Positions 1 through 64,000 of a DNA stretch of 64,000 bases are shown in pieces. The position numbers and the translations under genes are program-made. The stretch is taken from contig NZ_CP045430.1 of NCBI RefSeq assembly GCF_005886805.2, positions 310,001 through 374,000 on the forward strand, in the 5' to 3' direction. The stretch is from Pseudoalteromonas rubra (lineage in GTDB: Bacteria > Pseudomonadota > Gammaproteobacteria > Enterobacterales > Alteromonadaceae). The notes under the pieces are model-generated. The model was not told the DNA's origin. It did no database searches and saw nothing but the letters and a program-made list of their open reading frames with translations. The stretch's first letter is position 1. Each line of letters begins with the position of its first letter.

Positions 1-452
1 ACCAGCTCTTTGGCACTGCGGCCAATACCCAGGTCATGGGTTTCAACCACTTTAATTTCGCCTTCCGGGTTAATGACGAAAGTACCGCGTAACGCCAGTC
101 CCTCTTCCTCGATCATCACACCGAAGTTGCGCGTAATTTTGCCTGTCGGGTCGCCTATCATTGGGAATTGGATTTTCTTGATGGTCTCTGACGCGTCATG
201 CCAGGCTTTGTGCGTAAAGTGTGTATCTGTTGACACGGAATAAACCTCAACGCCCATCTCTTGTAATTGTGCATAATGGTCCGCCAAGTCACCAAGCTCG
301 GTAGGACATACAAAGGTGAAATCGGCCGGGTAGAAAAAGACAATAGACCATTTGCCAAGCAGGTCTTTTTCACTCACATCAACAAACTCACCATGGTGAA
401 AAGCGGTTGCGTTAAAAGGTTGGATCTGGGTGTTAATCAAAGAGGTAGTCAT
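1..452 (-). CDS. ahpC: Alkyl hydroperoxide reductase subunit C (peroxiredoxin), 3' end cut by window edge
   Basis: AhpC reduces H2O2 and organic hydroperoxides in the cytoplasm through a peroxidatic cysteine and is recharged by AhpF. The reverse strand from the ATG at 452 opens MTTSLINTQIQPFNATAF and carries the peroxiredoxin signature FYPADFTFVCPTE with the peroxidatic Cys, then VSTDTHFTHKAWH and IGDPTGKI, all typical of the AhpC/Prx1 subfamily. About 150 codons are visible; the resolving cysteine would lie beyond the edge. A palindrome upstream (572-586) may be part of its control region. The family call is very secure. AhpF would be expected on the unseen side, which cannot be verified here. 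Confidence 0.95.
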   Translation of the reverse strand, partial: MTTSLINTQIQPFNATAFHHGEFVDVSEKDLLGKWSIVFFYPADFTFVCPTELGDLADHYAQLQEMGVEVYSVSTDTHFTHKAWHDASETIKKIQFPMIGDPTGKITRNFGVMIEEEGLALRGTFVINPEGEIKVVETHDLGIGRSAKEL

Positions 453-571
453 GTTTTTTCTCTCTCAGTTTTTAGGTTAAAGGGTCACAGGTCTGATGCT
501 GTATCAGCCATGTTGTCTCTGTGTGATTACTAAGATAGAGGGGATTTAAATATTATTAAAATGGATTGTTC

Positions 572-586
572 GGATTACTATAATCC
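572..586. promoter_or_regulatory. Perfect inverted repeat in the ahpC / DUF3429 intergenic region
   Basis: GGATTA-CTA-TAATCC is a perfect 6-bp inverted repeat with a 3-base spacer in the AT-rich, roughly 220-bp region between ahpC and the divergent gene at 673. ahpC is usually controlled by OxyR, but this sequence does not clearly match the OxyR consensus, so the bound factor, if any, is unknown. Confidence 0.3.
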
Positions 587-672
587 AAAAAATTGATGAA
601 ACTTTGGCAAAGTTTATGCGTATATCAGATATAATTAAAACATTAGTCAGAACAAACTTTTAAGAGACTTGG

Positions 673-1095
673 ATGCACCCATACTTTAACCACATTATGC
701 TAGCCTACATTGGCTTTATTCCTTTTCTACTCTGTGTCGCACTCACATTAATGGTTGGAAGCTCAACGGCCGTTATCGACGCGTTTAGCTACTACAGCCT
801 GGGCGTTTTGGCCTTTTTGGCTGGCAGCTTATGGCGTCCGGGGGAGCAGTCACAGCAACGTGCCGTAGCCGCCATACTCGTGATCGTCCCTTTCCCATTG
901 CTTGCCGTCGCGTCTCAGGTTGTGGTGTTAAGCTACCTGTCAGTGGCTTATTGGTTGGTGTTGATTTTCGAACGCAGCGCTCCGGCCTGGCAGGAGACAC
1001 ATCAGGATTATCAAAAAATGCGCTTCACGCTGACTTCTGTTGTCTTTGTCAGCCATTTATTCATGGTCGCACAGGCAGTTGAACTTGCCGGGTAA
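673..1095 (+). CDS. DUF3429 family small integral membrane protein
   Basis: A 140-residue protein with four or five hydrophobic segments (about residues 7-28, 34-54, 63-83, 85-102 and 118-138). The pattern of an early GFIPFLL segment, SYYSLGVLAFLAGSLW, and a late W-x3-HQDYQKMRFTLT loop before the last helix matches DUF3429, a family of inner-membrane proteins of unknown function. It starts at ATG 673, divergent from ahpC and followed by a diguanylate cyclase. No catalytic motif is visible and no function can be assigned. Confidence 0.7.
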   Translation: MHPYFNHIMLAYIGFIPFLLCVALTLMVGSSTAVIDAFSYYSLGVLAFLAGSLWRPGEQSQQRAVAAILVIVPFPLLAVASQVVVLSYLSVAYWLVLIFERSAPAWQETHQDYQKMRFTLTSVVFVSHLFMVAQAVELAG

Positions 1096-1157
1096 ACTCA
1101 CAGTGCTACAGCCCGTTTAAAACCTGCTATAACTAAAGGGGATACGGAGGGTTGCGC

Positions 1158-1994
1158 ATGCGTCAAAAATTACTACTGGCCCTGATCTGGCTTGCAACGG
1201 CTTGTGTCATCATCTTACTCTACGGCAATCATGCCTCTTTTGGGGCAACGGTAGAAGAGCTGATATGGTTTGCCATTTCATTAACTGTGCTGGTGTTCAG
1301 CCTGCCTCACCTGCAACATAAGCTGCTTTTATATGCCTGGGGGATCTACTGTATTGGCCTGTTACTGGATCTCCTTGATGATTTGATGACCATTGAGCTT
1401 ATCCCCGTCAACACCTTTGACACATCGTTAAAGCATCTGGGCTTTCTGCTGGTGTGCTACGGCATGCATACCATTATTAAGCAAAAACGCGAAACCATCT
1501 GTGCACTCAACCACGAAATTGAAGAGCGCCAAAAGCTGGAACAAAAGTTAAAGTTTGATGCAACACACGACGAATTGACCGGGCTGGGAAATCGACGTGC
1601 CTGCTTTGAGCAATTTGAGCGTTTGTGTAGCTCCAGTGCTTACCTGTATTACTTCGATCTGGATAACTTTAAGCAAGCCAATGATAAATACGGTCACAAT
1701 ATTGGCGATAAAATACTAAAAAAAGTGTCTGAAGCGATGACCCGAGAATTCACAGCAGATGCCTGCTTTCGGATAGGTGGCGATGAGTTCGTGGCCTTTA
1801 CCAGTGAGACAGTATTAAAAGAAGATGCCCTGCGGGCGCAGTTGGTAGAGGAGGTCTTTGAATATGGGGTTGGGGTGAGCATAGGCAGAACTGCGGCCGA
1901 CCCAGCTGAAGACCCGGATGTATTACTCCACAAGGCCGATATCGGTATGTATGAGAACAAAGCTAATAAAAGTATCCGCACCTCCGTCAGATAA
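1158..1994 (+). CDS. Membrane-anchored GGDEF diguanylate cyclase
   Basis: A 278-residue protein. The N-terminal half has four or five hydrophobic helices (residues about 4-110), then a short coiled linker rich in E/K/Q and a GGDEF domain beginning at DELTGLGNRR. The active-site motif RIGGDEF is intact, so c-di-GMP synthesis from two GTP is expected. The inhibitory I-site RxxD five residues before the motif is not kept (F replaces R), so product inhibition may be absent. A TTG lies at 1152, but GGAGG at 1146-1150 is spaced correctly for ATG 1158, so that start is chosen. The MITE-like repeat at 2017-2178 follows immediately. No sensory domain beyond the membrane region is recognised. Confidence 0.9.
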   Translation: MRQKLLLALIWLATACVIILLYGNHASFGATVEELIWFAISLTVLVFSLPHLQHKLLLYAWGIYCIGLLLDLLDDLMTIELIPVNTFDTSLKHLGFLLVCYGMHTIIKQKRETICALNHEIEERQKLEQKLKFDATHDELTGLGNRRACFEQFERLCSSSAYLYYFDLDNFKQANDKYGHNIGDKILKKVSEAMTREFTADACFRIGGDEFVAFTSETVLKEDALRAQLVEEVFEYGVGVSIGRTAADPAEDPDVLLHKADIGMYENKANKSIRTSVR

Positions 1995-2016
1995 CACAGA
2001 TAAATACTTAGTATTT

Positions 2017-2178
2017 ATACCAATTTCACTTAATACCTGGTCTATTTGAAGGAGCAAATAGGACGCTAACAGCGTTAAAAATTTTTCATTTAGAACAACT
2101 AAATAGCAAAATTTTTGCCTTGTTATCGACTATATTTTCTCGCCTCAAAATAGAACACTTAATTAAGCAAATTGGTAT
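2017..2178 (+). repeat. MITE-like dispersed repeat, copy A (162 bp)
   Basis: The element begins ATACCAATTTCACTTAATAC and ends with the inverted counterpart TTAATTAAGCAAATTGGTAT, so its termini form an inverted repeat. A copy of exactly the same length, with only a few mismatches by eye, lies at 51211-51372. An inverted longer copy is at 41450-41659 and a deleted one at 13312-13403. No ORF of transposase size is present, which fits a non-autonomous element. It fills most of the gap 1995-2327 between the GGDEF gene and the chemoreceptor; the rest of that gap is AT-rich promoter-like sequence. Confidence 0.8.
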
Positions 2179-2327
2179 TACTATGTGTTTTTCGGTGTTT
2201 TAGCCACGGTCAAACTCCGCTCTTTTTACTTATTTTTTATGTAGCTCATTGTTTATTTACATAAATCTAGCACTTTAGTGGCTTGACTGTTATGCTGCTG
2301 GCAGTTTTGATAGTCGAGGGAACCTCA

Positions 2328-3410
2328 GTGTTAAAGAATCTTTTTGCCAATACCAGTCAACAATCGGAAATCCAGCAGTTGAAAGCAGAATTGGCCGCAC
2401 AACGACAGGCATATGAGCAACTGGAGGCAGAAAAACAAGCGATGCAAAATGAGCTTGTTGAAGCACAACAGCAATTAAACGACAACACGGACAATCAGCT
2501 TTTACAATGTGCACTTTCCGGGCTTGGCCAGATCCACGAAGTACGTGACGCCGTGCTACGCAGCCTGCATCAGATAGAAGAAGAGAGCAGCTCTATTTCT
2601 CAGGTCAGTGCCTCGTTTGAAACCTCTGAGTCGTCACTGGAAAAAATCCTCTCGGGCATGTCCAGCCTGTCGACCAACATGGCCAGCATGACCGACAATA
2701 TTTCTGGCCTGTCGCATATGGCAGATAACATTAATACTTTTGTCACTACGATTTCAAAGATCTCTGATCAAACTAACCTTCTCGCGCTCAATGCCGCTAT
2801 CGAAGCAGCCCGTGCCGGTGAAGCTGGCCGAGGTTTTAGTGTGGTTGCTGATGAAGTTCGGGCGCTAGCAAACAATACCAACGAATCAGCGAACGAAGTA
2901 TCAGATCTGGTAAAGAAAATTATTGATACAACTCAGCTTACTGTCGATGGGGTGAATGTCATCCAAAACTCCAACAACGATTTATCTTCAAGTATTGCCC
3001 ACCTCAACGATGAGTACGGTAATATTGTCAGTTGCTGCGGCTCTATGAAACAAACCATTGTCTCAGCATCGCTGCAAACTTTTGTACAGACAGCAAAGCT
3101 CGATCATGTTGTATGGAAAGGTGAAGTATACGGCGTCATTGCAGGCAATAGTAACAAGCAAATCACAGAGTTTGCCGATCACACAAGCTGTCGTCTGGGT
3201 AAGTGGCTCAGTGGTGAAGCAGGCAAAGTGATGAATAAATCGGGGCTACTCAATCGTATTGACGGCCCGCATAGGGAGGTCCATCGTGCCGGTGTCGAAG
3301 CTATGACTCTTTTTGTTGCCGGTGAAAAGCAAAAAGCCATCGGCGAACTTAATCGCATGGAACAGGCGAGTCGTGATGTGCTCAGATTATTAGATGAAGT
3401 AACACACTAG
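2328..3410 (+). CDS. Cytoplasmic methyl-accepting chemotaxis protein with C-terminal CZB zinc-binding domain
   Basis: A 360-residue soluble chemoreceptor-like protein. After [10 protein letters not shown] comes a long coiled coil (residues about 10-60), then the MCP signalling hairpin with the conserved tip [20 protein letters not shown], which binds CheA/CheW. The C-terminus is a chemoreceptor zinc-binding (CZB) domain: His and Trp in [11 protein letters not shown], the hallmark CRLGKW, and [11 protein letters not shown] domains sense zinc and, in some cases, hypochlorite through the zinc-bound cysteine. There is no transmembrane segment, so sensing is cytoplasmic. The frame is open to TTG 2283 and ATG 2292, but CGAGGG at 2315-2320 sits 7 bases before GTG 2328, and the sequence from there matches the family N-terminus. 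Confidence 0.88.
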
Positions 3411-3418
3411 TTTTATCT

Positions 3419-3444
3419 CTGGCGACTCAGATCTGAGTCGCCAG
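3419..3444. terminator. Perfect 26-bp palindrome after the chemoreceptor gene
   Basis: CTGGCGACTCAGA is followed directly by its exact reverse complement nine bases after the chemoreceptor stop. As RNA it would form a strong hairpin. Only a weak T-rich tail follows (GTTTATC), so it is a plausible transcription terminator or mRNA-stabilising hairpin. Its position between two same-strand genes favours termination. Confidence 0.55.
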
Positions 3445-3507
3445 GTTTATCCCCCACCCTGCATCTGCTATCATCGCGCCTTTGTTATTTTCCTGGGTAG
3501 TATTGTT

Positions 3508-4293
3508 ATGTTAATAGATGCAAATTGGCGCATTTTGACCGTTGGCGATGGTGATCTAAGCTTTTCTTTATCACTGAGCAGGCAGTTAAAACCCGCTAAT
3601 TTATGTGCCAGTATCTATGACGATGAAACCACCCTAAGAAACAAATACCAGCTTCATGCTTTGGACCATTTGCGCGATTCAAATGTGCCTGTGCTGAGCG
3701 AATTTGACGTCAATAATCCAAGCTGCTGGGAAGCCTTACAAGGAAAGCTGTTTGATGCTGTGATTTTCCAGTTTCCTTTAATCCCAGCATTTACCAGCAA
3801 ACAGGCATTTGATGCTCAACCACTGTCAACAAACACACTGAATCGACGTTTGTTACGTAACTTTATCGATTTCAGCCACCGCTTTGCGCTTGACCCGGCA
3901 GGCCCAATGCTCACCCTGATCACCTCGAAAGATGTCAAACCTTATTGTGAATGGAATCTAGAGGACTCGCTATGTAACGGGTTGGACTACCATTATCTGG
4001 GCCAGAGTGAATTCAATATAGATGCATTCGAGGGCTATCGGATCCGCAATGTAGACAGAGATAAACATGTTAAAGATACCAGCGGCATCACTTATTACTG
4101 GTCGACAAAATCTCACGCAGTTTTGCGCGAGTCGCTTTATCTGCCGCCCTACCTAACACAAAATCATTGTGCTCTGTGCCGTGCAGGACCCTTTTTGAGC
4201 GAGCAAGATAAACTCGCGCATTTGGGGTCAAAAAAGCATGCAATGATGCTCAGGCATGAGAATGACTGGCTCACCTACCTCAATGCACGCTAA
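3508..4293 (+). CDS. Bmt5-like (DUF2431) Rossmann methyltransferase with C-terminal U1-type zinc finger
   Basis: A 261-residue protein. The N-terminus ILTVGDGDLSFSLSLSR matches the SAM-binding GDGDLSFS motif of the DUF2431 family, named for eukaryotic Bmt5, which methylates N3 of a 25S rRNA uridine. The segment DAVIFQFPLIPAF followed by RRLLRNFIDF is also typical. The C-terminus has a C2H2 finger: C221-x2-C224, then H238 and H244, within LAHLGSKKH, resembling U1/matrin-type RNA-binding fingers. I infer an RNA-directed methyltransferase. The substrate is unknown, and bacterial members are poorly characterised. It starts at ATG 3508 with a weak ribosome site. It converges on the ArsR-like gene, with the stop regions overlapping by 4 bases. 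Confidence 0.75.
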   Translation: MLIDANWRILTVGDGDLSFSLSLSRQLKPANLCASIYDDETTLRNKYQLHALDHLRDSNVPVLSEFDVNNPSCWEALQGKLFDAVIFQFPLIPAFTSKQAFDAQPLSTNTLNRRLLRNFIDFSHRFALDPAGPMLTLITSKDVKPYCEWNLEDSLCNGLDYHYLGQSEFNIDAFEGYRIRNVDRDKHVKDTSGITYYWSTKSHAVLRESLYLPPYLTQNHCALCRAGPFLSEQDKLAHLGSKKHAMMLRHENDWLTYLNAR

Positions 4294-5030
4294 GCACAAC
4301 AGCTTTGTTGGCGCGCAGGCCTGTCTCCCATCAAGTCTAGCCTGGCCAGCTCCATCTCAATACTTGCGGGTTCTCCAAGCAAAGTACGCTGTAAAACTTG
4401 CTGCATCCAGCCTGGTAACTCTGAATTCAATGCATAGTACACCCACTGACTTTGCTTTCGTATAGTCAGAATACCCGCTTTTCTGAGTTGTGCCAGGTGC
4501 CTGGACACCTTAGGCTGACTGGGCTCATCCAGTGCCACCATCAACTCACAGACACACAGCTCCTGCTCCTGCAAAATCAGCAGCAGCGTTTTCAGCCTTA
4601 ACTCGTCACTCATGGCTTTATAAAAAGCCATTGGGGTAATGGGCTCGATTTGTTGCGGCTCAGCCAACAGATTACGCACTTTACAATTTAACTCATATAA
4701 AGCCTTACGATATGGGTTAAAAGACGCATCAACGTCCTCTAAAGCAAGTTGCCAGAACAGTGTTTGCGGTGTTTGTTTTCCTTCCTGTTCAGAGCATGCC
4801 CCCTGAGTAAGGTGAAGCATAATATCGCACTCTTCCTCATTAACGTCGTTTTGGCTGAAACTCAGGTTTCTGCTCAGTCCAAACTCGGATAGCGCTTGTT
4901 TTGCCCCAAAACTGATCTGTTGCGTGGTCATCGTATTACCCAGCAAGACATCTGGATTATGATGCTTTAACAAAGCACCAACTAACCAAATCAGGTCTGG
5001 ATTTTCACCTTTCAAATAGATACTTTTCAC
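4290..5030 (-). CDS. ArsR-family regulator fused to a degenerate LMW-phosphatase/arsenate-reductase-like domain
   Basis: A 246-residue protein. Residues about 125-230 are an ArsR/SmtB winged helix with the arsenite-binding motif ELCVCEL (Cys159, Cys161), recognition helix PSQPKVSRHLAQLRKAGIL and wing RKQSQWVYYAL. A terminal QSCCA adds two cysteines. Residues about 1-120 follow the outline of a low-molecular-weight phosphatase/ArsC: QALSEFGLSRNLSF, an ECDIMLHLT strand, LFWQLALEDV and a final NPYRKALYELNCKVRNLL helix. The catalytic CX5R loop expected near the start is absent, so this half is probably non-catalytic. The start is GTG 5030, with AGGAGA spaced suitably. It probably represses itself and perhaps nearby genes in response to As(III); no ars transport gene is adjacent. 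Confidence 0.8.
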   Translation of the reverse strand: MKSIYLKGENPDLIWLVGALLKHHNPDVLLGNTMTTQQISFGAKQALSEFGLSRNLSFSQNDVNEEECDIMLHLTQGACSEQEGKQTPQTLFWQLALEDVDASFNPYRKALYELNCKVRNLLAEPQQIEPITPMAFYKAMSDELRLKTLLLILQEQELCVCELMVALDEPSQPKVSRHLAQLRKAGILTIRKQSQWVYYALNSELPGWMQQVLQRTLLGEPASIEMELARLDLMGDRPARQQSCCA

Positions 5031-5290
5031 TGCACGGCTCTCCTATATACGAATATGATTATATAATGAAACTGAGGGACAGTTAATATCCGGACACAAA
5101 AATACGAGGCTCTTAAAGTAAAACGAATACACCATTTATAAGAAAAAAATACAATTTGATAATGATTTTTAAATTAAAGTCACCTCGAATTATTCAAAAT
5201 CGGAAATTACGGAATAATGTATACAAAACTATTGAGCAGTACCATTTTGATAAGTAGACTGGCGGCCTTTATTTATAGCGAGATTTCTCG
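5031..5290. promoter_or_regulatory. Divergent promoter region, ArsR fusion gene / rhtA
   Basis: About 260 AT-rich bases separate the two divergent starts. Near 5043-5067 the sequence has alternating TATATA-like half sites, which could be an ArsR operator, but the match is loose. No other gene is seen. Confidence 0.3.
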
Positions 5291-6139
5291 ATGCATGTTT
5301 TAAACAAAAGCTCTCTGTATGCCATCGCGTGCTTGTTACTGGCTATGGTTACCATTCAGTCTGGTGCTTCAATTGCCAAACAGCTATTTCCTCATGTCGG
5401 GCCAGAGGGCACGACGGCTTATCGCCTGGGATTTTCGGCACTGATATTATGTTTGGTCTTTCGGCCCTGGCGGCATTTGCCCAAAAACTGGCGTCCAGTG
5501 ATTTTATATGGACTAAGCCTGGGTATTATGAATCTGACATTTTATTATGCGATAGAACGCATCCCGCTTGGCATTGGTGTCGCACTGGAGTTTACCGGAC
5601 CACTTGCGGTGGCATTATTCTCATCCCGACGTAAACGAGATTACCTCTGGGTAGCACTGGCGCTTGCAGGCATATTGCTGTTACTGCCGCAGATGGGCGA
5701 AGTAGATGGCCTGGACCCGATCGGCGTATTGCTTGCACTCACCGCCGGCGCGTGTTGGGCAGGTTATATTCTGTTTGGCAAGAAAAGTGGTGGTCACGGG
5801 AGTGGCGGTGCGACAGTCGCAATCGGTATGAGTGTTGCGGCATTTGCCGTTGTACCCGTTGGGGTCGTATCACAGGGAATGGCATTGCTTGATTGGTCTT
5901 TGATCCCTCTTGGTATTGCGATTGGATTATTATCAAGTGCCTTGCCCTACAGCCTTGAAATGGTTGCGTTAAAGAAAATGCCAGCCCAGGGCTTTAGTAT
6001 TATGATGAGTATGGAGCCGGCCATCGCAGCGCTGGCTGGCTTAGTGATCTTAGGAGAACTACTAAGTACCTGGCAGTGGCTGGCGATCTTTATGGTGATC
6101 GCCGCTTCATTAGGTAGCTCGTTGTCCGCCAAACAATAG
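5291..6139 (+). CDS. rhtA: Inner-membrane threonine/homoserine exporter, EamA family
   Basis: A 282-residue DMT-superfamily transporter with ten predicted helices and two EamA halves. It tracks E. coli RhtA closely: MVTIQSGASIAKQLFPHVG near residues 20-38, LGIGVALEFTGPLAVALFSS near 95-115, GACWAGYILFG near 150, and ALPYSLEMVALKKMP near 215. RhtA exports threonine, homoserine and related amino acids by proton exchange. The closest E. coli relative is clear by eye, but the substrate range is inferred. The gene starts at ATG 5291 and ends two bases before the convergent S9 gene. Start and length agree with the family. Confidence 0.88.
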   Translation: MHVLNKSSLYAIACLLLAMVTIQSGASIAKQLFPHVGPEGTTAYRLGFSALILCLVFRPWRHLPKNWRPVILYGLSLGIMNLTFYYAIERIPLGIGVALEFTGPLAVALFSSRRKRDYLWVALALAGILLLLPQMGEVDGLDPIGVLLALTAGACWAGYILFGKKSGGHGSGGATVAIGMSVAAFAVVPVGVVSQGMALLDWSLIPLGIAIGLLSSALPYSLEMVALKKMPAQGFSIMMSMEPAIAALAGLVILGELLSTWQWLAIFMVIAASLGSSLSAKQ

Positions 6140-6141
6140 AA

Positions 6142-8616
6142 TTACATCGGCCAGGGCGTGACAGACTCGGGCGCCAGCTCAAATCGCAACGCCTCTGGCA
6201 CCTGGTTGATTTCTTCAATCAACGGCAATGGATCAAAATGGCGTTGCAGCCAACTTTGCTGCTCCCACAACATGTGTAACACATCCTGTCGGTTTGTGTA
6301 GTCATGATCTGTCTCTGGCAACAACACCAGGCGCGCGCGTTTACCCAAGTCATTCAATGCGCTGAATAAGCGCTCGCTTTGCACTGCAAAGCGCCCAGGC
6401 TGGCGGTCCTGGTAGCCATGGACTATAAGCAACGACGCTTTAATTTTGTCCGCATATGTCATAGGTGATGCTGTCAGATAAGCTTGAGGATCTCGCCAAA
6501 AGGTGCCAATTTGTTGCTCATAGGCAAAAGGGGCCAGCGTAAAGTTGTAAGTACCACTGCGCGCTAAACCGGTAACAAATAAATCTGTATGGGCCAGCAA
6601 ATCAACGACCACAGTTGCACCGGCCCCCTGCCCGCCAATTGCTACCTTACTAACATCTGCAATGCCCTGTTGTGCTAATACCGCAACTGCGGCTTGAGCC
6701 GTAGACTGCCACTGCTTCCGTAACTGAGCCGCATTGCCCTGCTCGTCAGGTAAAGTGAACCCGTCTATTTCAAATACCGCATAACCTTGCGAAAGGTGGG
6801 GCAAAGGGCCAAGAGGATCCAGAGGCACAAAGTAATGAGGGGAGCTAAATGTTTGTTTTGTCTTTTCTGGCGATTTTACCCACATCAAGACAGGTACCCG
6901 ACCCGCACTGGGATCATAGTTTGCGCTCAAATAGAGCGTACCTGTTATTTGTGTGCCATCCCCACGATCAAAGCTCAGCACCTCACGGGACAAACCGCGT
7001 AACGCAGGGTACGGATGTCTGAAATGTGTGATCTGCTCCTGAGAATTAAATGTCCGATCATGCACAAAGTAATTTGGCTGGTCTTGCTTAGACTGCCTCA
7101 ACGTGATGAAGCGCATGCCTTCATCATCCAGTAACGCCACAAACTGCTCAAAATAAGGCGCCTCAGATTGCCAGATCCGAGTGCGCGTATTGGCTCTGGC
7201 ATCAAACCGGTCAAGAAAGGGTAACTCCTCGCCCTGCACCTTTTCTGTTCCCTGAATAAACAAATATCTGCTGCCCACAACTTTCAGAACCGGGGCACCC
7301 AAATCGTTGCGGGTCATCAGCCACTGCTCAGACTGCGCATCAGCGACTTTATATCTCGCGACCTCCAGGGGATTGCGTTGCGGTGCCAATGGATTGATCA
7401 CAGAAGTCCGCCAGAAACGCTCGCTTTCTGCCTGAGTGAGTAAGGCAATATTAGAATCGCCCCAGTTCAGAGACACCAGAGGCTCCTGAAGCGCCATAAA
7501 CAATCGAGGGGCGCGCTTAAATGGCGACGAGATATGGTACAGGCCATACGCGTTCTCAGCATCACCTTCTTGCGCCCAGACAACAGTTGCTCCCTTGTCT
7601 GCACGCCACTGGAAATGGCTACGCATTTGAACAGCCGGAGGTGTTGAAATAGCCGCCAGCACATTTTGTTCTTCACTTAAAGATTCGGGTGGCATTACTG
7701 GTCGATACAGTTCATATAACGCGAATCCAGTCATCCCCCAAACCTGCCAGACACTCGGGTGATTCGCCAGCGTGCGCTGTAGCGGCTGTGATTGCTGTGG
7801 CGCTTCGAGTAAGGACATGGCCACCAGCAGATTAGTCGCATCCGGTGAGGGTGTAAAATGGTGGAAATAAGCGGGGCCGCCAATGGCGACGGGCCGACCT
7901 TGCAACGGCACCTTAATTAGCTGTCCCTGTGCATAATGCGCAAAAGCTTCTGTAGAGAGGCTTTTTGTAGTGTCAGTCACAACACTAAGTGCACCATGTG
8001 ATTGCGCAACAACCGGTCCGCTCAGCCGAGATTGAAGAGCTGCTTGTTGCCGTTCTCCGGTGTGGTTAACGGCACTATTGACCACCAATCCAGAGCTGTC
8101 AGGCAGCCAATGATAAGGGACTTCCGTGGTTACGCCATTGAGTGGAAAACGAGACACAGCGCGTAGTTCTCGCTGCTTGATGTCATAGACCCATAAACGG
8201 CCATCCTGCTCGGTGCGCAAGATAAAGGCCAGATAGCGACCATCTGCACTCCAGCGTGGGGCAAATACTTCACCAGGTGGCAAGTTTTCTACTTTTACTT
8301 CGGCACCCGTCGCAACATGTTTAAAGCTCAGGCCTGAATAGGTCACCACGCCCAGCCGCATAAAGGTAGTGGGATCGAAGTGTAAATCGCCGTAACGCAG
8401 ACCTGCTTCATCTGGCCGTTGCACTCTTGTTTGCTTGGTTAATAGCGCCATCCAGACATGTTGTTCATTGAGCAGCACCTCTGGCATTGGCGGCACACCT
8501 ACCAGTTGCGCAATTTCTTCTCTTGGCACCTGGTAACCTTCCGAAGCTGCCAGCGCAGTATTAACCCACAAACAACAAGCTAAAAAAAACAGCAAAGCCG
8601 GGCTCTTTTTCACCAC
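6142..8616 (-). CDS. S9 (S9D-like) prolyl-oligopeptidase family protein, catalytic serine missing
   Basis: An 824-residue protein with a signal peptide (cut near ALA-AS, residue about 23), a predicted beta-propeller (about 60-560) and an alpha/beta-hydrolase domain (about 580-800). The C-terminal part follows the S9D glutamyl-endopeptidase pattern: LARSGTYNFTLAPFAYEQ, LLIVHGYQDRQPGRFAVQSERLF and LLPETDHDYTNRQ. The nucleophile elbow, normally GGHSYGA, reads GGQGAGAT here: Gly664 replaces Ser. The Asp737 and His771 positions are kept. I therefore infer a non-hydrolytic or altered member acting in the periplasm. It starts at GTG 8616 with AAGGG upstream. A functional S9 peptidase is encoded separately at 14072. 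Confidence 0.85.
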   Translation of the reverse strand: MVKKSPALLFFLACCLWVNTALAASEGYQVPREEIAQLVGVPPMPEVLLNEQHVWMALLTKQTRVQRPDEAGLRYGDLHFDPTTFMRLGVVTYSGLSFKHVATGAEVKVENLPPGEVFAPRWSADGRYLAFILRTEQDGRLWVYDIKQRELRAVSRFPLNGVTTEVPYHWLPDSSGLVVNSAVNHTGERQQAALQSRLSGPVVAQSHGALSVVTDTTKSLSTEAFAHYAQGQLIKVPLQGRPVAIGGPAYFHHFTPSPDATNLLVAMSLLEAPQQSQPLQRTLANHPSVWQVWGMTGFALYELYRPVMPPESLSEEQNVLAAISTPPAVQMRSHFQWRADKGATVVWAQEGDAENAYGLYHISSPFKRAPRLFMALQEPLVSLNWGDSNIALLTQAESERFWRTSVINPLAPQRNPLEVARYKVADAQSEQWLMTRNDLGAPVLKVVGSRYLFIQGTEKVQGEELPFLDRFDARANTRTRIWQSEAPYFEQFVALLDDEGMRFITLRQSKQDQPNYFVHDRTFNSQEQITHFRHPYPALRGLSREVLSFDRGDGTQITGTLYLSANYDPSAGRVPVLMWVKSPEKTKQTFSSPHYFVPLDPLGPLPHLSQGYAVFEIDGFTLPDEQGNAAQLRKQWQSTAQAAVAVLAQQGIADVSKVAIGGQGAGATVVVDLLAHTDLFVTGLARSGTYNFTLAPFAYEQQIGTFWRDPQAYLTASPMTYADKIKASLLIVHGYQDRQPGRFAVQSERLFSALNDLGKRARLVLLPETDHDYTNRQDVLHMLWEQQSWLQRHFDPLPLIEEINQVPEALRFELAPESVTPWPM

Positions 8617-8919
8617 TTTTCTACCCTTGAATTCTTATCTCAACCTCTCATGATATAACGAAATTACCTAAATGTGCACTAGTTTAATAGCAATCCACGC
8701 AATTCACAGGTCAACCCTGAGCACAAAAATTTTCGTCGCTAAAACAACAAAATATCTGATACTTAGTTGTTCTGAATGAGAATTTTATAATACCGTTAGC
8801 GACCAATTAAAGCCTTCAGATTGGTTATGCACTAATGTTAGTGGTATAACGTGCATCTAGGCGCGAAGTTACGGTAAACTAAGCGTTCGTCAACCGTTTG
8901 AGCAGCTATTCAGGCCATT
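8617..8919. promoter_or_regulatory. Divergent promoter region, S9-like gene / LacI regulator
   Basis: Three hundred AT-rich bases without a gene. Around 8727-8800 it contains AAAATTTT and TTAGTTGTTCT-like words, followed by GTTAGCG, that resemble a decayed piece of the dispersed MITE-like repeat. At 8890-8901 it has TCAACCGTTTGA, a CG-centred near-palindrome of the kind LacI-family regulators bind, just upstream of the LacI gene, suggesting autoregulation. Both points rest on visual similarity only. Confidence 0.35.
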
Positions 8920-9933
8920 ATGAACAACAATAAAAAGCCAGACAAAGTAACCATCTTCGATGTTGCCAGAGAAGCGCAAGTATCTAAATCGACCGTTTCC
9001 CTGGTCCTTACCCATTCCGACAAAGTCAGCGACAAGAGCCGGGAAAAGGTACTCGCTGCCATAGAAAAATTAGGCTACGTCTATAACCGTGATGCCGCAG
9101 CACTGCGTAGTAAGCGCTCCAACCTGGTCGCATTGGTGATCAACGACCTGACTAACCCTTATTCCGCACAGCTGGCGGTGGGTCTTGAAAAGCACATTTA
9201 TGCACTGGGTATGGTGCCTATGCTGGTGAATACCAGTGAAGATTTGACGCGTCAGCAACAGGTCGTCAATACGCTCAAAGAATACAATGTCAGCGCGTTT
9301 GTCATGGTGCCGGCACCGGGCACAACTATGGAGTGGGTCAATAAACTCGTCGATTCTGGTTTCCCTGTTATCAATATTATGCGGGAGATCCCTTACAGTA
9401 ACGCCCCCTGTATTCTGCCCGATAATCAAAAAGGCACACACCTGGCCACCATGCATTTACTCGAACAGGGGATTCAGCGCCTGGCCTTTGTCGGCGGTAC
9501 ACCCGAGATTTCGGATTACCATGAACGCTTAGCTGGCTTTCGCAGCGCACTCACACTACGCAAAGTCCCCGAACCCATGCCTGAAATTACCGCTCAGACC
9601 AACCGCCAGGGAGGTCGCGAAGCGTTTAATACTCTGTATTCGCAATCCCCGGATACTCAGGCCATCGTCTGTTTTAGTGACGTCATTGCTTATGGTGTAA
9701 TGGAAGCAATGCGAGAGCACGGGCTCACGCCAGGCAAAGATATCAAAGTAGTTGGTTTTGATGATTTGGCCGATTCCAGATTAATGAAACCCGCTTTGTC
9801 ATCCGTGCGAATTGATGCAGATGACATCGGTAAACGCACCTGCCAGGCACTGGCAGAAATTATGAATAAATCGCAACCTGCGGTACGGACCCTGGTGGAT
9901 GTATCGCTGCAACTCAGAGAATCTTCCATTTAA
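8920..9933 (+). CDS. LacI-family transcriptional regulator
   Basis: A 337-residue protein. The N-terminal helix-turn-helix and hinge read VTIFDVAREAQVSKSTVSLVL and YVYNRDAAALRSKRS, giving the usual LacI headpiece (residues about 9-65). The rest is a periplasmic-binding-protein-like effector domain with NDLTNPYSAQLAVGLE, FVGGTPEISDYHERLAGF, IVCFSDVIAYGVMEA and VGFDDLADSRLMKPALSSV. Its sequence is loosely MalI-like, but the effector cannot be named. The stop codon is directly followed by the ATG of a glycosyltransferase gene, so the two are probably cotranscribed. A candidate operator lies at 8890-8901. Confidence 0.9.
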   Translation: MNNNKKPDKVTIFDVAREAQVSKSTVSLVLTHSDKVSDKSREKVLAAIEKLGYVYNRDAAALRSKRSNLVALVINDLTNPYSAQLAVGLEKHIYALGMVPMLVNTSEDLTRQQQVVNTLKEYNVSAFVMVPAPGTTMEWVNKLVDSGFPVINIMREIPYSNAPCILPDNQKGTHLATMHLLEQGIQRLAFVGGTPEISDYHERLAGFRSALTLRKVPEPMPEITAQTNRQGGREAFNTLYSQSPDTQAIVCFSDVIAYGVMEAMREHGLTPGKDIKVVGFDDLADSRLMKPALSSVRIDADDIGKRTCQALAEIMNKSQPAVRTLVDVSLQLRESSI

Positions 9934-11169
9934 ATGACACAAGTTTTAGTAATAGGTTATGTCTGGCCGGAGCCGAACTCGTCGGCCGCCGGCAGTCATA
10001 TGATGTCCTTACTGCGCTTTTTCCGCGCGCAAAACTGGCAAGTTGAATTTGCCAGCCCGGCCCAGCAAACAGAGCATATGGCGGATTTAAGTCAGGAACA
10101 GATCACCTGTACCCCCATCGCTCTCAATTGCAGTAGTTTTGACGACTATATCGCGCAACTTAAGCCTGATATCGTGATGTTTGACCGTTTTATGATGGAA
10201 GAACAGTTTGGCTGGCGGGTCGATAAATTTGCACCCGATGCGCTTAAAATCCTCGACACCGAGGACCTGCAATGTCTTCGCAACGCACGCCATGCGGCAC
10301 ATCGCACTCAGCAAGATTTCACCCTGAATAGCCTGCTCGACAGCGAGCTGGCTAAACGGGAGATCGCCGCAATTTTGCGTTGCGATTTATCGCTGATCAT
10401 TTCTGATTTTGAACACCAGTTGCTCACTACTCAGTTTGGCGTATCCGCCGACCTATTACATCACTTACCATTTATGGTTGACCTGAGTGCACTTGATAAC
10501 ACAGTGCCAGACTTTCAAACCCGCAAGCACTTTATGACCATAGGTAATTTTCGCCACGCCCCAAACTGGGATGCGGTACTTTACCTGCAGCAAATTTGGC
10601 CGATGATCCGCAAACAACTGCCAGATGCAGAGCTACACATTTATGGCTCCTACCCGCCACCCAAGGCAACTGCATTACACAATCCTAAAACCGGCTTTTT
10701 GATCAAAGGGTGGGCAAAAGATGCACTGAGTGTAATGGCACAAAGTAAAGTATGCCTTGCTCCACTGCGCTTTGGGGCCGGAATCAAAGGTAAATTGCTC
10801 GAAGCAATGATCACACAAACACCTTGCGTGACCACAGAGATTGGCGCAGAGGGCATGCATGGCGACCTACCCTGGCACGGTGCCATAAGCAACTGCCCAC
10901 AAACCTTTGCTGCCGAGGCGGTGGCCTTATACCAGGATGAAGCACGCTATCAGCAGGCGCAACAAAACGGGCTGGCCCTGCTACAGGCGCGTTATGATAA
11001 GCGACCTTTAGAGTCTCAATTAAAACAAAAGATTAGCAATCTACTGACCAATTTGGGCCCACACAGGCGGGCAAACTTCACCGGCAGTATGCTGCGGCAC
11101 CACACACTTCGTAGTACCCAATATATGTCCCAATGGATTGAAGCAAAAAATGCAAATAAAATGCGTTGA
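9934..11169 (+). CDS. GT4-like (GT-B fold) glycosyltransferase
   Basis: A 411-residue protein that starts immediately after the LacI stop codon. The C-terminal half has the GT-B nucleotide-sugar-binding pattern: FMTIGNFRHAPNWDAVLYL, ADAELHIYGS-like PDAELHIYGSYPP, GFLIKGWAKDAL and LAPLRFGAGIKGKLLEAM, ending in a TPCVTTEIGAEG segment, as in glycosyltransferase group 1. There is no signal peptide or membrane segment, so it acts on the cytoplasmic side. Donor and acceptor are unknown. Being coupled to a LacI regulator and not placed in a polysaccharide cluster is slightly unusual. Confidence 0.85.
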   Translation: MTQVLVIGYVWPEPNSSAAGSHMMSLLRFFRAQNWQVEFASPAQQTEHMADLSQEQITCTPIALNCSSFDDYIAQLKPDIVMFDRFMMEEQFGWRVDKFAPDALKILDTEDLQCLRNARHAAHRTQQDFTLNSLLDSELAKREIAAILRCDLSLIISDFEHQLLTTQFGVSADLLHHLPFMVDLSALDNTVPDFQTRKHFMTIGNFRHAPNWDAVLYLQQIWPMIRKQLPDAELHIYGSYPPPKATALHNPKTGFLIKGWAKDALSVMAQSKVCLAPLRFGAGIKGKLLEAMITQTPCVTTEIGAEGMHGDLPWHGAISNCPQTFAAEAVALYQDEARYQQAQQNGLALLQARYDKRPLESQLKQKISNLLTNLGPHRRANFTGSMLRHHTLRSTQYMSQWIEAKNANKMR

Positions 11170-11228
11170 ATTTACGTGAGAAGTGGTTAGAATTCGCGGC
11201 AACTTAGGTTATTGCCTAAACTGGGTAG

Positions 11229-11254
11229 GGAAGCGAAACAAGCTGTTAGCTTCC
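11229..11254 (+). terminator. Hairpin between the glycosyltransferase and ThrE-like genes
   Basis: GGAAGC pairs with GCTTCC across a 14-base loop about 60 bases after the glycosyltransferase stop. There is no real T-run, so this is only a weak terminator candidate. Confidence 0.3.
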
Positions 11255-11304
11255 TTACTCACTAAGTCGCTGTCGATTTTTACTTATAATTAGGTTACAC
11301 GCCG

Positions 11305-12531
11305 TTGAACTCAGCCACCTTTACACAAAAGCGTAAGTTTATTGTTAAATTAGGCAAAATGCTTCATCAATACGGAACCCCGGCTTATCGCCTGGAAGCC
11401 CACCTGATGGAAGTTGCCACCCACCTGGGGCTTAAGTCGTCCTTTGTTATGTCTCCAACGTCCGTCACTTTTGTGATCTGGACTGAAGGACATGAGGATG
11501 AGTACACCCATGTCGCCCGCGTAGAGCCCGGTGACCACAACCTTGGTTCGCTGGCCGACACAGATGATGTCGTAAACCGAATGCTGGCAGGCGAACTCAG
11601 TGTCGAGCAAGCCGATCAGAATCTGGATGCCATAACTCAGGCAAAAGATCCCTATGGACGGCTACTTACGGGGATCGCGTTTGCAGTGTCAGGAGGTGCC
11701 TTTGCAATGCTAATGGGCACCAGCTGGAATGATGTGCTTTGGTCTGCGGTGTTGTCGATTCTGGTTTTTATCTTCGTCCTCTGGTCAACTCGCTCAAAAC
11801 GCGTTACGCACATGCTAGAGCCCGTGGTGGCAATCGCTTCTGCGCTGGCTGCCTGTGCGATTTCGTCGTATCTGGATCCTATGGTTAATATCCGACTGGT
11901 CGTACTTTCGGCGATAATCGTATTTATACCTGGTCTGGCACTGGCACTTGGCTTTGCAGAACTGTCCGCACGCCACTTAGTATCGGGGACAGCTCGGGTC
12001 ATGGACGCCATTATGTTGCTGTTTAAACTGTACTTTGGTGCGTTTTTAGGCATCAGTATTGGCTTCTTCCTATTTGGACAAAGCGATTATGTGCAGCCCG
12101 ATCCGCTCCCGAAATGGACAGCCTGGATGGCAATATTGCTATTGTGTAGCAGCCTGATTGTGATTTTTCGCACTAAGCTGAAACACGCCAGCTGGTCAAT
12201 TGCGTCAGGTTTTATTGCCTATGCAGCCAGCATAGGCTCCGCCATCTACCTCGACTATTCACTGGGGACTTTTGTCGGCGCATTTGCCGTAGGCGTGTTC
12301 AGTAATGTGTTTAATCGCACCGTCAACGCGCCCGCCTCGATTGTCGCGATGCAGGGACTGATAGTGTTGGTACCCGGATCAAAAACCTATATTGGTTTAA
12401 ACTCGCTAATTGAAGGACAGAGCTTTGTCGCAGCCGACCACATCGGCCAGCAGACCTTTTTGATCTTCATGTCTTTGATTGCCGGCCTTATCTTTGCCAA
12501 CGTGGCACTGCCACCGAAGAAAAGCCTGTAA
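11305..12531 (+). CDS. ThrE-family threonine/serine exporter (ThrE and ThrE_2 halves)
   Basis: A 408-residue protein. Residues about 8-125 form the soluble ThrE start: KLGKMLHQYGTPAYRLEAHL followed by a GLKSSFVMSPTSVTFVIW strand pair. About ten hydrophobic helices follow, covering both the ThrE (DUF1212) and ThrE_2 halves in one chain, as in Corynebacterium ThrE. The family exports threonine and serine by proton exchange; substrate here is inferred. An in-frame stop lies just upstream, so TTG 11305 is the first usable start. The ATG at codon 19 would cut into the conserved region. No strong ribosome site is visible. With rhtA, this gives two unrelated threonine-export-type genes in the window. 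Confidence 0.85.
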   Translation: MNSATFTQKRKFIVKLGKMLHQYGTPAYRLEAHLMEVATHLGLKSSFVMSPTSVTFVIWTEGHEDEYTHVARVEPGDHNLGSLADTDDVVNRMLAGELSVEQADQNLDAITQAKDPYGRLLTGIAFAVSGGAFAMLMGTSWNDVLWSAVLSILVFIFVLWSTRSKRVTHMLEPVVAIASALAACAISSYLDPMVNIRLVVLSAIIVFIPGLALALGFAELSARHLVSGTARVMDAIMLLFKLYFGAFLGISIGFFLFGQSDYVQPDPLPKWTAWMAILLLCSSLIVIFRTKLKHASWSIASGFIAYAASIGSAIYLDYSLGTFVGAFAVGVFSNVFNRTVNAPASIVAMQGLIVLVPGSKTYIGLNSLIEGQSFVAADHIGQQTFLIFMSLIAGLIFANVALPPKKSL

Positions 12532-12537
12532 ATCGTG

Positions 12538-12572
12538 TTTGGCAACACCTAAGCAGACGGGGTGTTGCCAAA
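12538..12572 (+). terminator. Strong hairpin after the ThrE-like gene
   Basis: TTTGGCAACACC pairs perfectly with GGTGTTGCCAAA (12-bp stem) six bases after the stop codon. The T-tail is short (TGGTTTCTTTG), but stem strength and position make a terminator likely. Confidence 0.65.
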
Positions 12573-12676
12573 TGGTTTCTTTGCCTGTGGATGCGGCCGC
12601 CCACTCAATCTCCCCTTTGCTTCAAACGTATTTTGGGTGACAATCAAAGTCACACTCTGGTGCAAAGGAGCTCACC

Positions 12677-13309
12677 ATGAACGACAACACAGAACAAAAA
12701 CTGGCAGCCTATCGGCTGGTGCTCGATTACATCAAAGTCTTTTTGTGGCCTGCTATCTTGATCCTCGCCTTTGCTGTCTATGGCGATAAGTTATTCAAAA
12801 TAATAGAGCAACGAGAGATAGATGCGTTTGGATTAAAGCTGGGTAAACAAATTGAAGATATCAGCAGCAACTACGAGGCACAGATAGCACAGCTCAAAAA
12901 AGACATTCAGGCCAGCCAGGAGCCAGCAACATTACTCAAAAAAGTAGATGGCATTCAGGTTAACCTAGCCAAGCAACTGTCTAACGTAAAACAGAGCGTA
13001 TTACTGACAAAGACGCAGTCTGTACCGAACAGAAAAGCACAGGTCGACCAATATGAACGGGCTGGATTTAACGCTATCCTGGCACGAGATATTTCCGAGG
13101 CACTCTCTCAATTTAGCGCAGCGCAGGCCATTTGGCCCGATTATCATAATGTGTCAGAAGTAAAGCGCTTACTCAGCAAACAGAAAAATCAATTACATGA
13201 TAGCCAAAGCACCGCCTGGCAAGCTGTGTTTGATACGATCTTGATGCAGTACTCTTGGGGAATGCCGGATGATATCAGAGCGCAATTCAGGCAAGTCGCA
13301 ACAAAATAG
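12677..13309 (+). CDS. Membrane-anchored coiled-coil protein of unknown function
   Basis: A 210-residue protein not recognised as a known family. An N-terminal membrane helix (about residues 20-40, VFLWPAILILAFAVYG) is followed by a charged coiled coil (about 45-110) and a C-terminal helical part with AGFNAILARDISEALSQFSAAQAIWPDYH, which resembles a single tetratricopeptide-like unit. A clear AAAGGAG ribosome site precedes ATG 12677. The topology suggests a short cytoplasmic N-terminus with the rest in the periplasm, or the reverse; the sequence does not decide. A MITE remnant lies right after it. Confidence 0.65.
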   Translation: MNDNTEQKLAAYRLVLDYIKVFLWPAILILAFAVYGDKLFKIIEQREIDAFGLKLGKQIEDISSNYEAQIAQLKKDIQASQEPATLLKKVDGIQVNLAKQLSNVKQSVLLTKTQSVPNRKAQVDQYERAGFNAILARDISEALSQFSAAQAIWPDYHNVSEVKRLLSKQKNQLHDSQSTAWQAVFDTILMQYSWGMPDDIRAQFRQVATK

Positions 13310-13311
13310 TC

Positions 13312-13403
13312 ATTCCAACTTGCTTAATTAAGGGCTCTATTTTGAGGCCAGAAAGCGCCATGCTTGCTCCTTCCAATTGAACAGGTATTAAGCGAAGTTG
13401 GTA
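13312..13403 (-). repeat. MITE-like dispersed repeat, copy B (internally deleted)
   Basis: It begins ATTCCAACTTGCTTAATTAA and ends AAGCGAAGTTGGTAT, matching the terminal inverted repeats of the 162-bp element with base changes. The inner part keeps CTCTATTTTGAGGC but lacks most of the core. Orientation is opposite to copies A and D. It lies between the coiled-coil gene and the ICMT-like gene. Confidence 0.65.
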
Positions 13404-13408
13404 TCACG

Positions 13409-13885
13409 CTAGAGCCAGCGCCGGGTTGTGGCCAGAAAGTCTCTGTATGCTTGTCCATAACTATTAAGTAAGAAGCGCTCTTCTGGTTTGATTTGAAAAC
13501 GAGTTATATAACCAATGAAACTCAGTGCTGCAAGCGTCCCCACTGGCGCAGCGAGATACCAGTTAAATGCCAATAGTAAGCACAGGAAGCCCACATACAT
13601 GGGGTTTCTGGTAATGCGATATATGCCGCTGGTCACCAGGGTAGAGGCTTTACTTATATGTACCGGATCAACGCTGGTTTTGTGGCGGCGAAATGCAATC
13701 ACGCCAGCCAGTGCGACTCCCACGCCAACAAAACTCAGTAGAAAAGCACCACACAGCCTTATCGTCTCACTCAACTCCACAACACCGAATAGCTGTACCA
13801 GCCCCCAACTAAGGATCAAATGCAACAAGAGTACGACTAAAGGCGGGATCCGGGTATCTAACGGGTGAATCCTGATATCTGACAT
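13409..13885 (-). CDS. Isoprenylcysteine carboxyl methyltransferase (ICMT/PEMT)-like membrane protein
   Basis: A 158-residue protein with four hydrophobic segments. The C-terminal half has the ICMT/PEMT signature: LVTSGIYRITRNPMYVGFL, then a KPEERFLLNSYGQAYRDFL region with the conserved E-E and Y-x2-Y pattern that binds S-adenosylmethionine. Bacterial members methylate lipids or unknown substrates at the inner membrane; the substrate here is unknown. It starts at ATG 13885 and ends close to MITE copy B. Confidence 0.82.
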   Translation of the reverse strand: MSDIRIHPLDTRIPPLVVLLLHLILSWGLVQLFGVVELSETIRLCGAFLLSFVGVGVALAGVIAFRRHKTSVDPVHISKASTLVTSGIYRITRNPMYVGFLCLLLAFNWYLAAPVGTLAALSFIGYITRFQIKPEERFLLNSYGQAYRDFLATTRRWL

Positions 13886-14071
13886 ACTGGTCTTGTACTC
13901 CCCTTATCAGCAAAATGTGTCACTTGATTGATATACCGCAATTATTTATCCCATAAAGCAGACAGTTAATCGCAAACACTGGTTTTCAGTCGGCGCTAAA
14001 GTAAAATATTACTCACTAGCACTACACTTCGCGGTCTAGTTTATAAGAAAGCGTAATCCCAGAGAACATTT

Positions 14072-16135
14072 ATGAAACTAATTAAAACCTCGCTCGCGCT
14101 TGCCATTGGTCTTGCCAGTGCCAGCACCTTTGCCTCATCGGCAAATGACACTATCACAGTTGAAGATATTCCTACAATTCAACGCGTTATCCAAACAGCC
14201 GTTAGCCCTGATGGAGAGTCTGTTGCATTTCGTCGCTCAGTCCCTCGTGAACTGTATGTAGACAGCAACGGTAAAAACTACAGCGAGCTGTATGTTGTTG
14301 ATGACGAAGGTAATGAAGTACCTTTCATCACAGGTAAAATCAACGTAGGTAAAATTGAATGGTCAGCAGATGGCAAATTCATTTACTTTACGGCCAAGAA
14401 AAAGGCAGACAAATTTACCTCTCTGTACCGCATTGCGGTAGATGGTGGTGAAGCACAAAAAGTGCTGTCTCTGAAAGGCACCTCTATCAGCAAGTATCGC
14501 CTGAGCCCCAACGGTAAGCAGGTCGCTATTCTGGCTATGCCTGCCAAAGATGCAAGCGAAAAAGAGCTTAAAAAGCTTGGTTTTATGGCTGAAGTGTATG
14601 AGCTTGGCCTGAAAAACAAGCAGCTACATTTGGTCGACCTGGCACAGACAAACAAACCTCTGACTCCTGCCGTGGTCCCTGTTGAAGGTTACGTGAGTGA
14701 CATCAACTGGTCTGATGATGCCAGTAAATTATTGGTGAAAACACAGCCGACTGCATTGATCGACGACCAATACATGAAGTCTCAGTGGCACGTAATGGAC
14801 GTAGCGACGCAGAAGATCACCACTTCGTTCAAAACCGAAGGTAAACTGGGTGAAGCTGAATTCTCACATGACGGTAAGTACATTGCCATTTTAGGCGCGG
14901 AAGACAAGCACGATCCAGCCAAAGGCCGCCTGTTCCTGGCCAATGCGAAAACCGGCAAAGTAGAAGAATGGATCCCGAACTTTATGGGCCATTTCAAAGA
15001 TTTTGAATGGTCAAACCGCAAAAATGTTCTGAACTTTATTGCCGATGTCGGCGCAGAAACCTTCATTGCGCAAGTGAAAGTTGGATCAAGCAAGTACAAA
15101 AAGCTGGTTAAAGAAGGCAAGTTTATCGCTCAAAGCCTGTCAGTATCAGACTCAGACAAAACCATCGGCGTACGTGCAGAAAGCCCGAAACACCCAAGTG
15201 AAGTGTTTATGGTTCGCTCTAAAAAGCCAACCCGTTTAACCAACTCAAACCCCTGGTTAGACAAAAAGCGTCTGGCAAAGCAAGAAGCAATTAACTTTAA
15301 AGCCCGCGACGGTGTGGAAATTGGCGGTGTACTTATCTACCCACTGGATTACCAGGAAGGCAAACGTTACCCTCTAATCATGGCGGTGCACGGTGGTCCG
15401 GAAAGCCATGACAGAAACGGCTGGCTGACCAGCTATTCAGATCCGGGTCAAATGGGTGCAGCACGCGGCTACGCGGTCTTCTACCCTAACTACCGCGGCT
15501 CAACAGGTAAAGGCGTTGACTACTCTAAACTGGGTCAGGGCGACTATGCTGGTAAAGAGTTTGACGATCTGGTCGACATGAAAGATCACCTTGTTGAGAT
15601 GGGCTTGGTCGACAGCAAGCGTGTTGGCATCACAGGTGGTTCTTACGGTGGTTACGCTTCAGCCTGGGGCGCAACTAAACTCACCGAGCACTTTGCCGCC
15701 AGTGTGATGTTTGTGGGTGTAACCAACCAGCTGTCTAAGTTTGGTACGACCGACATCTCAAACGAAATGTTCCTGGTACATGCCCGCTCATACCCGTGGC
15801 AGAAATGGCAGTGGTACCTGGAGCGCAGTCCGATTTACTGGGCTGGCCAGTCGAAAACACCACTGTTGATCATGCATGGTAAAGACGACCCGCGCGTTCA
15901 CCCGGCTCAGTCTATGGAGCTATACCGTTACATGAAGGTACAAGACAAAGACGTACGTCTGGTTTACTACCCGGGCGAAGGCCATGGTAACCGCAAAGTC
16001 GCCGCTCAGTATGACTACAGCCTGCGCTTAATGCGCTGGATGGACAACTACCTGATCCACGGCAACAAAGACATGCCGACGTATGAGATTGACCACGCCG
16101 CTAAATTAAAAGCAGTGAAAGAGCAAAACAAGTAA
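14072..16135 (+). CDS. Secreted S9 family (prolyl-oligopeptidase/acylaminoacyl-type) serine peptidase
   Basis: A 687-residue protein with a signal peptide (cleavage near TFASS, about residue 22). The N-terminal beta-propeller spans roughly 40-390, and the alpha/beta-hydrolase domain about 410-670. The catalytic set is complete: Ser524 in GITGGSYGGYAS, Asp606 in MHGKDDPRVHPAQS and His638 in PGEGHGN. Upstream motifs VHGGPESHDRNGW and FYPNYRGSTGKG (oxyanion region) are standard. It should cleave short peptides in the periplasm or outside the cell. Its 3' end is closed by a good terminator at 16164-16193. It contrasts with the serine-less relative at 6142. Confidence 0.92.
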   Translation: MKLIKTSLALAIGLASASTFASSANDTITVEDIPTIQRVIQTAVSPDGESVAFRRSVPRELYVDSNGKNYSELYVVDDEGNEVPFITGKINVGKIEWSADGKFIYFTAKKKADKFTSLYRIAVDGGEAQKVLSLKGTSISKYRLSPNGKQVAILAMPAKDASEKELKKLGFMAEVYELGLKNKQLHLVDLAQTNKPLTPAVVPVEGYVSDINWSDDASKLLVKTQPTALIDDQYMKSQWHVMDVATQKITTSFKTEGKLGEAEFSHDGKYIAILGAEDKHDPAKGRLFLANAKTGKVEEWIPNFMGHFKDFEWSNRKNVLNFIADVGAETFIAQVKVGSSKYKKLVKEGKFIAQSLSVSDSDKTIGVRAESPKHPSEVFMVRSKKPTRLTNSNPWLDKKRLAKQEAINFKARDGVEIGGVLIYPLDYQEGKRYPLIMAVHGGPESHDRNGWLTSYSDPGQMGAARGYAVFYPNYRGSTGKGVDYSKLGQGDYAGKEFDDLVDMKDHLVEMGLVDSKRVGITGGSYGGYASAWGATKLTEHFAASVMFVGVTNQLSKFGTTDISNEMFLVHARSYPWQKWQWYLERSPIYWAGQSKTPLLIMHGKDDPRVHPAQSMELYRYMKVQDKDVRLVYYPGEGHGNRKVAAQYDYSLRLMRWMDNYLIHGNKDMPTYEIDHAAKLKAVKEQNK

Positions 16136-16163
16136 CCGTCCGTTTTTGCAATTTAAAAAGACA

Positions 16164-16193
16164 AAAGGCTTGCCAGATTGGCAAGCCTTTTTT
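16164..16193 (+). terminator. Rho-independent terminator of the S9 peptidase gene
   Basis: GGCTTGCC and GGCAAGCC form a stem with a 5-base AGATT loop, extended by A-T pairs and followed by a run of T. It sits about 30 bases after the stop codon. Confidence 0.88.
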
Positions 16194-16206
16194 GTTTATG
16201 GTGATA

Positions 16207-16425
16207 GTGTTCAATTTTCTGTGTCATTTCGATAAGTTAAGATACAAAAAGAGAAATGGCCCATGACTACACAAAAATTTGATTTAGATTCTGTATTGAA
16301 AGCGCTCCAGGACGGCAAAAACCTCACTGGTAAAGATGGCGCGCTCACCCCGTTGATAAAACAGCTCACTGAAGCCGTGAGCTGTGAGCTGTGAGCTCAG
16401 TAGGCTGACACAGAATTATGAACAC
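16207..16425 (+). mobile_element. IS256-family insertion sequence remnant with both terminal inverted repeats
   Basis: The left end GTGTTCAATTTTCTGTGTCA and the right end (TGACACAGAATTATGAACAC) are inverted repeats matching at about 17 of 20 positions. Between them only about 180 bases remain, including the first 43 codons of an IS256-type transposase. The element is therefore an internally deleted relic that kept both ends and might be mobilised in trans. It marks the downstream border of the RHS island. Confidence 0.75.
16263..16394 (+). pseudogene. N-terminal fragment of an IS256-family (Mutator-type) transposase
   Basis: Forty-three codons starting at ATG 16263 and ending at TGA 16392. 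The segment LTGKDGALTPLIKQLTEA is the conserved N-terminus of a large group of IS256 transposases of about 400 residues. After TEAVSCEL the reading frame stops inside a short GAGCTGTGAGCT repeat, so more than 85% of the gene is gone. It cannot encode an active transposase. Confidence 0.78.
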
Positions 16426-16501
16426 CCTCTTTTTTTGCCTAAAAAACAGGCAGGTTATTAGCCTTTCTAACAAACATCCGTTTTATTAATGATTTGTGGG
16501 C

Positions 16502-16525
16502 AAAAAAAGCCCCGTTTGGGGCTTT
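16502..16525 (-). terminator. Rho-independent terminator after the orphan immunity gene
   Basis: AAAGCCCC and GGGGCTTT form an 8-bp stem with a GTTT loop. On the reverse strand it is followed by a run of T (the A-run at 16502-16508). It lies just downstream of the stop of the small gene 16533-16805 and would end the orphan RHS transcript. Confidence 0.85.
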
Positions 16526-16532
16526 GGCTTAG

Positions 16533-16805
16533 TTAACTATTCCACTTTCTATTAAACTCTTCTTCTATTTCTTCGATAGTATGTATATATTCACCGGGTT
16601 CCTCCATAGTATCTATTCCGAATAGATATTGCACTCCTTCCCAAAGCTTAGACTCATCCGAAGAAGGTATAAACTCCAATGAGTCATTATCAAATGCCTG
16701 CATCATTTTGTACGCCCATCTATCAGCATCTTCTCTTGAGAGCTCACCAGCTATTAAGTTGTTAAAGATTTGTTTTAACTCAGTATTAGATAATTGAACT
16801 ACCAT
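16533..16805 (-). CDS. Candidate immunity protein for the orphan RHS toxin tip
   Basis: A 90-residue acidic protein, not matched to a named family by eye. It opens MVVQLSNTELKQIFNNL and has SREDADRWAYKMMQAF and a Glu-rich end (EEIEEEF). Its ATG lies inside the end of the toxin frame (7-base overlap), the usual translational coupling for a toxin-immunity pair. Small size, acidity and position immediately after an RHS C-terminal tip support the immunity role, which is inference from established RHS/CDI gene order. Terminator at 16502-16525. Confidence 0.7.
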   Translation of the reverse strand: MVVQLSNTELKQIFNNLIAGELSREDADRWAYKMMQAFDNDSLEFIPSSDESKLWEGVQYLFGIDTMEEPGEYIHTIEEIEEEFNRKWNS

Positions 16806-18245
16806 TTTTTTGTAAAATTCCCATTCTTATCAAACATGAAGTGAGTTTTTGTACCATTGTTAAGTTCTGGTCTCACTTGTCTTACAGTACCGTTATGGTC
16901 GACAGTTTCATGCCATGTTCTCTTAGCCCCAGTTGCAGGATCCCATTCCCTAACGGTTCTGCGCCCTGCCATTTCTCCAGCCTTTTTGGCGGGAATAGTA
17001 TCTCCGTAATACCGAATCTTTCCATTTTGCAGTTCCTTAATTCCCGCCTTGCCATATTTTTCGGCTTGCTTAAGGTGATCTTTTAAGTTTGCAGCCTGTT
17101 TTGCACTCTGGGCTCCAGTGTTTGTAACCTTCTTCTTAGCCTTCCACATCTTATAAGCTTTGGCAGCTGCTGCACCACCAAATGCCAGGCCACCGACCGC
17201 AGCGACCACCACAGCTTTGTAGTCAACACAGGCAAATGGTTCGCCTTCTACATATAGCTGGAATAACAACTCCATACCGCCGTCTTTGGCCGCACCATAC
17301 AGGTTTGCCAGAATGTGCCCGGTCGGGTCAATAAAGTTGACAGGATCTGCTGAAACATAATTATAAAGGTTGGTGTCGCCCCCGCAAAGCCGATTGGATC
17401 TTTTGCAGTCCAACGAGCAGCATACGGATCGTAATCTCGTGCACCAACCTGACCAGCCCGGTGTCGCTGTCATACAAGCCACCCGCAAACCCAAAAGGCT
17501 GAAAACCCGGGTTGGAGTCGTATGTCACCTCGCCATATACATCGTAGTCAAGCCGCTGGGCAATCTCGCCACTCACAGCGTCCACCAGCATCGTGGGTGA
17601 ACCTAGTTGATCGGTAATATAGCGATACTCTCTGCCACCTTTTAGCATGTAGTCAGGAACATGTCCTTTGCTGGCGTAGCCAAACAAAGCAACCACATCA
17701 CCATTGGCGTTTAATTGTGCCACCGGGTTTAACTGGTCACTATACAAGTAACCTGCAACGTGCTGCCCATCTACATATTTAGCCACACGCCGATTTTGCG
17801 GGTCAACATCATAGTCAATTTGTTTGCTAACCTGACCATCTTGCTTAATTTCAACCTGAAGTAGATTGCCAAAAATATCGTAGTCGTAGTTATGCTCTGT
17901 TGAACCACACGTTTTTTGTCTCAGAGCACCGTTAACATCATACTGATACCGGCACTGAGCAAAACTGGTTAGCCTGTCCTGTTCGTCAAATGTTGCGATC
18001 TTAGTTGTGGTTTGCTCGCCTTGTGTGAAATCAATGCCAATCCGGTTACCATTTGCACCATAGCGGTATACCTGTGTGGTGTCTCCTTTTATAGCAGTAC
18101 TCAGGCGACCTAACCCATCGTACAAATAGGTTTCTACTTGGCTTTCACCGGCTAAATGAAACAAGAAGGCGACACCCTCCACAAAATTTCCTTTATCAGA
18201 AATAACAAGTTGGATATCGCCGCGAGTCGTACGCTTGATGCACAA
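16799..18245 (-). pseudogene. Orphan RHS core fragment with alternative C-terminal toxin tip, frameshifted
   Basis: From 18157 down to about 17127 this is nearly identical to 21808-20779 of the giant RHS gene, covering the last YD repeats, the core motif NLYNYVSADPVNFIDPTGH and a hydrophobic linker ending KMWKAKKK. It then diverges into a different tip of about 105 residues, with GDTIPAKKAGEMAGRR, REWDPATG, WHETVDHNG and HFMFDKNGNFTKKW. The tip resembles polymorphic-toxin type 24-like domains (moderate recollection). Compared with the parent, one C is missing in the run at 17379-17383 and one A at about 17446-17447, so the RHS part and the tip lie in different frames. The first 25 or so codons (18245-18160) are unrelated sequence. 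It is either a silent cassette for recombination into the parent, a decayed gene, or affected by sequencing error at homopolymers. Confidence 0.82.
17124..18157 (-). repeat. 1.03-kb direct repeat, orphan copy (partner 20776-21808)
   Basis: The two segments are almost base-for-base identical by eye, with a handful of substitutions and two single-base losses in this copy. Both are on the same strand about 3.65 kb apart, so recombination between them would replace the parent's toxin tip and immunity gene and delete the transposase between them. Confidence 0.9.
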
Positions 18246-18394
18246 ATATCTTAGGAACTATATTCCTGTTCTGGGGAAAGCTGTCAACTTTGACGGTGTT
18301 TAACTGTGACTTGGGAGGGTCCAGGCAAAACGAGGCCGTCACCTTGCCTCAGGTTGGTTGAATAGCTACGGTAAATTGAAAACATTGAGCGTGA

Positions 18395-19366
18395 TTAACT
18401 CAATAATTGTTCGCACTGAGTCAGGTTCGCGCGACGCTTTTTATGCAGATGCTCACAGTATTCTGTCAACACTTCCTCTCGCCCTACCGCACCATGAAAT
18501 ACCCGGGTGAATTGGGTTGTGAGCTTTAGCCAGTTGTCCGGGTCTATTTGTAACCGGGTCAACAAGCCCTGGCAGTCTGTGATGCAGCCACGCTTATCTG
18601 CACGCATACATCTGCCCGTTAATTCAACCAGTTGAATGTAATAGGTCAGCTCAAACGGCAAACCACTTGGCATGCGCTCTCGTGGGTTGCCAGCAAACCG
18701 TCTTAAGCTTGAAGGTTGTATCCCCTGTTTTGCATGCTCAATGCGTTTTTTAATACTGGTATAGTCCGATGTTTCTGGTGTCTCTGCCATTTTGGCTCTG
18801 ATTGGATTCAGATCAACATACACCATGCACGCAGCAACTGCCGCTTCGTCTAACAAGGCCTGAGATTTAAACCGCCCTTCCCAGAAACGGCCAGTGCAAC
18901 CATCTTCTTTGTTGGCTCTGCGTGCAATATCTTCATTCAACACCCGCATAAACCAACTGATGCTCGCAAGGCGTATTCTGAACTCTCTGATGTCTCCATC
19001 AAGCATATTGCGCTCTGACTCGCTCAGCTCGTCACCATTGATGAACTTGTGCGTCAACCAGTTGCCTTTAAACTGCTTGTGCCAGCGAATAACGATGGCC
19101 TTATCCGACAACCTTTGTGCTTTTTTATCATCTACATACAGCACAATATGCGTATGATTGCTCATCACCGCATAGCCACACACTTCAATGCAAAATACCT
19201 TTGCCAGCGTCAACAGTTTTTCTTCAACCCAGTCCCTTCGATGTTCATAAGACTTTCCTGTAAACCTATCTTCACCGCACAAAAACGCCCGACGAACACA
19301 TCGAGAAATACAGTGATAATATTTGGTATCTGTTAAACTGACTTGCTTCTTCCTTGCTGTTGGCAT
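18395..19366 (-). CDS. HUH (Y1/REP-associated-type) transposase
   Basis: A 323-residue protein of the Y1_Tnp/IS200-like superfamily, as found for RAYT-type transposases. It begins MPTARKKQVSLTDTKYYHC with the family's RCVRRAFLCGEDR, has the metal-binding HUH motif in MSNHTHIVLYV (about residues 70-80) and the downstream YVDLNPIRAKMAETPETSDYTS block typical of RAYTs. These enzymes cut single-stranded DNA with a tyrosine. It is inserted between the orphan RHS tip and the parent RHS operon. A truncated second copy follows on the upstream side (19446-19877). The start ATG 19366 matches the duplicate. Confidence 0.85.
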   Translation of the reverse strand: MPTARKKQVSLTDTKYYHCISRCVRRAFLCGEDRFTGKSYEHRRDWVEEKLLTLAKVFCIEVCGYAVMSNHTHIVLYVDDKKAQRLSDKAIVIRWHKQFKGNWLTHKFINGDELSESERNMLDGDIREFRIRLASISWFMRVLNEDIARRANKEDGCTGRFWEGRFKSQALLDEAAVAACMVYVDLNPIRAKMAETPETSDYTSIKKRIEHAKQGIQPSSLRRFAGNPRERMPSGLPFELTYYIQLVELTGRCMRADKRGCITDCQGLLTRLQIDPDNWLKLTTQFTRVFHGAVGREEVLTEYCEHLHKKRRANLTQCEQLLS

Positions 19367-19367
19367 T

Positions 19368-19956
19368 GTCCATTTCCCTCAATCCATTGAGTATGACCCA
19401 AAGGTAGACGAGATACCCTCCGTACGCCAGTTTGGAGTGGGTGTCTCAGAACCCCCGCATAAACCAACTGATACTCGCAAGGCGTATTCTGAATTCACTG
19501 ATGTCGGCATCAAGCATACTGTGTTCAGACTCGCTCAGCTCATCACCCTTGATGAATTTGTGCGTCAACCAGTTGCCCTTAAACAACTTATGCCAGCGAA
19601 GAACGATTGCTTTATCTGTTAACCTCTGCGCTTTCTTATCATCTACATACAGCACGATATGCGTGTGATTGCTCATCACCGCGTAGCCACACACATCAAT
19701 GCAAAACACCTTGGCAAGGGTCAGCAATTTTTCTTCAACCCTGTCCCTTCGATGTTCATAAGACTTACCTGTAAACCTATCTGCACCGCACAAAAATGCT
19801 CGACGAACACATCGAGAAATACAGTGATAATATTTGGTATCTGTTAAACTGACTTGCTTCTTCCTTGCTGTTGGCATTGTCCATTTCCCTCAATCCATTG
19901 AGTATGACCCAAAGGTAGACGAGATACCCTCCGTACGCCAGTTTGGAGTGGGTGTC
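19368..19956 (-). repeat. Duplicated 5' flanks of the transposase copies
   Basis: The segment starting CCATTTCCCTCAATCCATTG and ending GTTTGGAGTGGGTGTCT occurs at 19368-19450 and again at 19879-19957. After the second copy comes a short run of TGATCCCC-like units (19958-19995) with no coding content. The rest of the interval to 20093 shows no recognisable feature. Confidence 0.75.
19446..19877 (-). pseudogene. Truncated tandem copy of the HUH transposase
   Basis: It encodes the same N-terminus as the neighbour with a few changes (GADRFTG for GEDRFTG, HKLFKGNW for HKQFKGNW). The homology ends at ISWFMR, about residue 141, so the catalytic C-terminal part is missing. About 78 bases upstream of each start (19368-19450 and 19879-19956) are also repeated, showing that a unit of about 510 bp including the promoter side was duplicated in tandem. 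Confidence 0.85.
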
Positions 19957-20093
19957 TCTGATCCCCTGATCCTGATCCCCTGATCGCTGATCCCTTACCC
20001 AACCTAATGCAGCCCAGCAGTAGAATTATGCAGCTGTAAATCCGCAACTACATTCACTTCAAAATACGGGCTTTAATAATGGTATTCTAAGTT

Positions 20094-20453
20094 CTACTCT
20101 TGGAAGATGATCTCCTTTTCAGTATCAAATAAACTTATAGCTTCTGGCTCTCCATCAAAGTAACTTTCCCAGAAGCCTGGCTCAGACCAAAGCTTCGGAG
20201 AAAGTTCTACATGTGACCCGGCAACAAAATTAATTACCCATCTTGCAGGGATTATATCACTCACAATTTCAAACTGATTTGCGTTATGGAAAGCGGGCGT
20301 TCCATTATCACTCATTAATTGAAATTTAACTGCCGCTCCATCTTCCATATTAACAGATAAAACATGATAAACGCTTTCCAACGATAACCATGAGCTTGTT
20401 TCTAGGGGATCTCCCGTACTTTCATCTAAAAGCTTTATACACCGAACTTTCAT
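20094..20453 (-). CDS. Candidate immunity protein for the giant RHS protein's toxin tip
   Basis: A 119-residue acidic protein, MKVRCIKLLDESTGDPLETS at its start, that I cannot assign to a named family. Its ATG lies 2 bases after the RHS stop codon, and the ribosome site GGTGG is within the last RHS codons, so translation is coupled. Position, size and charge fit an immunity gene; this role is inferred. It differs completely from the 90-residue candidate next to the orphan tip, as expected for tip-specific immunity. Confidence 0.72.
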   Translation of the reverse strand: MKVRCIKLLDESTGDPLETSSWLSLESVYHVLSVNMEDGAAVKFQLMSDNGTPAFHNANQFEIVSDIIPARWVINFVAGSHVELSPKLWSEPGFWESYFDGEPEAISLFDTEKEIIFQE

Positions 20454-20455
20454 AC

Positions 20456-23400
20456 TTAACCACCTGATTTAGAGTTAAAAATCACCTTATAATCTTTACT
20501 ATAGAAGACTTCACCAGTCTTAGAGTTTTTATAAAAGTGAGTTTGAAAATTTCCTGAAGGACTTTGAAAAGTCTCAGTACTATATTTACTGAATCCTTTG
20601 GGTATTGCGGGGTTGTTGATCGACGATGCTGGAATTATTTCACGAGAGCCTTTGACTGCCCCGTCAGTTAATTTACCGCTTTTAGTAAACGGCGAATTGG
20701 CTGACTCAAGTGTTAATTGATTCGCAAGCTTAGGTCCATTGGCAATATTGTCCGCTTCCCGAAGTCCACTCTTTGACCCCTTCTTCTTAGCCTTCCACAT
20801 CTTATAAGCTTTGGCAGCTGCTGCACCACCAAATGCCAGGCCACCGACCGCAGCGACCACCACAGCTTTGTAGTCAACACAGGCAAATGGTTTGCCTTCT
20901 ACATATAGCTGGAATAACAACTCCATACCGCCGTCTTTGGCCGCACCATACAGGTTCGCCAGAATGTGCCCGGTCGGGTCAATAAAGTTGACAGGATCTG
21001 CTGAAACATAATTATAAAGGTTGGTGTCGCCCCCCGCAAAGCCGATTGGATCTTTTGCAGTCCAACGAGCAGCATACGGATCGTAATCTCGTGCACCAAA
21101 CCTGACCAGCCCGGTGTCGCTGTCATACAAGCCACCCGCAAACCCAAAAGGCTGAAAACCCGGGTTGGAGTCGTATGTCACCTCGCCATATACATCGTAG
21201 TCAAGCCGCTGGGCAATCTCGCCACTCACAGCGTCCACCAGCATCGTGGGTGAACCTAGTTGATCGGTAATATAGCGATACTCTCTGCCACCTTTTAGCA
21301 TGTAGTCAGGAACATGTCCTTTGCTGGCGTAGCCAAACAAAGCAACCACATCACCATTGGCGTTTAATTGTGCCACCGGGTTTAACTGGTCACTATACAA
21401 GTAACCTGCAACGTGCTGCCCATCTACATATTTAGCCACACGCCGATTTTGCGGGTCAACATCATAGTCAATTTGTTTGCTAACCTGACCATCTTGCTTA
21501 ATTTCAACCTGAAGTAGATTGCCAAAAATATCGTAGTCGTAGTTATGCTCTGTTGAACCACACGTTTTTTGTCTCAGAGCACCGTTAACATCATACTGAT
21601 ACCGGCACTGAGCAAAACTGGTTAGCCTGTCCTGTTCGTCAAATGTTGCGATCTTAGTTGTGGTTTGCTCGCCTTGTGTGAAATCAATGCCAATCCGGTT
21701 ACCATTTGCACCATAGCGGTATACCTGTGTGGTGTCTCCTTTTATAGCAGTACTCAGGCGACCTAACCCATCGTACAAATAAGTTTCTACCTGGCTTTCA
21801 CCGGCTAAAAACTGTTGTTTTCTTGTTATGCGACCCGCATCATCAAATTGATAAGTGGCCTGATACAAGTTTTGTGCGCCAAAGGTATAGTGCTCTTCTT
21901 CGATTTCACCATATTGGTTGTGCGATATGTGATGTTGAATATCAAAGTGCTCAGTCCCGGTAATAACACCGCCTTTATCTAACGCCCTGTTTAAAGTCAG
22001 ATTACCAGCCGATGTGAGCATACCATCCAGATCGTAGCCATAGGCGATACAGCTGGCGTCGTTCACACACACACTGCCAACATCGCCACCCGGGCTATAA
22101 TTGACACTAAATGAGCCAGTTACATCACCAGTCCAATTCGTACCAGTGTAGAGTAAGCCGTCGTAATGATAATTGAGCGTATTGCCATCAGGTGCATTAA
22201 CTCGAATTACATCACCTACTTCGTTGTAGCTCAGTTGGTATCGACCATAAGGGGTACTAATAGACTCTAAACGGTCAATTCCCCTGGCATAGACATAAGA
22301 GATATTTTCTCCTGAGGGGAAAGTAATCTCACTAATTCGCCGGTCTCTGTCATAGACATAGCTGGAGACAGTTTGCTCGGCATCTGCTGCTACCGGTGCA
22401 GTATAACTCGTTACGTTATTAATACTGTTATAAGCAAACTGGTGCTCTGGCTGGCCATCAGGCGTAATAGAAATCAAGTTTCCGTTGTTGTCATACCCAA
22501 ACTCAGTTGCCTGCTGCTGTTGTTCGCTGGACGACAATACGGCTCGGATCACTTGCCCAACATTGTCTCTTGTCAGAGTTACTTGCGGTTGATTACTACC
22601 GACAATTTTTTCTAATAGCCCTGATCGAAGTCCGTAGCCACCACTGTAAAAATACTGGGTGCTCCTGTCACCCTGAGATATTTTCATCAAGCGCCCAAAG
22701 CCATCATAGCTATAGTGGATTGGTGCAAAGCCAACTACTTCGGTATAGTCAGGGATTTGCCTTGCAGTATCTAGTTTTAAAACCGTTTCTCTACCTAACC
22801 TGGTTGTTGTTGTTGATTTACCAGAATTAACGTGATACCTCATTGTTACTTTCTGAGTATCATTGTGCTCCACATTAAAGTAAACGACGTGACCATCGCC
22901 ATTTCTGGTGATGTCGGTTTTGGATTCCACCCCGCCGGGTGATCTCACTACTAGTGATCTTGGGACATTTCTTTTTTGAATGGGGTCGTATTTACTATGG
23001 ACCAGATACTCCATTCCTCCAACTTTCTGATGAGACGTTGGTACCAACCGGTTGTTATAGAATTTAAAAGAGCGCATGCTCGACTCTACAGAGCCGTCCG
23101 GATAGTATGTCTCTGTTCCCCCATTTGCAGATTCTTTTACTTCAAATCGATTATTTTCCGCCGTTGTATATCCATAAATTTTGGCTTGAGTCGCTTCATC
23201 CAGGCGGCTATAAAAGCGCCACTCTCCGTCTTCAGGATCAAGGCTTCGTGTGATCCGCCCATGTGCGTCAAAAAAGCGCTCAAATACATTACCATTTGGG
23301 TCTATCTGATGGTTCAGCAACTCCCCCTGATAGTCGAGTTGATAGCCTGTTCCATCCGGATAGGTAACAGACCTCAGATTGCTGTGTTCATCAATATCCA

Positions 23401-26400
23401 GAGACGTTGTCATCCCTGATGGCGAAACTATCTGAGACACTTTTCCTTGTTCATCACGGATCAAGCGAACCTGATTACCAAAACGATCACGAATACTCGT
23501 CAGCTCCCCGGTGGTTTCTGAGTAGCTAAACGCAGAAAGTAACGTGCCAGTTAGCTTGTCCGTGGTTTTAACATGTTTACCATTCTCTATAATGTAAGGG
23601 CTTACAACACTGTTTTGGTATGGACTAACGCACCGGACGTGGTACTGTTCTTCCTCTTGGCCGTAGGCGTGATAGCCAGTTCCCATTGTAACTTCAATCG
23701 CCCAAGCTTCTAATTCCGGCGCTCCGACATTTGGGGTGGAACTCCAATAGGGCTTTCGCCACTCCACATAGGGGCGCCATATCGCATCGGGATCACCATT
23801 ATGTCCAACCGGAGACTTGAACAAAAAGTTTTTTGTTCCCCCTTGCATCAGTAACTCATTCGCAGTCGGCAAACGCCAGTTGGTCATGCCCGCATGTTCG
23901 AGCGTCTCACAATAATTAATTGCTTCACGCCATGTCATTTTTAGAGAAATGTTGTCCGGTGTGTCCTGCCAATACAGCTGAAAATAATCGTTATAGCCTA
24001 TTAGCCTTAAGGAGTCTGATAACATTGCATAGTTATACGGCGTCATATCATCAGTGATAATTGTCCAGGAGTCGTGATTAAGTCCCCGCCCCGCCACACA
24101 AAGCGCTTGCTTTCTCTGGCCCTCATCAATGGTATTTGCACCCCAAACATTGTTGTAGCTGTTCAGCGTATAGGCGTCCGCTTCATGCTCCCGGCCACTT
24201 TTATCTAGGGTGTAAAGTAGCTCTTTGACTGAGGGCAGTCTCCATCTTCCCGCCCAGGGTCCACCAAAATCCAGGCTCTCACAGTATTCAATCGCTTCGC
24301 TTTTACTAAAAGTCTGCTCTGTCGCTTTGATTTGCCAGTTCAAGCGCGTGTTTATATCGTATAAATAACCATACTTGGTGACGGCATAGGAAATGTCTCT
24401 TCCGGGTGCGCCATAGTAGCCGTCATCACCGTCGACAGCGCTTAAACTTAATCCGGAGCTGACGGTTGGTGAGGCATGACTACCCTTTTCAATTTCACCG
24501 TCCCCACGATAGATGTTTCCATGACTATCCACCAAGTGGTGATTAGATATACTCCAGCCATTGGCAATTTCACTCTTTGGCGATCCAAATAGCGAAATCA
24601 CAGACTCGCTCCATTTGATTATGTTTTGTCGGCCTGTTACACCTAATGATTCATTCCCAAACTGTGCCCAGGTTGGTGGAACCTGATCAGGCCTTAAACC
24701 GGAAGCGGCTATGTTTCCAGCACTGGCATAGGTGGAAGCGTACTCATAGCCAATTTTTAGTCGTGCCTTGACTTCTCCTTTAACAGCGACCCCTCGAACA
24801 TCACGGCCATCCCAGATAAATTCAACATTTTGCATCACACTCGGGGCAAACAACTGCTCAAACCTGTTACCTGCCACTTCAAGCACAGCATGCATGCGTA
24901 TTACACCATCCGGCAGTGACAACCGGCTAACATTTGATTTGATTATATGATGGAAGTCAGAAGTTCTGGCACTATTATAGTGGAGTGTAATACCAGTCCC
25001 CAGAATACTGATATCTTCATGCAACTCCAACGTTTTAGGTTTTATATAAGAACTAACGGCTGCGCATTGATCGTTCTCTTCTACAACAGAACTGTCTCCG
25101 GTTAGGACTTCTACTTCTGTCGGAGGAGTACCACCTGAGCGGGCAGACCAGTTGAAATCATATGGCGTAAAATGGAACATGCGACCGCGCCAGTAGGTTT
25201 TGCCAGCCTCATAGTTCTCAATGCCCTTGCTTTCATCTGCGACAGAGCCATCACCGTCTATATCATCAGGTTGCTCATCACCGGTGTAGTCAACTCCATC
25301 AATTTCTCCATCCCCATTGGTGTCGAGTAGTCTGACAACAACACCATTCTCTGAAGCCTTCCACTTTGCTTCTTGTCGGTCGTAATAGCCAATAGGCACT
25401 AACTCACCAACAGGAAAATCCAGAAAGTTGTCAACATACATCACCACGGGTTGATCGAAATGAACACTTTCATTATCAGCCACCCCGGCGATGTCCAACT
25501 CAGCGCAATAAGTGAAAGCGGACTCCACTGGCAAAGCACCTGGCATGGTTTCTGGTGTTTCATACTCGGTGGCACGGACCGCTATTTTATCCAATGTTCG
25601 TGTTTGCCCGTTAGGACCTACTACCTTAGCTTGATTGACCTCTTCGAAAACAAGTGATGTAGATCGTACACCGAATTCATCAGAGACCGGGTTAGATTTG
25701 TGCACTTTAGGGCCATCTGAAGTTAAATCAACTAAAGTTACTAGCGCATCCAGCGGCTGAAGAGTGACCCTGTCAACGCTATTCCACTCTTTATTGAGCG
25801 CAATAATTTCCCTTTGTACCCTCAAATAGCCGGGCAAAGAGATATCTAATGTCGACTTACCTGCCATACCAGCGATGCTATAACGCCCATTATCGTCCGT
25901 TTTGACGCTACCAAACTCATCCTGACCCAGAAAACTGACTTGTGCATTGGCCAAAGGTTGATCATTGGTATCAAAAACTTCTCCTGTAAATACTGCAAAC
26001 AAGTTGACCGGGAATTGCTCTGCTGATGCATTATCAGCAATCAACTCATGGTGTTCACCTGCAAACCCCTCGGATTCTTTGGTATCTTGTGTCTTTTCAG
26101 ATACAACTATCTGAATAGTATTCGACTCAACCTCGCCCGCAAGAACCGTAAGGCTGGATATACCATTGCTCTTCGCGGTGACAGTACCATTTTTAAAGCT
26201 AAATACACGTCTGTTCAGCTCAACCATACTGACACTTTGATTAACTGGCTCAGAATGTCCACTACTATAAGTTGCCGTTATAGTTAGCTTCTCGGACATG
26301 CCTGGCACCAGATGAAGAGTCTGAGGTGCTACTTCAAGGGCGATCAGTTGCGGAACCGGTTCCAGCGGTACAATGGGCTTGTCACACCGAGTAGCAGCAC

Positions 26401-29400
26401 TATGATCGACACGAGTTATGCTTAACTCCGGCCACGCCTTTGCAACATTAACCAGGTTAACCCCAGTCCAGATTGATTCCACTGACTGTGGCTTATCTCC
26501 ATTTGGGGTGAATGGCCCTGCAATACTGCCGACGCCCAACAATCCCCTCGTTTGTGGCAGTGACCCTGCCGGATAGTCGACAGTTCCAAGCACAGCATTT
26601 CGATGTCCCCATGCCTCTCCTGTATAAGGAAACTTGTCGGCATAGATAAAATCGTACACTGCCAGCATGGCTGCGGCTGAGATTTGCTCGTCCAAAGACA
26701 GATCTGCAGTACTGAAAAAGCGCTTTGACGATAGAGCAAGAACTTCCCTAACTCCCCAGTACTTACTGTGTTCTTCCCAACCTGGAAAGTGCTCAATAAC
26801 ACGTTGATGTGGAGTAGCACCATCTGAAGTTCTGTAGTGACTAAACAAGTCATTTTCTAGCGAATACTGTGCGAACTTTTGCGTTATTTCGCTAAACTCT
26901 GCGGTAACACCGTAAAAAGCCTCAATACCGCGTGCAGTCCGCTCAGCATTAATCAGGTAAAGTACTTTTTCTGCAGCTGACCACGCATCCCACACGCTTT
27001 GTGCTGGCATGTGTAGTTCTGCTTCAACTGTTTTATCCTGCCGTCGTGCATTGTTAAAACTAACCTCAATATCCTCAACCCGATGATAAGTCGCACCGAT
27101 CCAATCAATGTTTTCCTCTGGCACTGATTGTTCAAGCTTTTCGTCGGAAAGTAGCCTGTTAGGTTTACAGCTTTCAATTGTTGCCCTTACCCTTAGCGTT
27201 GTTCGATATGTGTAACTTTGCTCTTTTTCGTCAACGACTTTCAGCTCAAGGGTATAATCGCCATAATCCTCTGAAAACAAAAATGAGTGCTCGGTTCCAA
27301 CCTCGATACCATCTAACAGCCATTGATACTGCTTGAAAATCGCACCGTCATGATCCGGATGAACTGATAGCTTTTTACTTTCAAAGCGATCCACGGTTAT
27401 AACATCCGGAAATGGTTTTACAAGTATGATTGTGATCAACCCGGTTGCTGATTTACCATCAAAGCGAGTTGCTTTTAGTTGATAAGTTTCTTTTTCAACT
27501 ATGTTATTCAGATGTAGCTCGTTAACAGCCCAAACACGTCCATCGCTTAAGCGAGTGATTTCGAACCTGTGATACTTTGGATCGATTCCTTGATCAGAAA
27601 ACGAAAGTGTATAATTATCATGTTTATGAACAGCTACAACACGATTTTCCGGCAATGGAATGTTCTCTGGTAGCACAGTAATTTTTACCTGGTAGACTTT
27701 ACTCTGCCCCTTAGCATCAACTATTTTCAGTTCAAGGGAATAATCACCGGAATCCTTTGAAAACAGGAATGAGGGCTCAGTTCCTACCTCGATACCATCT
27801 AACAACCACTGATATTGTTCAAAAATTGCATCATCATATTCTGGATGCACTGTTAGCTTTTTCGTCTCAAAACGGTTCAAAGTTATAACATCAGGAAATG
27901 CTCTTGCAGGTACGATAGTGATCAGCCCGGTAGCAGATATACCATCAAAGTGAGTTGCTTTTAGCTGATAGGTCTCTTTTTCAACTATATTGTTTATATG
28001 TAGCTCATTAACAGCCCAAATATGCCCATCACTTAAGCGAGTGATTTCGCACCTATGGTACTTTGGATCGACTCCTTCATCAGAAAACGAAAGTGTATAG
28101 CTGTCATGTTTATGAACAGCTACAACTCGATTTTCCGGCAATGGATTATCTTTTGGTTGCACAGTAATTTGTACCGGGTAGACCTTGCTATATCCCAGTT
28201 CTCCCGTAATGTGTAGCTGGCCTTCATATTGTCCAGCAGGATAATCGAACTTGTATCTGCTGTTATAAAGGGGTACTGGCTTGCCATCAACAACCCAGTT
28301 ATTCCTGTAATTTTTAAACCGCTCTAACTTAGGAAGAAAGTTTGCCTCTCCTTCAGTAAATATCAGATTCGATAACCCAATATCAGTGGGCCAATCGGTG
28401 ACTGTTACTGTTGAGACATATTCATCCGGATTCCCCAGAGAATCTTTCAGTACAATTTTTACTTTGTAGGTACCAGGTGGCTTAGCGAAGTTCATAAATG
28501 GCGAATAAGCATTAACTCCTCTCCATGGTTCCTCATTAATGTACCACTCAAGTTGCTCAAATACGGGCTTGCCATACTGGTTCGTCGACTTATGAGCAAA
28601 GAATCGATAGTGTTCACCTGGCAATAAACTTAGGCTTGAGGGCAAAGGCCTGGCAACGACAACCTGAATACTGCTCGTTGCCAAATTACCCTGTGGATCT
28701 GTTATATTAAGTTGAAACGTATCGTCGGCGGTAACATCTGTGAGCATCAGGCTTGGCGTGTCGTATACTTTTCCTGTTGCTACACTCGAAAACTCGAATT
28801 TAAGATCATCTCCATAGTCAGCGCCTTGTGCCAGTAAAACAGGCTGCAACAGATAGTCTGACCCGCTTAACAACCCAATGTCGGGCCCCAAATTGGCTAG
28901 CTCATTTAATGTAAGATGACGTAATTCCAGCTTTATGGTGGCTATACGAGAGTAATTCTGCCCATCATAAACACGCACTTTAAATTCATCAGCAACATCT
29001 CGGTCCAAGTCTAATGCTCGGTATTTAAATGTCGTAGGTAGCCAGTCACCGGACTCAAAAGGTATAAACTGATTCCCCGTTGCACTTTGCTTACCCAGCT
29101 CAACCAATTTAGGCATTTCAACCACCTCAACTCGCAACCTCTGGCGAGCTTGACAATAAACAGTTGGCTCAGGGCACGTGGGAGATATCAAGTCGGGATC
29201 TTCAACATCTAATGCAATTGAGTGACCAAGTACATCTTGCGCGCTAATCCTTTTAATAATGTGCAAATCCTCCACAGTCGGAGGGGTATTTGTGGGATCA
29301 GCAATGACAGTAACAGGTAGTTGCAAATCGTACTTGAACCCAAACTTTCGCAGAGTCACAAGGAGCGACCATTCACCCAGATCTGGGATCAGGTTATGCT

Positions 29401-32400
29401 CACTGCTAATATTTGTTGAGCAATCTAGGTGCCCTGACTTGCAAGTCAGACGCCAACTTATCTCAGGTTGAAAACCATAAATTTCACTTTCAGACGCATC
29501 TATGTGCAGCAGCTCACCAAACCTGATCACAGAGTTGTAATCTACCTTAAGTTTAGGCCTCTGCCAGTCTCTGACGCATCGCACTAACCCCTGACGCTGC
29601 GGGATATCTGCGCTTCTTAACCCAACGGGCAAATAAGTAACATGTATAAAGCTATGACCATCTTTTTTTATGAGATAAGCATTGTTATTGTGATCTGTTT
29701 TTGTGGAGCTCCAGAATGAATAATCAGACCATTTGTTGAACAATTCAGAAAATTGAACTGCATAGATGCTTTGATCATGTGCAAGACTATATAGTTCATT
29801 GATATTTGGAAGGCGCCAATCATCAAATCCAGCCTCTTGCAAATTTTCACAGTATTGAACAGCCTGATGCCATCCTGATGACAACACAACGGAGTCAGAG
29901 CTTCTCGCTTTTTTCTGCCAAACTAACAGATTGCTCTGATCGTAAACGCCATACTCATATTGCTTATAACTTGGCTGATGTGCTACTTCACCAGTCACAC
30001 ATAGTGCATTGCCTTTTGCATACTTTACATTGTTGCGTGAATAAGCAAGCCCTGTACTAAGATCGATTTGAGTTGCAGATTGAATCGTAGAGTCATCACC
30101 CAAAAGCAAGGTATCCAGCTCGGCAGACCAATACTTTGAAGACCCCCTGGAGTTAAATTCTGCTGGTAACAGCCCGCTATTAAAATCACTTCTATCAAGA
30201 AGGAAAAACAACTCTTCCTCCAACGGTAAGCGCCAAGAGTCAATGCCTGCATGGTTTAGGTTTTCACAATAACTCACCGCCGAGTGCCAAGACAGTCCTT
30301 GAGCCCTATGTTCAGTAGCAAGGTCAGCCCAAATCAGCATTGAATTTTGGTCGGAGATGAGGCCGTCCTGCAACTCTACGTAAGACCGTTCGCGCCCTTG
30401 TTGATAAAACCCGTCGTCAAATGGCGCAAGACTTTGTGCTTGGCCAGTTTTTGGTATGTTGTTTTTGCTTGTTAGCTTGTTGTTATTTAAATCTTCAATT
30501 GAGCAACCAAATCTATCTAACCCTTCGACAGAATTCGTTTCAAGGCACAAATCAGCCACATCAGGTATGCCGTCCTCATCCTGATCATTGCCCTTCTCAA
30601 CCTCAATAGTGAAAGCTTGTTGTACCGTTTCAATACCATCATAAGCAACTAACACGACAGACTGCGTCCCCATATCTTCAGCCTGCGGTATCCAGCGTAT
30701 TTTATTGAACCGGTCAAGTATCATACCTGAAGGGGCTGAGGCCAGATATAGCTGCATATAACCGTCAGTATCGGAAGCGACGGCCTGATACTGGTATTCA
30801 TACCCAACAACCGCAGACAAAGCCGGGTTGCTATGAATGATGGGAGGTCTGTTGTCATCAGATACACCCAACAGATACCGCTGTATTAACGTGGTGCCTG
30901 CCTGTGAAGTAGCTGCAACTTCAATCTGATGGCTTCCCCAATTACCGGGTACATTCCAGCTTATTAAACCAGATTGACTGACAACCATCCCTTCAGGCCC
31001 TTTGAGTAATTCGTAACTAACTTGGTCATTGAGCGAGTGTTGCAGCTGATAGTGGTATAACGTTCCGCTTATCGCCGTTACTTTTGGGATGCTGGTAAAT
31101 TTTGGTATTGGGCTCCCAGGCTGCAGCACCTTTATTAGGCGACTTGATGAATGAGTTTGTCCATTATTATCGACCACTGAAAGCGTAATAACATGTTCCC
31201 CAGCGGGAAGCTCAGAGACTTCGTAGACCGCCTGCTTTGAAACAAGCAACCCGTTAATTCGCCATTGATACTCTTTAAGTTCCTGACCATTTGAGCTGAA
31301 ACTATCCAACCCATATAAAGTAAACGCTTGGCCAGCTAAGATTGTTGCAAACTTACCTAATACTGCTTTGGGGAAGACTGAAGTAACGTTTCTGCTATTC
31401 AGCCAACCCAACTTACCATCAAACCAAATACCAAATTGAGAGTCGAGAGCTTTAGTTACAACCCAAGAAGACCCTCGTGAAGCATAGCCCAACGGAACCT
31501 CATTAAATTCACTTTCTTTATGTATAACTTCGACATTGCGCGCTCCTGTAGAGGTGCAGTGATCAGAGTCCATGCGCTGTACCTGGGCAAGTTCAACCCA
31601 CTTAGTCGAATCGTCAAAGTGAATTTCGACACGTTCTTGTGTCATGCTGACTATTACGTATTGCTGACCAGCAGAGATGTACTGCCTCACTGAAGAACTA
31701 GCTGCAGAATCAAAAACACCAGTTCTCCCCACCGTTTCAATGATGCTACATTGCTGAGCTTTCTCCTCTAACGAGAGTTCAATCGATTGTAAATCAAAAT
31801 GAATACCATCCAACACCCTAATCTCAACTTCAACCAAGGACTTACTTGCAACATCAGGCAACCAACTAATGGCGCCACTCTCCTCATCGATCTGCATTCC
31901 TTCAGGAGACCTTAGCAATGCGAATTTTTGTTGAGTGCTTACCCTGGTTAGAATTGGGGTGTAGACAAACAGCTGGTCTCTTGTGGCCTTCAATACGACA
32001 TGTTTGTCGACGAACTTCGGGGCATTATTCACCCCCAGCGCTTGGACAAAGCTTGCCTGCACCCAAGCATAACTTTTACGATCATAAGCGTCGTGATACT
32101 CCACCTTATACCAGCCATCTTGATGGTCAACGACGAAATACTTGGAGCCAATATAGAGCGAGCTCAAAAATGGATAAGAGGAAAGGTCTGGATTTTCATA
32201 CCCACTTCCACCTTCGCTAATGACGGTCAAACAAGCCGTACCAAAAGATTCCCCTAAACTGCTTTGAGGAACCCATCCTGCCAAATCTTCAATAACAATT
32301 TTAGAGAAACCATTTTCTTGCTCATCTAGCAGGAATCGCTGCCCTACTTTAGCAATACCAATTGTACGACTACCTTGAACTGCATTGGCTTTTATGTAGG

Positions 32401-35080
32401 TATCGCTCTTCACTGTTACAGCACTACATTGAGTGATAAATGGCTCTGGTGCAACATCTATGGCAAATACCTGAGGGGCCTCTTTTCCGTTCCTGGTTAC
32501 AACCACTGTTACTGAATGCTGGCCGATTTGATTGATACCTGGATACCACTCAATTAGACCCGCAGCGGAAATAGACATCCCTGCTGGTGAATCTTTCAGA
32601 ATGTAGGTAATGCTGGAGTCCAGAGAAGCTAACTCAATTTGATAACGATATACTTGATTAGCAGTAGCAGTTTCAATGGGCAAACTCGTTATCACTGGCA
32701 CATCATGCTGAGGATCTCTAGAGGCTTTTTTAATGTAACCGACCTGACCGGCATACCAGACTTTTACCCACCCTGAATTTTCTGTCGATATGCTCCATTG
32801 AGAGCCATAAGGCACCGATCCCAATTGTGGTGCTTTTTCACTGGCAAATTGGTAAACAATATTCCCTGAATTTTGGTCAACATGTGAACACGCGCCATCT
32901 ACAAACTCTAGATATCCCGGTCCGTAAGCCCACTTAGCTTCCCCATCAAACCATATTTGATACCAGGCACCTTTTTGGTCTAGATACGCATATCTTTGAC
33001 CACTTTGTATGTACCCTACTTTATTGCCACTGGTGCTATTCAAATCGCGTACATTGACGCCTCTGATACTTTCAACTAGCTTGCAAGACACACCTGATAA
33101 CCCAGCTACCTCAACAGAAAACTTTTGTATTGCCGTTAAGTTACCAGTAGTAACAGCCATGATTTCTACATTATGCTGGCCTATTTGTGCAGAGCTAGGC
33201 TCCCAAATCAGCCTATTTTCGCTGATATACATACCAACTGGCGCAGAAAGAATTTCATACGTGACAGGCAAAGACCAATTACTGGAAATTTGATAGTTAA
33301 ACTCTTGGCTGACACCTACAGCTGAAGGAGGTTCGGAGGTAAACGCTAGATTATCATTAGTTGTATCGGTATCGTCGGAAACAAATAACTTTACTAATTC
33401 CCCTCCGAACCAAGTAACAACCGTGTTCACACCTTTTTGTAAAACAACCCATTTAGAGTCTTTTTGAGCAACACCAATATTATTGTTCTCAGCAAGAGTT
33501 TGAGCTTCCATTGATTGCTCAGCAGTGATGCAATATGCATTACTACGCTTAAGATAACCAGCTCCATATGCCCAACGAGCGGCTCCATCATACCAAATAT
33601 TAACCCAATTCCCCTGCTCAGACAGAACTGTATATTGTTCACCTACTGTGATGTAACCTACTTTTTGCGAGGATCCGTTTGCTTCAGTGCGCACATTAAC
33701 ATTTCTAACGGCTTCAACTATCTCACATTGCTTTTCATCATATAGCTCAGAAACTTCAATTGAGAATGACTGAATTAATTCACTTCCCACTAAATCTAGC
33801 GCTCGTAGAGTCACAAAGTGCTCACCAGAGTCTGATTCAGATGGCAGCCATGTGATCACTCCACCCTCTAGCGACATGCCATCAGGAGCCTCATCGAGGT
33901 TGAACCGTATACCTTTATGATGACCTTTGAGCTGGGGTACGTAGTAATAAGTGGTTTGAGGCGCTGTACGTATGTTCGGAGTGGAAATGAATGACCAATC
34001 TGCTTCCAGAGGAATGACTGAAGCTTTTGCTTTCGCAATATAGCCGGACTGCCCTAAATACCATACTTGGTACCAATCGTTTGTTTCCTGAGTAACAACC
34101 CATTTCGAGTTAGGTTCAACCCTTCCAAGCTGTGAAGAGTTTGAATCAGGTGCCATATAAACAGCACTAAAATCAGTGGTATTTAAACAACGACCATCAG
34201 AAGTATTCAAATACCCTTTACTATAAGACCAACGCGGCTGCCCATCATGCCAGATATTGAGCCAATTCCCCTCGCTTCCAATTATAGGGTACTGTTCACC
34301 AACATTTATATAACTAACTTTATCGTCTGATGAACTATTTCCGCTACGAACATTAACCCCTTTTATACTCTCGGCAATAGAACAATTTGCGGCTTGTGAA
34401 TCGTGAACAATTAAATTGATATTCTGAACCGAAACAACGCCAGTTAATAACTCTAATGCCAGTTCAATTTCGTGGTTTCCAACATTCCCACTTGCTGGTA
34501 CCCACTGAAGCTTACCCTGCTCATAGCGCATTCCATCAGGCCCACTTTTTAGTGTAACGCCTATCGCTGATTCTGGTTTCTGGAAATAATAGTTGAAAGT
34601 GGTTCCAACAAACGCATGTTGACTGGGAATATGCATCTCCGTCTTGGTCCCCTGGGACAATGCACTTGTTGCAACCCAACCTTTTTTTCCGCCAAACCAG
34701 ATATCCAACCACTCAGAATTGTGATTATTCACCACCCAGATTGAACCTGCAGGAGCATTCCCTAATACGTTTGCTGGCGAATTTTGCTCAACAACTTGGG
34801 TACTCTCTTGCAGAGAAATGCAAGTACCTGACGATTCCTTTAAATATCCGGGAGCGAAAGACCACCTTGCGGATCCGTCAAACCAAAAGTTAACCCAACT
34901 ACCATCTTTTTTTATTATGGGATATTTTTCTCCGGGGCTAAGGTAGCCAACTTTTGAACTGTCGGAACTGCTGGCACTTCTGACATTGACACCTTTCACC
35001 CCTTCAATGACCTGACAGTTTGCCGAAACCACTGAACTAGAAAGCAACATAATAAACGATAAGATGTGCCAAGCAGACAT
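20456..35080 (-). CDS. Giant secreted RHS/YD-repeat protein (4874 aa) with SH3, Ig-like, DUF1566, CAP modules and C-terminal toxin tip
   Basis: Signal peptide at residues 1-20. Six modules start at about residues 21, 232, 451, 665, 883 and 1110. The first four carry GVNVR-type bacterial SH3 pairs and Ig/He_PIG-like domains (GPDGM, LQWVPASGNVGNHEI); five and six are more diverged. Then PKD/He_PIG domains (1240-1490), a thrombospondin type 3-like DEDGIPDVADLC (about 1497), two DUF1566-like domains (1568-1834), cadherin/Ig-like repeats including a 162-residue tandem duplication (about 2312-2630), a CAP/SCP domain (about 2697-2887), Big_2-like and carboxypeptidase-regulatory-like domains (2907-3100), two more DUF1566-like domains (3564-3824), YD repeats (about 3844-4627) and the RHS core end KDPIGFAGGDTNLYNYV (about 4677). 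The last 100 or so residues, after KMWKAKKK, are the variable tip (GSREIIPASSINNPAIPKGF, TGEVFYSKDYKVIF). RHS cores encapsulate and release toxic tips. Sec export and surface display are inferred; no PAAR or VgrG is nearby. Confidence 0.9.
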   Translation of the reverse strand: MSAWHILSFIMLLSSSVVSANCQVIEGVKGVNVRSASSSDSSKVGYLSPGEKYPIIKKDGSWVNFWFDGSARWSFAPGYLKESSGTCISLQESTQVVEQNSPANVLGNAPAGSIWVVNNHNSEWLDIWFGGKKGWVATSALSQGTKTEMHIPSQHAFVGTTFNYYFQKPESAIGVTLKSGPDGMRYEQGKLQWVPASGNVGNHEIELALELLTGVVSVQNINLIVHDSQAANCSIAESIKGVNVRSGNSSSDDKVSYINVGEQYPIIGSEGNWLNIWHDGQPRWSYSKGYLNTSDGRCLNTTDFSAVYMAPDSNSSQLGRVEPNSKWVVTQETNDWYQVWYLGQSGYIAKAKASVIPLEADWSFISTPNIRTAPQTTYYYVPQLKGHHKGIRFNLDEAPDGMSLEGGVITWLPSESDSGEHFVTLRALDLVGSELIQSFSIEVSELYDEKQCEIVEAVRNVNVRTEANGSSQKVGYITVGEQYTVLSEQGNWVNIWYDGAARWAYGAGYLKRSNAYCITAEQSMEAQTLAENNNIGVAQKDSKWVVLQKGVNTVVTWFGGELVKLFVSDDTDTTNDNLAFTSEPPSAVGVSQEFNYQISSNWSLPVTYEILSAPVGMYISENRLIWEPSSAQIGQHNVEIMAVTTGNLTAIQKFSVEVAGLSGVSCKLVESIRGVNVRDLNSTSGNKVGYIQSGQRYAYLDQKGAWYQIWFDGEAKWAYGPGYLEFVDGACSHVDQNSGNIVYQFASEKAPQLGSVPYGSQWSISTENSGWVKVWYAGQVGYIKKASRDPQHDVPVITSLPIETATANQVYRYQIELASLDSSITYILKDSPAGMSISAAGLIEWYPGINQIGQHSVTVVVTRNGKEAPQVFAIDVAPEPFITQCSAVTVKSDTYIKANAVQGSRTIGIAKVGQRFLLDEQENGFSKIVIEDLAGWVPQSSLGESFGTACLTVISEGGSGYENPDLSSYPFLSSLYIGSKYFVVDHQDGWYKVEYHDAYDRKSYAWVQASFVQALGVNNAPKFVDKHVVLKATRDQLFVYTPILTRVSTQQKFALLRSPEGMQIDEESGAISWLPDVASKSLVEVEIRVLDGIHFDLQSIELSLEEKAQQCSIIETVGRTGVFDSAASSSVRQYISAGQQYVIVSMTQERVEIHFDDSTKWVELAQVQRMDSDHCTSTGARNVEVIHKESEFNEVPLGYASRGSSWVVTKALDSQFGIWFDGKLGWLNSRNVTSVFPKAVLGKFATILAGQAFTLYGLDSFSSNGQELKEYQWRINGLLVSKQAVYEVSELPAGEHVITLSVVDNNGQTHSSSRLIKVLQPGSPIPKFTSIPKVTAISGTLYHYQLQHSLNDQVSYELLKGPEGMVVSQSGLISWNVPGNWGSHQIEVAATSQAGTTLIQRYLLGVSDDNRPPIIHSNPALSAVVGYEYQYQAVASDTDGYMQLYLASAPSGMILDRFNKIRWIPQAEDMGTQSVVLVAYDGIETVQQAFTIEVEKGNDQDEDGIPDVADLCLETNSVEGLDRFGCSIEDLNNNKLTSKNNIPKTGQAQSLAPFDDGFYQQGRERSYVELQDGLISDQNSMLIWADLATEHRAQGLSWHSAVSYCENLNHAGIDSWRLPLEEELFFLLDRSDFNSGLLPAEFNSRGSSKYWSAELDTLLLGDDSTIQSATQIDLSTGLAYSRNNVKYAKGNALCVTGEVAHQPSYKQYEYGVYDQSNLLVWQKKARSSDSVVLSSGWHQAVQYCENLQEAGFDDWRLPNINELYSLAHDQSIYAVQFSELFNKWSDYSFWSSTKTDHNNNAYLIKKDGHSFIHVTYLPVGLRSADIPQRQGLVRCVRDWQRPKLKVDYNSVIRFGELLHIDASESEIYGFQPEISWRLTCKSGHLDCSTNISSEHNLIPDLGEWSLLVTLRKFGFKYDLQLPVTVIADPTNTPPTVEDLHIIKRISAQDVLGHSIALDVEDPDLISPTCPEPTVYCQARQRLRVEVVEMPKLVELGKQSATGNQFIPFESGDWLPTTFKYRALDLDRDVADEFKVRVYDGQNYSRIATIKLELRHLTLNELANLGPDIGLLSGSDYLLQPVLLAQGADYGDDLKFEFSSVATGKVYDTPSLMLTDVTADDTFQLNITDPQGNLATSSIQVVVARPLPSSLSLLPGEHYRFFAHKSTNQYGKPVFEQLEWYINEEPWRGVNAYSPFMNFAKPPGTYKVKIVLKDSLGNPDEYVSTVTVTDWPTDIGLSNLIFTEGEANFLPKLERFKNYRNNWVVDGKPVPLYNSRYKFDYPAGQYEGQLHITGELGYSKVYPVQITVQPKDNPLPENRVVAVHKHDSYTLSFSDEGVDPKYHRCEITRLSDGHIWAVNELHINNIVEKETYQLKATHFDGISATGLITIVPARAFPDVITLNRFETKKLTVHPEYDDAIFEQYQWLLDGIEVGTEPSFLFSKDSGDYSLELKIVDAKGQSKVYQVKITVLPENIPLPENRVVAVHKHDNYTLSFSDQGIDPKYHRFEITRLSDGRVWAVNELHLNNIVEKETYQLKATRFDGKSATGLITIILVKPFPDVITVDRFESKKLSVHPDHDGAIFKQYQWLLDGIEVGTEHSFLFSEDYGDYTLELKVVDEKEQSYTYRTTLRVRATIESCKPNRLLSDEKLEQSVPEENIDWIGATYHRVEDIEVSFNNARRQDKTVEAELHMPAQSVWDAWSAAEKVLYLINAERTARGIEAFYGVTAEFSEITQKFAQYSLENDLFSHYRTSDGATPHQRVIEHFPGWEEHSKYWGVREVLALSSKRFFSTADLSLDEQISAAAMLAVYDFIYADKFPYTGEAWGHRNAVLGTVDYPAGSLPQTRGLLGVGSIAGPFTPNGDKPQSVESIWTGVNLVNVAKAWPELSITRVDHSAATRCDKPIVPLEPVPQLIALEVAPQTLHLVPGMSEKLTITATYSSGHSEPVNQSVSMVELNRRVFSFKNGTVTAKSNGISSLTVLAGEVESNTIQIVVSEKTQDTKESEGFAGEHHELIADNASAEQFPVNLFAVFTGEVFDTNDQPLANAQVSFLGQDEFGSVKTDDNGRYSIAGMAGKSTLDISLPGYLRVQREIIALNKEWNSVDRVTLQPLDALVTLVDLTSDGPKVHKSNPVSDEFGVRSTSLVFEEVNQAKVVGPNGQTRTLDKIAVRATEYETPETMPGALPVESAFTYCAELDIAGVADNESVHFDQPVVMYVDNFLDFPVGELVPIGYYDRQEAKWKASENGVVVRLLDTNGDGEIDGVDYTGDEQPDDIDGDGSVADESKGIENYEAGKTYWRGRMFHFTPYDFNWSARSGGTPPTEVEVLTGDSSVVEENDQCAAVSSYIKPKTLELHEDISILGTGITLHYNSARTSDFHHIIKSNVSRLSLPDGVIRMHAVLEVAGNRFEQLFAPSVMQNVEFIWDGRDVRGVAVKGEVKARLKIGYEYASTYASAGNIAASGLRPDQVPPTWAQFGNESLGVTGRQNIIKWSESVISLFGSPKSEIANGWSISNHHLVDSHGNIYRGDGEIEKGSHASPTVSSGLSLSAVDGDDGYYGAPGRDISYAVTKYGYLYDINTRLNWQIKATEQTFSKSEAIEYCESLDFGGPWAGRWRLPSVKELLYTLDKSGREHEADAYTLNSYNNVWGANTIDEGQRKQALCVAGRGLNHDSWTIITDDMTPYNYAMLSDSLRLIGYNDYFQLYWQDTPDNISLKMTWREAINYCETLEHAGMTNWRLPTANELLMQGGTKNFLFKSPVGHNGDPDAIWRPYVEWRKPYWSSTPNVGAPELEAWAIEVTMGTGYHAYGQEEEQYHVRCVSPYQNSVVSPYIIENGKHVKTTDKLTGTLLSAFSYSETTGELTSIRDRFGNQVRLIRDEQGKVSQIVSPSGMTTSLDIDEHSNLRSVTYPDGTGYQLDYQGELLNHQIDPNGNVFERFFDAHGRITRSLDPEDGEWRFYSRLDEATQAKIYGYTTAENNRFEVKESANGGTETYYPDGSVESSMRSFKFYNNRLVPTSHQKVGGMEYLVHSKYDPIQKRNVPRSLVVRSPGGVESKTDITRNGDGHVVYFNVEHNDTQKVTMRYHVNSGKSTTTTRLGRETVLKLDTARQIPDYTEVVGFAPIHYSYDGFGRLMKISQGDRSTQYFYSGGYGLRSGLLEKIVGSNQPQVTLTRDNVGQVIRAVLSSSEQQQQATEFGYDNNGNLISITPDGQPEHQFAYNSINNVTSYTAPVAADAEQTVSSYVYDRDRRISEITFPSGENISYVYARGIDRLESISTPYGRYQLSYNEVGDVIRVNAPDGNTLNYHYDGLLYTGTNWTGDVTGSFSVNYSPGGDVGSVCVNDASCIAYGYDLDGMLTSAGNLTLNRALDKGGVITGTEHFDIQHHISHNQYGEIEEEHYTFGAQNLYQATYQFDDAGRITRKQQFLAGESQVETYLYDGLGRLSTAIKGDTTQVYRYGANGNRIGIDFTQGEQTTTKIATFDEQDRLTSFAQCRYQYDVNGALRQKTCGSTEHNYDYDIFGNLLQVEIKQDGQVSKQIDYDVDPQNRRVAKYVDGQHVAGYLYSDQLNPVAQLNANGDVVALFGYASKGHVPDYMLKGGREYRYITDQLGSPTMLVDAVSGEIAQRLDYDVYGEVTYDSNPGFQPFGFAGGLYDSDTGLVRFGARDYDPYAARWTAKDPIGFAGGDTNLYNYVSADPVNFIDPTGHILANLYGAAKDGGMELLFQLYVEGKPFACVDYKAVVVAAVGGLAFGGAAAAKAYKMWKAKKKGSKSGLREADNIANGPKLANQLTLESANSPFTKSGKLTDGAVKGSREIIPASSINNPAIPKGFSKYSTETFQSPSGNFQTHFYKNSKTGEVFYSKDYKVIFNSKSGG
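20776..21808 (-). repeat. 1.03-kb direct repeat, parental copy (partner 17124-18157)
   Basis: It is the 3' part of the giant gene, from AGESQVETYLYDG through the RHS core and the hydrophobic linker. The intact C and A runs here (six C near 21030, three A near 21098) show where the orphan lost bases. Confidence 0.9.
27190..28160 (-). repeat. Tandem 486-bp (162-residue) duplication inside the giant RHS gene
   Basis: The segment with PENRVVAVHKHD, DPKYH, EITRLSDG, NNIVEKETYQLKAT and FEQYQWLLDGIEVGTE occurs twice in a row with period 486 bases (for example CAGCTACAAC at 27631 and 28117). The copies differ by scattered substitutions, so the duplication is not brand new. Each unit looks like an Ig-like pair in the stalk. 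Confidence 0.85.
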
Positions 35081-35495
35081 TGGGGATCCTTAATAAATTA
35101 TTTTCCCAAAAATAAGCTGGCGATTCTAATTATTAAGTTTTACCTTTTCAACTGATATTTTTTAACAAATAATGACAATAGAGTTAAAACATGAATCAAT
35201 ATACTTTAACGGGAATAAAACTACTCATCTTGCTAGTTTCCTCTTTGATGTCTTACAACTTTGTTAAAAATTAACAGTGCCTCCGGTCGATAACTTTGTA
35301 CTGAAATCATCGTTTATGGTGTTGCGGCTTTGAGCCCCCTTAAAGGCTGTGCCATCGGCGTGATAAGCCGTGGTAACGGTGCCAACTACCCGCTTTCGCT
35401 AGTTCCATGATAAATGTGTAAAAAATTGTTTTACTTTCTGCAGTACATGCCTATAATTCGAACGAAATTAAAAATGGTGACATGGAGTCAACAAA
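35081..35495. other. Intergenic region between the giant RHS gene and the LipL32-like gene
   Basis: The RHS-proximal part is AT-rich and probably holds its promoter; AAGGATC before the ATG at 35080 is the ribosome site. On the reverse strand, 35264-35400 is open for about 44 codons ending in TAA, with TTAYHADGTAFKGAQSRNT and STKLSTGGTVNF. This looks like the protein-like tail of a lost gene, but there is no start and a stop lies just before it. Nothing else is recognised. Confidence 0.4.
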
Positions 35496-36188
35496 ATGAA
35501 AATGAAAATGAAGTTATCCGGAAAGATCCTCCCTCTAATTGCGCTAACCACTCTTGCAGGCTGTATGAGCACTGGTCCACATTTAAAGAGCTCTGTCTCT
35601 GAGGGTGTAGCTGGTATAGAAGCGCGTCTGCCTTACGCCAATTACAGTAACTACTTCGGTTACGTTGATAAGTCGGTTGTACCGGAAGGCAAGTACAAAG
35701 GTAAAGATACCTACTACCTGTACGTCTGGGTCCCTGCGGCAGTCGATGAAATTGGTGTTTCTATGATTTCACCTGCGGTTGCTACACCAGGTGACAGCGA
35801 CTTTGTTCACGCAAACTTTAAACCAGGTATGGCGAAGGATGCCAATAAGTTCTTCGACACTTATATCGTACTGGATCGCATGAACATCATAGATAGCAAC
35901 AGCATCTCTGATGGTGGTAAAGTGTTACAAAACCTGGGCCGTAATGACGACAGCAGTGAGCTACCAGCTAACCCAAGTGGCGCAAGCTACAATTCTTTGC
36001 TGCGTAAAACAACCTCTATGAATAACCCAACTGAAGCACTGGTCCGTGGTGTCTATCGTATCGGATTTACCTCGTTCCGCTCTTCTGTTGAAGGCTCGTT
36101 TGAAGCAACAATCGGTACGAATGTTCCGGGCGTAAAGATTGCCGCTTCTCTGTCCGAGCTGGATGCACTGGTAAACAAAAAGCTGTAA
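35496..36188 (+). CDS. LipL32-like surface lipoprotein
   Basis: A 230-residue lipoprotein: signal peptide with lipobox LAGC (Cys near residue 23). The mature part follows leptospiral LipL32: RLPYANYSNYFGYVDKS, KDTYYLYVWVPAAVDEIGVSMISP, ATPGDSDFVHANF, FFDTYIVLDRMNII and LVRGVYRIGFTSFR-x-VEGSFEATIG. LipL32 is the major outer-membrane lipoprotein of pathogenic Leptospira, has a jelly-roll fold, and binds calcium and host matrix proteins. Homologues in marine Pseudoalteromonas have been noted. Function here is unknown; an outer-membrane location is inferred. ATG 35496 starts MKMKMKLSG; later in-frame ATGs at 35502 and 35508 are alternatives. A terminator follows. Confidence 0.88.
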   Translation: MKMKMKLSGKILPLIALTTLAGCMSTGPHLKSSVSEGVAGIEARLPYANYSNYFGYVDKSVVPEGKYKGKDTYYLYVWVPAAVDEIGVSMISPAVATPGDSDFVHANFKPGMAKDANKFFDTYIVLDRMNIIDSNSISDGGKVLQNLGRNDDSSELPANPSGASYNSLLRKTTSMNNPTEALVRGVYRIGFTSFRSSVEGSFEATIGTNVPGVKIAASLSELDALVNKKL

Positions 36189-36216
36189 TCCAGATCCATC
36201 CCTAGCCAATTAAATT

Positions 36217-36255
36217 ATGCCAGCCGCTGTTTCGTTTTGTCAGGGCTGGCATTTT
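36217..36255 (+). terminator. Terminator of the LipL32-like gene
   Basis: ATGCCAGCC pairs with GGCTGGCAT across a 17-base loop and is followed by TTTT, about 30 bases after the stop codon. Confidence 0.75.
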
Positions 36256-36287
36256 AACTTATCACTCGTACTACTTTACCTTTATGC

Positions 36288-36545
36288 TCAGGCCTGACAT
36301 TTACTCAGACCGAACCAGCTGTCGACATGACGTAAAACTGCCGAGCAGCCCCCCTGTTTAACCAGTGAACTTCCCGCAGCACGGTTACCATTTGCACGAG
36401 AGCGGCCTGAACTGAAGTTTTCGACTCCATAATTTTCAACCACATTTTGCTTACTCACAAAACTGTCTGCACTGCGTTCAATTTTACCACTTAACATCAA
36501 CCCGAACGCTGCGACAACGGCTGTGCCTAGCACTATTTTTTTCAT
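36288..36545 (-). CDS. Small exported protein of unknown function
   Basis: An 85-residue protein with a hydrophobic N-terminal signal-like segment (KKIVLGTAVVAAFGLMLSG) and a Ser/Asn/Arg-rich remainder with two cysteines (GGCSAV, LSKCQA). Its ATG overlaps the stop region of the upstream hydroxylase gene by 4 bases, so the two are probably translated from one mRNA. No family is recognised. The two cysteines could form a disulphide in the periplasm. Confidence 0.55.
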   Translation of the reverse strand: MKKIVLGTAVVAAFGLMLSGKIERSADSFVSKQNVVENYGVENFSSGRSRANGNRAAGSSLVKQGGCSAVLRHVDSWFGLSKCQA

Positions 36546-37519
36546 CTTTCCTCCTGTTTGTTCATGTTATTACCAAAGAAAAAGGCGTGAGTACTCTGTT
36601 GCATTCGGTTGTGTTGTGACAATCCAAACAACACCGGCTCTGCACTGTCTGGCAGGTATAAGGTACCAAACATCCAATCCCAGATGGCCAGATTACTGCC
36701 ATAGTTTTTGTTGCGATGCGCCGGCATACAACTATGGTGTACCTGATGCATAGCCGGACTCACGATAAGATAGCTAAGCCAGCGTGGAAATCGCAAAAAG
36801 ATATGTGAATGGACTAACGTACCGCCAAGCAGTAACACGCTAAATGCGAATAAATTGGTGCCCAGAATCAACATTTCTGATGCATCTTGCCCCAACGAAT
36901 AACTGCATAACCCTGCCACCAGCATGCTGGCAAAATAGGTGACTGGCAGGCGGAATATCGCTTCGAGAGGGTGAGCCCGGAAATTGGTAAAGGGCGTAAG
37001 ATTGGTCGCACTATGATGGCGGCTGTGAATACGCCATAAATATGGATACTGGTGCAAATTTCTGTGATACCAGTAGTTGAAGAAGTCGAATACCACAAAG
37101 GCAATGACGGTGGTCATGATCACCGAGGTTTGTGGTGACACGCTTATTTCACTGGGACCGACAAGCGACTCCAGCCATGCAGATACAAACAGACTGTCGT
37201 TTATCGCTCCCCCGCTCAGGTACCTGTCAATCAGCAGCGCAGCACTGGCCAGACAAAAAGAATTGACGATCAAAGAAACATAATCAATGCGACTGGATTG
37301 ACTCCACCAGATCCGGGTGGAAAGAAAGGCCCCCTTCAGAGTTTTCCAGTTAACACGTCTGTTTTGTTTGCGCTTTTTGTAATACAAGAACACAATCGCA
37401 ATCAATAAATTGGTTGCGACAAACACACTCTCGTTAGAAAGAATTTCGGCTACAGGGTAGACAAGTAGTAATTCAATAGCCCGAATAAATTCAAATATCA
37501 GCTCCGCCATGTATTGCAT
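36542..37519 (-). CDS. Fatty acid hydroxylase / sterol desaturase family membrane di-iron enzyme
   Basis: A 325-residue integral membrane protein. The histidine clusters of the superfamily are present: YHRNLH, HSRHHSATN (with NLTPFTNFRAHPLE following) and HQVHHSCMPAHRNKNYG, which bind two irons. The final NLAIWDWMFGTLYLP is also typical. Members hydroxylate or desaturate lipids using O2; the substrate here is unknown. The start ATG 37519 has no obvious ribosome site, and the ATG three codons in is an alternative. It is followed by the overlapping small exported protein gene. Confidence 0.88.
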   Translation of the reverse strand: MQYMAELIFEFIRAIELLLVYPVAEILSNESVFVATNLLIAIVFLYYKKRKQNRRVNWKTLKGAFLSTRIWWSQSSRIDYVSLIVNSFCLASAALLIDRYLSGGAINDSLFVSAWLESLVGPSEISVSPQTSVIMTTVIAFVVFDFFNYWYHRNLHQYPYLWRIHSRHHSATNLTPFTNFRAHPLEAIFRLPVTYFASMLVAGLCSYSLGQDASEMLILGTNLFAFSVLLLGGTLVHSHIFLRFPRWLSYLIVSPAMHQVHHSCMPAHRNKNYGSNLAIWDWMFGTLYLPDSAEPVLFGLSQHNRMQQSTHAFFFGNNMNKQEER

Positions 37520-37625
37520 TATTATTGTTTTTTTAGCAAAAACGTGAGGAAAACGTTACACAAAAAGCATTAACTTGTCCACAATAATCATTTTCAGGTG
37601 AGCTAAGTCTTAGCTTTGTCTAACT

Positions 37626-38834
37626 TTAGTTATCTAACTCCGGACAGCCCTTGTATTGGCGAAAACGCCCGTATTGCACCATTGCTGTCAACAAAATAGC
37701 CGCAAACATAATTCCGGCAAAAGGCAATGTGTTATCTGCATGCAGAAGCGCAAGCAAGAGTCCAACCAAGGCTCCACTGCCAAAACGTAAAGTACCGATA
37801 ACCGCCGTCGCTGTTCCACTGTTTTTTTCAAACTCCAGTAAAACCAGGGCATCTGCGTTTGCAGCAATGATCCCCAGACTCATCATCAGCGGCGCTATAC
37901 TAAACACCATACAATACAAGGATAGGTCAAACAGACTGAATACAAGTAACGCAGTGGCACTTGCAACACCAAGCCCTAATCCGAGATAGAGCATCTTTCT
38001 GGAACCTAATTTAGGCACCAGGCGGGTATTTGCAAAGCTCCCCAACATCAGGGCAACCACATTAAAGGCAAAGAGCACACCAAACAGCTGCTCTGAGACA
38101 TCAAAATAATCAAGATAGATAAAAGGTGCTGAAGTCAGAAAGCAAAAAAAGCCAAACGAGACCAGCATTGAGGTGGCAATATCAGGCAATGCCACCCGAT
38201 TAGAAAGCACCGTGGCATAACTGTCAAAAAATAAATGGATCCCACGTTTATCACTTTTATAGATGGGCACCTCCACCAAATAGAGATAAGCCATAACCAT
38301 AACCACAAGCGCGTAACTTGCCAGGGTCAGAAAAATCCATTGCCAACTGGCCAGGCCCAGAATAGCCGACCCAACACTGGGCGCAACCAAAGGCGCCAGC
38401 ATCATGATCATAGAAACATAAGACATACCTTTGGCTGTATTAGCCTGATAGATATGACGAATAATACCAGGGACCACAACCGTCGCAGCAGCACCGGTAA
38501 AAGCTTGAGTCGCTCTGAGTCCCCAAAGATGCAAAATATCACTGCTGAACGCCAACAAAAATGAACTCAGCGCAAAGCCAGCCAGTCCAAATAAGGCTAG
38601 CTTACGCCTTCCAAGCTGATCGGCCAAGGGGCCATATACCAGCATGCCAAGCGCATAACCTGCAAGATAGATACTCAGCGAGAGCTGCACTTGCGGCATG
38701 CTTGTGCCCAAACTGTTTGCAATTACCAGCATTGCTGGTAGATACATATCGATTGCCAGCGGCGTAATTGCCACAATACTGGCAAGCAGAGGGAGTAGAA
38801 TTCGGGTGTTGAAAACGCGTGCAGAATCGTCCAT
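37626..38834 (-). CDS. Bcr/CflA-type MFS drug efflux transporter
   Basis: A 402-residue, 12-helix transporter. The start LLPLLASIVAITPLAIDMYLPAM and YALGMLVYGPLADQLGRRKLAL match the Bcr/CflA group of proton-driven multidrug efflux pumps, as does LRATQAFTGAAATVVVPGIIRHIY in helix 4-5. Substrates could include bicyclomycin or sulfonamides by family analogy only. It is followed after 90 bases by the codB-like gene upstream on the same strand, so an operon is possible but not shown. Confidence 0.88.
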   Translation of the reverse strand: MDDSARVFNTRILLPLLASIVAITPLAIDMYLPAMLVIANSLGTSMPQVQLSLSIYLAGYALGMLVYGPLADQLGRRKLALFGLAGFALSSFLLAFSSDILHLWGLRATQAFTGAAATVVVPGIIRHIYQANTAKGMSYVSMIMMLAPLVAPSVGSAILGLASWQWIFLTLASYALVVMVMAYLYLVEVPIYKSDKRGIHLFFDSYATVLSNRVALPDIATSMLVSFGFFCFLTSAPFIYLDYFDVSEQLFGVLFAFNVVALMLGSFANTRLVPKLGSRKMLYLGLGLGVASATALLVFSLFDLSLYCMVFSIAPLMMSLGIIAANADALVLLEFEKNSGTATAVIGTLRFGSGALVGLLLALLHADNTLPFAGIMFAAILLTAMVQYGRFRQYKGCPELDN

Positions 38835-38923
38835 GAATTTCCAAATACAAAGTCAGGAGGCGTGGATTGTATCAGTTTACGTATCAATCTGCACCTCGCC
38901 TCCCGCTGTACTCAGCGCATTAA

Positions 38924-40135
38924 CTACTTCTCCCAGCGAGAAAAAATGCCATAACTCACGGCAGCTCCTAACACTGCGTTTAACGGAACAATCCCAGGCA
39001 AAAAATGACCTGCCAGCACACCCAAAGCGACCGCAGCAATGGCGCTCCAACGCACACTTTGCCATTGCATGTGCTCAAACGCGTGATAGCGCTTCCTGTT
39101 AAGAACATAATCTGCGATCAACACCCCCCCAACTGGGGGGATCGCGGCAGACAGAAAAGTCAGCCAGCCGACGAAGTGGTTGTATAACCACAATGCGCTA
39201 AGCGTACCAATAATGCCGTTAAGCACTGCCAGATTACGACTTGACCAGCCTGTAATATTGGCGAATCCGAGTCCAGATGCATACAGTGCATTATCATTGG
39301 TGGTCCAGATATTCAGGCCCAGCACGACAATTGCGGGCAACAACAGGCCTTGTAACATCAATACCTGTGCGATATCTGACTCTCCGGTTGCCGCGCTACC
39401 CGCCGCACCAAAAATAAACATCAGACTGTTTCCAAGGAAAAACGCAATCAGCGTAATTAATACGGCACTCGCAGGCTTACGGGCAAAGCGAACAAAATCA
39501 GCGGTTAAGGTGCCCGCGGAGATAAACGACCCAACCACCAGTGCAATTGCTGCGCTGATGGGCAGTGGCGTTGTCGGTACAAGCGATTGCAATTGACTGA
39601 TCCCACCAACATCTTGCACCGCCAGCCATACAGAGTACCCCCCGAGTAACGCAATAGCCGGCACAGCAATCACAGACAACGCCATCAACGCTGAGATACC
39701 AAAATACACAGTCGTTGTCATGGCAAGACCCGCCACTATGATCAGCACATTGGTATCTATGCCAGTTGCTTTGTGAACAGGAATAGCAAACATAGCTACC
39801 CCAACGCCAAACCAGCCAACCTGAGTGCCACCCAAAAGCAAAGAAGGTAGCCATGACCCTTTGATACCGAATGAAAATCGCGCCAGTAAATGTGTAGACA
39901 GACCGGTCGAGGCCCCGATGTAACCAAGCGCGGCTGTATATAAACCGAGTAACAAGTTACCAATGAAAACCGCGAGAAAAAAATCGTTAAATGAGAGCCC
40001 CGTACCCAGGGTTCCCCCTGTCCACATACTGGCGGAGAAAAACGTCAGCCCCAGCATTAACAGGGATAATGCTATACCACCTTTTCTGGCGGATTCCGGA
40101 ACGGGCTTGAGTCCATAATTACTGTCTTCAGTCAC
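38924..40135 (-). CDS. codB: Cytosine permease (NCS1 family)
   Basis: A 403-residue 12-helix transporter very close to E. coli CodB: FFSASMWTGGTLGTGLSFNDFF, SFGIKGSWLPSLLLGGTQVG, VVGSFISAGTLTADFVRFARK, NIWTTNDNALYASGLGFANI and FVGWLTFLSAAIPPVGGV. It imports cytosine with sodium or protons. The open frame extends to TTG 40159, but AAAGG seven bases before GTG 40135 and alignment with the CodB N-terminus favour the GTG. No cytosine deaminase gene (codA) is adjacent, so the operon partner lies elsewhere or is missing. Confidence 0.9.
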   Translation of the reverse strand: MTEDSNYGLKPVPESARKGGIALSLLMLGLTFFSASMWTGGTLGTGLSFNDFFLAVFIGNLLLGLYTAALGYIGASTGLSTHLLARFSFGIKGSWLPSLLLGGTQVGWFGVGVAMFAIPVHKATGIDTNVLIIVAGLAMTTTVYFGISALMALSVIAVPAIALLGGYSVWLAVQDVGGISQLQSLVPTTPLPISAAIALVVGSFISAGTLTADFVRFARKPASAVLITLIAFFLGNSLMFIFGAAGSAATGESDIAQVLMLQGLLLPAIVVLGLNIWTTNDNALYASGLGFANITGWSSRNLAVLNGIIGTLSALWLYNHFVGWLTFLSAAIPPVGGVLIADYVLNRKRYHAFEHMQWQSVRWSAIAAVALGVLAGHFLPGIVPLNAVLGAAVSYGIFSRWEK

Positions 40136-40220
40136 TTTGTGGCCTTTTTGGTATAACAAACTATTCCCTTAATTACAGCACACAACAGTGGAAAAATTAT
40201 GGAGTATATCAAGCGCCTGA

Positions 40221-40679
40221 TCAGAGAATTGTCACTGCACTGGGTTTCAACCGGTATACCGTGATTGGTTTTTTCAAAGCTTTAGAATCAAAGACTTCGC
40301 CGTTTTCTTCTGCTTTATGAGCCAGATAGCGACGCGACTTTTCTAACGTCAACTCAAACACTTCAAACCGGCCTGTTGCCAGCGCAGTTTTACCAATCGC
40401 CGCCATCGGAAACACCATCTCACCATCACGCACTTTCACCGTGATCTGCTCCCCCTTCTCGACCTTGAGTGTCATCCAGCAACCGCGCTTTTTACACACC
40501 TTTGTCACAACCCCTTTCACCGTGACATCAGTTTGATGATATTGCTGCGCCTGAGCTAATAAACGTGTGGCATCAATAATGTTAGTTTTGTCAGCACCAC
40601 CGCCAAACTCTATCGGCTGCGCCAAACTGGGCATCACACACAGCAAAGCAAACAAGCTCAGCCAGAATTTAATTAACAT
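40221..40679 (-). CDS. DUF4920-type periplasmic protein
   Basis: A 152-residue exported protein with a signal peptide (cut after SLAQ, about residue 21). The core VTVKGVVTKVCKKRGCWMTLKVEKG has the conserved VCxxxGCW motif of DUF4920, and the fold appears to be a small OB-like domain. The two cysteines may bind metal or form a disulphide. Function unknown. The frame is open further upstream to 40730, but GGAGG with a 5-base spacer precedes ATG 40679, and the signal peptide begins there. Confidence 0.75.
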   Translation of the reverse strand: MLIKFWLSLFALLCVMPSLAQPIEFGGGADKTNIIDATRLLAQAQQYHQTDVTVKGVVTKVCKKRGCWMTLKVEKGEQITVKVRDGEMVFPMAAIGKTALATGRFEVFELTLEKSRRYLAHKAEENGEVFDSKALKKPITVYRLKPSAVTIL

Positions 40680-40906
40680 ACAGTCCTCCAGGTTAGAGAT
40701 TCTTTGTAATTCGCTGTTCAGATAATTCAATCATAACAAGCTCCCACTAAAAACAAAGCAAAAAACCCTTCAATATACACAAATTAATTACACATGAAAA
40801 CACCCCAGATGCAACCCATTTACAATCCATTACATACCGTCTTGCATCTTAAAAAAGATGTAATTACCTTGAATGGGTAAACCACACTAACAAAAAGGAA
40901 AATAAT

Positions 40907-41425
40907 ATGAATAAGATGATTAAATCTTCTCTAGCACTCTCGGTTTTGGCAATGCTGAGTACAACGGCCCAGGCTTCAGCTGAGCAATGGCAAGGGTATT
41001 ACAAAGGTCAGTGTGAAGTGATCTCACCGGCTCGCGGCACGCTTTATCAATTTCCAATGTCACTTGAGGTTGGCGCATCCGTCGATAACAAGGCAGACTG
41101 GATAGTCACCTACGGAGAAGGCGCACGCAAAAACGTTCGCAACTACAGCTTGCTGACACTCAACGAAAACCTGGGCCATTATGCAATTGATGAAAACAAT
41201 GGCGTAGTCATTGACCAGTACCTGCTGAACAATGAGTTTTTAAGCCTGTTTGAAGTCGGCAGCACTAAGTTGCAAGTATCCTATAAGCTGGATAGCAACG
41301 GGACGATTGACGTTAACATGAATACATTTAGCTTTGATCCAATCCGCGAGTCAAAAGTTGGGCCTATTGTAGTTTCCAATTATCAGGGCAATACCCAGCA
41401 AAGATGTAAGCTGTTTAAGTGGTAA
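40907..41425 (+). CDS. Exported protein of unknown function
   Basis: A 172-residue protein with a clear signal peptide (cleavage near QASAEQ, about residue 24) and a strong ribosome site (AAGGAAAATAAT before ATG). The mature part looks all-beta, with WQGYYKGQCEVIS and two cysteines near the ends (QCEV, RCKLFKW) that could pair. No family is recognised; it may be a lipocalin-like or similar small beta-barrel, which is only a guess. The preceding 176 bases are AT-rich promoter sequence. Confidence 0.65.
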   Translation: MNKMIKSSLALSVLAMLSTTAQASAEQWQGYYKGQCEVISPARGTLYQFPMSLEVGASVDNKADWIVTYGEGARKNVRNYSLLTLNENLGHYAIDENNGVVIDQYLLNNEFLSLFEVGSTKLQVSYKLDSNGTIDVNMNTFSFDPIRESKVGPIVVSNYQGNTQQRCKLFKW

Positions 41426-41449
41426 TCGCACCAGACAGTCGGCCTGTTT

Positions 41450-41659
41450 ATACCAATTTTCTTAATTAAGTGATCTATTTTGAGGCGAGAAAATAGGGTC
41501 GAAAACACCGCTCTCGCGTCCTGCTATCGCTGAGGCACCTACATCCATGTAGGCGAGGCAAAAATTTTGCTATTTAGTTGTTCTAAATAAGAAATTTTTA
41601 ACGCTGTTAGCGTCCTATTTGCTGCTTCAAATAGACCAAGTATTAAGTGAAATTGGTAT
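41450..41659 (-). repeat. MITE-like dispersed repeat, copy C (210 bp, with insertion)
   Basis: It begins ATACCAATTTTCTTAATTAA and ends AAGTGAAATTGGTAT, in reverse orientation to copies A and D. The core shares ATTTAGTTGTTCTAAATA and AACGCTGTTAGCGTCC. About 48 extra bases (around 41497-41560, including CACCTACATCCATGTAGGCG) are not in the 162-bp copies. Such a longer form may be closer to the original element. Confidence 0.78.
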
Positions 41660-41682
41660 TGAATCAGGCTAACACATAAAAA

Positions 41683-41710
41683 GATAAAGCGGGCCCTCAC
41701 CCGCTTTATC
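41683..41710 (-). terminator. Terminator of the acidic lipoprotein gene
   Basis: GATAAAGCGGG and CCCGCTTTATC form an 11-bp stem with a 6-base loop. On the reverse strand it is followed by TTTTTATG. It lies 14 bases past the stop of the gene 41724-43694. Confidence 0.85.
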
Positions 41711-41723
41711 ACAGATTGCATGA

Positions 41724-43694
41724 TTAACCACCGCCTCCACCAGTAACGGTACCTTCAACCGTCACCATAATATCTACCTCATCTTTTAGGATACGATATT
41801 GAATACTGGTGATGGTGCTACCATCTGCTGATAAGAACAAGTTAATTAACGGTTCGTTATTATCCGCACCGTAACTGACCTGTATACGCTTCTCTTCCTC
41901 AAGATTAGTGCGATCATAAATAATCACAATATCACTTTGGGCAAAGCTGATACCTGTATCAAAGTCGATAGACCCATCTGAGCCAATCACCACAGTGCCG
42001 CGTGAATGACCTTCACCTACAACTCTATACTCCCCGGCTCTTGCGGTGACTAATTCAAGGTTAGCAATTTCGTCGCCCCCATCAATAGTGAACGAACCAA
42101 GAAACATATTTTCCATGGTAAACAGATTGATTTCATTCAGCCCCGTTTCAGTCACCGACACTTTGTAGATAAACCCGTCATCTTTATAAACGTATTCGCT
42201 GCCTTCCATCATGACATCATCAAGCGACATTTCGTCACCATTACCGGCTTCTGGATCTGTATCTATAAACATCATGCCTGAACTGGAGAATGTGAACCGT
42301 ACTTTTTGCCCATCGGCATAGCTGCTGCCGCTTTCCGAAAGCATAAACACCATATCAAACACCTTACCTTTGAGCACTTCAGGCAACATGACATCATCAT
42401 CCATATCATCGTCGTCATCGTCTTTTCCGGTCAGCGTCCAGGTGTAAGTAAGGTCTGATGTCACAGTGACTCCCTGAGTGGTAACAGAGTAACGCACAGA
42501 AACGACAATCTCAGTATCCGAGCTACTCACCAGCTCAAACGCCAGGTCGTTCACCTCTAGCTCAGCTAATGAGTCTTCAATCTGTTTTCTAATGGTTTCG
42601 AGATCGTTGGGATCAGGCGCAGGTACGTTGCGAATTTTAATCTCTTTGATTCCGGTCGTAACACCCGCCACAGTCGTAGAGCCAGTAATAATTAAAGTAT
42701 TACCTTCTCCGTCATTGCCGTTGTTATCATCATTGTCGTCGTCGTCATCAGAATCTCCGCCGGAACCAGGTGATAACCCACCGGGAACAAAATCCAATTC
42801 GAGAGACCCAAGATCCAAACTGGCAAAAATGTCACTCAACCCTTCCAGAGTTTTTTTGATGTTATCCAGGGAAAACGTCGCACTCAGGTCGTCGGTTAAA
42901 CCCACTTGCTGTGCATACGCCTGAATTGCACTGGTGTACTCACTGATAAAATTACTGGCATTATACAAAGGAGATTCAAAAGCCTGATCGCCTACCTTGC
43001 CATCTATGGTGAGATCTAAAAAGTCAGCACGCAATGCATCAATAATTGCCAGCGCTGGTGAACTCGCAGAGCTGCCCAATTGTGCTAGTGCAGCCAAAGA
43101 GACCGCATATATACCGGCCTGATCACTACTCGCTGTGACCCCGCTGGCGGCATCAATTAGTTGAGGAGGCATTGTAATATCTGTCAGTGCCGGGGCCAAT
43201 GCCACACGAACCTGTTCATTTACAAGATTAATAGCCTCAGCGCTGGTCGCGCCGGTATTTAAAATAGCAGTTGCGGCGATTTCGGTGAGTGTTGTCACCC
43301 CTACCTCAGACTGGAAAGAGCTTAGTACGGCGCGAAGCGTCGTATCGGCGCCAAGGGTCAGAAAAACCCCTTTGGCTTCATCGAAGTACTCAGCATCGCC
43401 TCCACCCAATACCTCAACAATAAACGGCTCGGTAATGGCAGAAGCCAATGTAATGGTAGCAACACCAGTCTCTCCGGTATTGCCCGTAGCCCCTTCAATG
43501 GGCGTGTTAGTGGCGAGTAAAATGAGCCTGACATTTGCATTTTTGGTTAATCCCAATGCCGGGCTCACTTTGATTTCAGTGGTTTGTGCAGTTTGATCTG
43601 GCGTGTTGTTATTGTCGTCATCATCTCCCAGGCAGGAGGCAAGTATGAAAACAGACAATATAACAAGCCAGTTGCGCAGCTTGTATATCTTCAT
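41724..43694 (-). CDS. Large acidic lipoprotein of unknown function
   Basis: A 656-residue lipoprotein with lipobox LASC at about residue 21, followed at once by an Asp/Asn run (LGDDDDNNN). An internal acidic linker lies near residue 320 (GGDSDDDDDNDDNNGNDGEG) and another near 435 (DDDDDMDDD). The N-terminal part (about 40-110) looks like an Ig/carboxypeptidase-regulatory-like domain (ATNTPIEGATGNTGETGVATITL). The remainder appears beta-rich. Acidic runs might bind calcium. I cannot name the family. It ends GTVTGGGGG. It is probably anchored to the outer membrane facing outward, or to the periplasmic side. Confidence 0.65.
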   Translation of the reverse strand: MKIYKLRNWLVILSVFILASCLGDDDDNNNTPDQTAQTTEIKVSPALGLTKNANVRLILLATNTPIEGATGNTGETGVATITLASAITEPFIVEVLGGGDAEYFDEAKGVFLTLGADTTLRAVLSSFQSEVGVTTLTEIAATAILNTGATSAEAINLVNEQVRVALAPALTDITMPPQLIDAASGVTASSDQAGIYAVSLAALAQLGSSASSPALAIIDALRADFLDLTIDGKVGDQAFESPLYNASNFISEYTSAIQAYAQQVGLTDDLSATFSLDNIKKTLEGLSDIFASLDLGSLELDFVPGGLSPGSGGDSDDDDDNDDNNGNDGEGNTLIITGSTTVAGVTTGIKEIKIRNVPAPDPNDLETIRKQIEDSLAELEVNDLAFELVSSSDTEIVVSVRYSVTTQGVTVTSDLTYTWTLTGKDDDDDDMDDDVMLPEVLKGKVFDMVFMLSESGSSYADGQKVRFTFSSSGMMFIDTDPEAGNGDEMSLDDVMMEGSEYVYKDDGFIYKVSVTETGLNEINLFTMENMFLGSFTIDGGDEIANLELVTARAGEYRVVGEGHSRGTVVIGSDGSIDFDTGISFAQSDIVIIYDRTNLEEEKRIQVSYGADNNEPLINLFLSADGSTITSIQYRILKDEVDIMVTVEGTVTGGGGG

Positions 43695-43828
43695 GGTAGT
43701 TCCTGGTTTAGACGGTTACTGATATTTACTCTGGCACAGCAAGGATCGACCCCATCACCATGCCACAGCAACAACAGTTTAGTTTAGCGAAATAATTAAC
43801 GCCTATTTTTTAACCAAAAAATCTTATT

Positions 43829-44290
43829 TTATTTGTCCCCCTCATAAGGGTATTGATGGTGAATTCGGTCACGGCAGGTCATCCCGAGATACTCACAGGT
43901 TTTCTGGATCATCTCAGTGAAACACGCAGGCGCTGTGTCATTAATCGAATTGGATAATATGGAGAATTCTTTGGTACGCAGCTTTCTCAGCTCAGGCCGC
44001 AGTGTTTCATCATCCATAAAATCGGTTATGCGATCGAAAAATGCCTTCATTCTCGGTGTAACGGCATACCAATATACAGGGGATGCAAAAACAATGTGAT
44101 CATAGTCCAGCAATGTGCGAAACAATGAACGAAAGTCATCGCTTTTATTGGTGTGATTATAGCAATAATCGTGTATTTCATAATCATCCAGGTACAAAGC
44201 ATCGGCTTGTAATTGTTGCGCCAGTGCTCGCACCGACTGTGCAGTATTGCCCTGCTTGTTTGAGCTTGAATAAAGAATAATGGACGTCAT
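43829..44290 (-). CDS. NAD(P)H-dependent FMN reductase / flavodoxin-fold oxidoreductase
   Basis: A 153-residue flavodoxin-fold protein. SSSNKQGNTAQSVRALA is the phosphate-binding loop for FMN, and the segment IVFASPVYWYAVTPRMKAFFDRI is the family hallmark. Its promoter faces soxR, and the SoxR box at 44329-44346 lies in the spacer expected for a SoxR-activated promoter on this strand, so redox-cycling compounds or superoxide probably induce it. AAAGGAG precedes ATG 44290. The physiological substrate is unknown; a quinone or flavin reductase role would fit SoxR control. Confidence 0.82.
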   Translation of the reverse strand: MTSIILYSSSNKQGNTAQSVRALAQQLQADALYLDDYEIHDYCYNHTNKSDDFRSLFRTLLDYDHIVFASPVYWYAVTPRMKAFFDRITDFMDDETLRPELRKLRTKEFSILSNSINDTAPACFTEMIQKTCEYLGMTCRDRIHHQYPYEGDK

Positions 44291-44328
44291 CGCGGTTCTC
44301 CTTTGTGTTATTTGCTGCTAGTCTAAAA

Positions 44329-44346
44329 CCTCAACTAAGATTGAGG
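44329..44346 (-). promoter_or_regulatory. SoxR box in the flavin reductase / soxR intergenic region
   Basis: CCTCAACTAAGATTGAGG has the same outer half sites (CCTCAA and TTGAGG, 6-base centre) as the E. coli soxS operator. Read on the reverse strand it is preceded by TTTA and followed by TTTTAGACT, resembling the overlong-spaced soxS promoter, and points toward the reductase gene. It may also autoregulate soxR. Confidence 0.8.
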
Positions 44347-44358
44347 TAAAGCATTCAA

Positions 44359-44886
44359 ATGAGCGTAATCGATACACCGGAACGAGATGAGCCCAGACTC
44401 AGCGTTGGGCAAGTCGCTAAGCGTGCAGATGTTGCCGTCTCTGCACTTCATTTTTACGAAAACAAAGGGCTGATCCGCAGCTGGCGTAATAACGGCAATC
44501 AAAGGCGTTACAAAAAAGATGTTTTGCGACGTATCGCCATTATTAAAGCTGGCCAGAAAATGGGCATCACGCTGGCTGAAATCAAACAAACCTTAATGTC
44601 TTTGCCCCACAGCGACACACCTAGTAAAGATGACTGGACCAGAATGTCCAGCATTTGGCGCACCCAACTAGATGAAAAGATTGCTTATATGCAGCGAGTT
44701 CGCAGCATGATTGACGGCTGTATTGGCTGTGGTTGCTTATCTATGAGCCGCTGTCCGATATATAACCCGGACGATATGGTAGCCCAGGCGGGCAACGGGG
44801 CAGTACTCATAGACAGCCCTGAGCAGGCAAAAAATGCGAAATCTTGTTATGATATGGAAAATCACAATAAAGGAACAAGCGAATGA
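44359..44886 (+). CDS. soxR: Redox-sensitive MerR-family activator SoxR
   Basis: A 175-residue MerR-type regulator. The N-terminal winged helix reads LSVGQVAKRADVAVSALHFYENKGLI with NQRRYKKDVLRRI. The C-terminal cluster CIGCGCLSMSRCPIYNPDD has the exact C-x2-C-x-C-x5-C spacing that holds SoxR's [2Fe-2S] centre, oxidised by superoxide or redox-cycling drugs. Its target here is the divergent flavin reductase rather than soxS. The stop overlaps the start of the DUF885 gene by 4 bases (ATGA), suggesting coexpression with that lipoprotein. Confidence 0.93.
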   Translation: MSVIDTPERDEPRLSVGQVAKRADVAVSALHFYENKGLIRSWRNNGNQRRYKKDVLRRIAIIKAGQKMGITLAEIKQTLMSLPHSDTPSKDDWTRMSSIWRTQLDEKIAYMQRVRSMIDGCIGCGCLSMSRCPIYNPDDMVAQAGNGAVLIDSPEQAKNAKSCYDMENHNKGTSE

Positions 44887-46670
44887 AAAAAACGGCGCTC
44901 AGCCTTTCTCTGGCAGCCATTTTTGCACTGGCTGGTTGTGCTCAGACAACGACTCAAACAGATGCCAAGCAAGCCAGTTCAGTATCCAGTCAACAAACCA
45001 ATGAAACCGCTTTCAAAACATTCTCAGAGCAGTTTATTGAACAATTCTGGCAACAGTATCCCGAACAATCCATGTACTATGGCTATGGCAAATATGATGA
45101 TGTCATCACCATCCCGGATGCTGCGAGCCGCGCAGCCAGCCTGGCCTTTATAGATACGCAGCTGGCAAAACTACACGCTTTTGACGTAACAAAGCTCAGT
45201 GCCAGCCTGAAAATTGACTATCACCTGATAGAAAACAGACTCAAAAGTACCCGCTGGGAAATCGAAAAGTTCAAAAGCTGGCAATGGAACCCCAGTCGCT
45301 ACAATGTCTCGTACGGCTTCGCGACCATTCTGAACAGCCGCTTTAAGTCTGAAGATGAGAAACTTCGTCTGGTCTTTAATCGACTCAATTATGTACCTGG
45401 GTACTATCGCGCTGCACAAGCAAATATCAAGGATCCGACGTTGGAATATACCCAGCTCGGTATCCAGCAAAATAATGGGGCATTTAGTGTTTTAACAGAC
45501 GACTTATTGACCCGGGTCGATGCGCTGAGCACCTTTAGCGAAACAGAAAAAGCAGAATTCAAACAACGCTTTGCGAATGCCAAAACAGCCATCCATGGCT
45601 ACATCGATTTTCTGACTGCGGTTGAGAAAAAGATGCAATCAACTGGCAAAGCCCGAAGCTTCCGGATCGGTGAGGAACTCTACGAAGAGAAATTTGCGTT
45701 TGATATTCAGTCGGGTTATACCGCCAAGCAAATGTACCAAAAGGCACTTGCAGACAAAGCCCGCGTAACAGCACAAATGATCAAGTTAACCGAGCAACTT
45801 TGGCCCAAGTATTTTCCGAATACAACACGCCCCGAAAATGATGCCGAAGCCATAGCTACGCTAATCAAACACCTGTCTCAGCGCCATGTCGAGAAGTCTC
45901 AGTTTGTTAACGAAATCAAGCGCCAGATCCCTGAACTGGAACGCTTTGTGATGGAAAAAGACTTACTGACATTGGATCCTGAAAAACCGCTGGTTGTGCG
46001 CCAGACACCGGATTATATGCGCGGCTTTGCGCTGGCGTCGATTTCTGCACCGGGACCTTACGAGAAAAAAGAGAACACCTACTATAACGTGGAGCCTCTG
46101 GATGGACTGACGGATGAGCAGGCTGGCTCAATGCTACGTGAGTACAATCACTGGATTTTACAAATTCTGAATATTCATGAAGCAGTTCCAGGTCACTACA
46201 CCCAGCTGGTTTACTCCAATACTTCTCCATCACTGGTGAAAAGCATCTTTGGCAATGGTGCCATGGTTGAAGGCTGGGCTGTGTATACAGAACGCATGAT
46301 GCTGGAAGAAGGGTACGGTGATTTCGAGCCAGAAATGTGGCTCATGTACTACAAATGGAACCTGCGTGTTATCTGTAATACTATCCTGGATTATGGCATT
46401 CAGGTTAAAGGGATCAGCAAAGAGGCAGGTCTGGATCTGCTTATGAACGGTGCGTTCCAGGAACGAGCCGAAGCCGAGGGAAAATGGCGCCGGGCAACGC
46501 TCAGTCAGGTTCAGCTTACCAGTTATTACAGCGGATTCCGCGAAATTTACGACCTGCGCGATGAGCAAAAGAAACAATTAGGTAAGGACTTTAATCTCAA
46601 AGCTTTCCATGAAGAATTTCTCAGCTACGGCAGTGCGCCTGTTAAGTTCATCCGCCAACTGATGAACTAA
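44883..46670 (+). CDS. DUF885 family lipoprotein (predicted metallopeptidase-like)
   Basis: A 595-residue lipoprotein (lipobox LAGC, Cys about residue 19). It has the DUF885 signature HEAVPGHYTQ (about residue 430), followed by a GWAVYTERMMLEEGYG block and LRVICNTILDYGIQVKG, as in the M2/M32-like zinc metallopeptidase-related family. The HExxPGH motif is thought to bind zinc, but activity is largely untested. Its first codon overlaps the soxR stop, an unusual pairing of a redox regulator and a lipoprotein. It probably sits in the periplasm attached to a membrane. A hairpin follows at 46677-46700. Confidence 0.85.
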   Translation: MKKTALSLSLAAIFALAGCAQTTTQTDAKQASSVSSQQTNETAFKTFSEQFIEQFWQQYPEQSMYYGYGKYDDVITIPDAASRAASLAFIDTQLAKLHAFDVTKLSASLKIDYHLIENRLKSTRWEIEKFKSWQWNPSRYNVSYGFATILNSRFKSEDEKLRLVFNRLNYVPGYYRAAQANIKDPTLEYTQLGIQQNNGAFSVLTDDLLTRVDALSTFSETEKAEFKQRFANAKTAIHGYIDFLTAVEKKMQSTGKARSFRIGEELYEEKFAFDIQSGYTAKQMYQKALADKARVTAQMIKLTEQLWPKYFPNTTRPENDAEAIATLIKHLSQRHVEKSQFVNEIKRQIPELERFVMEKDLLTLDPEKPLVVRQTPDYMRGFALASISAPGPYEKKENTYYNVEPLDGLTDEQAGSMLREYNHWILQILNIHEAVPGHYTQLVYSNTSPSLVKSIFGNGAMVEGWAVYTERMMLEEGYGDFEPEMWLMYYKWNLRVICNTILDYGIQVKGISKEAGLDLLMNGAFQERAEAEGKWRRATLSQVQLTSYYSGFREIYDLRDEQKKQLGKDFNLKAFHEEFLSYGSAPVKFIRQLMN

Positions 46671-46676
46671 GCCCTG

Positions 46677-46700
46677 ATGCCGGGTCAAAAGGCCCGGCAT
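46677..46700 (+). terminator. Hairpin after the DUF885 gene
   Basis: ATGCCGGG pairs with CCCGGCAT across an 8-base loop, 7 bases after the stop. No T-run follows, so termination efficiency is uncertain. Confidence 0.5.
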
Positions 46701-46842
46701 AGACTATTGATTTAATGAATAAGATTTCCTAACTATTAGTTACCAATGTCTCTTTGCCAAATAAATTAGTCAAAACAATTGACCATCCACATCACCGGCG
46801 CTACATTTTATTTTCATTAAAACAACATGTAAGGCCACAGGA

Positions 46843-47817
46843 ATGACCCCAATAAATACACTTACCCGAGCTATGATCCCGTTGTTTCTCAGTGCGTGCA
46901 CCATTACAGCACATCCAATCAACGCGGAAAATACCCCAGAACTGGCACTCAGTGGCACCCATCACACCGTCACCGTAAAGTGTGAACATGATCCGCTGGC
47001 ACTCAGCCGTATGCTCGATTACCTTCACGCCCTGTCATTTGACATGACAGTCGAATTTTCGGGTCAGTGCATGGGGCCAATTCTCATCGAACGTGATGGG
47101 ATCACACTAACGGGTCTGGATCAGCAGACAGCGTCGGTCAAGCTCAGCGACAGCGATGAACAGCAAAGCGCAATACGCATCAAATCAGCGGTATCCACAC
47201 TCAGTAATTTTGCAATCGACACACCTGAAAACGCGCTGTCATTGCACGTTGACGCCAATGCAACCGTCACAATAGATGGCCTTAAAACACCGCATATTTT
47301 TGACCCCAAAGCCCCTTTTTACCCCTTCCTTGCAGATGAAAACAGCACGCTTTATGTGAAAAACCACAAAAGGTTACAGTTGAAGGTATCCGGAAGTTCA
47401 GCGGCAAACCTCATGGAGGGCAATCGTCAGGTAGCATTGAACGTCACCGATACCTCCATGGCCCGCTCAACCAGCAGTAATCAATTTGATGATGTCGAAG
47501 TGTCAGGTAACGGCTATTTTCTGGGTGACAACCAATCCAGCATTACCCTTCTTAAAATCTGGAGCAAAGGCGTGGCTGAAGTGAACAACCAAAGCTCGGT
47601 TAAAGAAATCATGATGGGTGGTCAAACTTTGTTCGCCGCATATAGACAATCGAACATCACAGGACCCTACAGACTGTGGGGTAATGTGGTGTTCGAGCTG
47701 GAGCACTCTTCAGCGACCGGGTGGCAGCCCGTTGACAAGCCAAACTCTATCATCTCAGGTCACAATGCAACGGTGAACGGCGTTTTTTATCCGGACTGGG
47801 ATTGGCGTGGTCAATAG
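46843..47817 (+). CDS. Exported protein, possibly right-handed beta-helix, unknown function
   Basis: A 324-residue protein with a signal-like N-terminus (MIPLFLSACTITAHPINA). The body has regularly spaced hydrophobic/Asn/Thr-rich strands (GPILIERDGITLTGLDQQTASVKLSD, SLHVDANATVTIDGL, NSTLYVKNHKRLQLKVSGSS), the kind of pattern seen in pectate-lyase-like beta-helices. LFLSAC could also be a lipobox. No catalytic motif is evident. AGGA precedes ATG 46843. Confidence 0.55.
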   Translation: MTPINTLTRAMIPLFLSACTITAHPINAENTPELALSGTHHTVTVKCEHDPLALSRMLDYLHALSFDMTVEFSGQCMGPILIERDGITLTGLDQQTASVKLSDSDEQQSAIRIKSAVSTLSNFAIDTPENALSLHVDANATVTIDGLKTPHIFDPKAPFYPFLADENSTLYVKNHKRLQLKVSGSSAANLMEGNRQVALNVTDTSMARSTSSNQFDDVEVSGNGYFLGDNQSSITLLKIWSKGVAEVNNQSSVKEIMMGGQTLFAAYRQSNITGPYRLWGNVVFELEHSSATGWQPVDKPNSIISGHNATVNGVFYPDWDWRGQ

Positions 47818-48276
47818 TATTGAGTGACAAAATCATCACTATGGGGACTCTTGCGGTCCCTGATCAAATTATCATTATGGATATTTTATTTCCCAGTGGC
47901 TTGCCTAAAACCCACACTATGTTACTATTCGACCGCCTTATTAATAGTCTAAGTGACTATTAAATATACATATAATACTAATCTATCTTAATGTGCGACC
48001 AATATGAGGGATTAAATCTGCTGATCACTGTGTAAAAGCGTCTCAGTTTTAACTTGTCTTACAAGCCTGGATTCGCCACTTTTTTACCCGGTTATCACAA
48101 AGAGTGCCTTGGCCAAAATTGGTTATTTCATTATGTGGATTGGTTTAAATTGCACTCTCCGCCTCTCTTGGGAAAGGCTAATAGTCATGCTAAATGGGTG
48201 ACTGTATCAGAAGACAGGGACAGATATTCGGAGTAAAGCAATTTTCGCGACATACGACGAGTAACCAGGGAATCTA
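47818..48276. other. Intergenic region without recognised gene
   Basis: About 460 bases. Near 47841-47862 GGGAC/GTCCC could form a small hairpin ending the upstream transcript. The middle is AT-rich, and a 60-codon open frame at 48054-48236 has no ribosome site or recognisable features. The Cass2-like gene's promoter probably lies in the last part. Confidence 0.5.
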
Positions 48277-48738
48277 ATGGAAGTTAAAACGTTCAATTCA
48301 CGCCAAATAGTGGGGATCAGCACCCGCACCAATAATCATCACGAGCAGACCGAAGGAGAAGGTCAAATAGCCCAGCTTTGGCAAACATTTAGTCAAAAAT
48401 ATACCCCTTTATTACATGAAGGCAGCACACTCTATGGCATCTATTCAGGCTATGAGTCAGATCATCATGGAGACTTCGACGCTATGGTTGCCTGCGATGC
48501 ATCTGTATTGATGGCACATGCAGATACAGATAAAACACTGCAAATCCAGCAACTAGATGGCGGACGATACCTGAGTTTTGCAGCCCAGGGCGACATGCCG
48601 CAAACAGTCATTCGCCTGTGGGAGCTTGTCTGGCGCTACTTCGAGCAAAGTGACTGCCCATATCAACGTGCCTACCACCAGGATATAGAAATCTATCACC
48701 AAAGTGATGAAGTAGAGATTGCTATCTCTATCCGCTAG
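48277..48738 (+). CDS. Cass2/GyrI-like effector-binding domain protein
   Basis: A 153-residue stand-alone effector-binding protein. It starts MEVKTFNSRQIVGISTRTNN and has LYGIYSGYESDHHGDFDAMVACDA and LDGGRYLSFAAQGDMPQTVIRLWELVW, matching the integron-associated effector-binding (Cass2) branch of the GyrI/AraC-effector superfamily. Such proteins bind cationic drugs or other small molecules and lack a DNA-binding domain. Role here unknown. It converges on the XRE regulator gene with a 4-base overlap of the stop ends. Confidence 0.8.
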   Translation: MEVKTFNSRQIVGISTRTNNHHEQTEGEGQIAQLWQTFSQKYTPLLHEGSTLYGIYSGYESDHHGDFDAMVACDASVLMAHADTDKTLQIQQLDGGRYLSFAAQGDMPQTVIRLWELVWRYFEQSDCPYQRAYHQDIEIYHQSDEVEIAISIR

Positions 48739-50228
48739 TCATAGCAACCAGGTTGTCGGGGGCAAGCTTTACCGCGCGTACAAATCACACGTACATCATT
48801 CGCTATCCCCCGCTCTATCCAGTTGATATTTAATATTTTCGCTACACTTTGTAATTGTTTTTTCAAATGCCAGGGTACCACACTCGCACCACCCTGCTTA
48901 ATACACAGTGCCTGTAACTCTTGTACCACTTCATTCGCATCCAGCCCCTGTGCTGCGATCGCCGGATTTAAGTCTATTCCGGCGCAAAGCACATGTGGAT
49001 TATCCGCCACATCATTTACCTTGATAGACTCACAGCAATAAAGCCGGGGTTGATTGTTTACATTGAGCACCGACAGTTGCGCGCTGGCTTGCATAGCTTG
49101 CTCCTGAAATTTACGAAACACAGCCCAGTGTTGACATGGATCTGCGACGCTACGCATATTTCCCCAGGGCAAAGGGATACCATTGCCGCGATATACCGCT
49201 TTCAGTTTGCCAGGTAAATAGGCATCAAAATAATGCCAATGTGGGTAAGGCGAAGCAACGGTCATCCTGCGCATTGCTACCGAGGGAGAGATCCCCAGCG
49301 CCTGATGTATGTGCGTCTCATAACCATAAGAATCTAACAACTGTCGATAAGCTACTTTCGGGCACAGCAATGCACCGGCAAAAAAGCTGGACTCAAAATC
49401 ATGCCATGCAGAGAGGATATCCTGCGCATTTGGTGCAGACTCATCCGCATTGGTCCCACCGCTCACTCCTCCAGAACCAAGCACACATTGCAGTCCATCT
49501 CTGTTGTGTAACACCGCATGCCCCAGATGTACGGCCAAATCGTATTTAAGTCTGGGCTGGTTTTGCAGCAACATGCGATTGACATGCACCTCATTCGGCG
49601 GCGCAAAGTAAGAGGTAATGACACGCTGAAACATGTGTCCACTTTCATCGATAACCTCTCCTGGCGCTTCATCAAACCAGTGCACCACGAGCCCTTGTGC
49701 TTTGAGCATGCTCAGCAGGGTTTCTGCATTCAGATAGAGATCTTTGCCGCCGACTTCTTCTGCGGCACGTTCAAGGTCCGGAAAATGATTCTGGTGGTGT
49801 TCCTGATGAGCCCGAATCAACAGATGAGCAAACTGACGTCCACTGATCCCTGTCTGAGACAACATTTCTGGAATGGCTATTTGCAAGATTTCATTGTCGA
49901 ATAGAAAGTTAGGCTCTAATGCCATGCCACTGATCCCACCATGGCGACCTTTTTGTGGAGTAATTTCATTTACTTCCGGCTCATTGTCCAAAAACCACTC
50001 TACCGGCTTCTGAAATACTTCAGCCAGATTCTCAAGCATATCACTGCTGGGCGTGCGTTTACCTCGCTCGATCATGGACAGATAGGATACCGATGGCGCT
50101 GATTGTGGATCAAAGCGGACACATCGGGCAGATAAATCCTCCAGGGTTAAATGGTTTCGCTTGCGTAAATTACGAATTTTGGTGCCCAGAAAGTGTGACT
50201 TTCTCATGAGTTCTGAATTTTTTTTCAC
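48735..50228 (-). CDS. XRE-family regulator with DUF3612-like C-terminal region (short-chain-regulator type)
   Basis: A 497-residue protein. The N-terminal HTH_3 domain reads LGTKIRNLRKRNHLTLEDLSARC and YLSMIERGKRTPSSDMLENLAEVF. The central part is an ImmA/IrrE-related domain in which the metal motif HExxH is changed to HLGHAVLH, so proteolysis is unlikely. The C-terminus ends with a Cys cluster (CCES, CAGID, CTRGKACPRQPGC), as in acyl-CoA-sensing regulators of the RamB/PrpR/ScfR type, and the whole resembles DUF3612 proteins of Vibrio and Shewanella. It probably controls carbon-use genes, including the divergent one. A candidate operator is at 50309-50323. Confidence 0.78.
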   Translation of the reverse strand: MKKNSELMRKSHFLGTKIRNLRKRNHLTLEDLSARCVRFDPQSAPSVSYLSMIERGKRTPSSDMLENLAEVFQKPVEWFLDNEPEVNEITPQKGRHGGISGMALEPNFLFDNEILQIAIPEMLSQTGISGRQFAHLLIRAHQEHHQNHFPDLERAAEEVGGKDLYLNAETLLSMLKAQGLVVHWFDEAPGEVIDESGHMFQRVITSYFAPPNEVHVNRMLLQNQPRLKYDLAVHLGHAVLHNRDGLQCVLGSGGVSGGTNADESAPNAQDILSAWHDFESSFFAGALLCPKVAYRQLLDSYGYETHIHQALGISPSVAMRRMTVASPYPHWHYFDAYLPGKLKAVYRGNGIPLPWGNMRSVADPCQHWAVFRKFQEQAMQASAQLSVLNVNNQPRLYCCESIKVNDVADNPHVLCAGIDLNPAIAAQGLDANEVVQELQALCIKQGGASVVPWHLKKQLQSVAKILNINWIERGIANDVRVICTRGKACPRQPGCYD

Positions 50229-50308
50229 CGCTTCATTCCTGTTTACGTCTGTAAAGTGTCTGAACGCTATACCTCACTACTATGCCACAGCGTATGGTCA
50301 GACCAGTT

Positions 50309-50323
50309 TTTGTAAAATTTACA
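50309..50323. promoter_or_regulatory. Palindromic operator candidate upstream of the XRE regulator
   Basis: TTTGTAAAATTTACA contains the exact palindrome TGTAAA-A-TTTACA. A second half site, CTGTAAAATTC, follows directly at 50324-50334. This lies in the 308-base gap between the divergent regulator and the gene at 50537, where an autoregulatory site would be expected. RamB/ScfR-type regulators bind related TTTGCAAA motifs. The rest of the gap holds AT-rich promoter sequence and no gene. Confidence 0.45.
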
Positions 50324-50536
50324 CTGTAAAATTCTTTTTGTGAAATTTATCGATTTTTTTTCATACACTGAATTTGTCAACAGAAGCTTCTGCGCCCCAC
50401 CGGGACTAAGCAGGTAATTAATAATAGTAGCGATATTTTGCCTTGTGACGACAACAGGTGATTTGACCGGCAATTAAGCCGTCACCGCACACAGGCAAGC
50501 TTATATCGGGTAACATTGGTAACTGGGAATACACAC

Positions 50537-51028
50537 ATGAAAGCACAAATTCAGCAAACAGAATTAGAAAACATCAGCACAGAATGTCAAAAGCTGACCG
50601 TTGCAAAACAGTATCTGGATCAGCATTGTCCTTTAGAATTCGGCTCTCATAAAGAAGTAAGCTCTTACGTCGTTTACTACAACCATTTAATGGTGTTCTT
50701 TGCCGATGGCCAACATTGTGGTCTCAAAAACTCTAAGCAATTCGTTGCTTTATGCGGTCATCGTGAATCTCCCAGTGCACTGTTGCTGAAAAAATCAGAC
50801 GGCATGCATATAGAACTGAGTTTTGACACTGGCTGTGAGCCTCGCCATTATGACCGAGCTCATCTGAATGATGTTCAGTACGAAACCCCCCTCAGTGCCG
50901 TAACCGGAGAAGGTGAAGCAGGCAGCCGTATGTGGATGAGCTTTGTTTCCGGCGTGCAATATGCCTTAGTCACACAGCAAGACCGTAAATGCTATCGCGC
51001 CAAAAATGGCGAGGATTATCAGCTGTAA
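50537..51028 (+). CDS. Conserved-looking protein of unknown function, divergent from the XRE regulator
   Basis: A 163-residue soluble protein with no signal peptide or membrane helix, not recognised as a family. It begins MKAQIQQTELENISTECQKL and has HLMVFFADGQHCGLKNSKQF, ALCGHRESPSALLLKKSDGM and a C-terminal QDRKCYRAKNGEDYQL. The frame is open to TTG 50516, but ATG 50537, with GGGA eight bases upstream, is the likelier start. Its divergent placement suggests it is a target of the regulator at 48735. Confidence 0.55.
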   Translation: MKAQIQQTELENISTECQKLTVAKQYLDQHCPLEFGSHKEVSSYVVYYNHLMVFFADGQHCGLKNSKQFVALCGHRESPSALLLKKSDGMHIELSFDTGCEPRHYDRAHLNDVQYETPLSAVTGEGEAGSRMWMSFVSGVQYALVTQQDRKCYRAKNGEDYQL

Positions 51029-51072
51029 TCCAGTAAGGTTAGACTTTCTGTCAGACTGGGCGTAAGTAAAAA

Positions 51073-51094
51073 GTGCTCGTAATCATGCGAGCAC
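51073..51094. terminator. Hairpin downstream of the gene 50537-51028
   Basis: GTGCTCG pairs with CGAGCAC across an 8-base loop, about 45 bases past the stop. There is an A-run before it but no T-run after it on this strand. Confidence 0.4.
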
Positions 51095-51210
51095 ACAGCC
51101 GAAGCCTTTGTTTATCGAAGTTTAGACTTATACAACATGCTTTTTTAGCCCTCTCCTCAAAGACGAGGTCACAGAGGTCCAGCCTAAAGCATTGTGCTCC
51201 TCAGCCAGTT

Positions 51211-51372
51211 ATACCAATTTCACTTAATACCTGGTCTATTTGAAGGAGCGAATATGACGCTAACAGCGTTAAAAATTTCTCATTTAGAACAACTAAATAG
51301 CAAAATTTTTGCCTGGTTATCGACTATATTTTCTCGCCTCAAAATAGAACACTTAATTAAGCAAATTGGTAT
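51211..51372 (+). repeat. MITE-like dispersed repeat, copy D (162 bp)
   Basis: It has the same length and orientation as copy A and about 95% identity by eye, with full terminal inverted repeats. It is inserted upstream of the symporter-binding protein fusion gene and is open in that gene's frame, so it extends the apparent ORF by roughly 90 codons. Confidence 0.85.
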
Positions 51373-51469
51373 TACAATTGCAAAATCCCCAGATGTCAGT
51401 GAAGCATTCAGATTAATTTCAGCTAACCTCAATATAATCTCGCTCTTTTTTATTGCGCACATGGGGATT

Positions 51470-53644
51470 ATGAAACTCATTATCGATTGGTTAAGGAGCA
51501 TTAACTGGATGCTCTGGGCATTGTTATTAGGTATTGTGTGTGGCCTTATTTTTGGTGAACGGGTGGCATTTTTAAAGCCACTCGGCGAAGGGTTTGTCAA
51601 ACTCATGCAGATCACCATTTTCCCTTACATCGTCGTCAGCCTGGTGGTCGGCCTGGGCAAATTTAACCCGGATCAGGTTAAGTCTATTTTAATTAAGGCG
51701 ACCACAGTCATGATCAGCCTTTGGCTGGTTGGTCTGGCTGCTATCTGGGCGTTTTCGCTTACCTTACCCAGCCATGATGCGGGCACTTTTTTCTCTCCTG
51801 CATTGGTCGCCAGTGCCCCCGACGTTGACTTTGTCAGCCAGTACATTCCTGCTAACCCTTTTGCTTCTATGGCTGAAGGCAATGTGCCAGCACTGGTCAT
51901 ATTCTGTATTGCACTGGGGCTGTCATTAATTTCCAACGGGAAAAAGAACAACCTACTGGATGTGTTAGAAGTTGTTGGGCAAGGGCTGTCCTTAATCTCA
52001 AAGAAAATCATCAAACTCTTTCCTATCGGGATCTTTGCGATGACCGCCAGCACTGCCGGCACAATCAGCATGGAAGAGCTAAACAACTTGCAGATTTATC
52101 TGGTCCTGGTCACTTGTCTGGGTGTTTATCTGATGTTTGCCTTGCTGCCTATGCTAGTCGCGGCGCTAACCCCGGTAAAGTATCGCGACCTCATTATGGT
52201 GATGCGCAATGCCTGGATCACCGCATTCAGTACGGGCAATGTATTTATTGTCCTTCCGGTGATCACTGAAGGGATAAAAGCGCACTTGGCAAAAATAAAG
52301 CGCAGTGATGAAGAGTCAGATCACATTGCAGAGGTGCTGGTGCCCATTGCCTATACTTTTCCGAGTCTAGGCAAGCTCACAACCTTGATGTTTGTTACCT
52401 TTGCAGCCTGGCTTACCGGCAGCCCGGTTACCCTGGAACAGATCCCCAACGTTACGCTGTCTGCCATGCTGAGCTATTTTGCAAACGTACATATCGCCAT
52501 CCCTTACCTGCTGGACAGCCTGAAAATTCCGGCAGACAGTTATCAGCTCTATCTATCGATGTCAGTGCTGACGGCTAAAATAGTGTCGCCAACAACTGTG
52601 ATTTACATCTTTTCGTTTGTGCTACTGAGCATCTTTTATACTAAGCGTCAGCTACATTTAAAGCGGATACGCTCCCTGTATTACCTGACTTTGCTCAGCG
52701 CCCTGCTACCCGCTTTTATGCTGCTGAGCTTCACAGCCAATAACCATCTGGCCCGTGATACTCAGGCAGCGGATGAGATCATTGCCAATATGGTGGTCTC
52801 TGATCGGGTTCCCGCGGAAGTACTTAATCATGTGCCTAAAGCCTATCAAAGCGGCGAGCTATCTTTGACGAACATAGAGGTGATCAAAAAACGGAATTTA
52901 CTGAGAGTGGGTTACCTGGTCGATAACGTTCCATTCAGTTATTTCAATCAAAAAGGTGAACTAGTCGGATTTGATATCAGTCTGGCACACAAACTGGCGG
53001 CAGATCTGAATGTCAAAGTTGAGTTTATTCCCTTTAAAAAAGCCCAGCTTGCAGAATATCTGAACAAAGGATTCTTTGACATTGCTATGTCGGGGCTTGA
53101 AATCAACGTGGCGGATCTCAGCCAGATCAGATTTAGTGATCCTGTCCTGGAACTGCAGTTGGCACTAATTGCCAAAGACCACCGGCTTAAACAGCTGGCA
53201 ACCCGAGAGCAGGTAATAAATTACAATGGACTGCGTCTTGCACACGTTGAGTACACCCCATTAATGCAGGATTTAGCAAGAAAATATCCGCATATTCGGG
53301 TATCTGCACTATCTAACCACCAGGCCTTCTTCGAGTCTGACGGACAGTTCGATGCCATGGTGATCAGCGCAGAGGCGGGATTTGCCTGGAGCATGTTCTA
53401 CCCCGAATTTGGTGTGGTCGTGCCTAAAGGGGCTCAGCTGAAATACCCGGTGGGCTTTGCTGTTGCGAAACGCAACCTAGATATCCTGAGTTATGTTGAT
53501 GCCTGGCTGACCATACAGAAAAGCCAGGGACAAATAGATAAAAGCTATAACTACTGGATCCTCGGAAAAGGAACCCAAAACAAACAGCATCGCTGGTCTT
53601 TAATGGACGAGCTGGACTACGACTTTGACTTAAAACTCAATTGA
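51470..53644 (+). CDS. Dicarboxylate/amino acid:cation symporter fused to a family 3 solute-binding domain
   Basis: A 724-residue protein. Residues about 1-420 are an SDF/DAACS transporter: MLWALLLGIVCGLIFGE, FVKLMQITIFPYIVVSLVVG, FSTGNVFIVLPVITEG and VPIAYTFPSLGKLTTLMFV. The glutamate/dicarboxylate family is clear. Residues about 465-700 form an SBP_bac_3 domain: LLRVGYLVDNVPFSYFNQKGELVGFDISLAHKLA, FFDIAMSGLEI and FDAMVISAEAG. The binding domain follows a last membrane helix, so it probably lies in the periplasm, feeding or gating the symporter. The substrate is unknown. The frame is open from 51194 through the MITE, but SDF alignment starts near MKLIIDW; ATG 51461 is an alternative. Confidence 0.85.
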   Translation: MKLIIDWLRSINWMLWALLLGIVCGLIFGERVAFLKPLGEGFVKLMQITIFPYIVVSLVVGLGKFNPDQVKSILIKATTVMISLWLVGLAAIWAFSLTLPSHDAGTFFSPALVASAPDVDFVSQYIPANPFASMAEGNVPALVIFCIALGLSLISNGKKNNLLDVLEVVGQGLSLISKKIIKLFPIGIFAMTASTAGTISMEELNNLQIYLVLVTCLGVYLMFALLPMLVAALTPVKYRDLIMVMRNAWITAFSTGNVFIVLPVITEGIKAHLAKIKRSDEESDHIAEVLVPIAYTFPSLGKLTTLMFVTFAAWLTGSPVTLEQIPNVTLSAMLSYFANVHIAIPYLLDSLKIPADSYQLYLSMSVLTAKIVSPTTVIYIFSFVLLSIFYTKRQLHLKRIRSLYYLTLLSALLPAFMLLSFTANNHLARDTQAADEIIANMVVSDRVPAEVLNHVPKAYQSGELSLTNIEVIKKRNLLRVGYLVDNVPFSYFNQKGELVGFDISLAHKLAADLNVKVEFIPFKKAQLAEYLNKGFFDIAMSGLEINVADLSQIRFSDPVLELQLALIAKDHRLKQLATREQVINYNGLRLAHVEYTPLMQDLARKYPHIRVSALSNHQAFFESDGQFDAMVISAEAGFAWSMFYPEFGVVVPKGAQLKYPVGFAVAKRNLDILSYVDAWLTIQKSQGQIDKSYNYWILGKGTQNKQHRWSLMDELDYDFDLKLN

Positions 53645-53651
53645 TCAACTG

Positions 53652-53673
53652 GTGACAGGCTTTTGCCTGTTAC
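53652..53673 (+). terminator. Hairpin after the symporter fusion gene
   Basis: GTGACAGGC and GCCTGTTAC pair (one G-T) around a TTTT loop eight bases past the stop, followed by a pyrimidine-rich but T-poor tail. Confidence 0.5.
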
Positions 53674-53716
53674 TCTCCTCTCCTGACCCCAGACAGATTC
53701 AATTCAGCGCTTGTCT

Positions 53717-54097
53717 TTACATCAAATAGCTGATCAGCACACACACAAAAACAATCACCTGAAGCAGATGCAGAGTCAGTAACTTTAGTAAAAATGGAAG
53801 CTTGATGGTTTTATGCCTTAAAACCGACATGATCTGCAAAGTCGCCATGTGTAATGCGCTGGCAGACACGATTAAAAGCACACGTTCCGAAATGCGCTCT
53901 GTGCCTTTTTTAGACAACGCTTTGTCTCTTCCATACACTGCAAATGCGATGGCACTGGAGAGCAACAGATACACAGGGATAGACCAGGCTGGTAAGGACA
54001 GCGCAATCAAACTGGGCGTAATGGCGAATACAATCAGTATTGCAGACAACCCCCAGGACACCTGCAATAAAGAATACACAAAATACTTTTTATACAT
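53717..54097 (-). CDS. DUF1294-type membrane protein
   Basis: A 126-residue protein with three or four hydrophobic segments. The middle part FAVYGRDKALSKKGTERISERVLLIVSA and the late RHKTIKLPFL follow the DUF1294 pattern (YGxDK...RIPE...RHKTxKxxF). Function is unknown. It starts at ATG 54097 and is separate from the nuclease gene upstream on the same strand by about 80 bases. Confidence 0.7.
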   Translation of the reverse strand: MYKKYFVYSLLQVSWGLSAILIVFAITPSLIALSLPAWSIPVYLLLSSAIAFAVYGRDKALSKKGTERISERVLLIVSASALHMATLQIMSVLRHKTIKLPFLLKLLTLHLLQVIVFVCVLISYLM

Positions 54098-54175
54098 GCT
54101 AGCGACAGCTCACTCAGAACATGGCGAGAAATGTACACGAAACATCTTAAACAAGCATCCCCTCCACGCCTTTAG

Positions 54176-56356
54176 TTATGAAGACTGCTGTTGCTGAGCA
54201 AGCCGTTGAGCGTTAATCATCACAAATAACTCTGCCGTTGCCCGCGCGTCGGCCATGGCTCTGTGATGCTGGGTCAGCGAAATCCCCAGTTCAGCACAGA
54301 CTTTATTTAATGCGTATGATTTCAGCCCCGGCAACCACTTCCTGGCCTGCTGAACAGTGCACAACTTAGGCTTTTGAAAGGATTGTTCAAGACGGGCAAA
54401 TTCCGCTTTAATAAAGCCCATATCAAAATTCACATTGTGCGCCACAAATATCGCATCCTGCATAAAGTCATCTACCTGCTTAGCAAGGTCAGAAAAATGG
54501 GGCGCATTTGCAACCATCTCGTTACTAATACCCGTTAATTCAGTGATGTATTTAGGGATCCGACGTGTTGGATTAACCAGACTCTGCCATTGATCGACGA
54601 CCTGACCATCAACGACCTTCACCATCGCAATTTCGGTAATACGGTCAAACTCTTTCTTACCTCCAGTGGTTTCAACGTCGATCACGACATAAGCCTGTTG
54701 TGGTGCTATCTGCCAGCAAACTTGCTGAATATCCACCTTAAACCCGGACTCCATGAGCCGCCTTATTGTCACCAGCTGATTGCGTCTGAGGCTATCTCCA
54801 GGTGCTTTGATCTCAACAAATGAGACATCATCGCCATTAATACAGATCAGATCCGGATAACCATCCCTGAGCATTTTAAAATCTTTACACATTGCGAGCA
54901 GATGTGTTTTGAGTGCAGCGACAGGAATAATCCGGGCCACCATCAACACGAGGTCCAGTGTTGAGCGATGCCAAAAGACCAACCTGTTCGGCTTACCAAA
55001 GTGCGCAGTGGCCTGACGCAGCAGCCAATCGAATAAACTCTGGTTATCCAAGATTGTGCCTAGGATCTGCTCAATCTCCTCGCTATGTACCTCATAAAAC
55101 TGATTATATTTCAAACTTCGCGGCGTTAAATCAAATTCATTACTTGCCGCACTGGCTGTAGATTCATAAAGCACAGGCCAGAAGGCTAAAACAAATAGCA
55201 TGCGCCAGAATTGGTTTTCACCGTGGTAAGCTCTGCTGCCCTGGCGGTGATACCAGGCAATTGCCCCTTGTTCAGGATACCCGACATAGGCCTCATCGAG
55301 TGCGATAGGTGGGCCACTTTGGCGCAGCATATCTGTCAGTACAGAGGTACGCTTGGTGGTAAACTTCAGCGCCGAGAAATCTTCGGCAAATAACAGCAAC
55401 TCTTCATTTTGAGGACAGGACAGCACCGCTTCCAGCTGAGTCCGGCAAGCATCATGTTCCCCAGCGGCATATAAGGCACGAATATACTTTTCTTGAGACT
55501 TTGGATGGTTACTGAGCGCAAGCATGGCCATTGCGAGCTCAGGTTTATCTGGCTCCAGCTGACAAGCCAGCTTGTGTGTCAGATCATCTCGCCTGGCATG
55601 GGCCATTAGCCCCTCAGCAGCTGGCACCTGCGCTTGGCAGATCTGCTCAGCCAACAGCGCCTTACCCTCTATGTCTAAATTATTCAGGCCTTTACATTGG
55701 CTTAGATAAAAATAAGCGCTTTGCGCCTCTGCCAGTTCAGAGAAATGTGCGTTGCCCGTCGAGATGCCTTCACGTGTTTGCATAACACCCAGATCACGTA
55801 ATGAAAACTGTTGTAAAGTGCCTCCGAGCTTGCCAAAAAACAGAAACAACCAGTATTCAAAATCCACTTTAATTGGTGCACACAGGTGCGCTTCAAACAC
55901 CGATGTACCAGTCAGATCAAAACTTGAACTCAGTGTCTGGACGAACTCTATCCATAGCGCTTTTTTTGCAGATTTAGTCGGAGCAGCACCCATTATATTT
56001 CCTGATGATGCCAGCTCGGCGACAATGCTCTGCAACTGCTCTTTCGTCAGCTCATTCAGCAGTACACTGGTATCGCCCGTTTGCGCTGTACTAATCAACC
56101 CCTTGTTCTGCAAGTCTCTCAGTGCTGCATCCGTATCCTTAATTTCTGCATAGTTCAGCTGAGCTCTGGTGACAAATACCCGCTTACGATTAATAATACG
56201 CAGCAGCAAACACAGGCAATTCTCATCAAGCATGCGCAGCTCTGAGAACAGCGCCTGCTGTGATGGTGTTAACAAATGAACACTGGTTTTTGTGATAAAT
56301 TCCTGCAATTCATAGAAGTGGGTAAGATAATACTTTTCTGGTAACGCTTTTAACAT
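54176..56356 (-). CDS. FAN1-like VRR-NUC nuclease fused to a DnaQ-type DEDDh 3'-5' exonuclease
   Basis: A 726-residue protein. The N-terminal helical region (about 1-400) resembles bacterial FAN1, including a start rich in LTHFYELQEFI and a FVTRAQLNY segment. The VRR-NUC site follows: RDGYPDLICINGDDVSFVEIKAPGDS-like residues around 493-515 (D, E-x-K). From about residue 553 a complete DEDDh exonuclease is attached: VVIDVETTGG, HNVNFDMGF and HHRAMADARAT hold the four acids and His. FAN1 repairs DNA interstrand crosslinks; the extra exonuclease may trim ends. Bacterial FAN1 proteins are usually about 550 residues long, so the fusion is notable. Confidence 0.85.
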   Translation of the reverse strand: MLKALPEKYYLTHFYELQEFITKTSVHLLTPSQQALFSELRMLDENCLCLLLRIINRKRVFVTRAQLNYAEIKDTDAALRDLQNKGLISTAQTGDTSVLLNELTKEQLQSIVAELASSGNIMGAAPTKSAKKALWIEFVQTLSSSFDLTGTSVFEAHLCAPIKVDFEYWLFLFFGKLGGTLQQFSLRDLGVMQTREGISTGNAHFSELAEAQSAYFYLSQCKGLNNLDIEGKALLAEQICQAQVPAAEGLMAHARRDDLTHKLACQLEPDKPELAMAMLALSNHPKSQEKYIRALYAAGEHDACRTQLEAVLSCPQNEELLLFAEDFSALKFTTKRTSVLTDMLRQSGPPIALDEAYVGYPEQGAIAWYHRQGSRAYHGENQFWRMLFVLAFWPVLYESTASAASNEFDLTPRSLKYNQFYEVHSEEIEQILGTILDNQSLFDWLLRQATAHFGKPNRLVFWHRSTLDLVLMVARIIPVAALKTHLLAMCKDFKMLRDGYPDLICINGDDVSFVEIKAPGDSLRRNQLVTIRRLMESGFKVDIQQVCWQIAPQQAYVVIDVETTGGKKEFDRITEIAMVKVVDGQVVDQWQSLVNPTRRIPKYITELTGISNEMVANAPHFSDLAKQVDDFMQDAIFVAHNVNFDMGFIKAEFARLEQSFQKPKLCTVQQARKWLPGLKSYALNKVCAELGISLTQHHRAMADARATAELFVMINAQRLAQQQQSS

Positions 56357-56434
56357 AAACTCTCGACTCTAAATGGCCTCGGCGCAATTCCATTTAGGTA
56401 CTGAGGAAAGTGGCGCTTCAAAGCTAAGTAATTA

Positions 56435-57127
56435 TTAAAAGAGTTCGTTAAAAACGTCCTCAAATTGTTCTCCATTATTCAATCTTTCTAAGCCACTGTA
56501 CATAGTCTTTGGATTCATCGGTTTAACGGCCATAAGCGATGCCTGGTAGTACTCAACCTGAGTGTTTGGGAAGTCACTGAGATAAAACACCGACTTAATC
56601 TCAGCGAGTTCATCATGTTTCAGGTCGATGTTTTGTGCTAAAAACGGAGCACGATAATCTACCAGGATCCCTGTCCCTTCAATAAACCAGGCAGGTAACT
56701 GAGTGAGCTCAACAAACAGGTTTGTTCTGTGTCTGACTTCTGCATGGACAAGCTCATGGGCGACAACATCAGCATTGAGCCCCTTTGGGCCCAGAAAGAT
56801 ACATTCTCTGAAGAAACCTGTGCTTTGCATGCCTGTCGGGTTAAACCCAAATTTTGCATATTTGGTTTCTGCGGTCGCGATTATTCTGGGGTCAGAAGTA
56901 GGTGTACCATAAACATGGGACACTCTTTCTACAGCAGTCTGGATAGCATGAGCCAGGTTCACTTGTTGCTGGCTATCGATGCTTTGATCAATATGCAAAT
57001 TGGGTGATACTTCACTAAAGTGGGTACTGCCTATGAGTTCACAAGCAATCGCCTCTTTCTTAAAAAATCCACAGGCGGCAACAAAAAATGAGATCAAAAC
57101 AACAGCAGCTAACTTAAGTATCTTCAT
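56435..57127 (-). CDS. HELVH-motif lipoprotein (predicted gluzincin-type metallopeptidase)
   Basis: A 230-residue lipoprotein with lipobox VAAC (Cys about residue 19). DVVAHELVHAEV holds a zinc-binding HExxH, and about 24 residues later LPAWFIEGTGILVDYRAP supplies the WFxEG segment with the third-ligand glutamate, as in peptidase MA-like gluzincins. It should act at the periplasmic face of a membrane. The substrate is unknown. It lies between two same-strand genes without overlap. Confidence 0.75.
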   Translation of the reverse strand: MKILKLAAVVLISFFVAACGFFKKEAIACELIGSTHFSEVSPNLHIDQSIDSQQQVNLAHAIQTAVERVSHVYGTPTSDPRIIATAETKYAKFGFNPTGMQSTGFFRECIFLGPKGLNADVVAHELVHAEVRHRTNLFVELTQLPAWFIEGTGILVDYRAPFLAQNIDLKHDELAEIKSVFYLSDFPNTQVEYYQASLMAVKPMNPKTMYSGLERLNNGEQFEDVFNELF

Positions 57128-57275
57128 TAATTTTCCAACACATGATTACGCCGCACTCACCAGCTTAGTAACTTGCACTGACAGCCCAAGGTGTCTAAAC
57201 CATCTACTTTTCATGCAGTTGCACACGGGTCTGGTCACCAAGCACAAGCTAATTACGTATATTGCATGGCGCTTT

Positions 57276-60200
57276 TTATTCTTCTACTACTATGTGCTCA
57301 TAGTCCAGATGCTTTTTCAGACAAGTCAGTAAAGCCTCTATTGATACAGGTTTACTTAAATAATCATTCATACCCGCTTCGAGGCACTTCTTCTCATCAC
57401 CCACCATCGCATTGGCGGTGAGCGCCACTATGGTAATGTCCATGTTTGACTTACCCGCCTGCCCTTTGCGAATGGCTTTGGTGGCATGAAACCCATCCAT
57501 TTCAGGCATCTGACAGTCCATCAAAACCAGCGAATACCCCTCTGAGTATTGATATTCTCTTAGATTACGCAGTGCCTCATTACCATCACTAACAACATCG
57601 ACAGATTCAATGTCGAGCTTTTGCAACATACTTACCGTCACAATCTGATTAACCTGATTATCCTCTGCTAACAAGATTCGTGGCTTTGGTGCCCATTTTA
57701 CCGGTGTTGTATCCTGATGCGGATCTTTCATGCTTTTTAGATAATGAGTCGTAACCAAAGGCTTGGCATTAGCGAGCGCCTCACCATCATCAGCAACCAC
57801 TGATAGCGCATTAAACAGATCTTCGGTTGTTGCTGGCTTGGGAAAATACCCCGAAAAGCCCAAATCAGCAAAAAAGGACGCATCTCCCTGATGGCCTATC
57901 GAGGTCATCATAATAAGTTTGATCCCCTGGAAGCGTTTGTCTTCTTTGATGGTTTTACCCAATTGTGCACCATCCATATTAGGCATCTGCATATCCAGTA
58001 ATGCAATATCAAACATTCGACGCTCACCATCATGATGGCGCTTTTCACACTCTGCTAACGCAGCAATCCCGGAGGAAGATTCAAATACCTGAGCCCCCCA
58101 ATGCCTGAGCTGTTGACCTAAAACAGTTCGGTTGGTCTGATTATCATCAACGACCAGTAACTCAAGTTGAGACATATCCAGGTCTGGAAGCACCTGTTTT
58201 GACTGAGCACTTTTCTCCAGCAGCACAGTAAAGGTAAACGTACTCCCTTCACCTTCAATACTTCGAACCGAGACATCACCGCCCATCAGCTGGCAAAGCT
58301 TTCTGACAATTGCCAGGCCCAACCCCGTTCCACCGTACTTTCTCGTCGTAGACGAATCAACCTGAGAAAATGAATCGAACAAGGCAGCACTTTTTGCTTT
58401 GGGGATCCCTATGCCAGTATCCGTAATGGCACAGTCCAGGCGCAGCACATTATCATCCTGCTCCGTCAGTTTCCCCTGAATGATGACCTCACCTTGCTCA
58501 GTGAATTTTATGGCATTACCAACCAGATTAGCGAGGATCTGGCGGATCCGGCTCGGATCGCCTTTAGCCAAACTTTCTTCGATGTCTAGCGTGTCCAACA
58601 CCAATTCAAGCCCTTTACACTGGGCCTGTAACGCAGCGGCTTCGGCAAAGTCTTCAAACATACCCCGCAAATCAAAGTCGAGCATTTCCAGCTCAAGTTT
58701 ACCCGCATCCACTTTAGAAAAATCGAGTATGTCGTTAATCAGGTTAAGCAGCGAGTTAGCACTGCTCATAGCCAGTTTAACTCTGTGTGTTTGTTGCTCG
58801 TCGAGCTCATTACTGAGCAGTAAATTGAGCATACCCAACACCCCATTCATTGGAGTGCGGATCTCATGGCTCATAGAGGCAAGAAACTCGCTTTTTGCCC
58901 GACTAGCCTGCTCTGCCTGACTCTTAGCCTCGGCGAGCGCCCTTTCCTGTGCAATTTCCTCAGAAATATCCTGAATAATCCCCACATAAGCCACCAGCTC
59001 TTCCTGATCGTTGCTCACCGGAGCAATGTGCAAATTGTTCCAAAATGGCTTACCCAGTTTAGTGTAATTAAGAATAACGGTGCGGTGTGCTTTGCGCTCT
59101 TTAATCGCCTCTACCATATTGGCAACCACTTCAGGCGCCGTTTCTTCACCTTGCAAAAACTTGCAGTTAGTTCCCAGTACTTCCTCGCCATAGCCGGTAA
59201 TAGAGGTAAACGCGCTGTTGATGAAGGTCAGTGGCAGACCCGATACTTTGGCATCTGAAATAATAATGCCCACATCGCAAGACTCTATGGCATAAGCAAG
59301 CAGGTCATTGTGCTCTTTTGCCTGACTTAATGCCTCCTGATACATTTTTTGATCTGTGATGTCAGTCAAAGAACCTGACATACGAATGGCTTTTCCGGAG
59401 TCATTTCTCAGTGCCAGCCCTTTCGAGCGAAAATAACGGTAATCGTTCTGCTTGGTCCGCAAACGAAACTCTACATCAAAGCCGCCATTGCCATTCAAAT
59501 GCTCCTGCAAAGCAGAGAATGTCGTGCTTCTGTCTTTTGGGTGTAAATGCTGCTCAAGTACTTCAAAACGATCGGGAAAACCAGTGTGGTCTGATGCGCT
59601 GTAACCCAATAACTCTCTGTAGCGCGGTGAATAAAATACATCGCCACTTTCAATGTCCCAGTCCCAGATCCCATCGTGACTACCTTCAATCGCTAACTTA
59701 AAGCGCTCTTCACTTTTCTTGATCATTTGCTCTGACGTCTGAAGTCGCTTAAACGGATTAAGTAGCAATTGACGACCAAAAAAGAGTAAAAGCAAAAATG
59801 ACAGGGACAAACCAATAAAAATGGCCTGACCCAGCTCAACGATAAAATCAAAGACGCTATCATCTATGGTGGACTGACTGATCATCAGACTGACATGAAT
59901 GTCCGTGCCCTGTATTTGAGCATTGTGCAGCTCAACGTACTCAGCATCGGGTGCCGCATTACTGTATCCAACCCATTGCCCAGACAACTCTACTGCCAGA
60001 GCCTGATTGCTCAGATCCAGCGCAAGAAGATTGGCCAGATCTGTATCAAACTCAGCAACCAGCACCCCCTCCGTAAATCCGTTATATTCAATGGGCACAG
60101 CAATCACAAAACTAAATAATTGCTCATTGCGATGCAAAATCACGGCGTGAGACAGCCGGCCATCAAGTAACTGCTCCAGCCATTCACGCTCTTCTTTCTC

Positions 60201-60599
60201 TGCGGTTAACACCTGACTACTACGATACACCGGCTCGCCAAGGACATTGTATAAAGAGATAGGCTCCTTTTTACCCAGGATACGGTACTCAGCCAGAAAG
60301 TCAGACAAAGAAGCCCGAGAGATGTCTGACCCCATAACGCCATTGGCAAGGATAGGATATTGCGCCAGATCTTTAAGGAGTACCAGGCGGGTACGTAAAA
60401 ACTGTCCCAGATTACTAACCCCTAACCGTGCTTCGGTCTGACGGACCTCAGTTTGCACCTGCCTAATGGCGGTATCAGCATGGTTACTGAGCATAACCAG
60501 GCTTAAAGACACAGACAAAACCAGACTACACAACAAGAATGCATAGAATGCTTTGTCGGAGCTCATTTTAAATAGCGACTTCACGGCATTGTTATTCAT
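57276..60599 (-). CDS. LOV-domain hybrid sensor histidine kinase with two receiver domains
   Basis: A 1107-residue inner-membrane kinase. Two membrane helices near residues 20-38 and 245-268 flank a periplasmic domain. Next come a PAS/PAC pair (about 290-415), a second PAS with full LOV features (about 430-555: GTNCKFLQG with Cys479, LNYTKLGKPFWNNLHIAPV, VGIIQDI), a HisKA dimerisation domain (His578 in SHEIRTPMNG), a HATPase (DTGIGIP, GTGLGLAI) and two receiver domains (Asp869 and Asp1028). LOV cysteine and flavin contacts are kept, so blue-light sensing by FMN is plausible. Its start overlaps the periplasmic binding protein gene by 4 bases; the binding protein may feed the periplasmic domain. 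No separate histidine phosphotransfer domain is present. Confidence 0.9.
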   Translation of the reverse strand: MNNNAVKSLFKMSSDKAFYAFLLCSLVLSVSLSLVMLSNHADTAIRQVQTEVRQTEARLGVSNLGQFLRTRLVLLKDLAQYPILANGVMGSDISRASLSDFLAEYRILGKKEPISLYNVLGEPVYRSSQVLTAEKEEREWLEQLLDGRLSHAVILHRNEQLFSFVIAVPIEYNGFTEGVLVAEFDTDLANLLALDLSNQALAVELSGQWVGYSNAAPDAEYVELHNAQIQGTDIHVSLMISQSTIDDSVFDFIVELGQAIFIGLSLSFLLLLFFGRQLLLNPFKRLQTSEQMIKKSEERFKLAIEGSHDGIWDWDIESGDVFYSPRYRELLGYSASDHTGFPDRFEVLEQHLHPKDRSTTFSALQEHLNGNGGFDVEFRLRTKQNDYRYFRSKGLALRNDSGKAIRMSGSLTDITDQKMYQEALSQAKEHNDLLAYAIESCDVGIIISDAKVSGLPLTFINSAFTSITGYGEEVLGTNCKFLQGEETAPEVVANMVEAIKERKAHRTVILNYTKLGKPFWNNLHIAPVSNDQEELVAYVGIIQDISEEIAQERALAEAKSQAEQASRAKSEFLASMSHEIRTPMNGVLGMLNLLLSNELDEQQTHRVKLAMSSANSLLNLINDILDFSKVDAGKLELEMLDFDLRGMFEDFAEAAALQAQCKGLELVLDTLDIEESLAKGDPSRIRQILANLVGNAIKFTEQGEVIIQGKLTEQDDNVLRLDCAITDTGIGIPKAKSAALFDSFSQVDSSTTRKYGGTGLGLAIVRKLCQLMGGDVSVRSIEGEGSTFTFTVLLEKSAQSKQVLPDLDMSQLELLVVDDNQTNRTVLGQQLRHWGAQVFESSSGIAALAECEKRHHDGERRMFDIALLDMQMPNMDGAQLGKTIKEDKRFQGIKLIMMTSIGHQGDASFFADLGFSGYFPKPATTEDLFNALSVVADDGEALANAKPLVTTHYLKSMKDPHQDTTPVKWAPKPRILLAEDNQVNQIVTVSMLQKLDIESVDVVSDGNEALRNLREYQYSEGYSLVLMDCQMPEMDGFHATKAIRKGQAGKSNMDITIVALTANAMVGDEKKCLEAGMNDYLSKPVSIEALLTCLKKHLDYEHIVVEE

Positions 60600-61810
60600 T
60601 GGTTGTTTAGCACCTTGATACTACCATCAGCGTTATAGCTGGCCATACAGATATCATCGAGACCCAGAGCTTCATGTGCGTCGGGCTGTGACTTTGTCCA
60701 GCGAGAAAAAGGCTGCTTATATACTTTAATCAAACCCTGAACTGGCTTTTTCAAATCCTCCAGTGCATCACGCAACGCCGCTCTGTCTTTTTTGACGTTA
60801 CCGCTTAAGGCAATTTGGTCAAGCGCACTGAGCATCACCCGACCTAAATCATAGCCATGAATGAACCCGGCGGGTGACTGAATAAACTGGCCATTAATCA
60901 CTTTATCAGGATATGAAGCCACTAACTGCTGCCAGACCTTAGCGGCAAACTCAGAATGTGGTTTTTGCTGGAAAGAGAAACAGCTTTGTAAGAAATGTAA
61001 ATCGGTCCCTGCGCGCAACTCATCAGCGACCTGCGTAAAAAAGTTACCGCCTGTTATACCCCAGTGGCTGATAATGGCTGGGCGCTGTGTTTGTGGTATT
61101 TGCGCAACGGCTTTAACCAACTGTTTGCCTTCCAGTGCGTTACCGACAAAAATCACACAATCGTGACCTGCAGCGACAATCTCTCGCAACATGATCTTGG
61201 TGGCATTCATTTTCATATTCCAGTTAAACCAAGTCACGGGGGCTTCCGATTGCCCCAATGTGCGGGTTATGGTCTGATAATTTGACTTCCCCCAGGGCGT
61301 ACGCTCCAGCAACAAATGTGATGAGCGACACTGCTTTTGCTTAGCAAACTCTACCAGCCTCACTCCGGCTTTGGTGTCGTCAATCGACAATCTAAACACC
61401 CAGTTATTGTCGTGCGGATAACGTGTTACCGGCCCGCCTGCAGCCCAGGGGACCAACAGCAAAATATCCTGCTGATTAATGAATTCACGATGCTTTATAT
61501 AGGGAGGTGAATGTAATCCGCCAAGGACCAGTAATGCACTGTCATCCTGCAAAAAGCGCCTCATAGTCAACAGACTACGATTACTATTACCCCGGTGGTC
61601 TTTTTCGAGTAACTGCAGCTTGAACCCCTGAGCCTCAAAATTACGCTCCCTAAGTGCGCTATTAAAGCCCATCTTCATGGCCTCTGCCGACGCGCTATGG
61701 CTGCTATAGTCAGAATCATGGTAAATACGTAGCACTGGCCGTTCTGCCGCGTAAACAAACGTACTGGCAGACAAAATGCAAAGTAGAATAGCTAACAGTA
61801 TCCGTTCCAT
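60596..61810 (-). CDS. Periplasmic binding protein (branched-chain amino acid-type) coupled to the LOV kinase
   Basis: A 404-residue exported protein with a signal peptide (cleavage near VYAAE, residue about 22). The fold is a type I periplasmic binding protein of the Peripla_BP_6 kind: EAMKMGFNSALRERNFEAQG, LVLGGLHSPPYIKHREFINQQDILLLVPWAAG and FRLSIDDTKAGVRLVEFAKQ. It lacks any ABC permease neighbour; instead its stop overlaps the start of a membrane histidine kinase (ATGA). This suggests it delivers a bound ligand to the kinase's periplasmic domain, not to a transporter (inference). ATG 61810. Confidence 0.85.
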   Translation of the reverse strand: MERILLAILLCILSASTFVYAAERPVLRIYHDSDYSSHSASAEAMKMGFNSALRERNFEAQGFKLQLLEKDHRGNSNRSLLTMRRFLQDDSALLVLGGLHSPPYIKHREFINQQDILLLVPWAAGGPVTRYPHDNNWVFRLSIDDTKAGVRLVEFAKQKQCRSSHLLLERTPWGKSNYQTITRTLGQSEAPVTWFNWNMKMNATKIMLREIVAAGHDCVIFVGNALEGKQLVKAVAQIPQTQRPAIISHWGITGGNFFTQVADELRAGTDLHFLQSCFSFQQKPHSEFAAKVWQQLVASYPDKVINGQFIQSPAGFIHGYDLGRVMLSALDQIALSGNVKKDRAALRDALEDLKKPVQGLIKVYKQPFSRWTKSQPDAHEALGLDDICMASYNADGSIKVLNNQ

Positions 61811-61893
61811 ATAAATTAGCGCGTTAAGTAACTGATTATTTAAAGTTAGACTATTTCAAAAAGATTGCTTAGTGCAACACCTTATCAATCTTT

Positions 61894-63153
61894 TTAGTCG
61901 GGATAATGATAAACCTCTATCGGCTGGCTGCGCCCACTGAGCTCCACCTTAGCAACCCGTTTGAGTTGCGTAAGCTGCGACTGCAGCACACTTTGCTCAC
62001 TAATAAGCAGTGGATGCTTGAGTTCTTTGGTTTTGCTCTCAATGCGTGCAGCGACATTAACGGTATCGCCAATCACAGTATAATCCATACAACTGCTACT
62101 CCCGACATTACCCGCTATCGCAACGCCACTGTGTATACCAATCCCAATCTTAATGGCAGGCAACCCTTCTGTAATAAACTCCTGATTTAGCAGCTCCAGT
62201 GCCTGAAGCATTTCCCTGGCGGCCTCAATGGCATTTTTGGCATTGTTCTCTTCTTCCTGGGGTGTACCGAAAACGGCCATAATCGCGTCACCAATGAATT
62301 TATCTATCATACCTCTGTGGATAAAAATCACGCTGCTCATTCGGGAAAAATAACGATTTAGCAACTGCGTTATCACTTCTGGGTCGTGCTGCTCGCAAAG
62401 CCGGGTAAAGCCCCGAATATCCGCCATCAATACTGTGACATTACGCTTCTCTCCGCCGGGTTCAATGTCTATATCACCACGCTCAACGGCTTTAACCAGC
62501 TGCTCAGGCAGATAGCGCAGGAGCCGCTCACGATGGCGTAATTTAGTATAGGTTCCGGTGATGTAACTAGACAGAGACCAGGCAAGAAATCCGGAGCAGA
62601 TCATGATTACTTGTTCATGGATCTCAATCGCTCTGGCGGTATGACTGTGCTCTAACACCAGTGTGCCAGTCACGACACAACACAAAGTAGAGTAATAGAT
62701 AATCAGCTTACCCTGGCGAAACGCACTCATAATATTGAACAAAAGTAGCGCACTCACCAGCATTAGTTCGAATTCAGTCTGGTGCAGGTCCTGCAAAAAG
62801 TGCTTAAAAACGTCTAACGACTCAACCTCGAGAGAAACGACGAGAATGATCGCGTAATCAAACAGAATAGACACATATTTTAGCCAGGGTTTATATCCTT
62901 CAGAACTGGCCCAGCGCACGACCAGTGCACACCAGCCAATCACCACCGCGATAGTGAGCAAGTCGACCACAACCAGCGTTGTGTCCCAGCCAATACTGTA
63001 TAAACCAATCACCAGCTCTGTAACAAACAAAGCAATCAGTCCGTAAAAGCGCAGCTTGTTCACATGGAGTTCCATCTCCATTTCGCGTCTTTGATAACAA
63101 TCGGTCAGCAGTTTGTCAAAACTGCTGTCTATGTCCTTTAACCATTTCATCAA
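61894..63153 (-). CDS. Membrane-bound class III adenylate cyclase
   Basis: A 419-residue protein with five or six membrane helices (about residues 35-200) and a C-terminal cyclase domain from about 225. The metal-binding residues are kept (MADIRGFT and FIGDAIMAVFG), with a Lys in MIDKFIGD and Asp in DYTVIGDTVNVAARIES that specify ATP, so cAMP is the likely product. It lies just upstream of the binding protein-kinase pair on the same strand, with about 80 bases between, so they may share a transcript. It lacks a recognised soluble sensor domain. Confidence 0.88.
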   Translation of the reverse strand: MMKWLKDIDSSFDKLLTDCYQRREMEMELHVNKLRFYGLIALFVTELVIGLYSIGWDTTLVVVDLLTIAVVIGWCALVVRWASSEGYKPWLKYVSILFDYAIILVVSLEVESLDVFKHFLQDLHQTEFELMLVSALLLFNIMSAFRQGKLIIYYSTLCCVVTGTLVLEHSHTARAIEIHEQVIMICSGFLAWSLSSYITGTYTKLRHRERLLRYLPEQLVKAVERGDIDIEPGGEKRNVTVLMADIRGFTRLCEQHDPEVITQLLNRYFSRMSSVIFIHRGMIDKFIGDAIMAVFGTPQEEENNAKNAIEAAREMLQALELLNQEFITEGLPAIKIGIGIHSGVAIAGNVGSSSCMDYTVIGDTVNVAARIESKTKELKHPLLISEQSVLQSQLTQLKRVAKVELSGRSQPIEVYHYPD

Positions 63154-63192
63154 TCAGCTCGGCACGTTGACAGGATTACCAACAGTTTAGCC

Positions 63193-64000
63193 TTAAGCGA
63201 CGCGATTATTTAGCTTAAGCAGCATGTTTTTGTACATGCTGGCGACCGCCGAGGGACCAAGCTCTGGATTATCTATAATCAAGTGATTGAATTTAGGGGA
63301 GGAGTTCAGCTCAATTAGATAAAATTGGTCATCCTGGCCGAGAATAATATCAAAGCCAACGAATCCGATATTTGCCAATTCAAACACCGGCTTAACAAAC
63401 TCAAACAAGGCAGTGATCAAGGCCTCGTCTTGCTCAAGCGTAGCCACTTCATTCTTTTCCCAGTAGCGCACATTAAACGTCTGTGCCATCCCTCTTTTAT
63501 ATGCCAGTAAAGGTTCACCAAAACCGCAAACCAGACGATATTCAGCCTTGTTCTCAACATACGCCTGCGCCAACGCAAGATAATCATAGTGTTTTGACTG
63601 GCCGTTAAATATCTCAGTAAAGGCGGCAATAAGCGATGTTTGATCGTGGCACAAATGGACATTTATCCCCAGCGCACCACTGTTACTTTTCACCACCACC
63701 GGGTAACCAAACTGGCGCTCGACGGCCACAACAATCTCATCCATGGTTTGATATTGCAGGTAGTGCTTATACTCATCCGGTACATTTGGATCGAGAAATG
63801 AAAGAGTGTCAGGCATAGTGACAACTTGATTAAAGGCTTGATATGAGTGCATTTTATCCCTGCATATACCGTAGATGGATTCGGAGTTAAACGGGGTTTT
63901 ATTTAGTTCAAAGTACTCGACGCCATGGTTAAAGTATACCCGTACCAGGTTTTGTTCCTGGTCGATGCATTCATATCTTAACCCCAGCTGTTTACATGCC
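63193..64000 (-). CDS. ATP-grasp family protein, 5' end cut by window edge
   Basis: The frame is open from the window edge to 63193, with no stop before an internal ATG at 63852, so at least 268 residues are seen. The visible part has an ATP-grasp core: FGYPVVVKSNSGALGINVHLC (the glycine/lysine loop), LAQAYVENKAEYRLVCGFGEPL, GFVGFDIILGQDDQFYLIELNSSPKF (metal-binding D and E-x-N). This resembles RimK or D-Ala-D-Ala ligase-type enzymes that ligate an acid to an amine using ATP. The substrate is unknown. The start codon lies outside the window. Confidence 0.85.
   Translation of the reverse strand, partial: ACKQLGLRYECIDQEQNLVRVYFNHGVEYFELNKTPFNSESIYGICRDKMHSYQAFNQVVTMPDTLSFLDPNVPDEYKHYLQYQTMDEIVVAVERQFGYPVVVKSNSGALGINVHLCHDQTSLIAAFTEIFNGQSKHYDYLALAQAYVENKAEYRLVCGFGEPLLAYKRGMAQTFNVRYWEKNEVATLEQDEALITALFEFVKPVFELANIGFVGFDIILGQDDQFYLIELNSSPKFNHLIIDNPELGPSAVASMYKNMLLKLNNRVA

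What the first reader, a model, noticed from the sequence alone, without database searches (positions are those of the whole stretch)
20456..35080. 4874-residue Sec-exported RHS toxin-carrier with an unusually long mosaic stalk
Seen: one uninterrupted 14.6-kb gene with signal peptide, six SH3/Ig modules (the last two diverged), a thrombospondin-3-like motif, four DUF1566-like domains, tandem Ig-like repeats, a CAP domain, a carboxypeptidase-regulatory-like domain, YD repeats and the RHS core, ending in a short variable tip followed by an immunity candidate. Known: RHS cores encapsulate C-terminal toxins, and WapA-like proteins are Sec-exported in Gram-positives; Gram-negative RHS proteins are mostly T6SS effectors with PAAR. 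Inference: a Sec-dependent, surface-displayed contact weapon or adhesin. The CAP and DUF1566 domains would be unusual recognition or processing parts.
Basis: partly seen in the sequence, partly recalled or inferred. Interest (0 to 1): 0.75.

Follow-up and report, generated by a model that had tools for sequence, protein, structure and literature searches.

The report
Teneurin-like toxin carrier with lectin-like domains
A marine bacterium carries a giant exported protein built like the bacterial relatives of the animal brain receptor teneurin, with a swappable, probably toxic end and a matching antidote-type gene, but with two lectin-like domains where teneurin has its recognition propeller.

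Summary
In detail: one intact 4,874-residue gene (20456-35080, minus) of a Pseudoalteromonas near P. rubra. Residues 3029-3542 and 3831 onward align with the solved bacterial teneurin-like protein 9IFO (TTR, TIP, FN-plug, YD-shell). The NHL propeller of the published definition is missing; two Lcl_C (DUF1566, lectin-like) domains fill its slot. Of 121 proteins examined, 42 have Lcl in the slot and a matching CAP domain; 79 have no Lcl. The Lcl proteins are one side of a branch, support 100. The 103-residue tip also sits on unrelated carriers, and a gene of the downstream immunity family adjoins it at 4 of 4 other loci read. Tips are polymorphic (37 clusters in 41; shell 1). A displaced second tip lies downstream, and neutral divergence falls beside the tip. 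No T6SS sheath gene was found. Toxicity, protection, outer-membrane route and target are not shown. A new variant of a known kind: it should work like a teneurin-like toxin carrier, but fails that family's NHL criterion.

The parts
20456..35080 (-). 4,874-aa teneurin-like toxin carrier gene
   Evidence: family
35021..35080 (-). putative Sec signal peptide (aa 1-20)
   Evidence: sequence by eye; no lipobox by regex; no predictor was run
31091..35017 (-). six SH3-SH3-Ig modules (aa 22-1330), last two diverged
29561..30340 (-). Lcl_C pair A (aa 1581-1840)
27161..29533 (-). PKD/Ig-like repeat region (aa 1850-2640, limits approximate)
26510..26974 (-). CAP-like domain (aa 2703-2857), conserved H/E/D/GHR positions
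25763..26002 (-). TTR domain (aa 3027-3106)
25067..25762 (-). TIP-equivalent region (aa 3107-3338)
   Evidence: alignment to 9IFO; the name TIP from PMC13018210
24455..25066 (-). FN-plug (aa 3339-3542) with C3339 and S3344 aligned to BiTLP C719 and S724
   Evidence: PMC13018210
23615..24355 (-). Lcl_C pair B (aa 3576-3822) in the slot where teneurin-like proteins have the NHL propeller
20969..23590 (-). YD-shell and RHS core (aa 3831-4704)
20969..21091 (-). autoprotease motif R4664-x12-DPxG-x20-DPTG (aa 4664-4704)
   Evidence: same spacing as BiTLP R2103/D2116/D2140
20768..20968 (-). pretoxin region (aa 4705-4771) with C4734 and a hydrophobic stretch
20459..20767 (-). variable tip, presumed toxin (aa 4772-4874)
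20094..20453 (-). presumed cognate immunity gene, 119 aa
17114..18156 (-). displaced copy of the 3' core (aa 4424-4772), 99% identical, reading frame broken
16799..17113 (-). displaced second tip, different from the active one
16533..16805 (-). candidate immunity gene of the second tip, 90 aa
   Evidence: by position only, no family hit of note

Best explanation
An exported, polymorphic antibacterial toxin carrier of teneurin-like build. Shown by sequence: N-terminal SH3/Ig stalk, Lcl pair, CAP, then TTR-TIP-FN-plug, a second Lcl pair in place of the NHL propeller, YD-shell with the RHS autoprotease motif, and a variable tip followed by a gene whose family accompanies that tip on other carriers and in another phylum. 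Inferred: the protein passes the inner membrane by Sec and the outer membrane by another route (T2SS is a candidate). The shell closes around the 170-residue C-terminal part and cuts it off after DPTG; the plug is cut at S3344, and C3339-C4734 may tether the toxin to the plug, as C719-C2216 do in the solved BiTLP. The Lcl and CAP domains bind a glycan or envelope target on the neighbouring cell. The tip then acts inside the target and siblings survive through the 119-aa immunity protein. New tips arise by recombination in the 3' core.
Against: The tip has no Pfam, NCBIfam or PDB-fold match (PHROGs not searched) and its own model is poor (pLDDT 53), so no activity is predicted. The signal peptide is atypical (no positive charge) and was judged by eye. 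No outer-membrane route is shown. The strict autoprotease spacing is found in 21 of 42 Lcl proteins and 57 of 79 others, so it is not universal; some of these proteins are truncated. The pair C3339-C4734 is a positional inference, and in other members the C-terminal cysteine lies elsewhere or was not found. Gram-negative teneurin-like proteins are predicted to be lipoproteins in the paper, unlike this one. A low-divergence bin also occurs far from the tip (aa 2251-2500, 2 of 35 sites). The neighbourhoods of P0121 and P0122 could not be read.
Confidence: 0.72

Rival explanations
1. An adhesin or anti-eukaryote (grazer, fungus, alga) protein: Lcl and CAP bind eukaryotic glycans or membranes and the toxin acts on a predator or host.
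For: Legionella Lcl binds sulphated glycosaminoglycans and its C-terminal domain resembles C-type-lectin-like domains (PMC11162425, passages). CAP domains are common in eukaryotes (recalled). One tip carrier (P0121) is of SpvB type, a part also found in Tc toxins (recalled).
Against: A linked gene of one immunity family that follows the tip across carriers fits bacterial targets; some sister C-termini are wall-enzyme or interbacterial effector families (Tlde1, TseH).
Confidence: 0.18
2. A T6SS-delivered Rhs effector.
Against: No VipB/TssC found in the genome while the same search rang in the E. coli control; no PAAR in the protein; hydrophobic leader instead.
Confidence: 0.02
3. A surface or matrix protein kept for adhesion or biofilm, with the tip and downstream gene incidental.
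For: The carrier up to aa 4771 is under purifying selection (dN/dS 0.16) and is rich in Ig, SH3 and Lcl modules.
Against: Tip replacement, tip-immunity cassettes on unrelated carriers and displaced cassettes are hallmarks of polymorphic toxins (PMC3482391, passages).
Confidence: 0.06
4. The missing NHL is only apparent: a propeller too diverged for profiles lies in aa 3543-3830.
For: Not excluded by the fold search, which aligned whole chains.
Against: The segment holds two Pfam Lcl_C stretches, is 288 residues against 327 for BiTLP NHL, and the NHL profile finds 0 of 42.
Confidence: 0.02

Closest known systems
Bacterial teneurin-like proteins, BiTLP 9IFO/9PT5 (Raoelijaona et al. 2026, PMC13018210; abstract, Results parts 1 and 2 of 3, Discussion, HMM method section and passages read)
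   Same: TTR, TIP, FN-plug, YD-shell, R/DPxG/DPxG autoprotease spacing, plug Cys and Ser at aligned positions, polymorphic C-terminus, downstream immunity gene
   Different: NHL propeller replaced by two Lcl_C domains; CAP domain and another Lcl pair upstream; non-lipoprotein leader; SH3/Ig stalk; displaced tip cassettes. The paper calls the superfold organisation invariant and required NHL in its search; 'DUF1566', 'Lcl', 'CAP domain' and 'Pseudoalteromonas' occur 0 times in its main text; its supplements were not readable here
Metazoan teneurins (6FB3 and others)
   Same: TTR, FN-plug and YD-shell
   Different: NHL present; ABD and Tox-GHH outside the shell (PMC13018210, and PMC6425310 passages)
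Legionella collagen-like protein Lcl (PMC11162425, passages)
   Same: Lcl_C/DUF1566 domain
   Different: collagen-like trimer with one such domain per chain, adhesin
T6SS Rhs effectors (RhsA, Tse15, RhsP) and Tc BC complexes
   Same: YD/RHS shell (fold hits); autoproteolytic C-terminus (recalled, and PMC13018210)
   Different: no PAAR or T6SS sheath found here; no TTR and FN-plug base there (recalled; PMC6425310 passages for Tc)
CDI/CdiA and orphan Rhs tips (Salmonella orphan rhs, PMC3967940, abstract read)
   Same: 82% identical tip on a CdiA-like protein (P0122); displaced tip with its own immunity candidate
   Different: carrier and export route

Membership tests
Bacterial teneurin-like protein as defined in PMC13018210 | FN-plug | tested here: met
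   PF24329 (E 4.5e-6 in the slice, 27.3 bits against a 27.8 cut-off) and the 9IFO alignment
Bacterial teneurin-like protein as defined in PMC13018210 | NHL propeller between FN-plug and YD-shell | tested here: not met
   Lcl_C pair there; NHL profile 0 of 42 with 38 of 38 held-out positives
Bacterial teneurin-like protein as defined in PMC13018210 | YD-shell with RHS autoprotease motif | tested here: met
Bacterial teneurin-like protein as defined in PMC13018210 | TTR and TIP upstream | tested here: met
   aa 3029-3338 align to BiTLP from 401 up to the plug
Polymorphic toxin system | constant carrier with exchangeable C-terminal tips | tested here: met
   37 tip clusters of 41 against 1 shell cluster; carrier 87% and tip 27% identical to G482
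Polymorphic toxin system | adjacent cognate immunity gene | tested here: met
   immunity profile at 4 of 4 other tip loci whose DNA was at hand; protection itself untested
Polymorphic toxin system | toxic activity of the tip | not testable with these tools
   no family or fold match
T6SS Rhs effector | PAAR domain in the protein, T6SS in the genome | tested here: not met
CAP superfamily | PF00188 profile match | tested here: inconclusive
   query none, 5 of 7 family segments yes; His, Glu, Asp and GHR columns invariant in 7; no PDB sequence hit with the profile
Lcl_C (PF07603) | profile match above cut-off | tested here: met
   4 stretches, E 4.9e-57
WapA-type Gram-positive RHS toxin | Sec leader, wall-binding part, RHS core and toxin tip | not tested
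   general plan similar, recalled; not compared by sequence

The most novel reading that the evidence does not exclude
The position between FN-plug and YD-shell is an exchangeable recognition socket. In one group of gammaproteobacterial toxins the propeller that serves recognition in animal teneurins was replaced, once, by a pair of C-type-lectin-like domains, after the lineage had gained a CAP domain. These proteins would be glycan-guided, T6SS-independent toxin carriers, a second structural class beside the NHL teneurin-like proteins.
Probability: 0.35. Interest if true: 0.85.

Novelty: new variant of a known kind. Interest (0 to 1): 0.66.

Why it matters
Bacterial teneurin-like proteins were defined in print as having an invariant FN-plug/NHL/YD superfold. 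A well-supported group without NHL, which a search that requires NHL would miss, means the class is larger than described. It gives a natural experiment on what the propeller does: the slot that serves cell-cell recognition in animal teneurins holds lectin-like domains here. It also suggests that teneurin-like carriers exchange tips by recombination, with displaced cassettes, and adds a toxin-immunity family without a Pfam entry that is shared by Rhs, SpvB-type, CdiA-like and Streptomyces carriers.

Tried and rejected
T6SS origin: rejected. Tip in phages, plasmids or viral contigs: no hit. Tip identity by Pfam, NCBIfam and fold: nothing; a helix-helix-three-strand outline at pLDDT 53 tempted a BECR-type RNase reading, which I do not claim. 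PADLOC: nothing for gene and immunity. CAP profile against PDB sequences: no hit at E 1. Lcl pair B alone against PDB sequences: one chance-level match, E 0.63. The BLASTP self-comparison returned nothing and was replaced. VIA-align listed no C-type-lectin-like chain for the Lcl part of the model, which tests that part barely.

Limits of the counts. The 121-protein comparison uses the best 120 of 238 hits plus the query, so it leans to relatives of the query. P0001 is a 99% near-copy of the query that stops at 4,500 aa and is counted in the 42. In one search 31 of the 42 have two Lcl matches in the slot and 11 have one. The CAP profile was built from 29 of the 42 proteins it then finds; the Lcl profile came from the query alone. 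Three of the 79 non-Lcl proteins (P0054, P0066, P0079) do carry a Pfam CAP domain (two checked) that the clade profile does not reach at 1e-3, so CAP as such is not confined to the Lcl group. Two of the 79 had no plug hit. The NHL count's Pfam column (77 of 79 against 0 of 41) was read by eye. The tree dropped P0001, P0106 and P0115 (118 of 121 used), is a quick search with 29 weak forks, and is rooted at the midpoint for drawing, so 'CAP first, then NHL lost' is inference. The 41 C-termini include at least two truncated proteins (P0035, called partial by its source, and P0040, which ends in the core); for short C-termini the last 110 residues include core. The bins compared were chosen after one search had shown lower dS at the 3' end, so its p-value is descriptive.

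Full report
Setting. The window lies at C2:310001-374000 of a two-contig genome of 5.94 Mb, completeness 100. The closest named relative of the protein is from Pseudoalteromonas rubra (P0002). The gene runs 20456-35080 on the minus strand, 4,874 codons with no internal stop. Against the orthologue in genome G482 the carrier is 87% identical over 4,608 aligned codons with dN/dS 0.16, while the tips align at 27% over 81 codons. The gene is thus a maintained carrier with a replaced tip.

Anatomy. Six modules of two SH3-like parts and one Ig-like part start at aa 22, 233, 452, 666, 885 and 1111. The first four are alike (28-37%), the last two diverged (14-24%); module 5 with 3 only equals the best of 50 shuffles and 5 with 6 stays below it. 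Then come a weak TSP3-like motif, an Lcl_C pair (aa 1581-1840), PKD/Ig repeats, a CAP-like domain (2703-2857), an Ig-like stretch, TTR (3027-3106), FN-plug, a second Lcl_C pair (3576-3822), YD-shell and RHS core, and the tip.

The propeller slot. In 121 proteins (query plus the best 120 of 238 homologues) 42 have one or two Lcl_C matches between plug and YD-shell and also a match to the clade's CAP profile. The other 79 have neither match; 77 of those have a plug hit, with a 413-495-residue gap to the YD start. Three of the 79 carry a Pfam CAP domain all the same. An NHL profile trained on half of the 77 gaps finds 38 of 38 held-out proteins and 0 of 42 Lcl proteins. In a tree of the shared domains (118 proteins) the Lcl group is one side of a branch with SH-aLRT 100. 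By midpoint root its neighbours are seven NHL proteins, among them those three with Pfam CAP. In the two of them that I scanned, CAP lies upstream of TTR, as here, and NHL is present. The simplest reading is that CAP came first and NHL was replaced once; this depends on the root. The Lcl group includes Shewanella, Aliikangiella, Pleionea, Leucothrix, Marinobacter, Rheinheimera and Gilvimarinus proteins by source names. In genomes, the CAP-to-plug stretch is found in 5 of 108 genomes of the genus, own included. In 369 gammaproteobacterial genomes 24 match at all, but only 3, own included, across the whole query, and 2 in the CAP part alone.

Tip and immunity. The 103-residue tip is 82-84% identical to the ends of an SpvB/FG-GAP carrier (P0121) and a CdiA-like protein (P0122) (the names of the Pfam numbers PF03534 and PF13332 are recalled). 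A Streptomyces Rhs with a HINT-like pretoxin region has it at 48% (L031; HINT judged by eye). In sampled Pseudomonadota it occurs in 3 of 398 genomes, own included. A profile of 21 immunity homologues, the window's own among them, hits the gene directly after the tip at 4 of 4 other tip loci whose DNA was at hand (L031 1e-22, L032 9e-19, L045 6e-36, L046 6e-5), among 750 translated segments. In L032 the tip itself is broken. The neighbourhoods of P0121 and P0122 could not be read. The same profile also hits the gene after the G519 copy, which has another tip (3e-9). Clustering of the last 110 residues gives 37 clusters among 41 Lcl proteins; a 110-residue stretch of the shell gives one. Of 10 of these C-termini, chosen by me, 5 match Tox-REase-7, Tlde1, Ntox24, TseH or, below its cut-off, YkuD; 5 match nothing.

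Tip exchange. Window 17114-18156 is a 99% copy of the core end (aa 4424-4772) with a broken frame. It is followed by a different tip and a 90-aa candidate immunity gene. Two transposase-like ORFs lie between it and the active pair. Displaced core pieces also follow the gene in L043 (96% and 89%) and L044 (three, about 70%), but none was found in the 7,473 bases held downstream in L041 or the 533 held in L042. Fourfold-site divergence from G482 is 387 of 1275 over aa 1-3500 and 26 of 228 over aa 4250-4771 (Fisher p 3e-10, bins chosen). One other bin is also low (aa 2251-2500, 2 of 35). A frame piece from G519 falls in the same direction, less steeply (0.15-0.18 in the last three bins against 0.22-0.39 before). 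This is what recombination in the 3' core would leave. Recombination of a main rhs gene with an orphan tip has been reported in Salmonella (PMC3967940, abstract).

Export. No T6SS sheath gene was found and one unrelated PAAR gene; the T2SS gene gspM is present, other T2SS genes were not searched. The leader looks Sec-type but was judged by eye; a lipobox regex matched 3 of 42 Lcl-group leaders, not this one. Legionella Lcl is discussed in its paper among T2SS substrates (passages), which makes T2SS a candidate only.

Novelty. Library searches showed no paper describing Lcl or CAP domains in teneurin-like or Rhs proteins, judged by titles and starts of abstracts of the rows listed: 12 of 22; 2 of 2; 10 of 77; 7 of 7; 8 of 19; 10 of 30; 10 of 157; 10 of 101. 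The teneurin-like protein paper has none of these words in its main text. Supplements could not be read, and most subscription papers are not in the library. Because NHL is part of the published definition, I do not file this as a teneurin-like protein in that sense. It is a sister variant that, by anatomy, should work like one.

Limits. Toxicity, protection, display, outer-membrane passage and target are untested. The tip has no fold or family. The disulfide tether, plug cleavage and glycan binding are inferred from relatives.

Noticed in passing
window 35496-36188 (+): LipL32-family surface lipoprotein gene (Pfam PF12103, 1.4e-71), divergent from the carrier gene; a near-identical neighbour is present in G482 (L042 17188-17874).
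   Followed up: no
window 18395-19366 and 19446-19877 (-): Two transposase-like ORFs (weak Y1_Tnp; RAYT type by recall), the second truncated, 88% identical at DNA level over 300 bases, between the immunity gene and the displaced tip.
   Followed up: partly
G000 C2:680-707 kb, C2:1333 kb, C1:70-92 kb, C1:884 kb, C1:2481 kb, C1:3332 kb: Further RHS open frames in the same genome, including four of about 2,400 aa close together on C2.
   Followed up: no
L041 5445-7464: In G519 three small genes, the first an immunity-family member, follow the carrier, whose copy there is split over two frames.
   Followed up: partly
G572 C7:59001-59588 and G702 C111:8426-9010: 438-aa open frames matching only the CAP part of the query, perhaps stand-alone relatives of this CAP.
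   Followed up: no
L032 302-1059: Streptomyces sp. JHD 1 carries a broken copy of the tip next to an immunity gene without stops.
   Followed up: no
C-termini of P0006, P0012, P0016, P0027, P0031 and others: Several Lcl-group proteins end with a cysteine in the last few residues, and many carry a cysteine near the plug cleavage site, as for a tether.
   Followed up: partly
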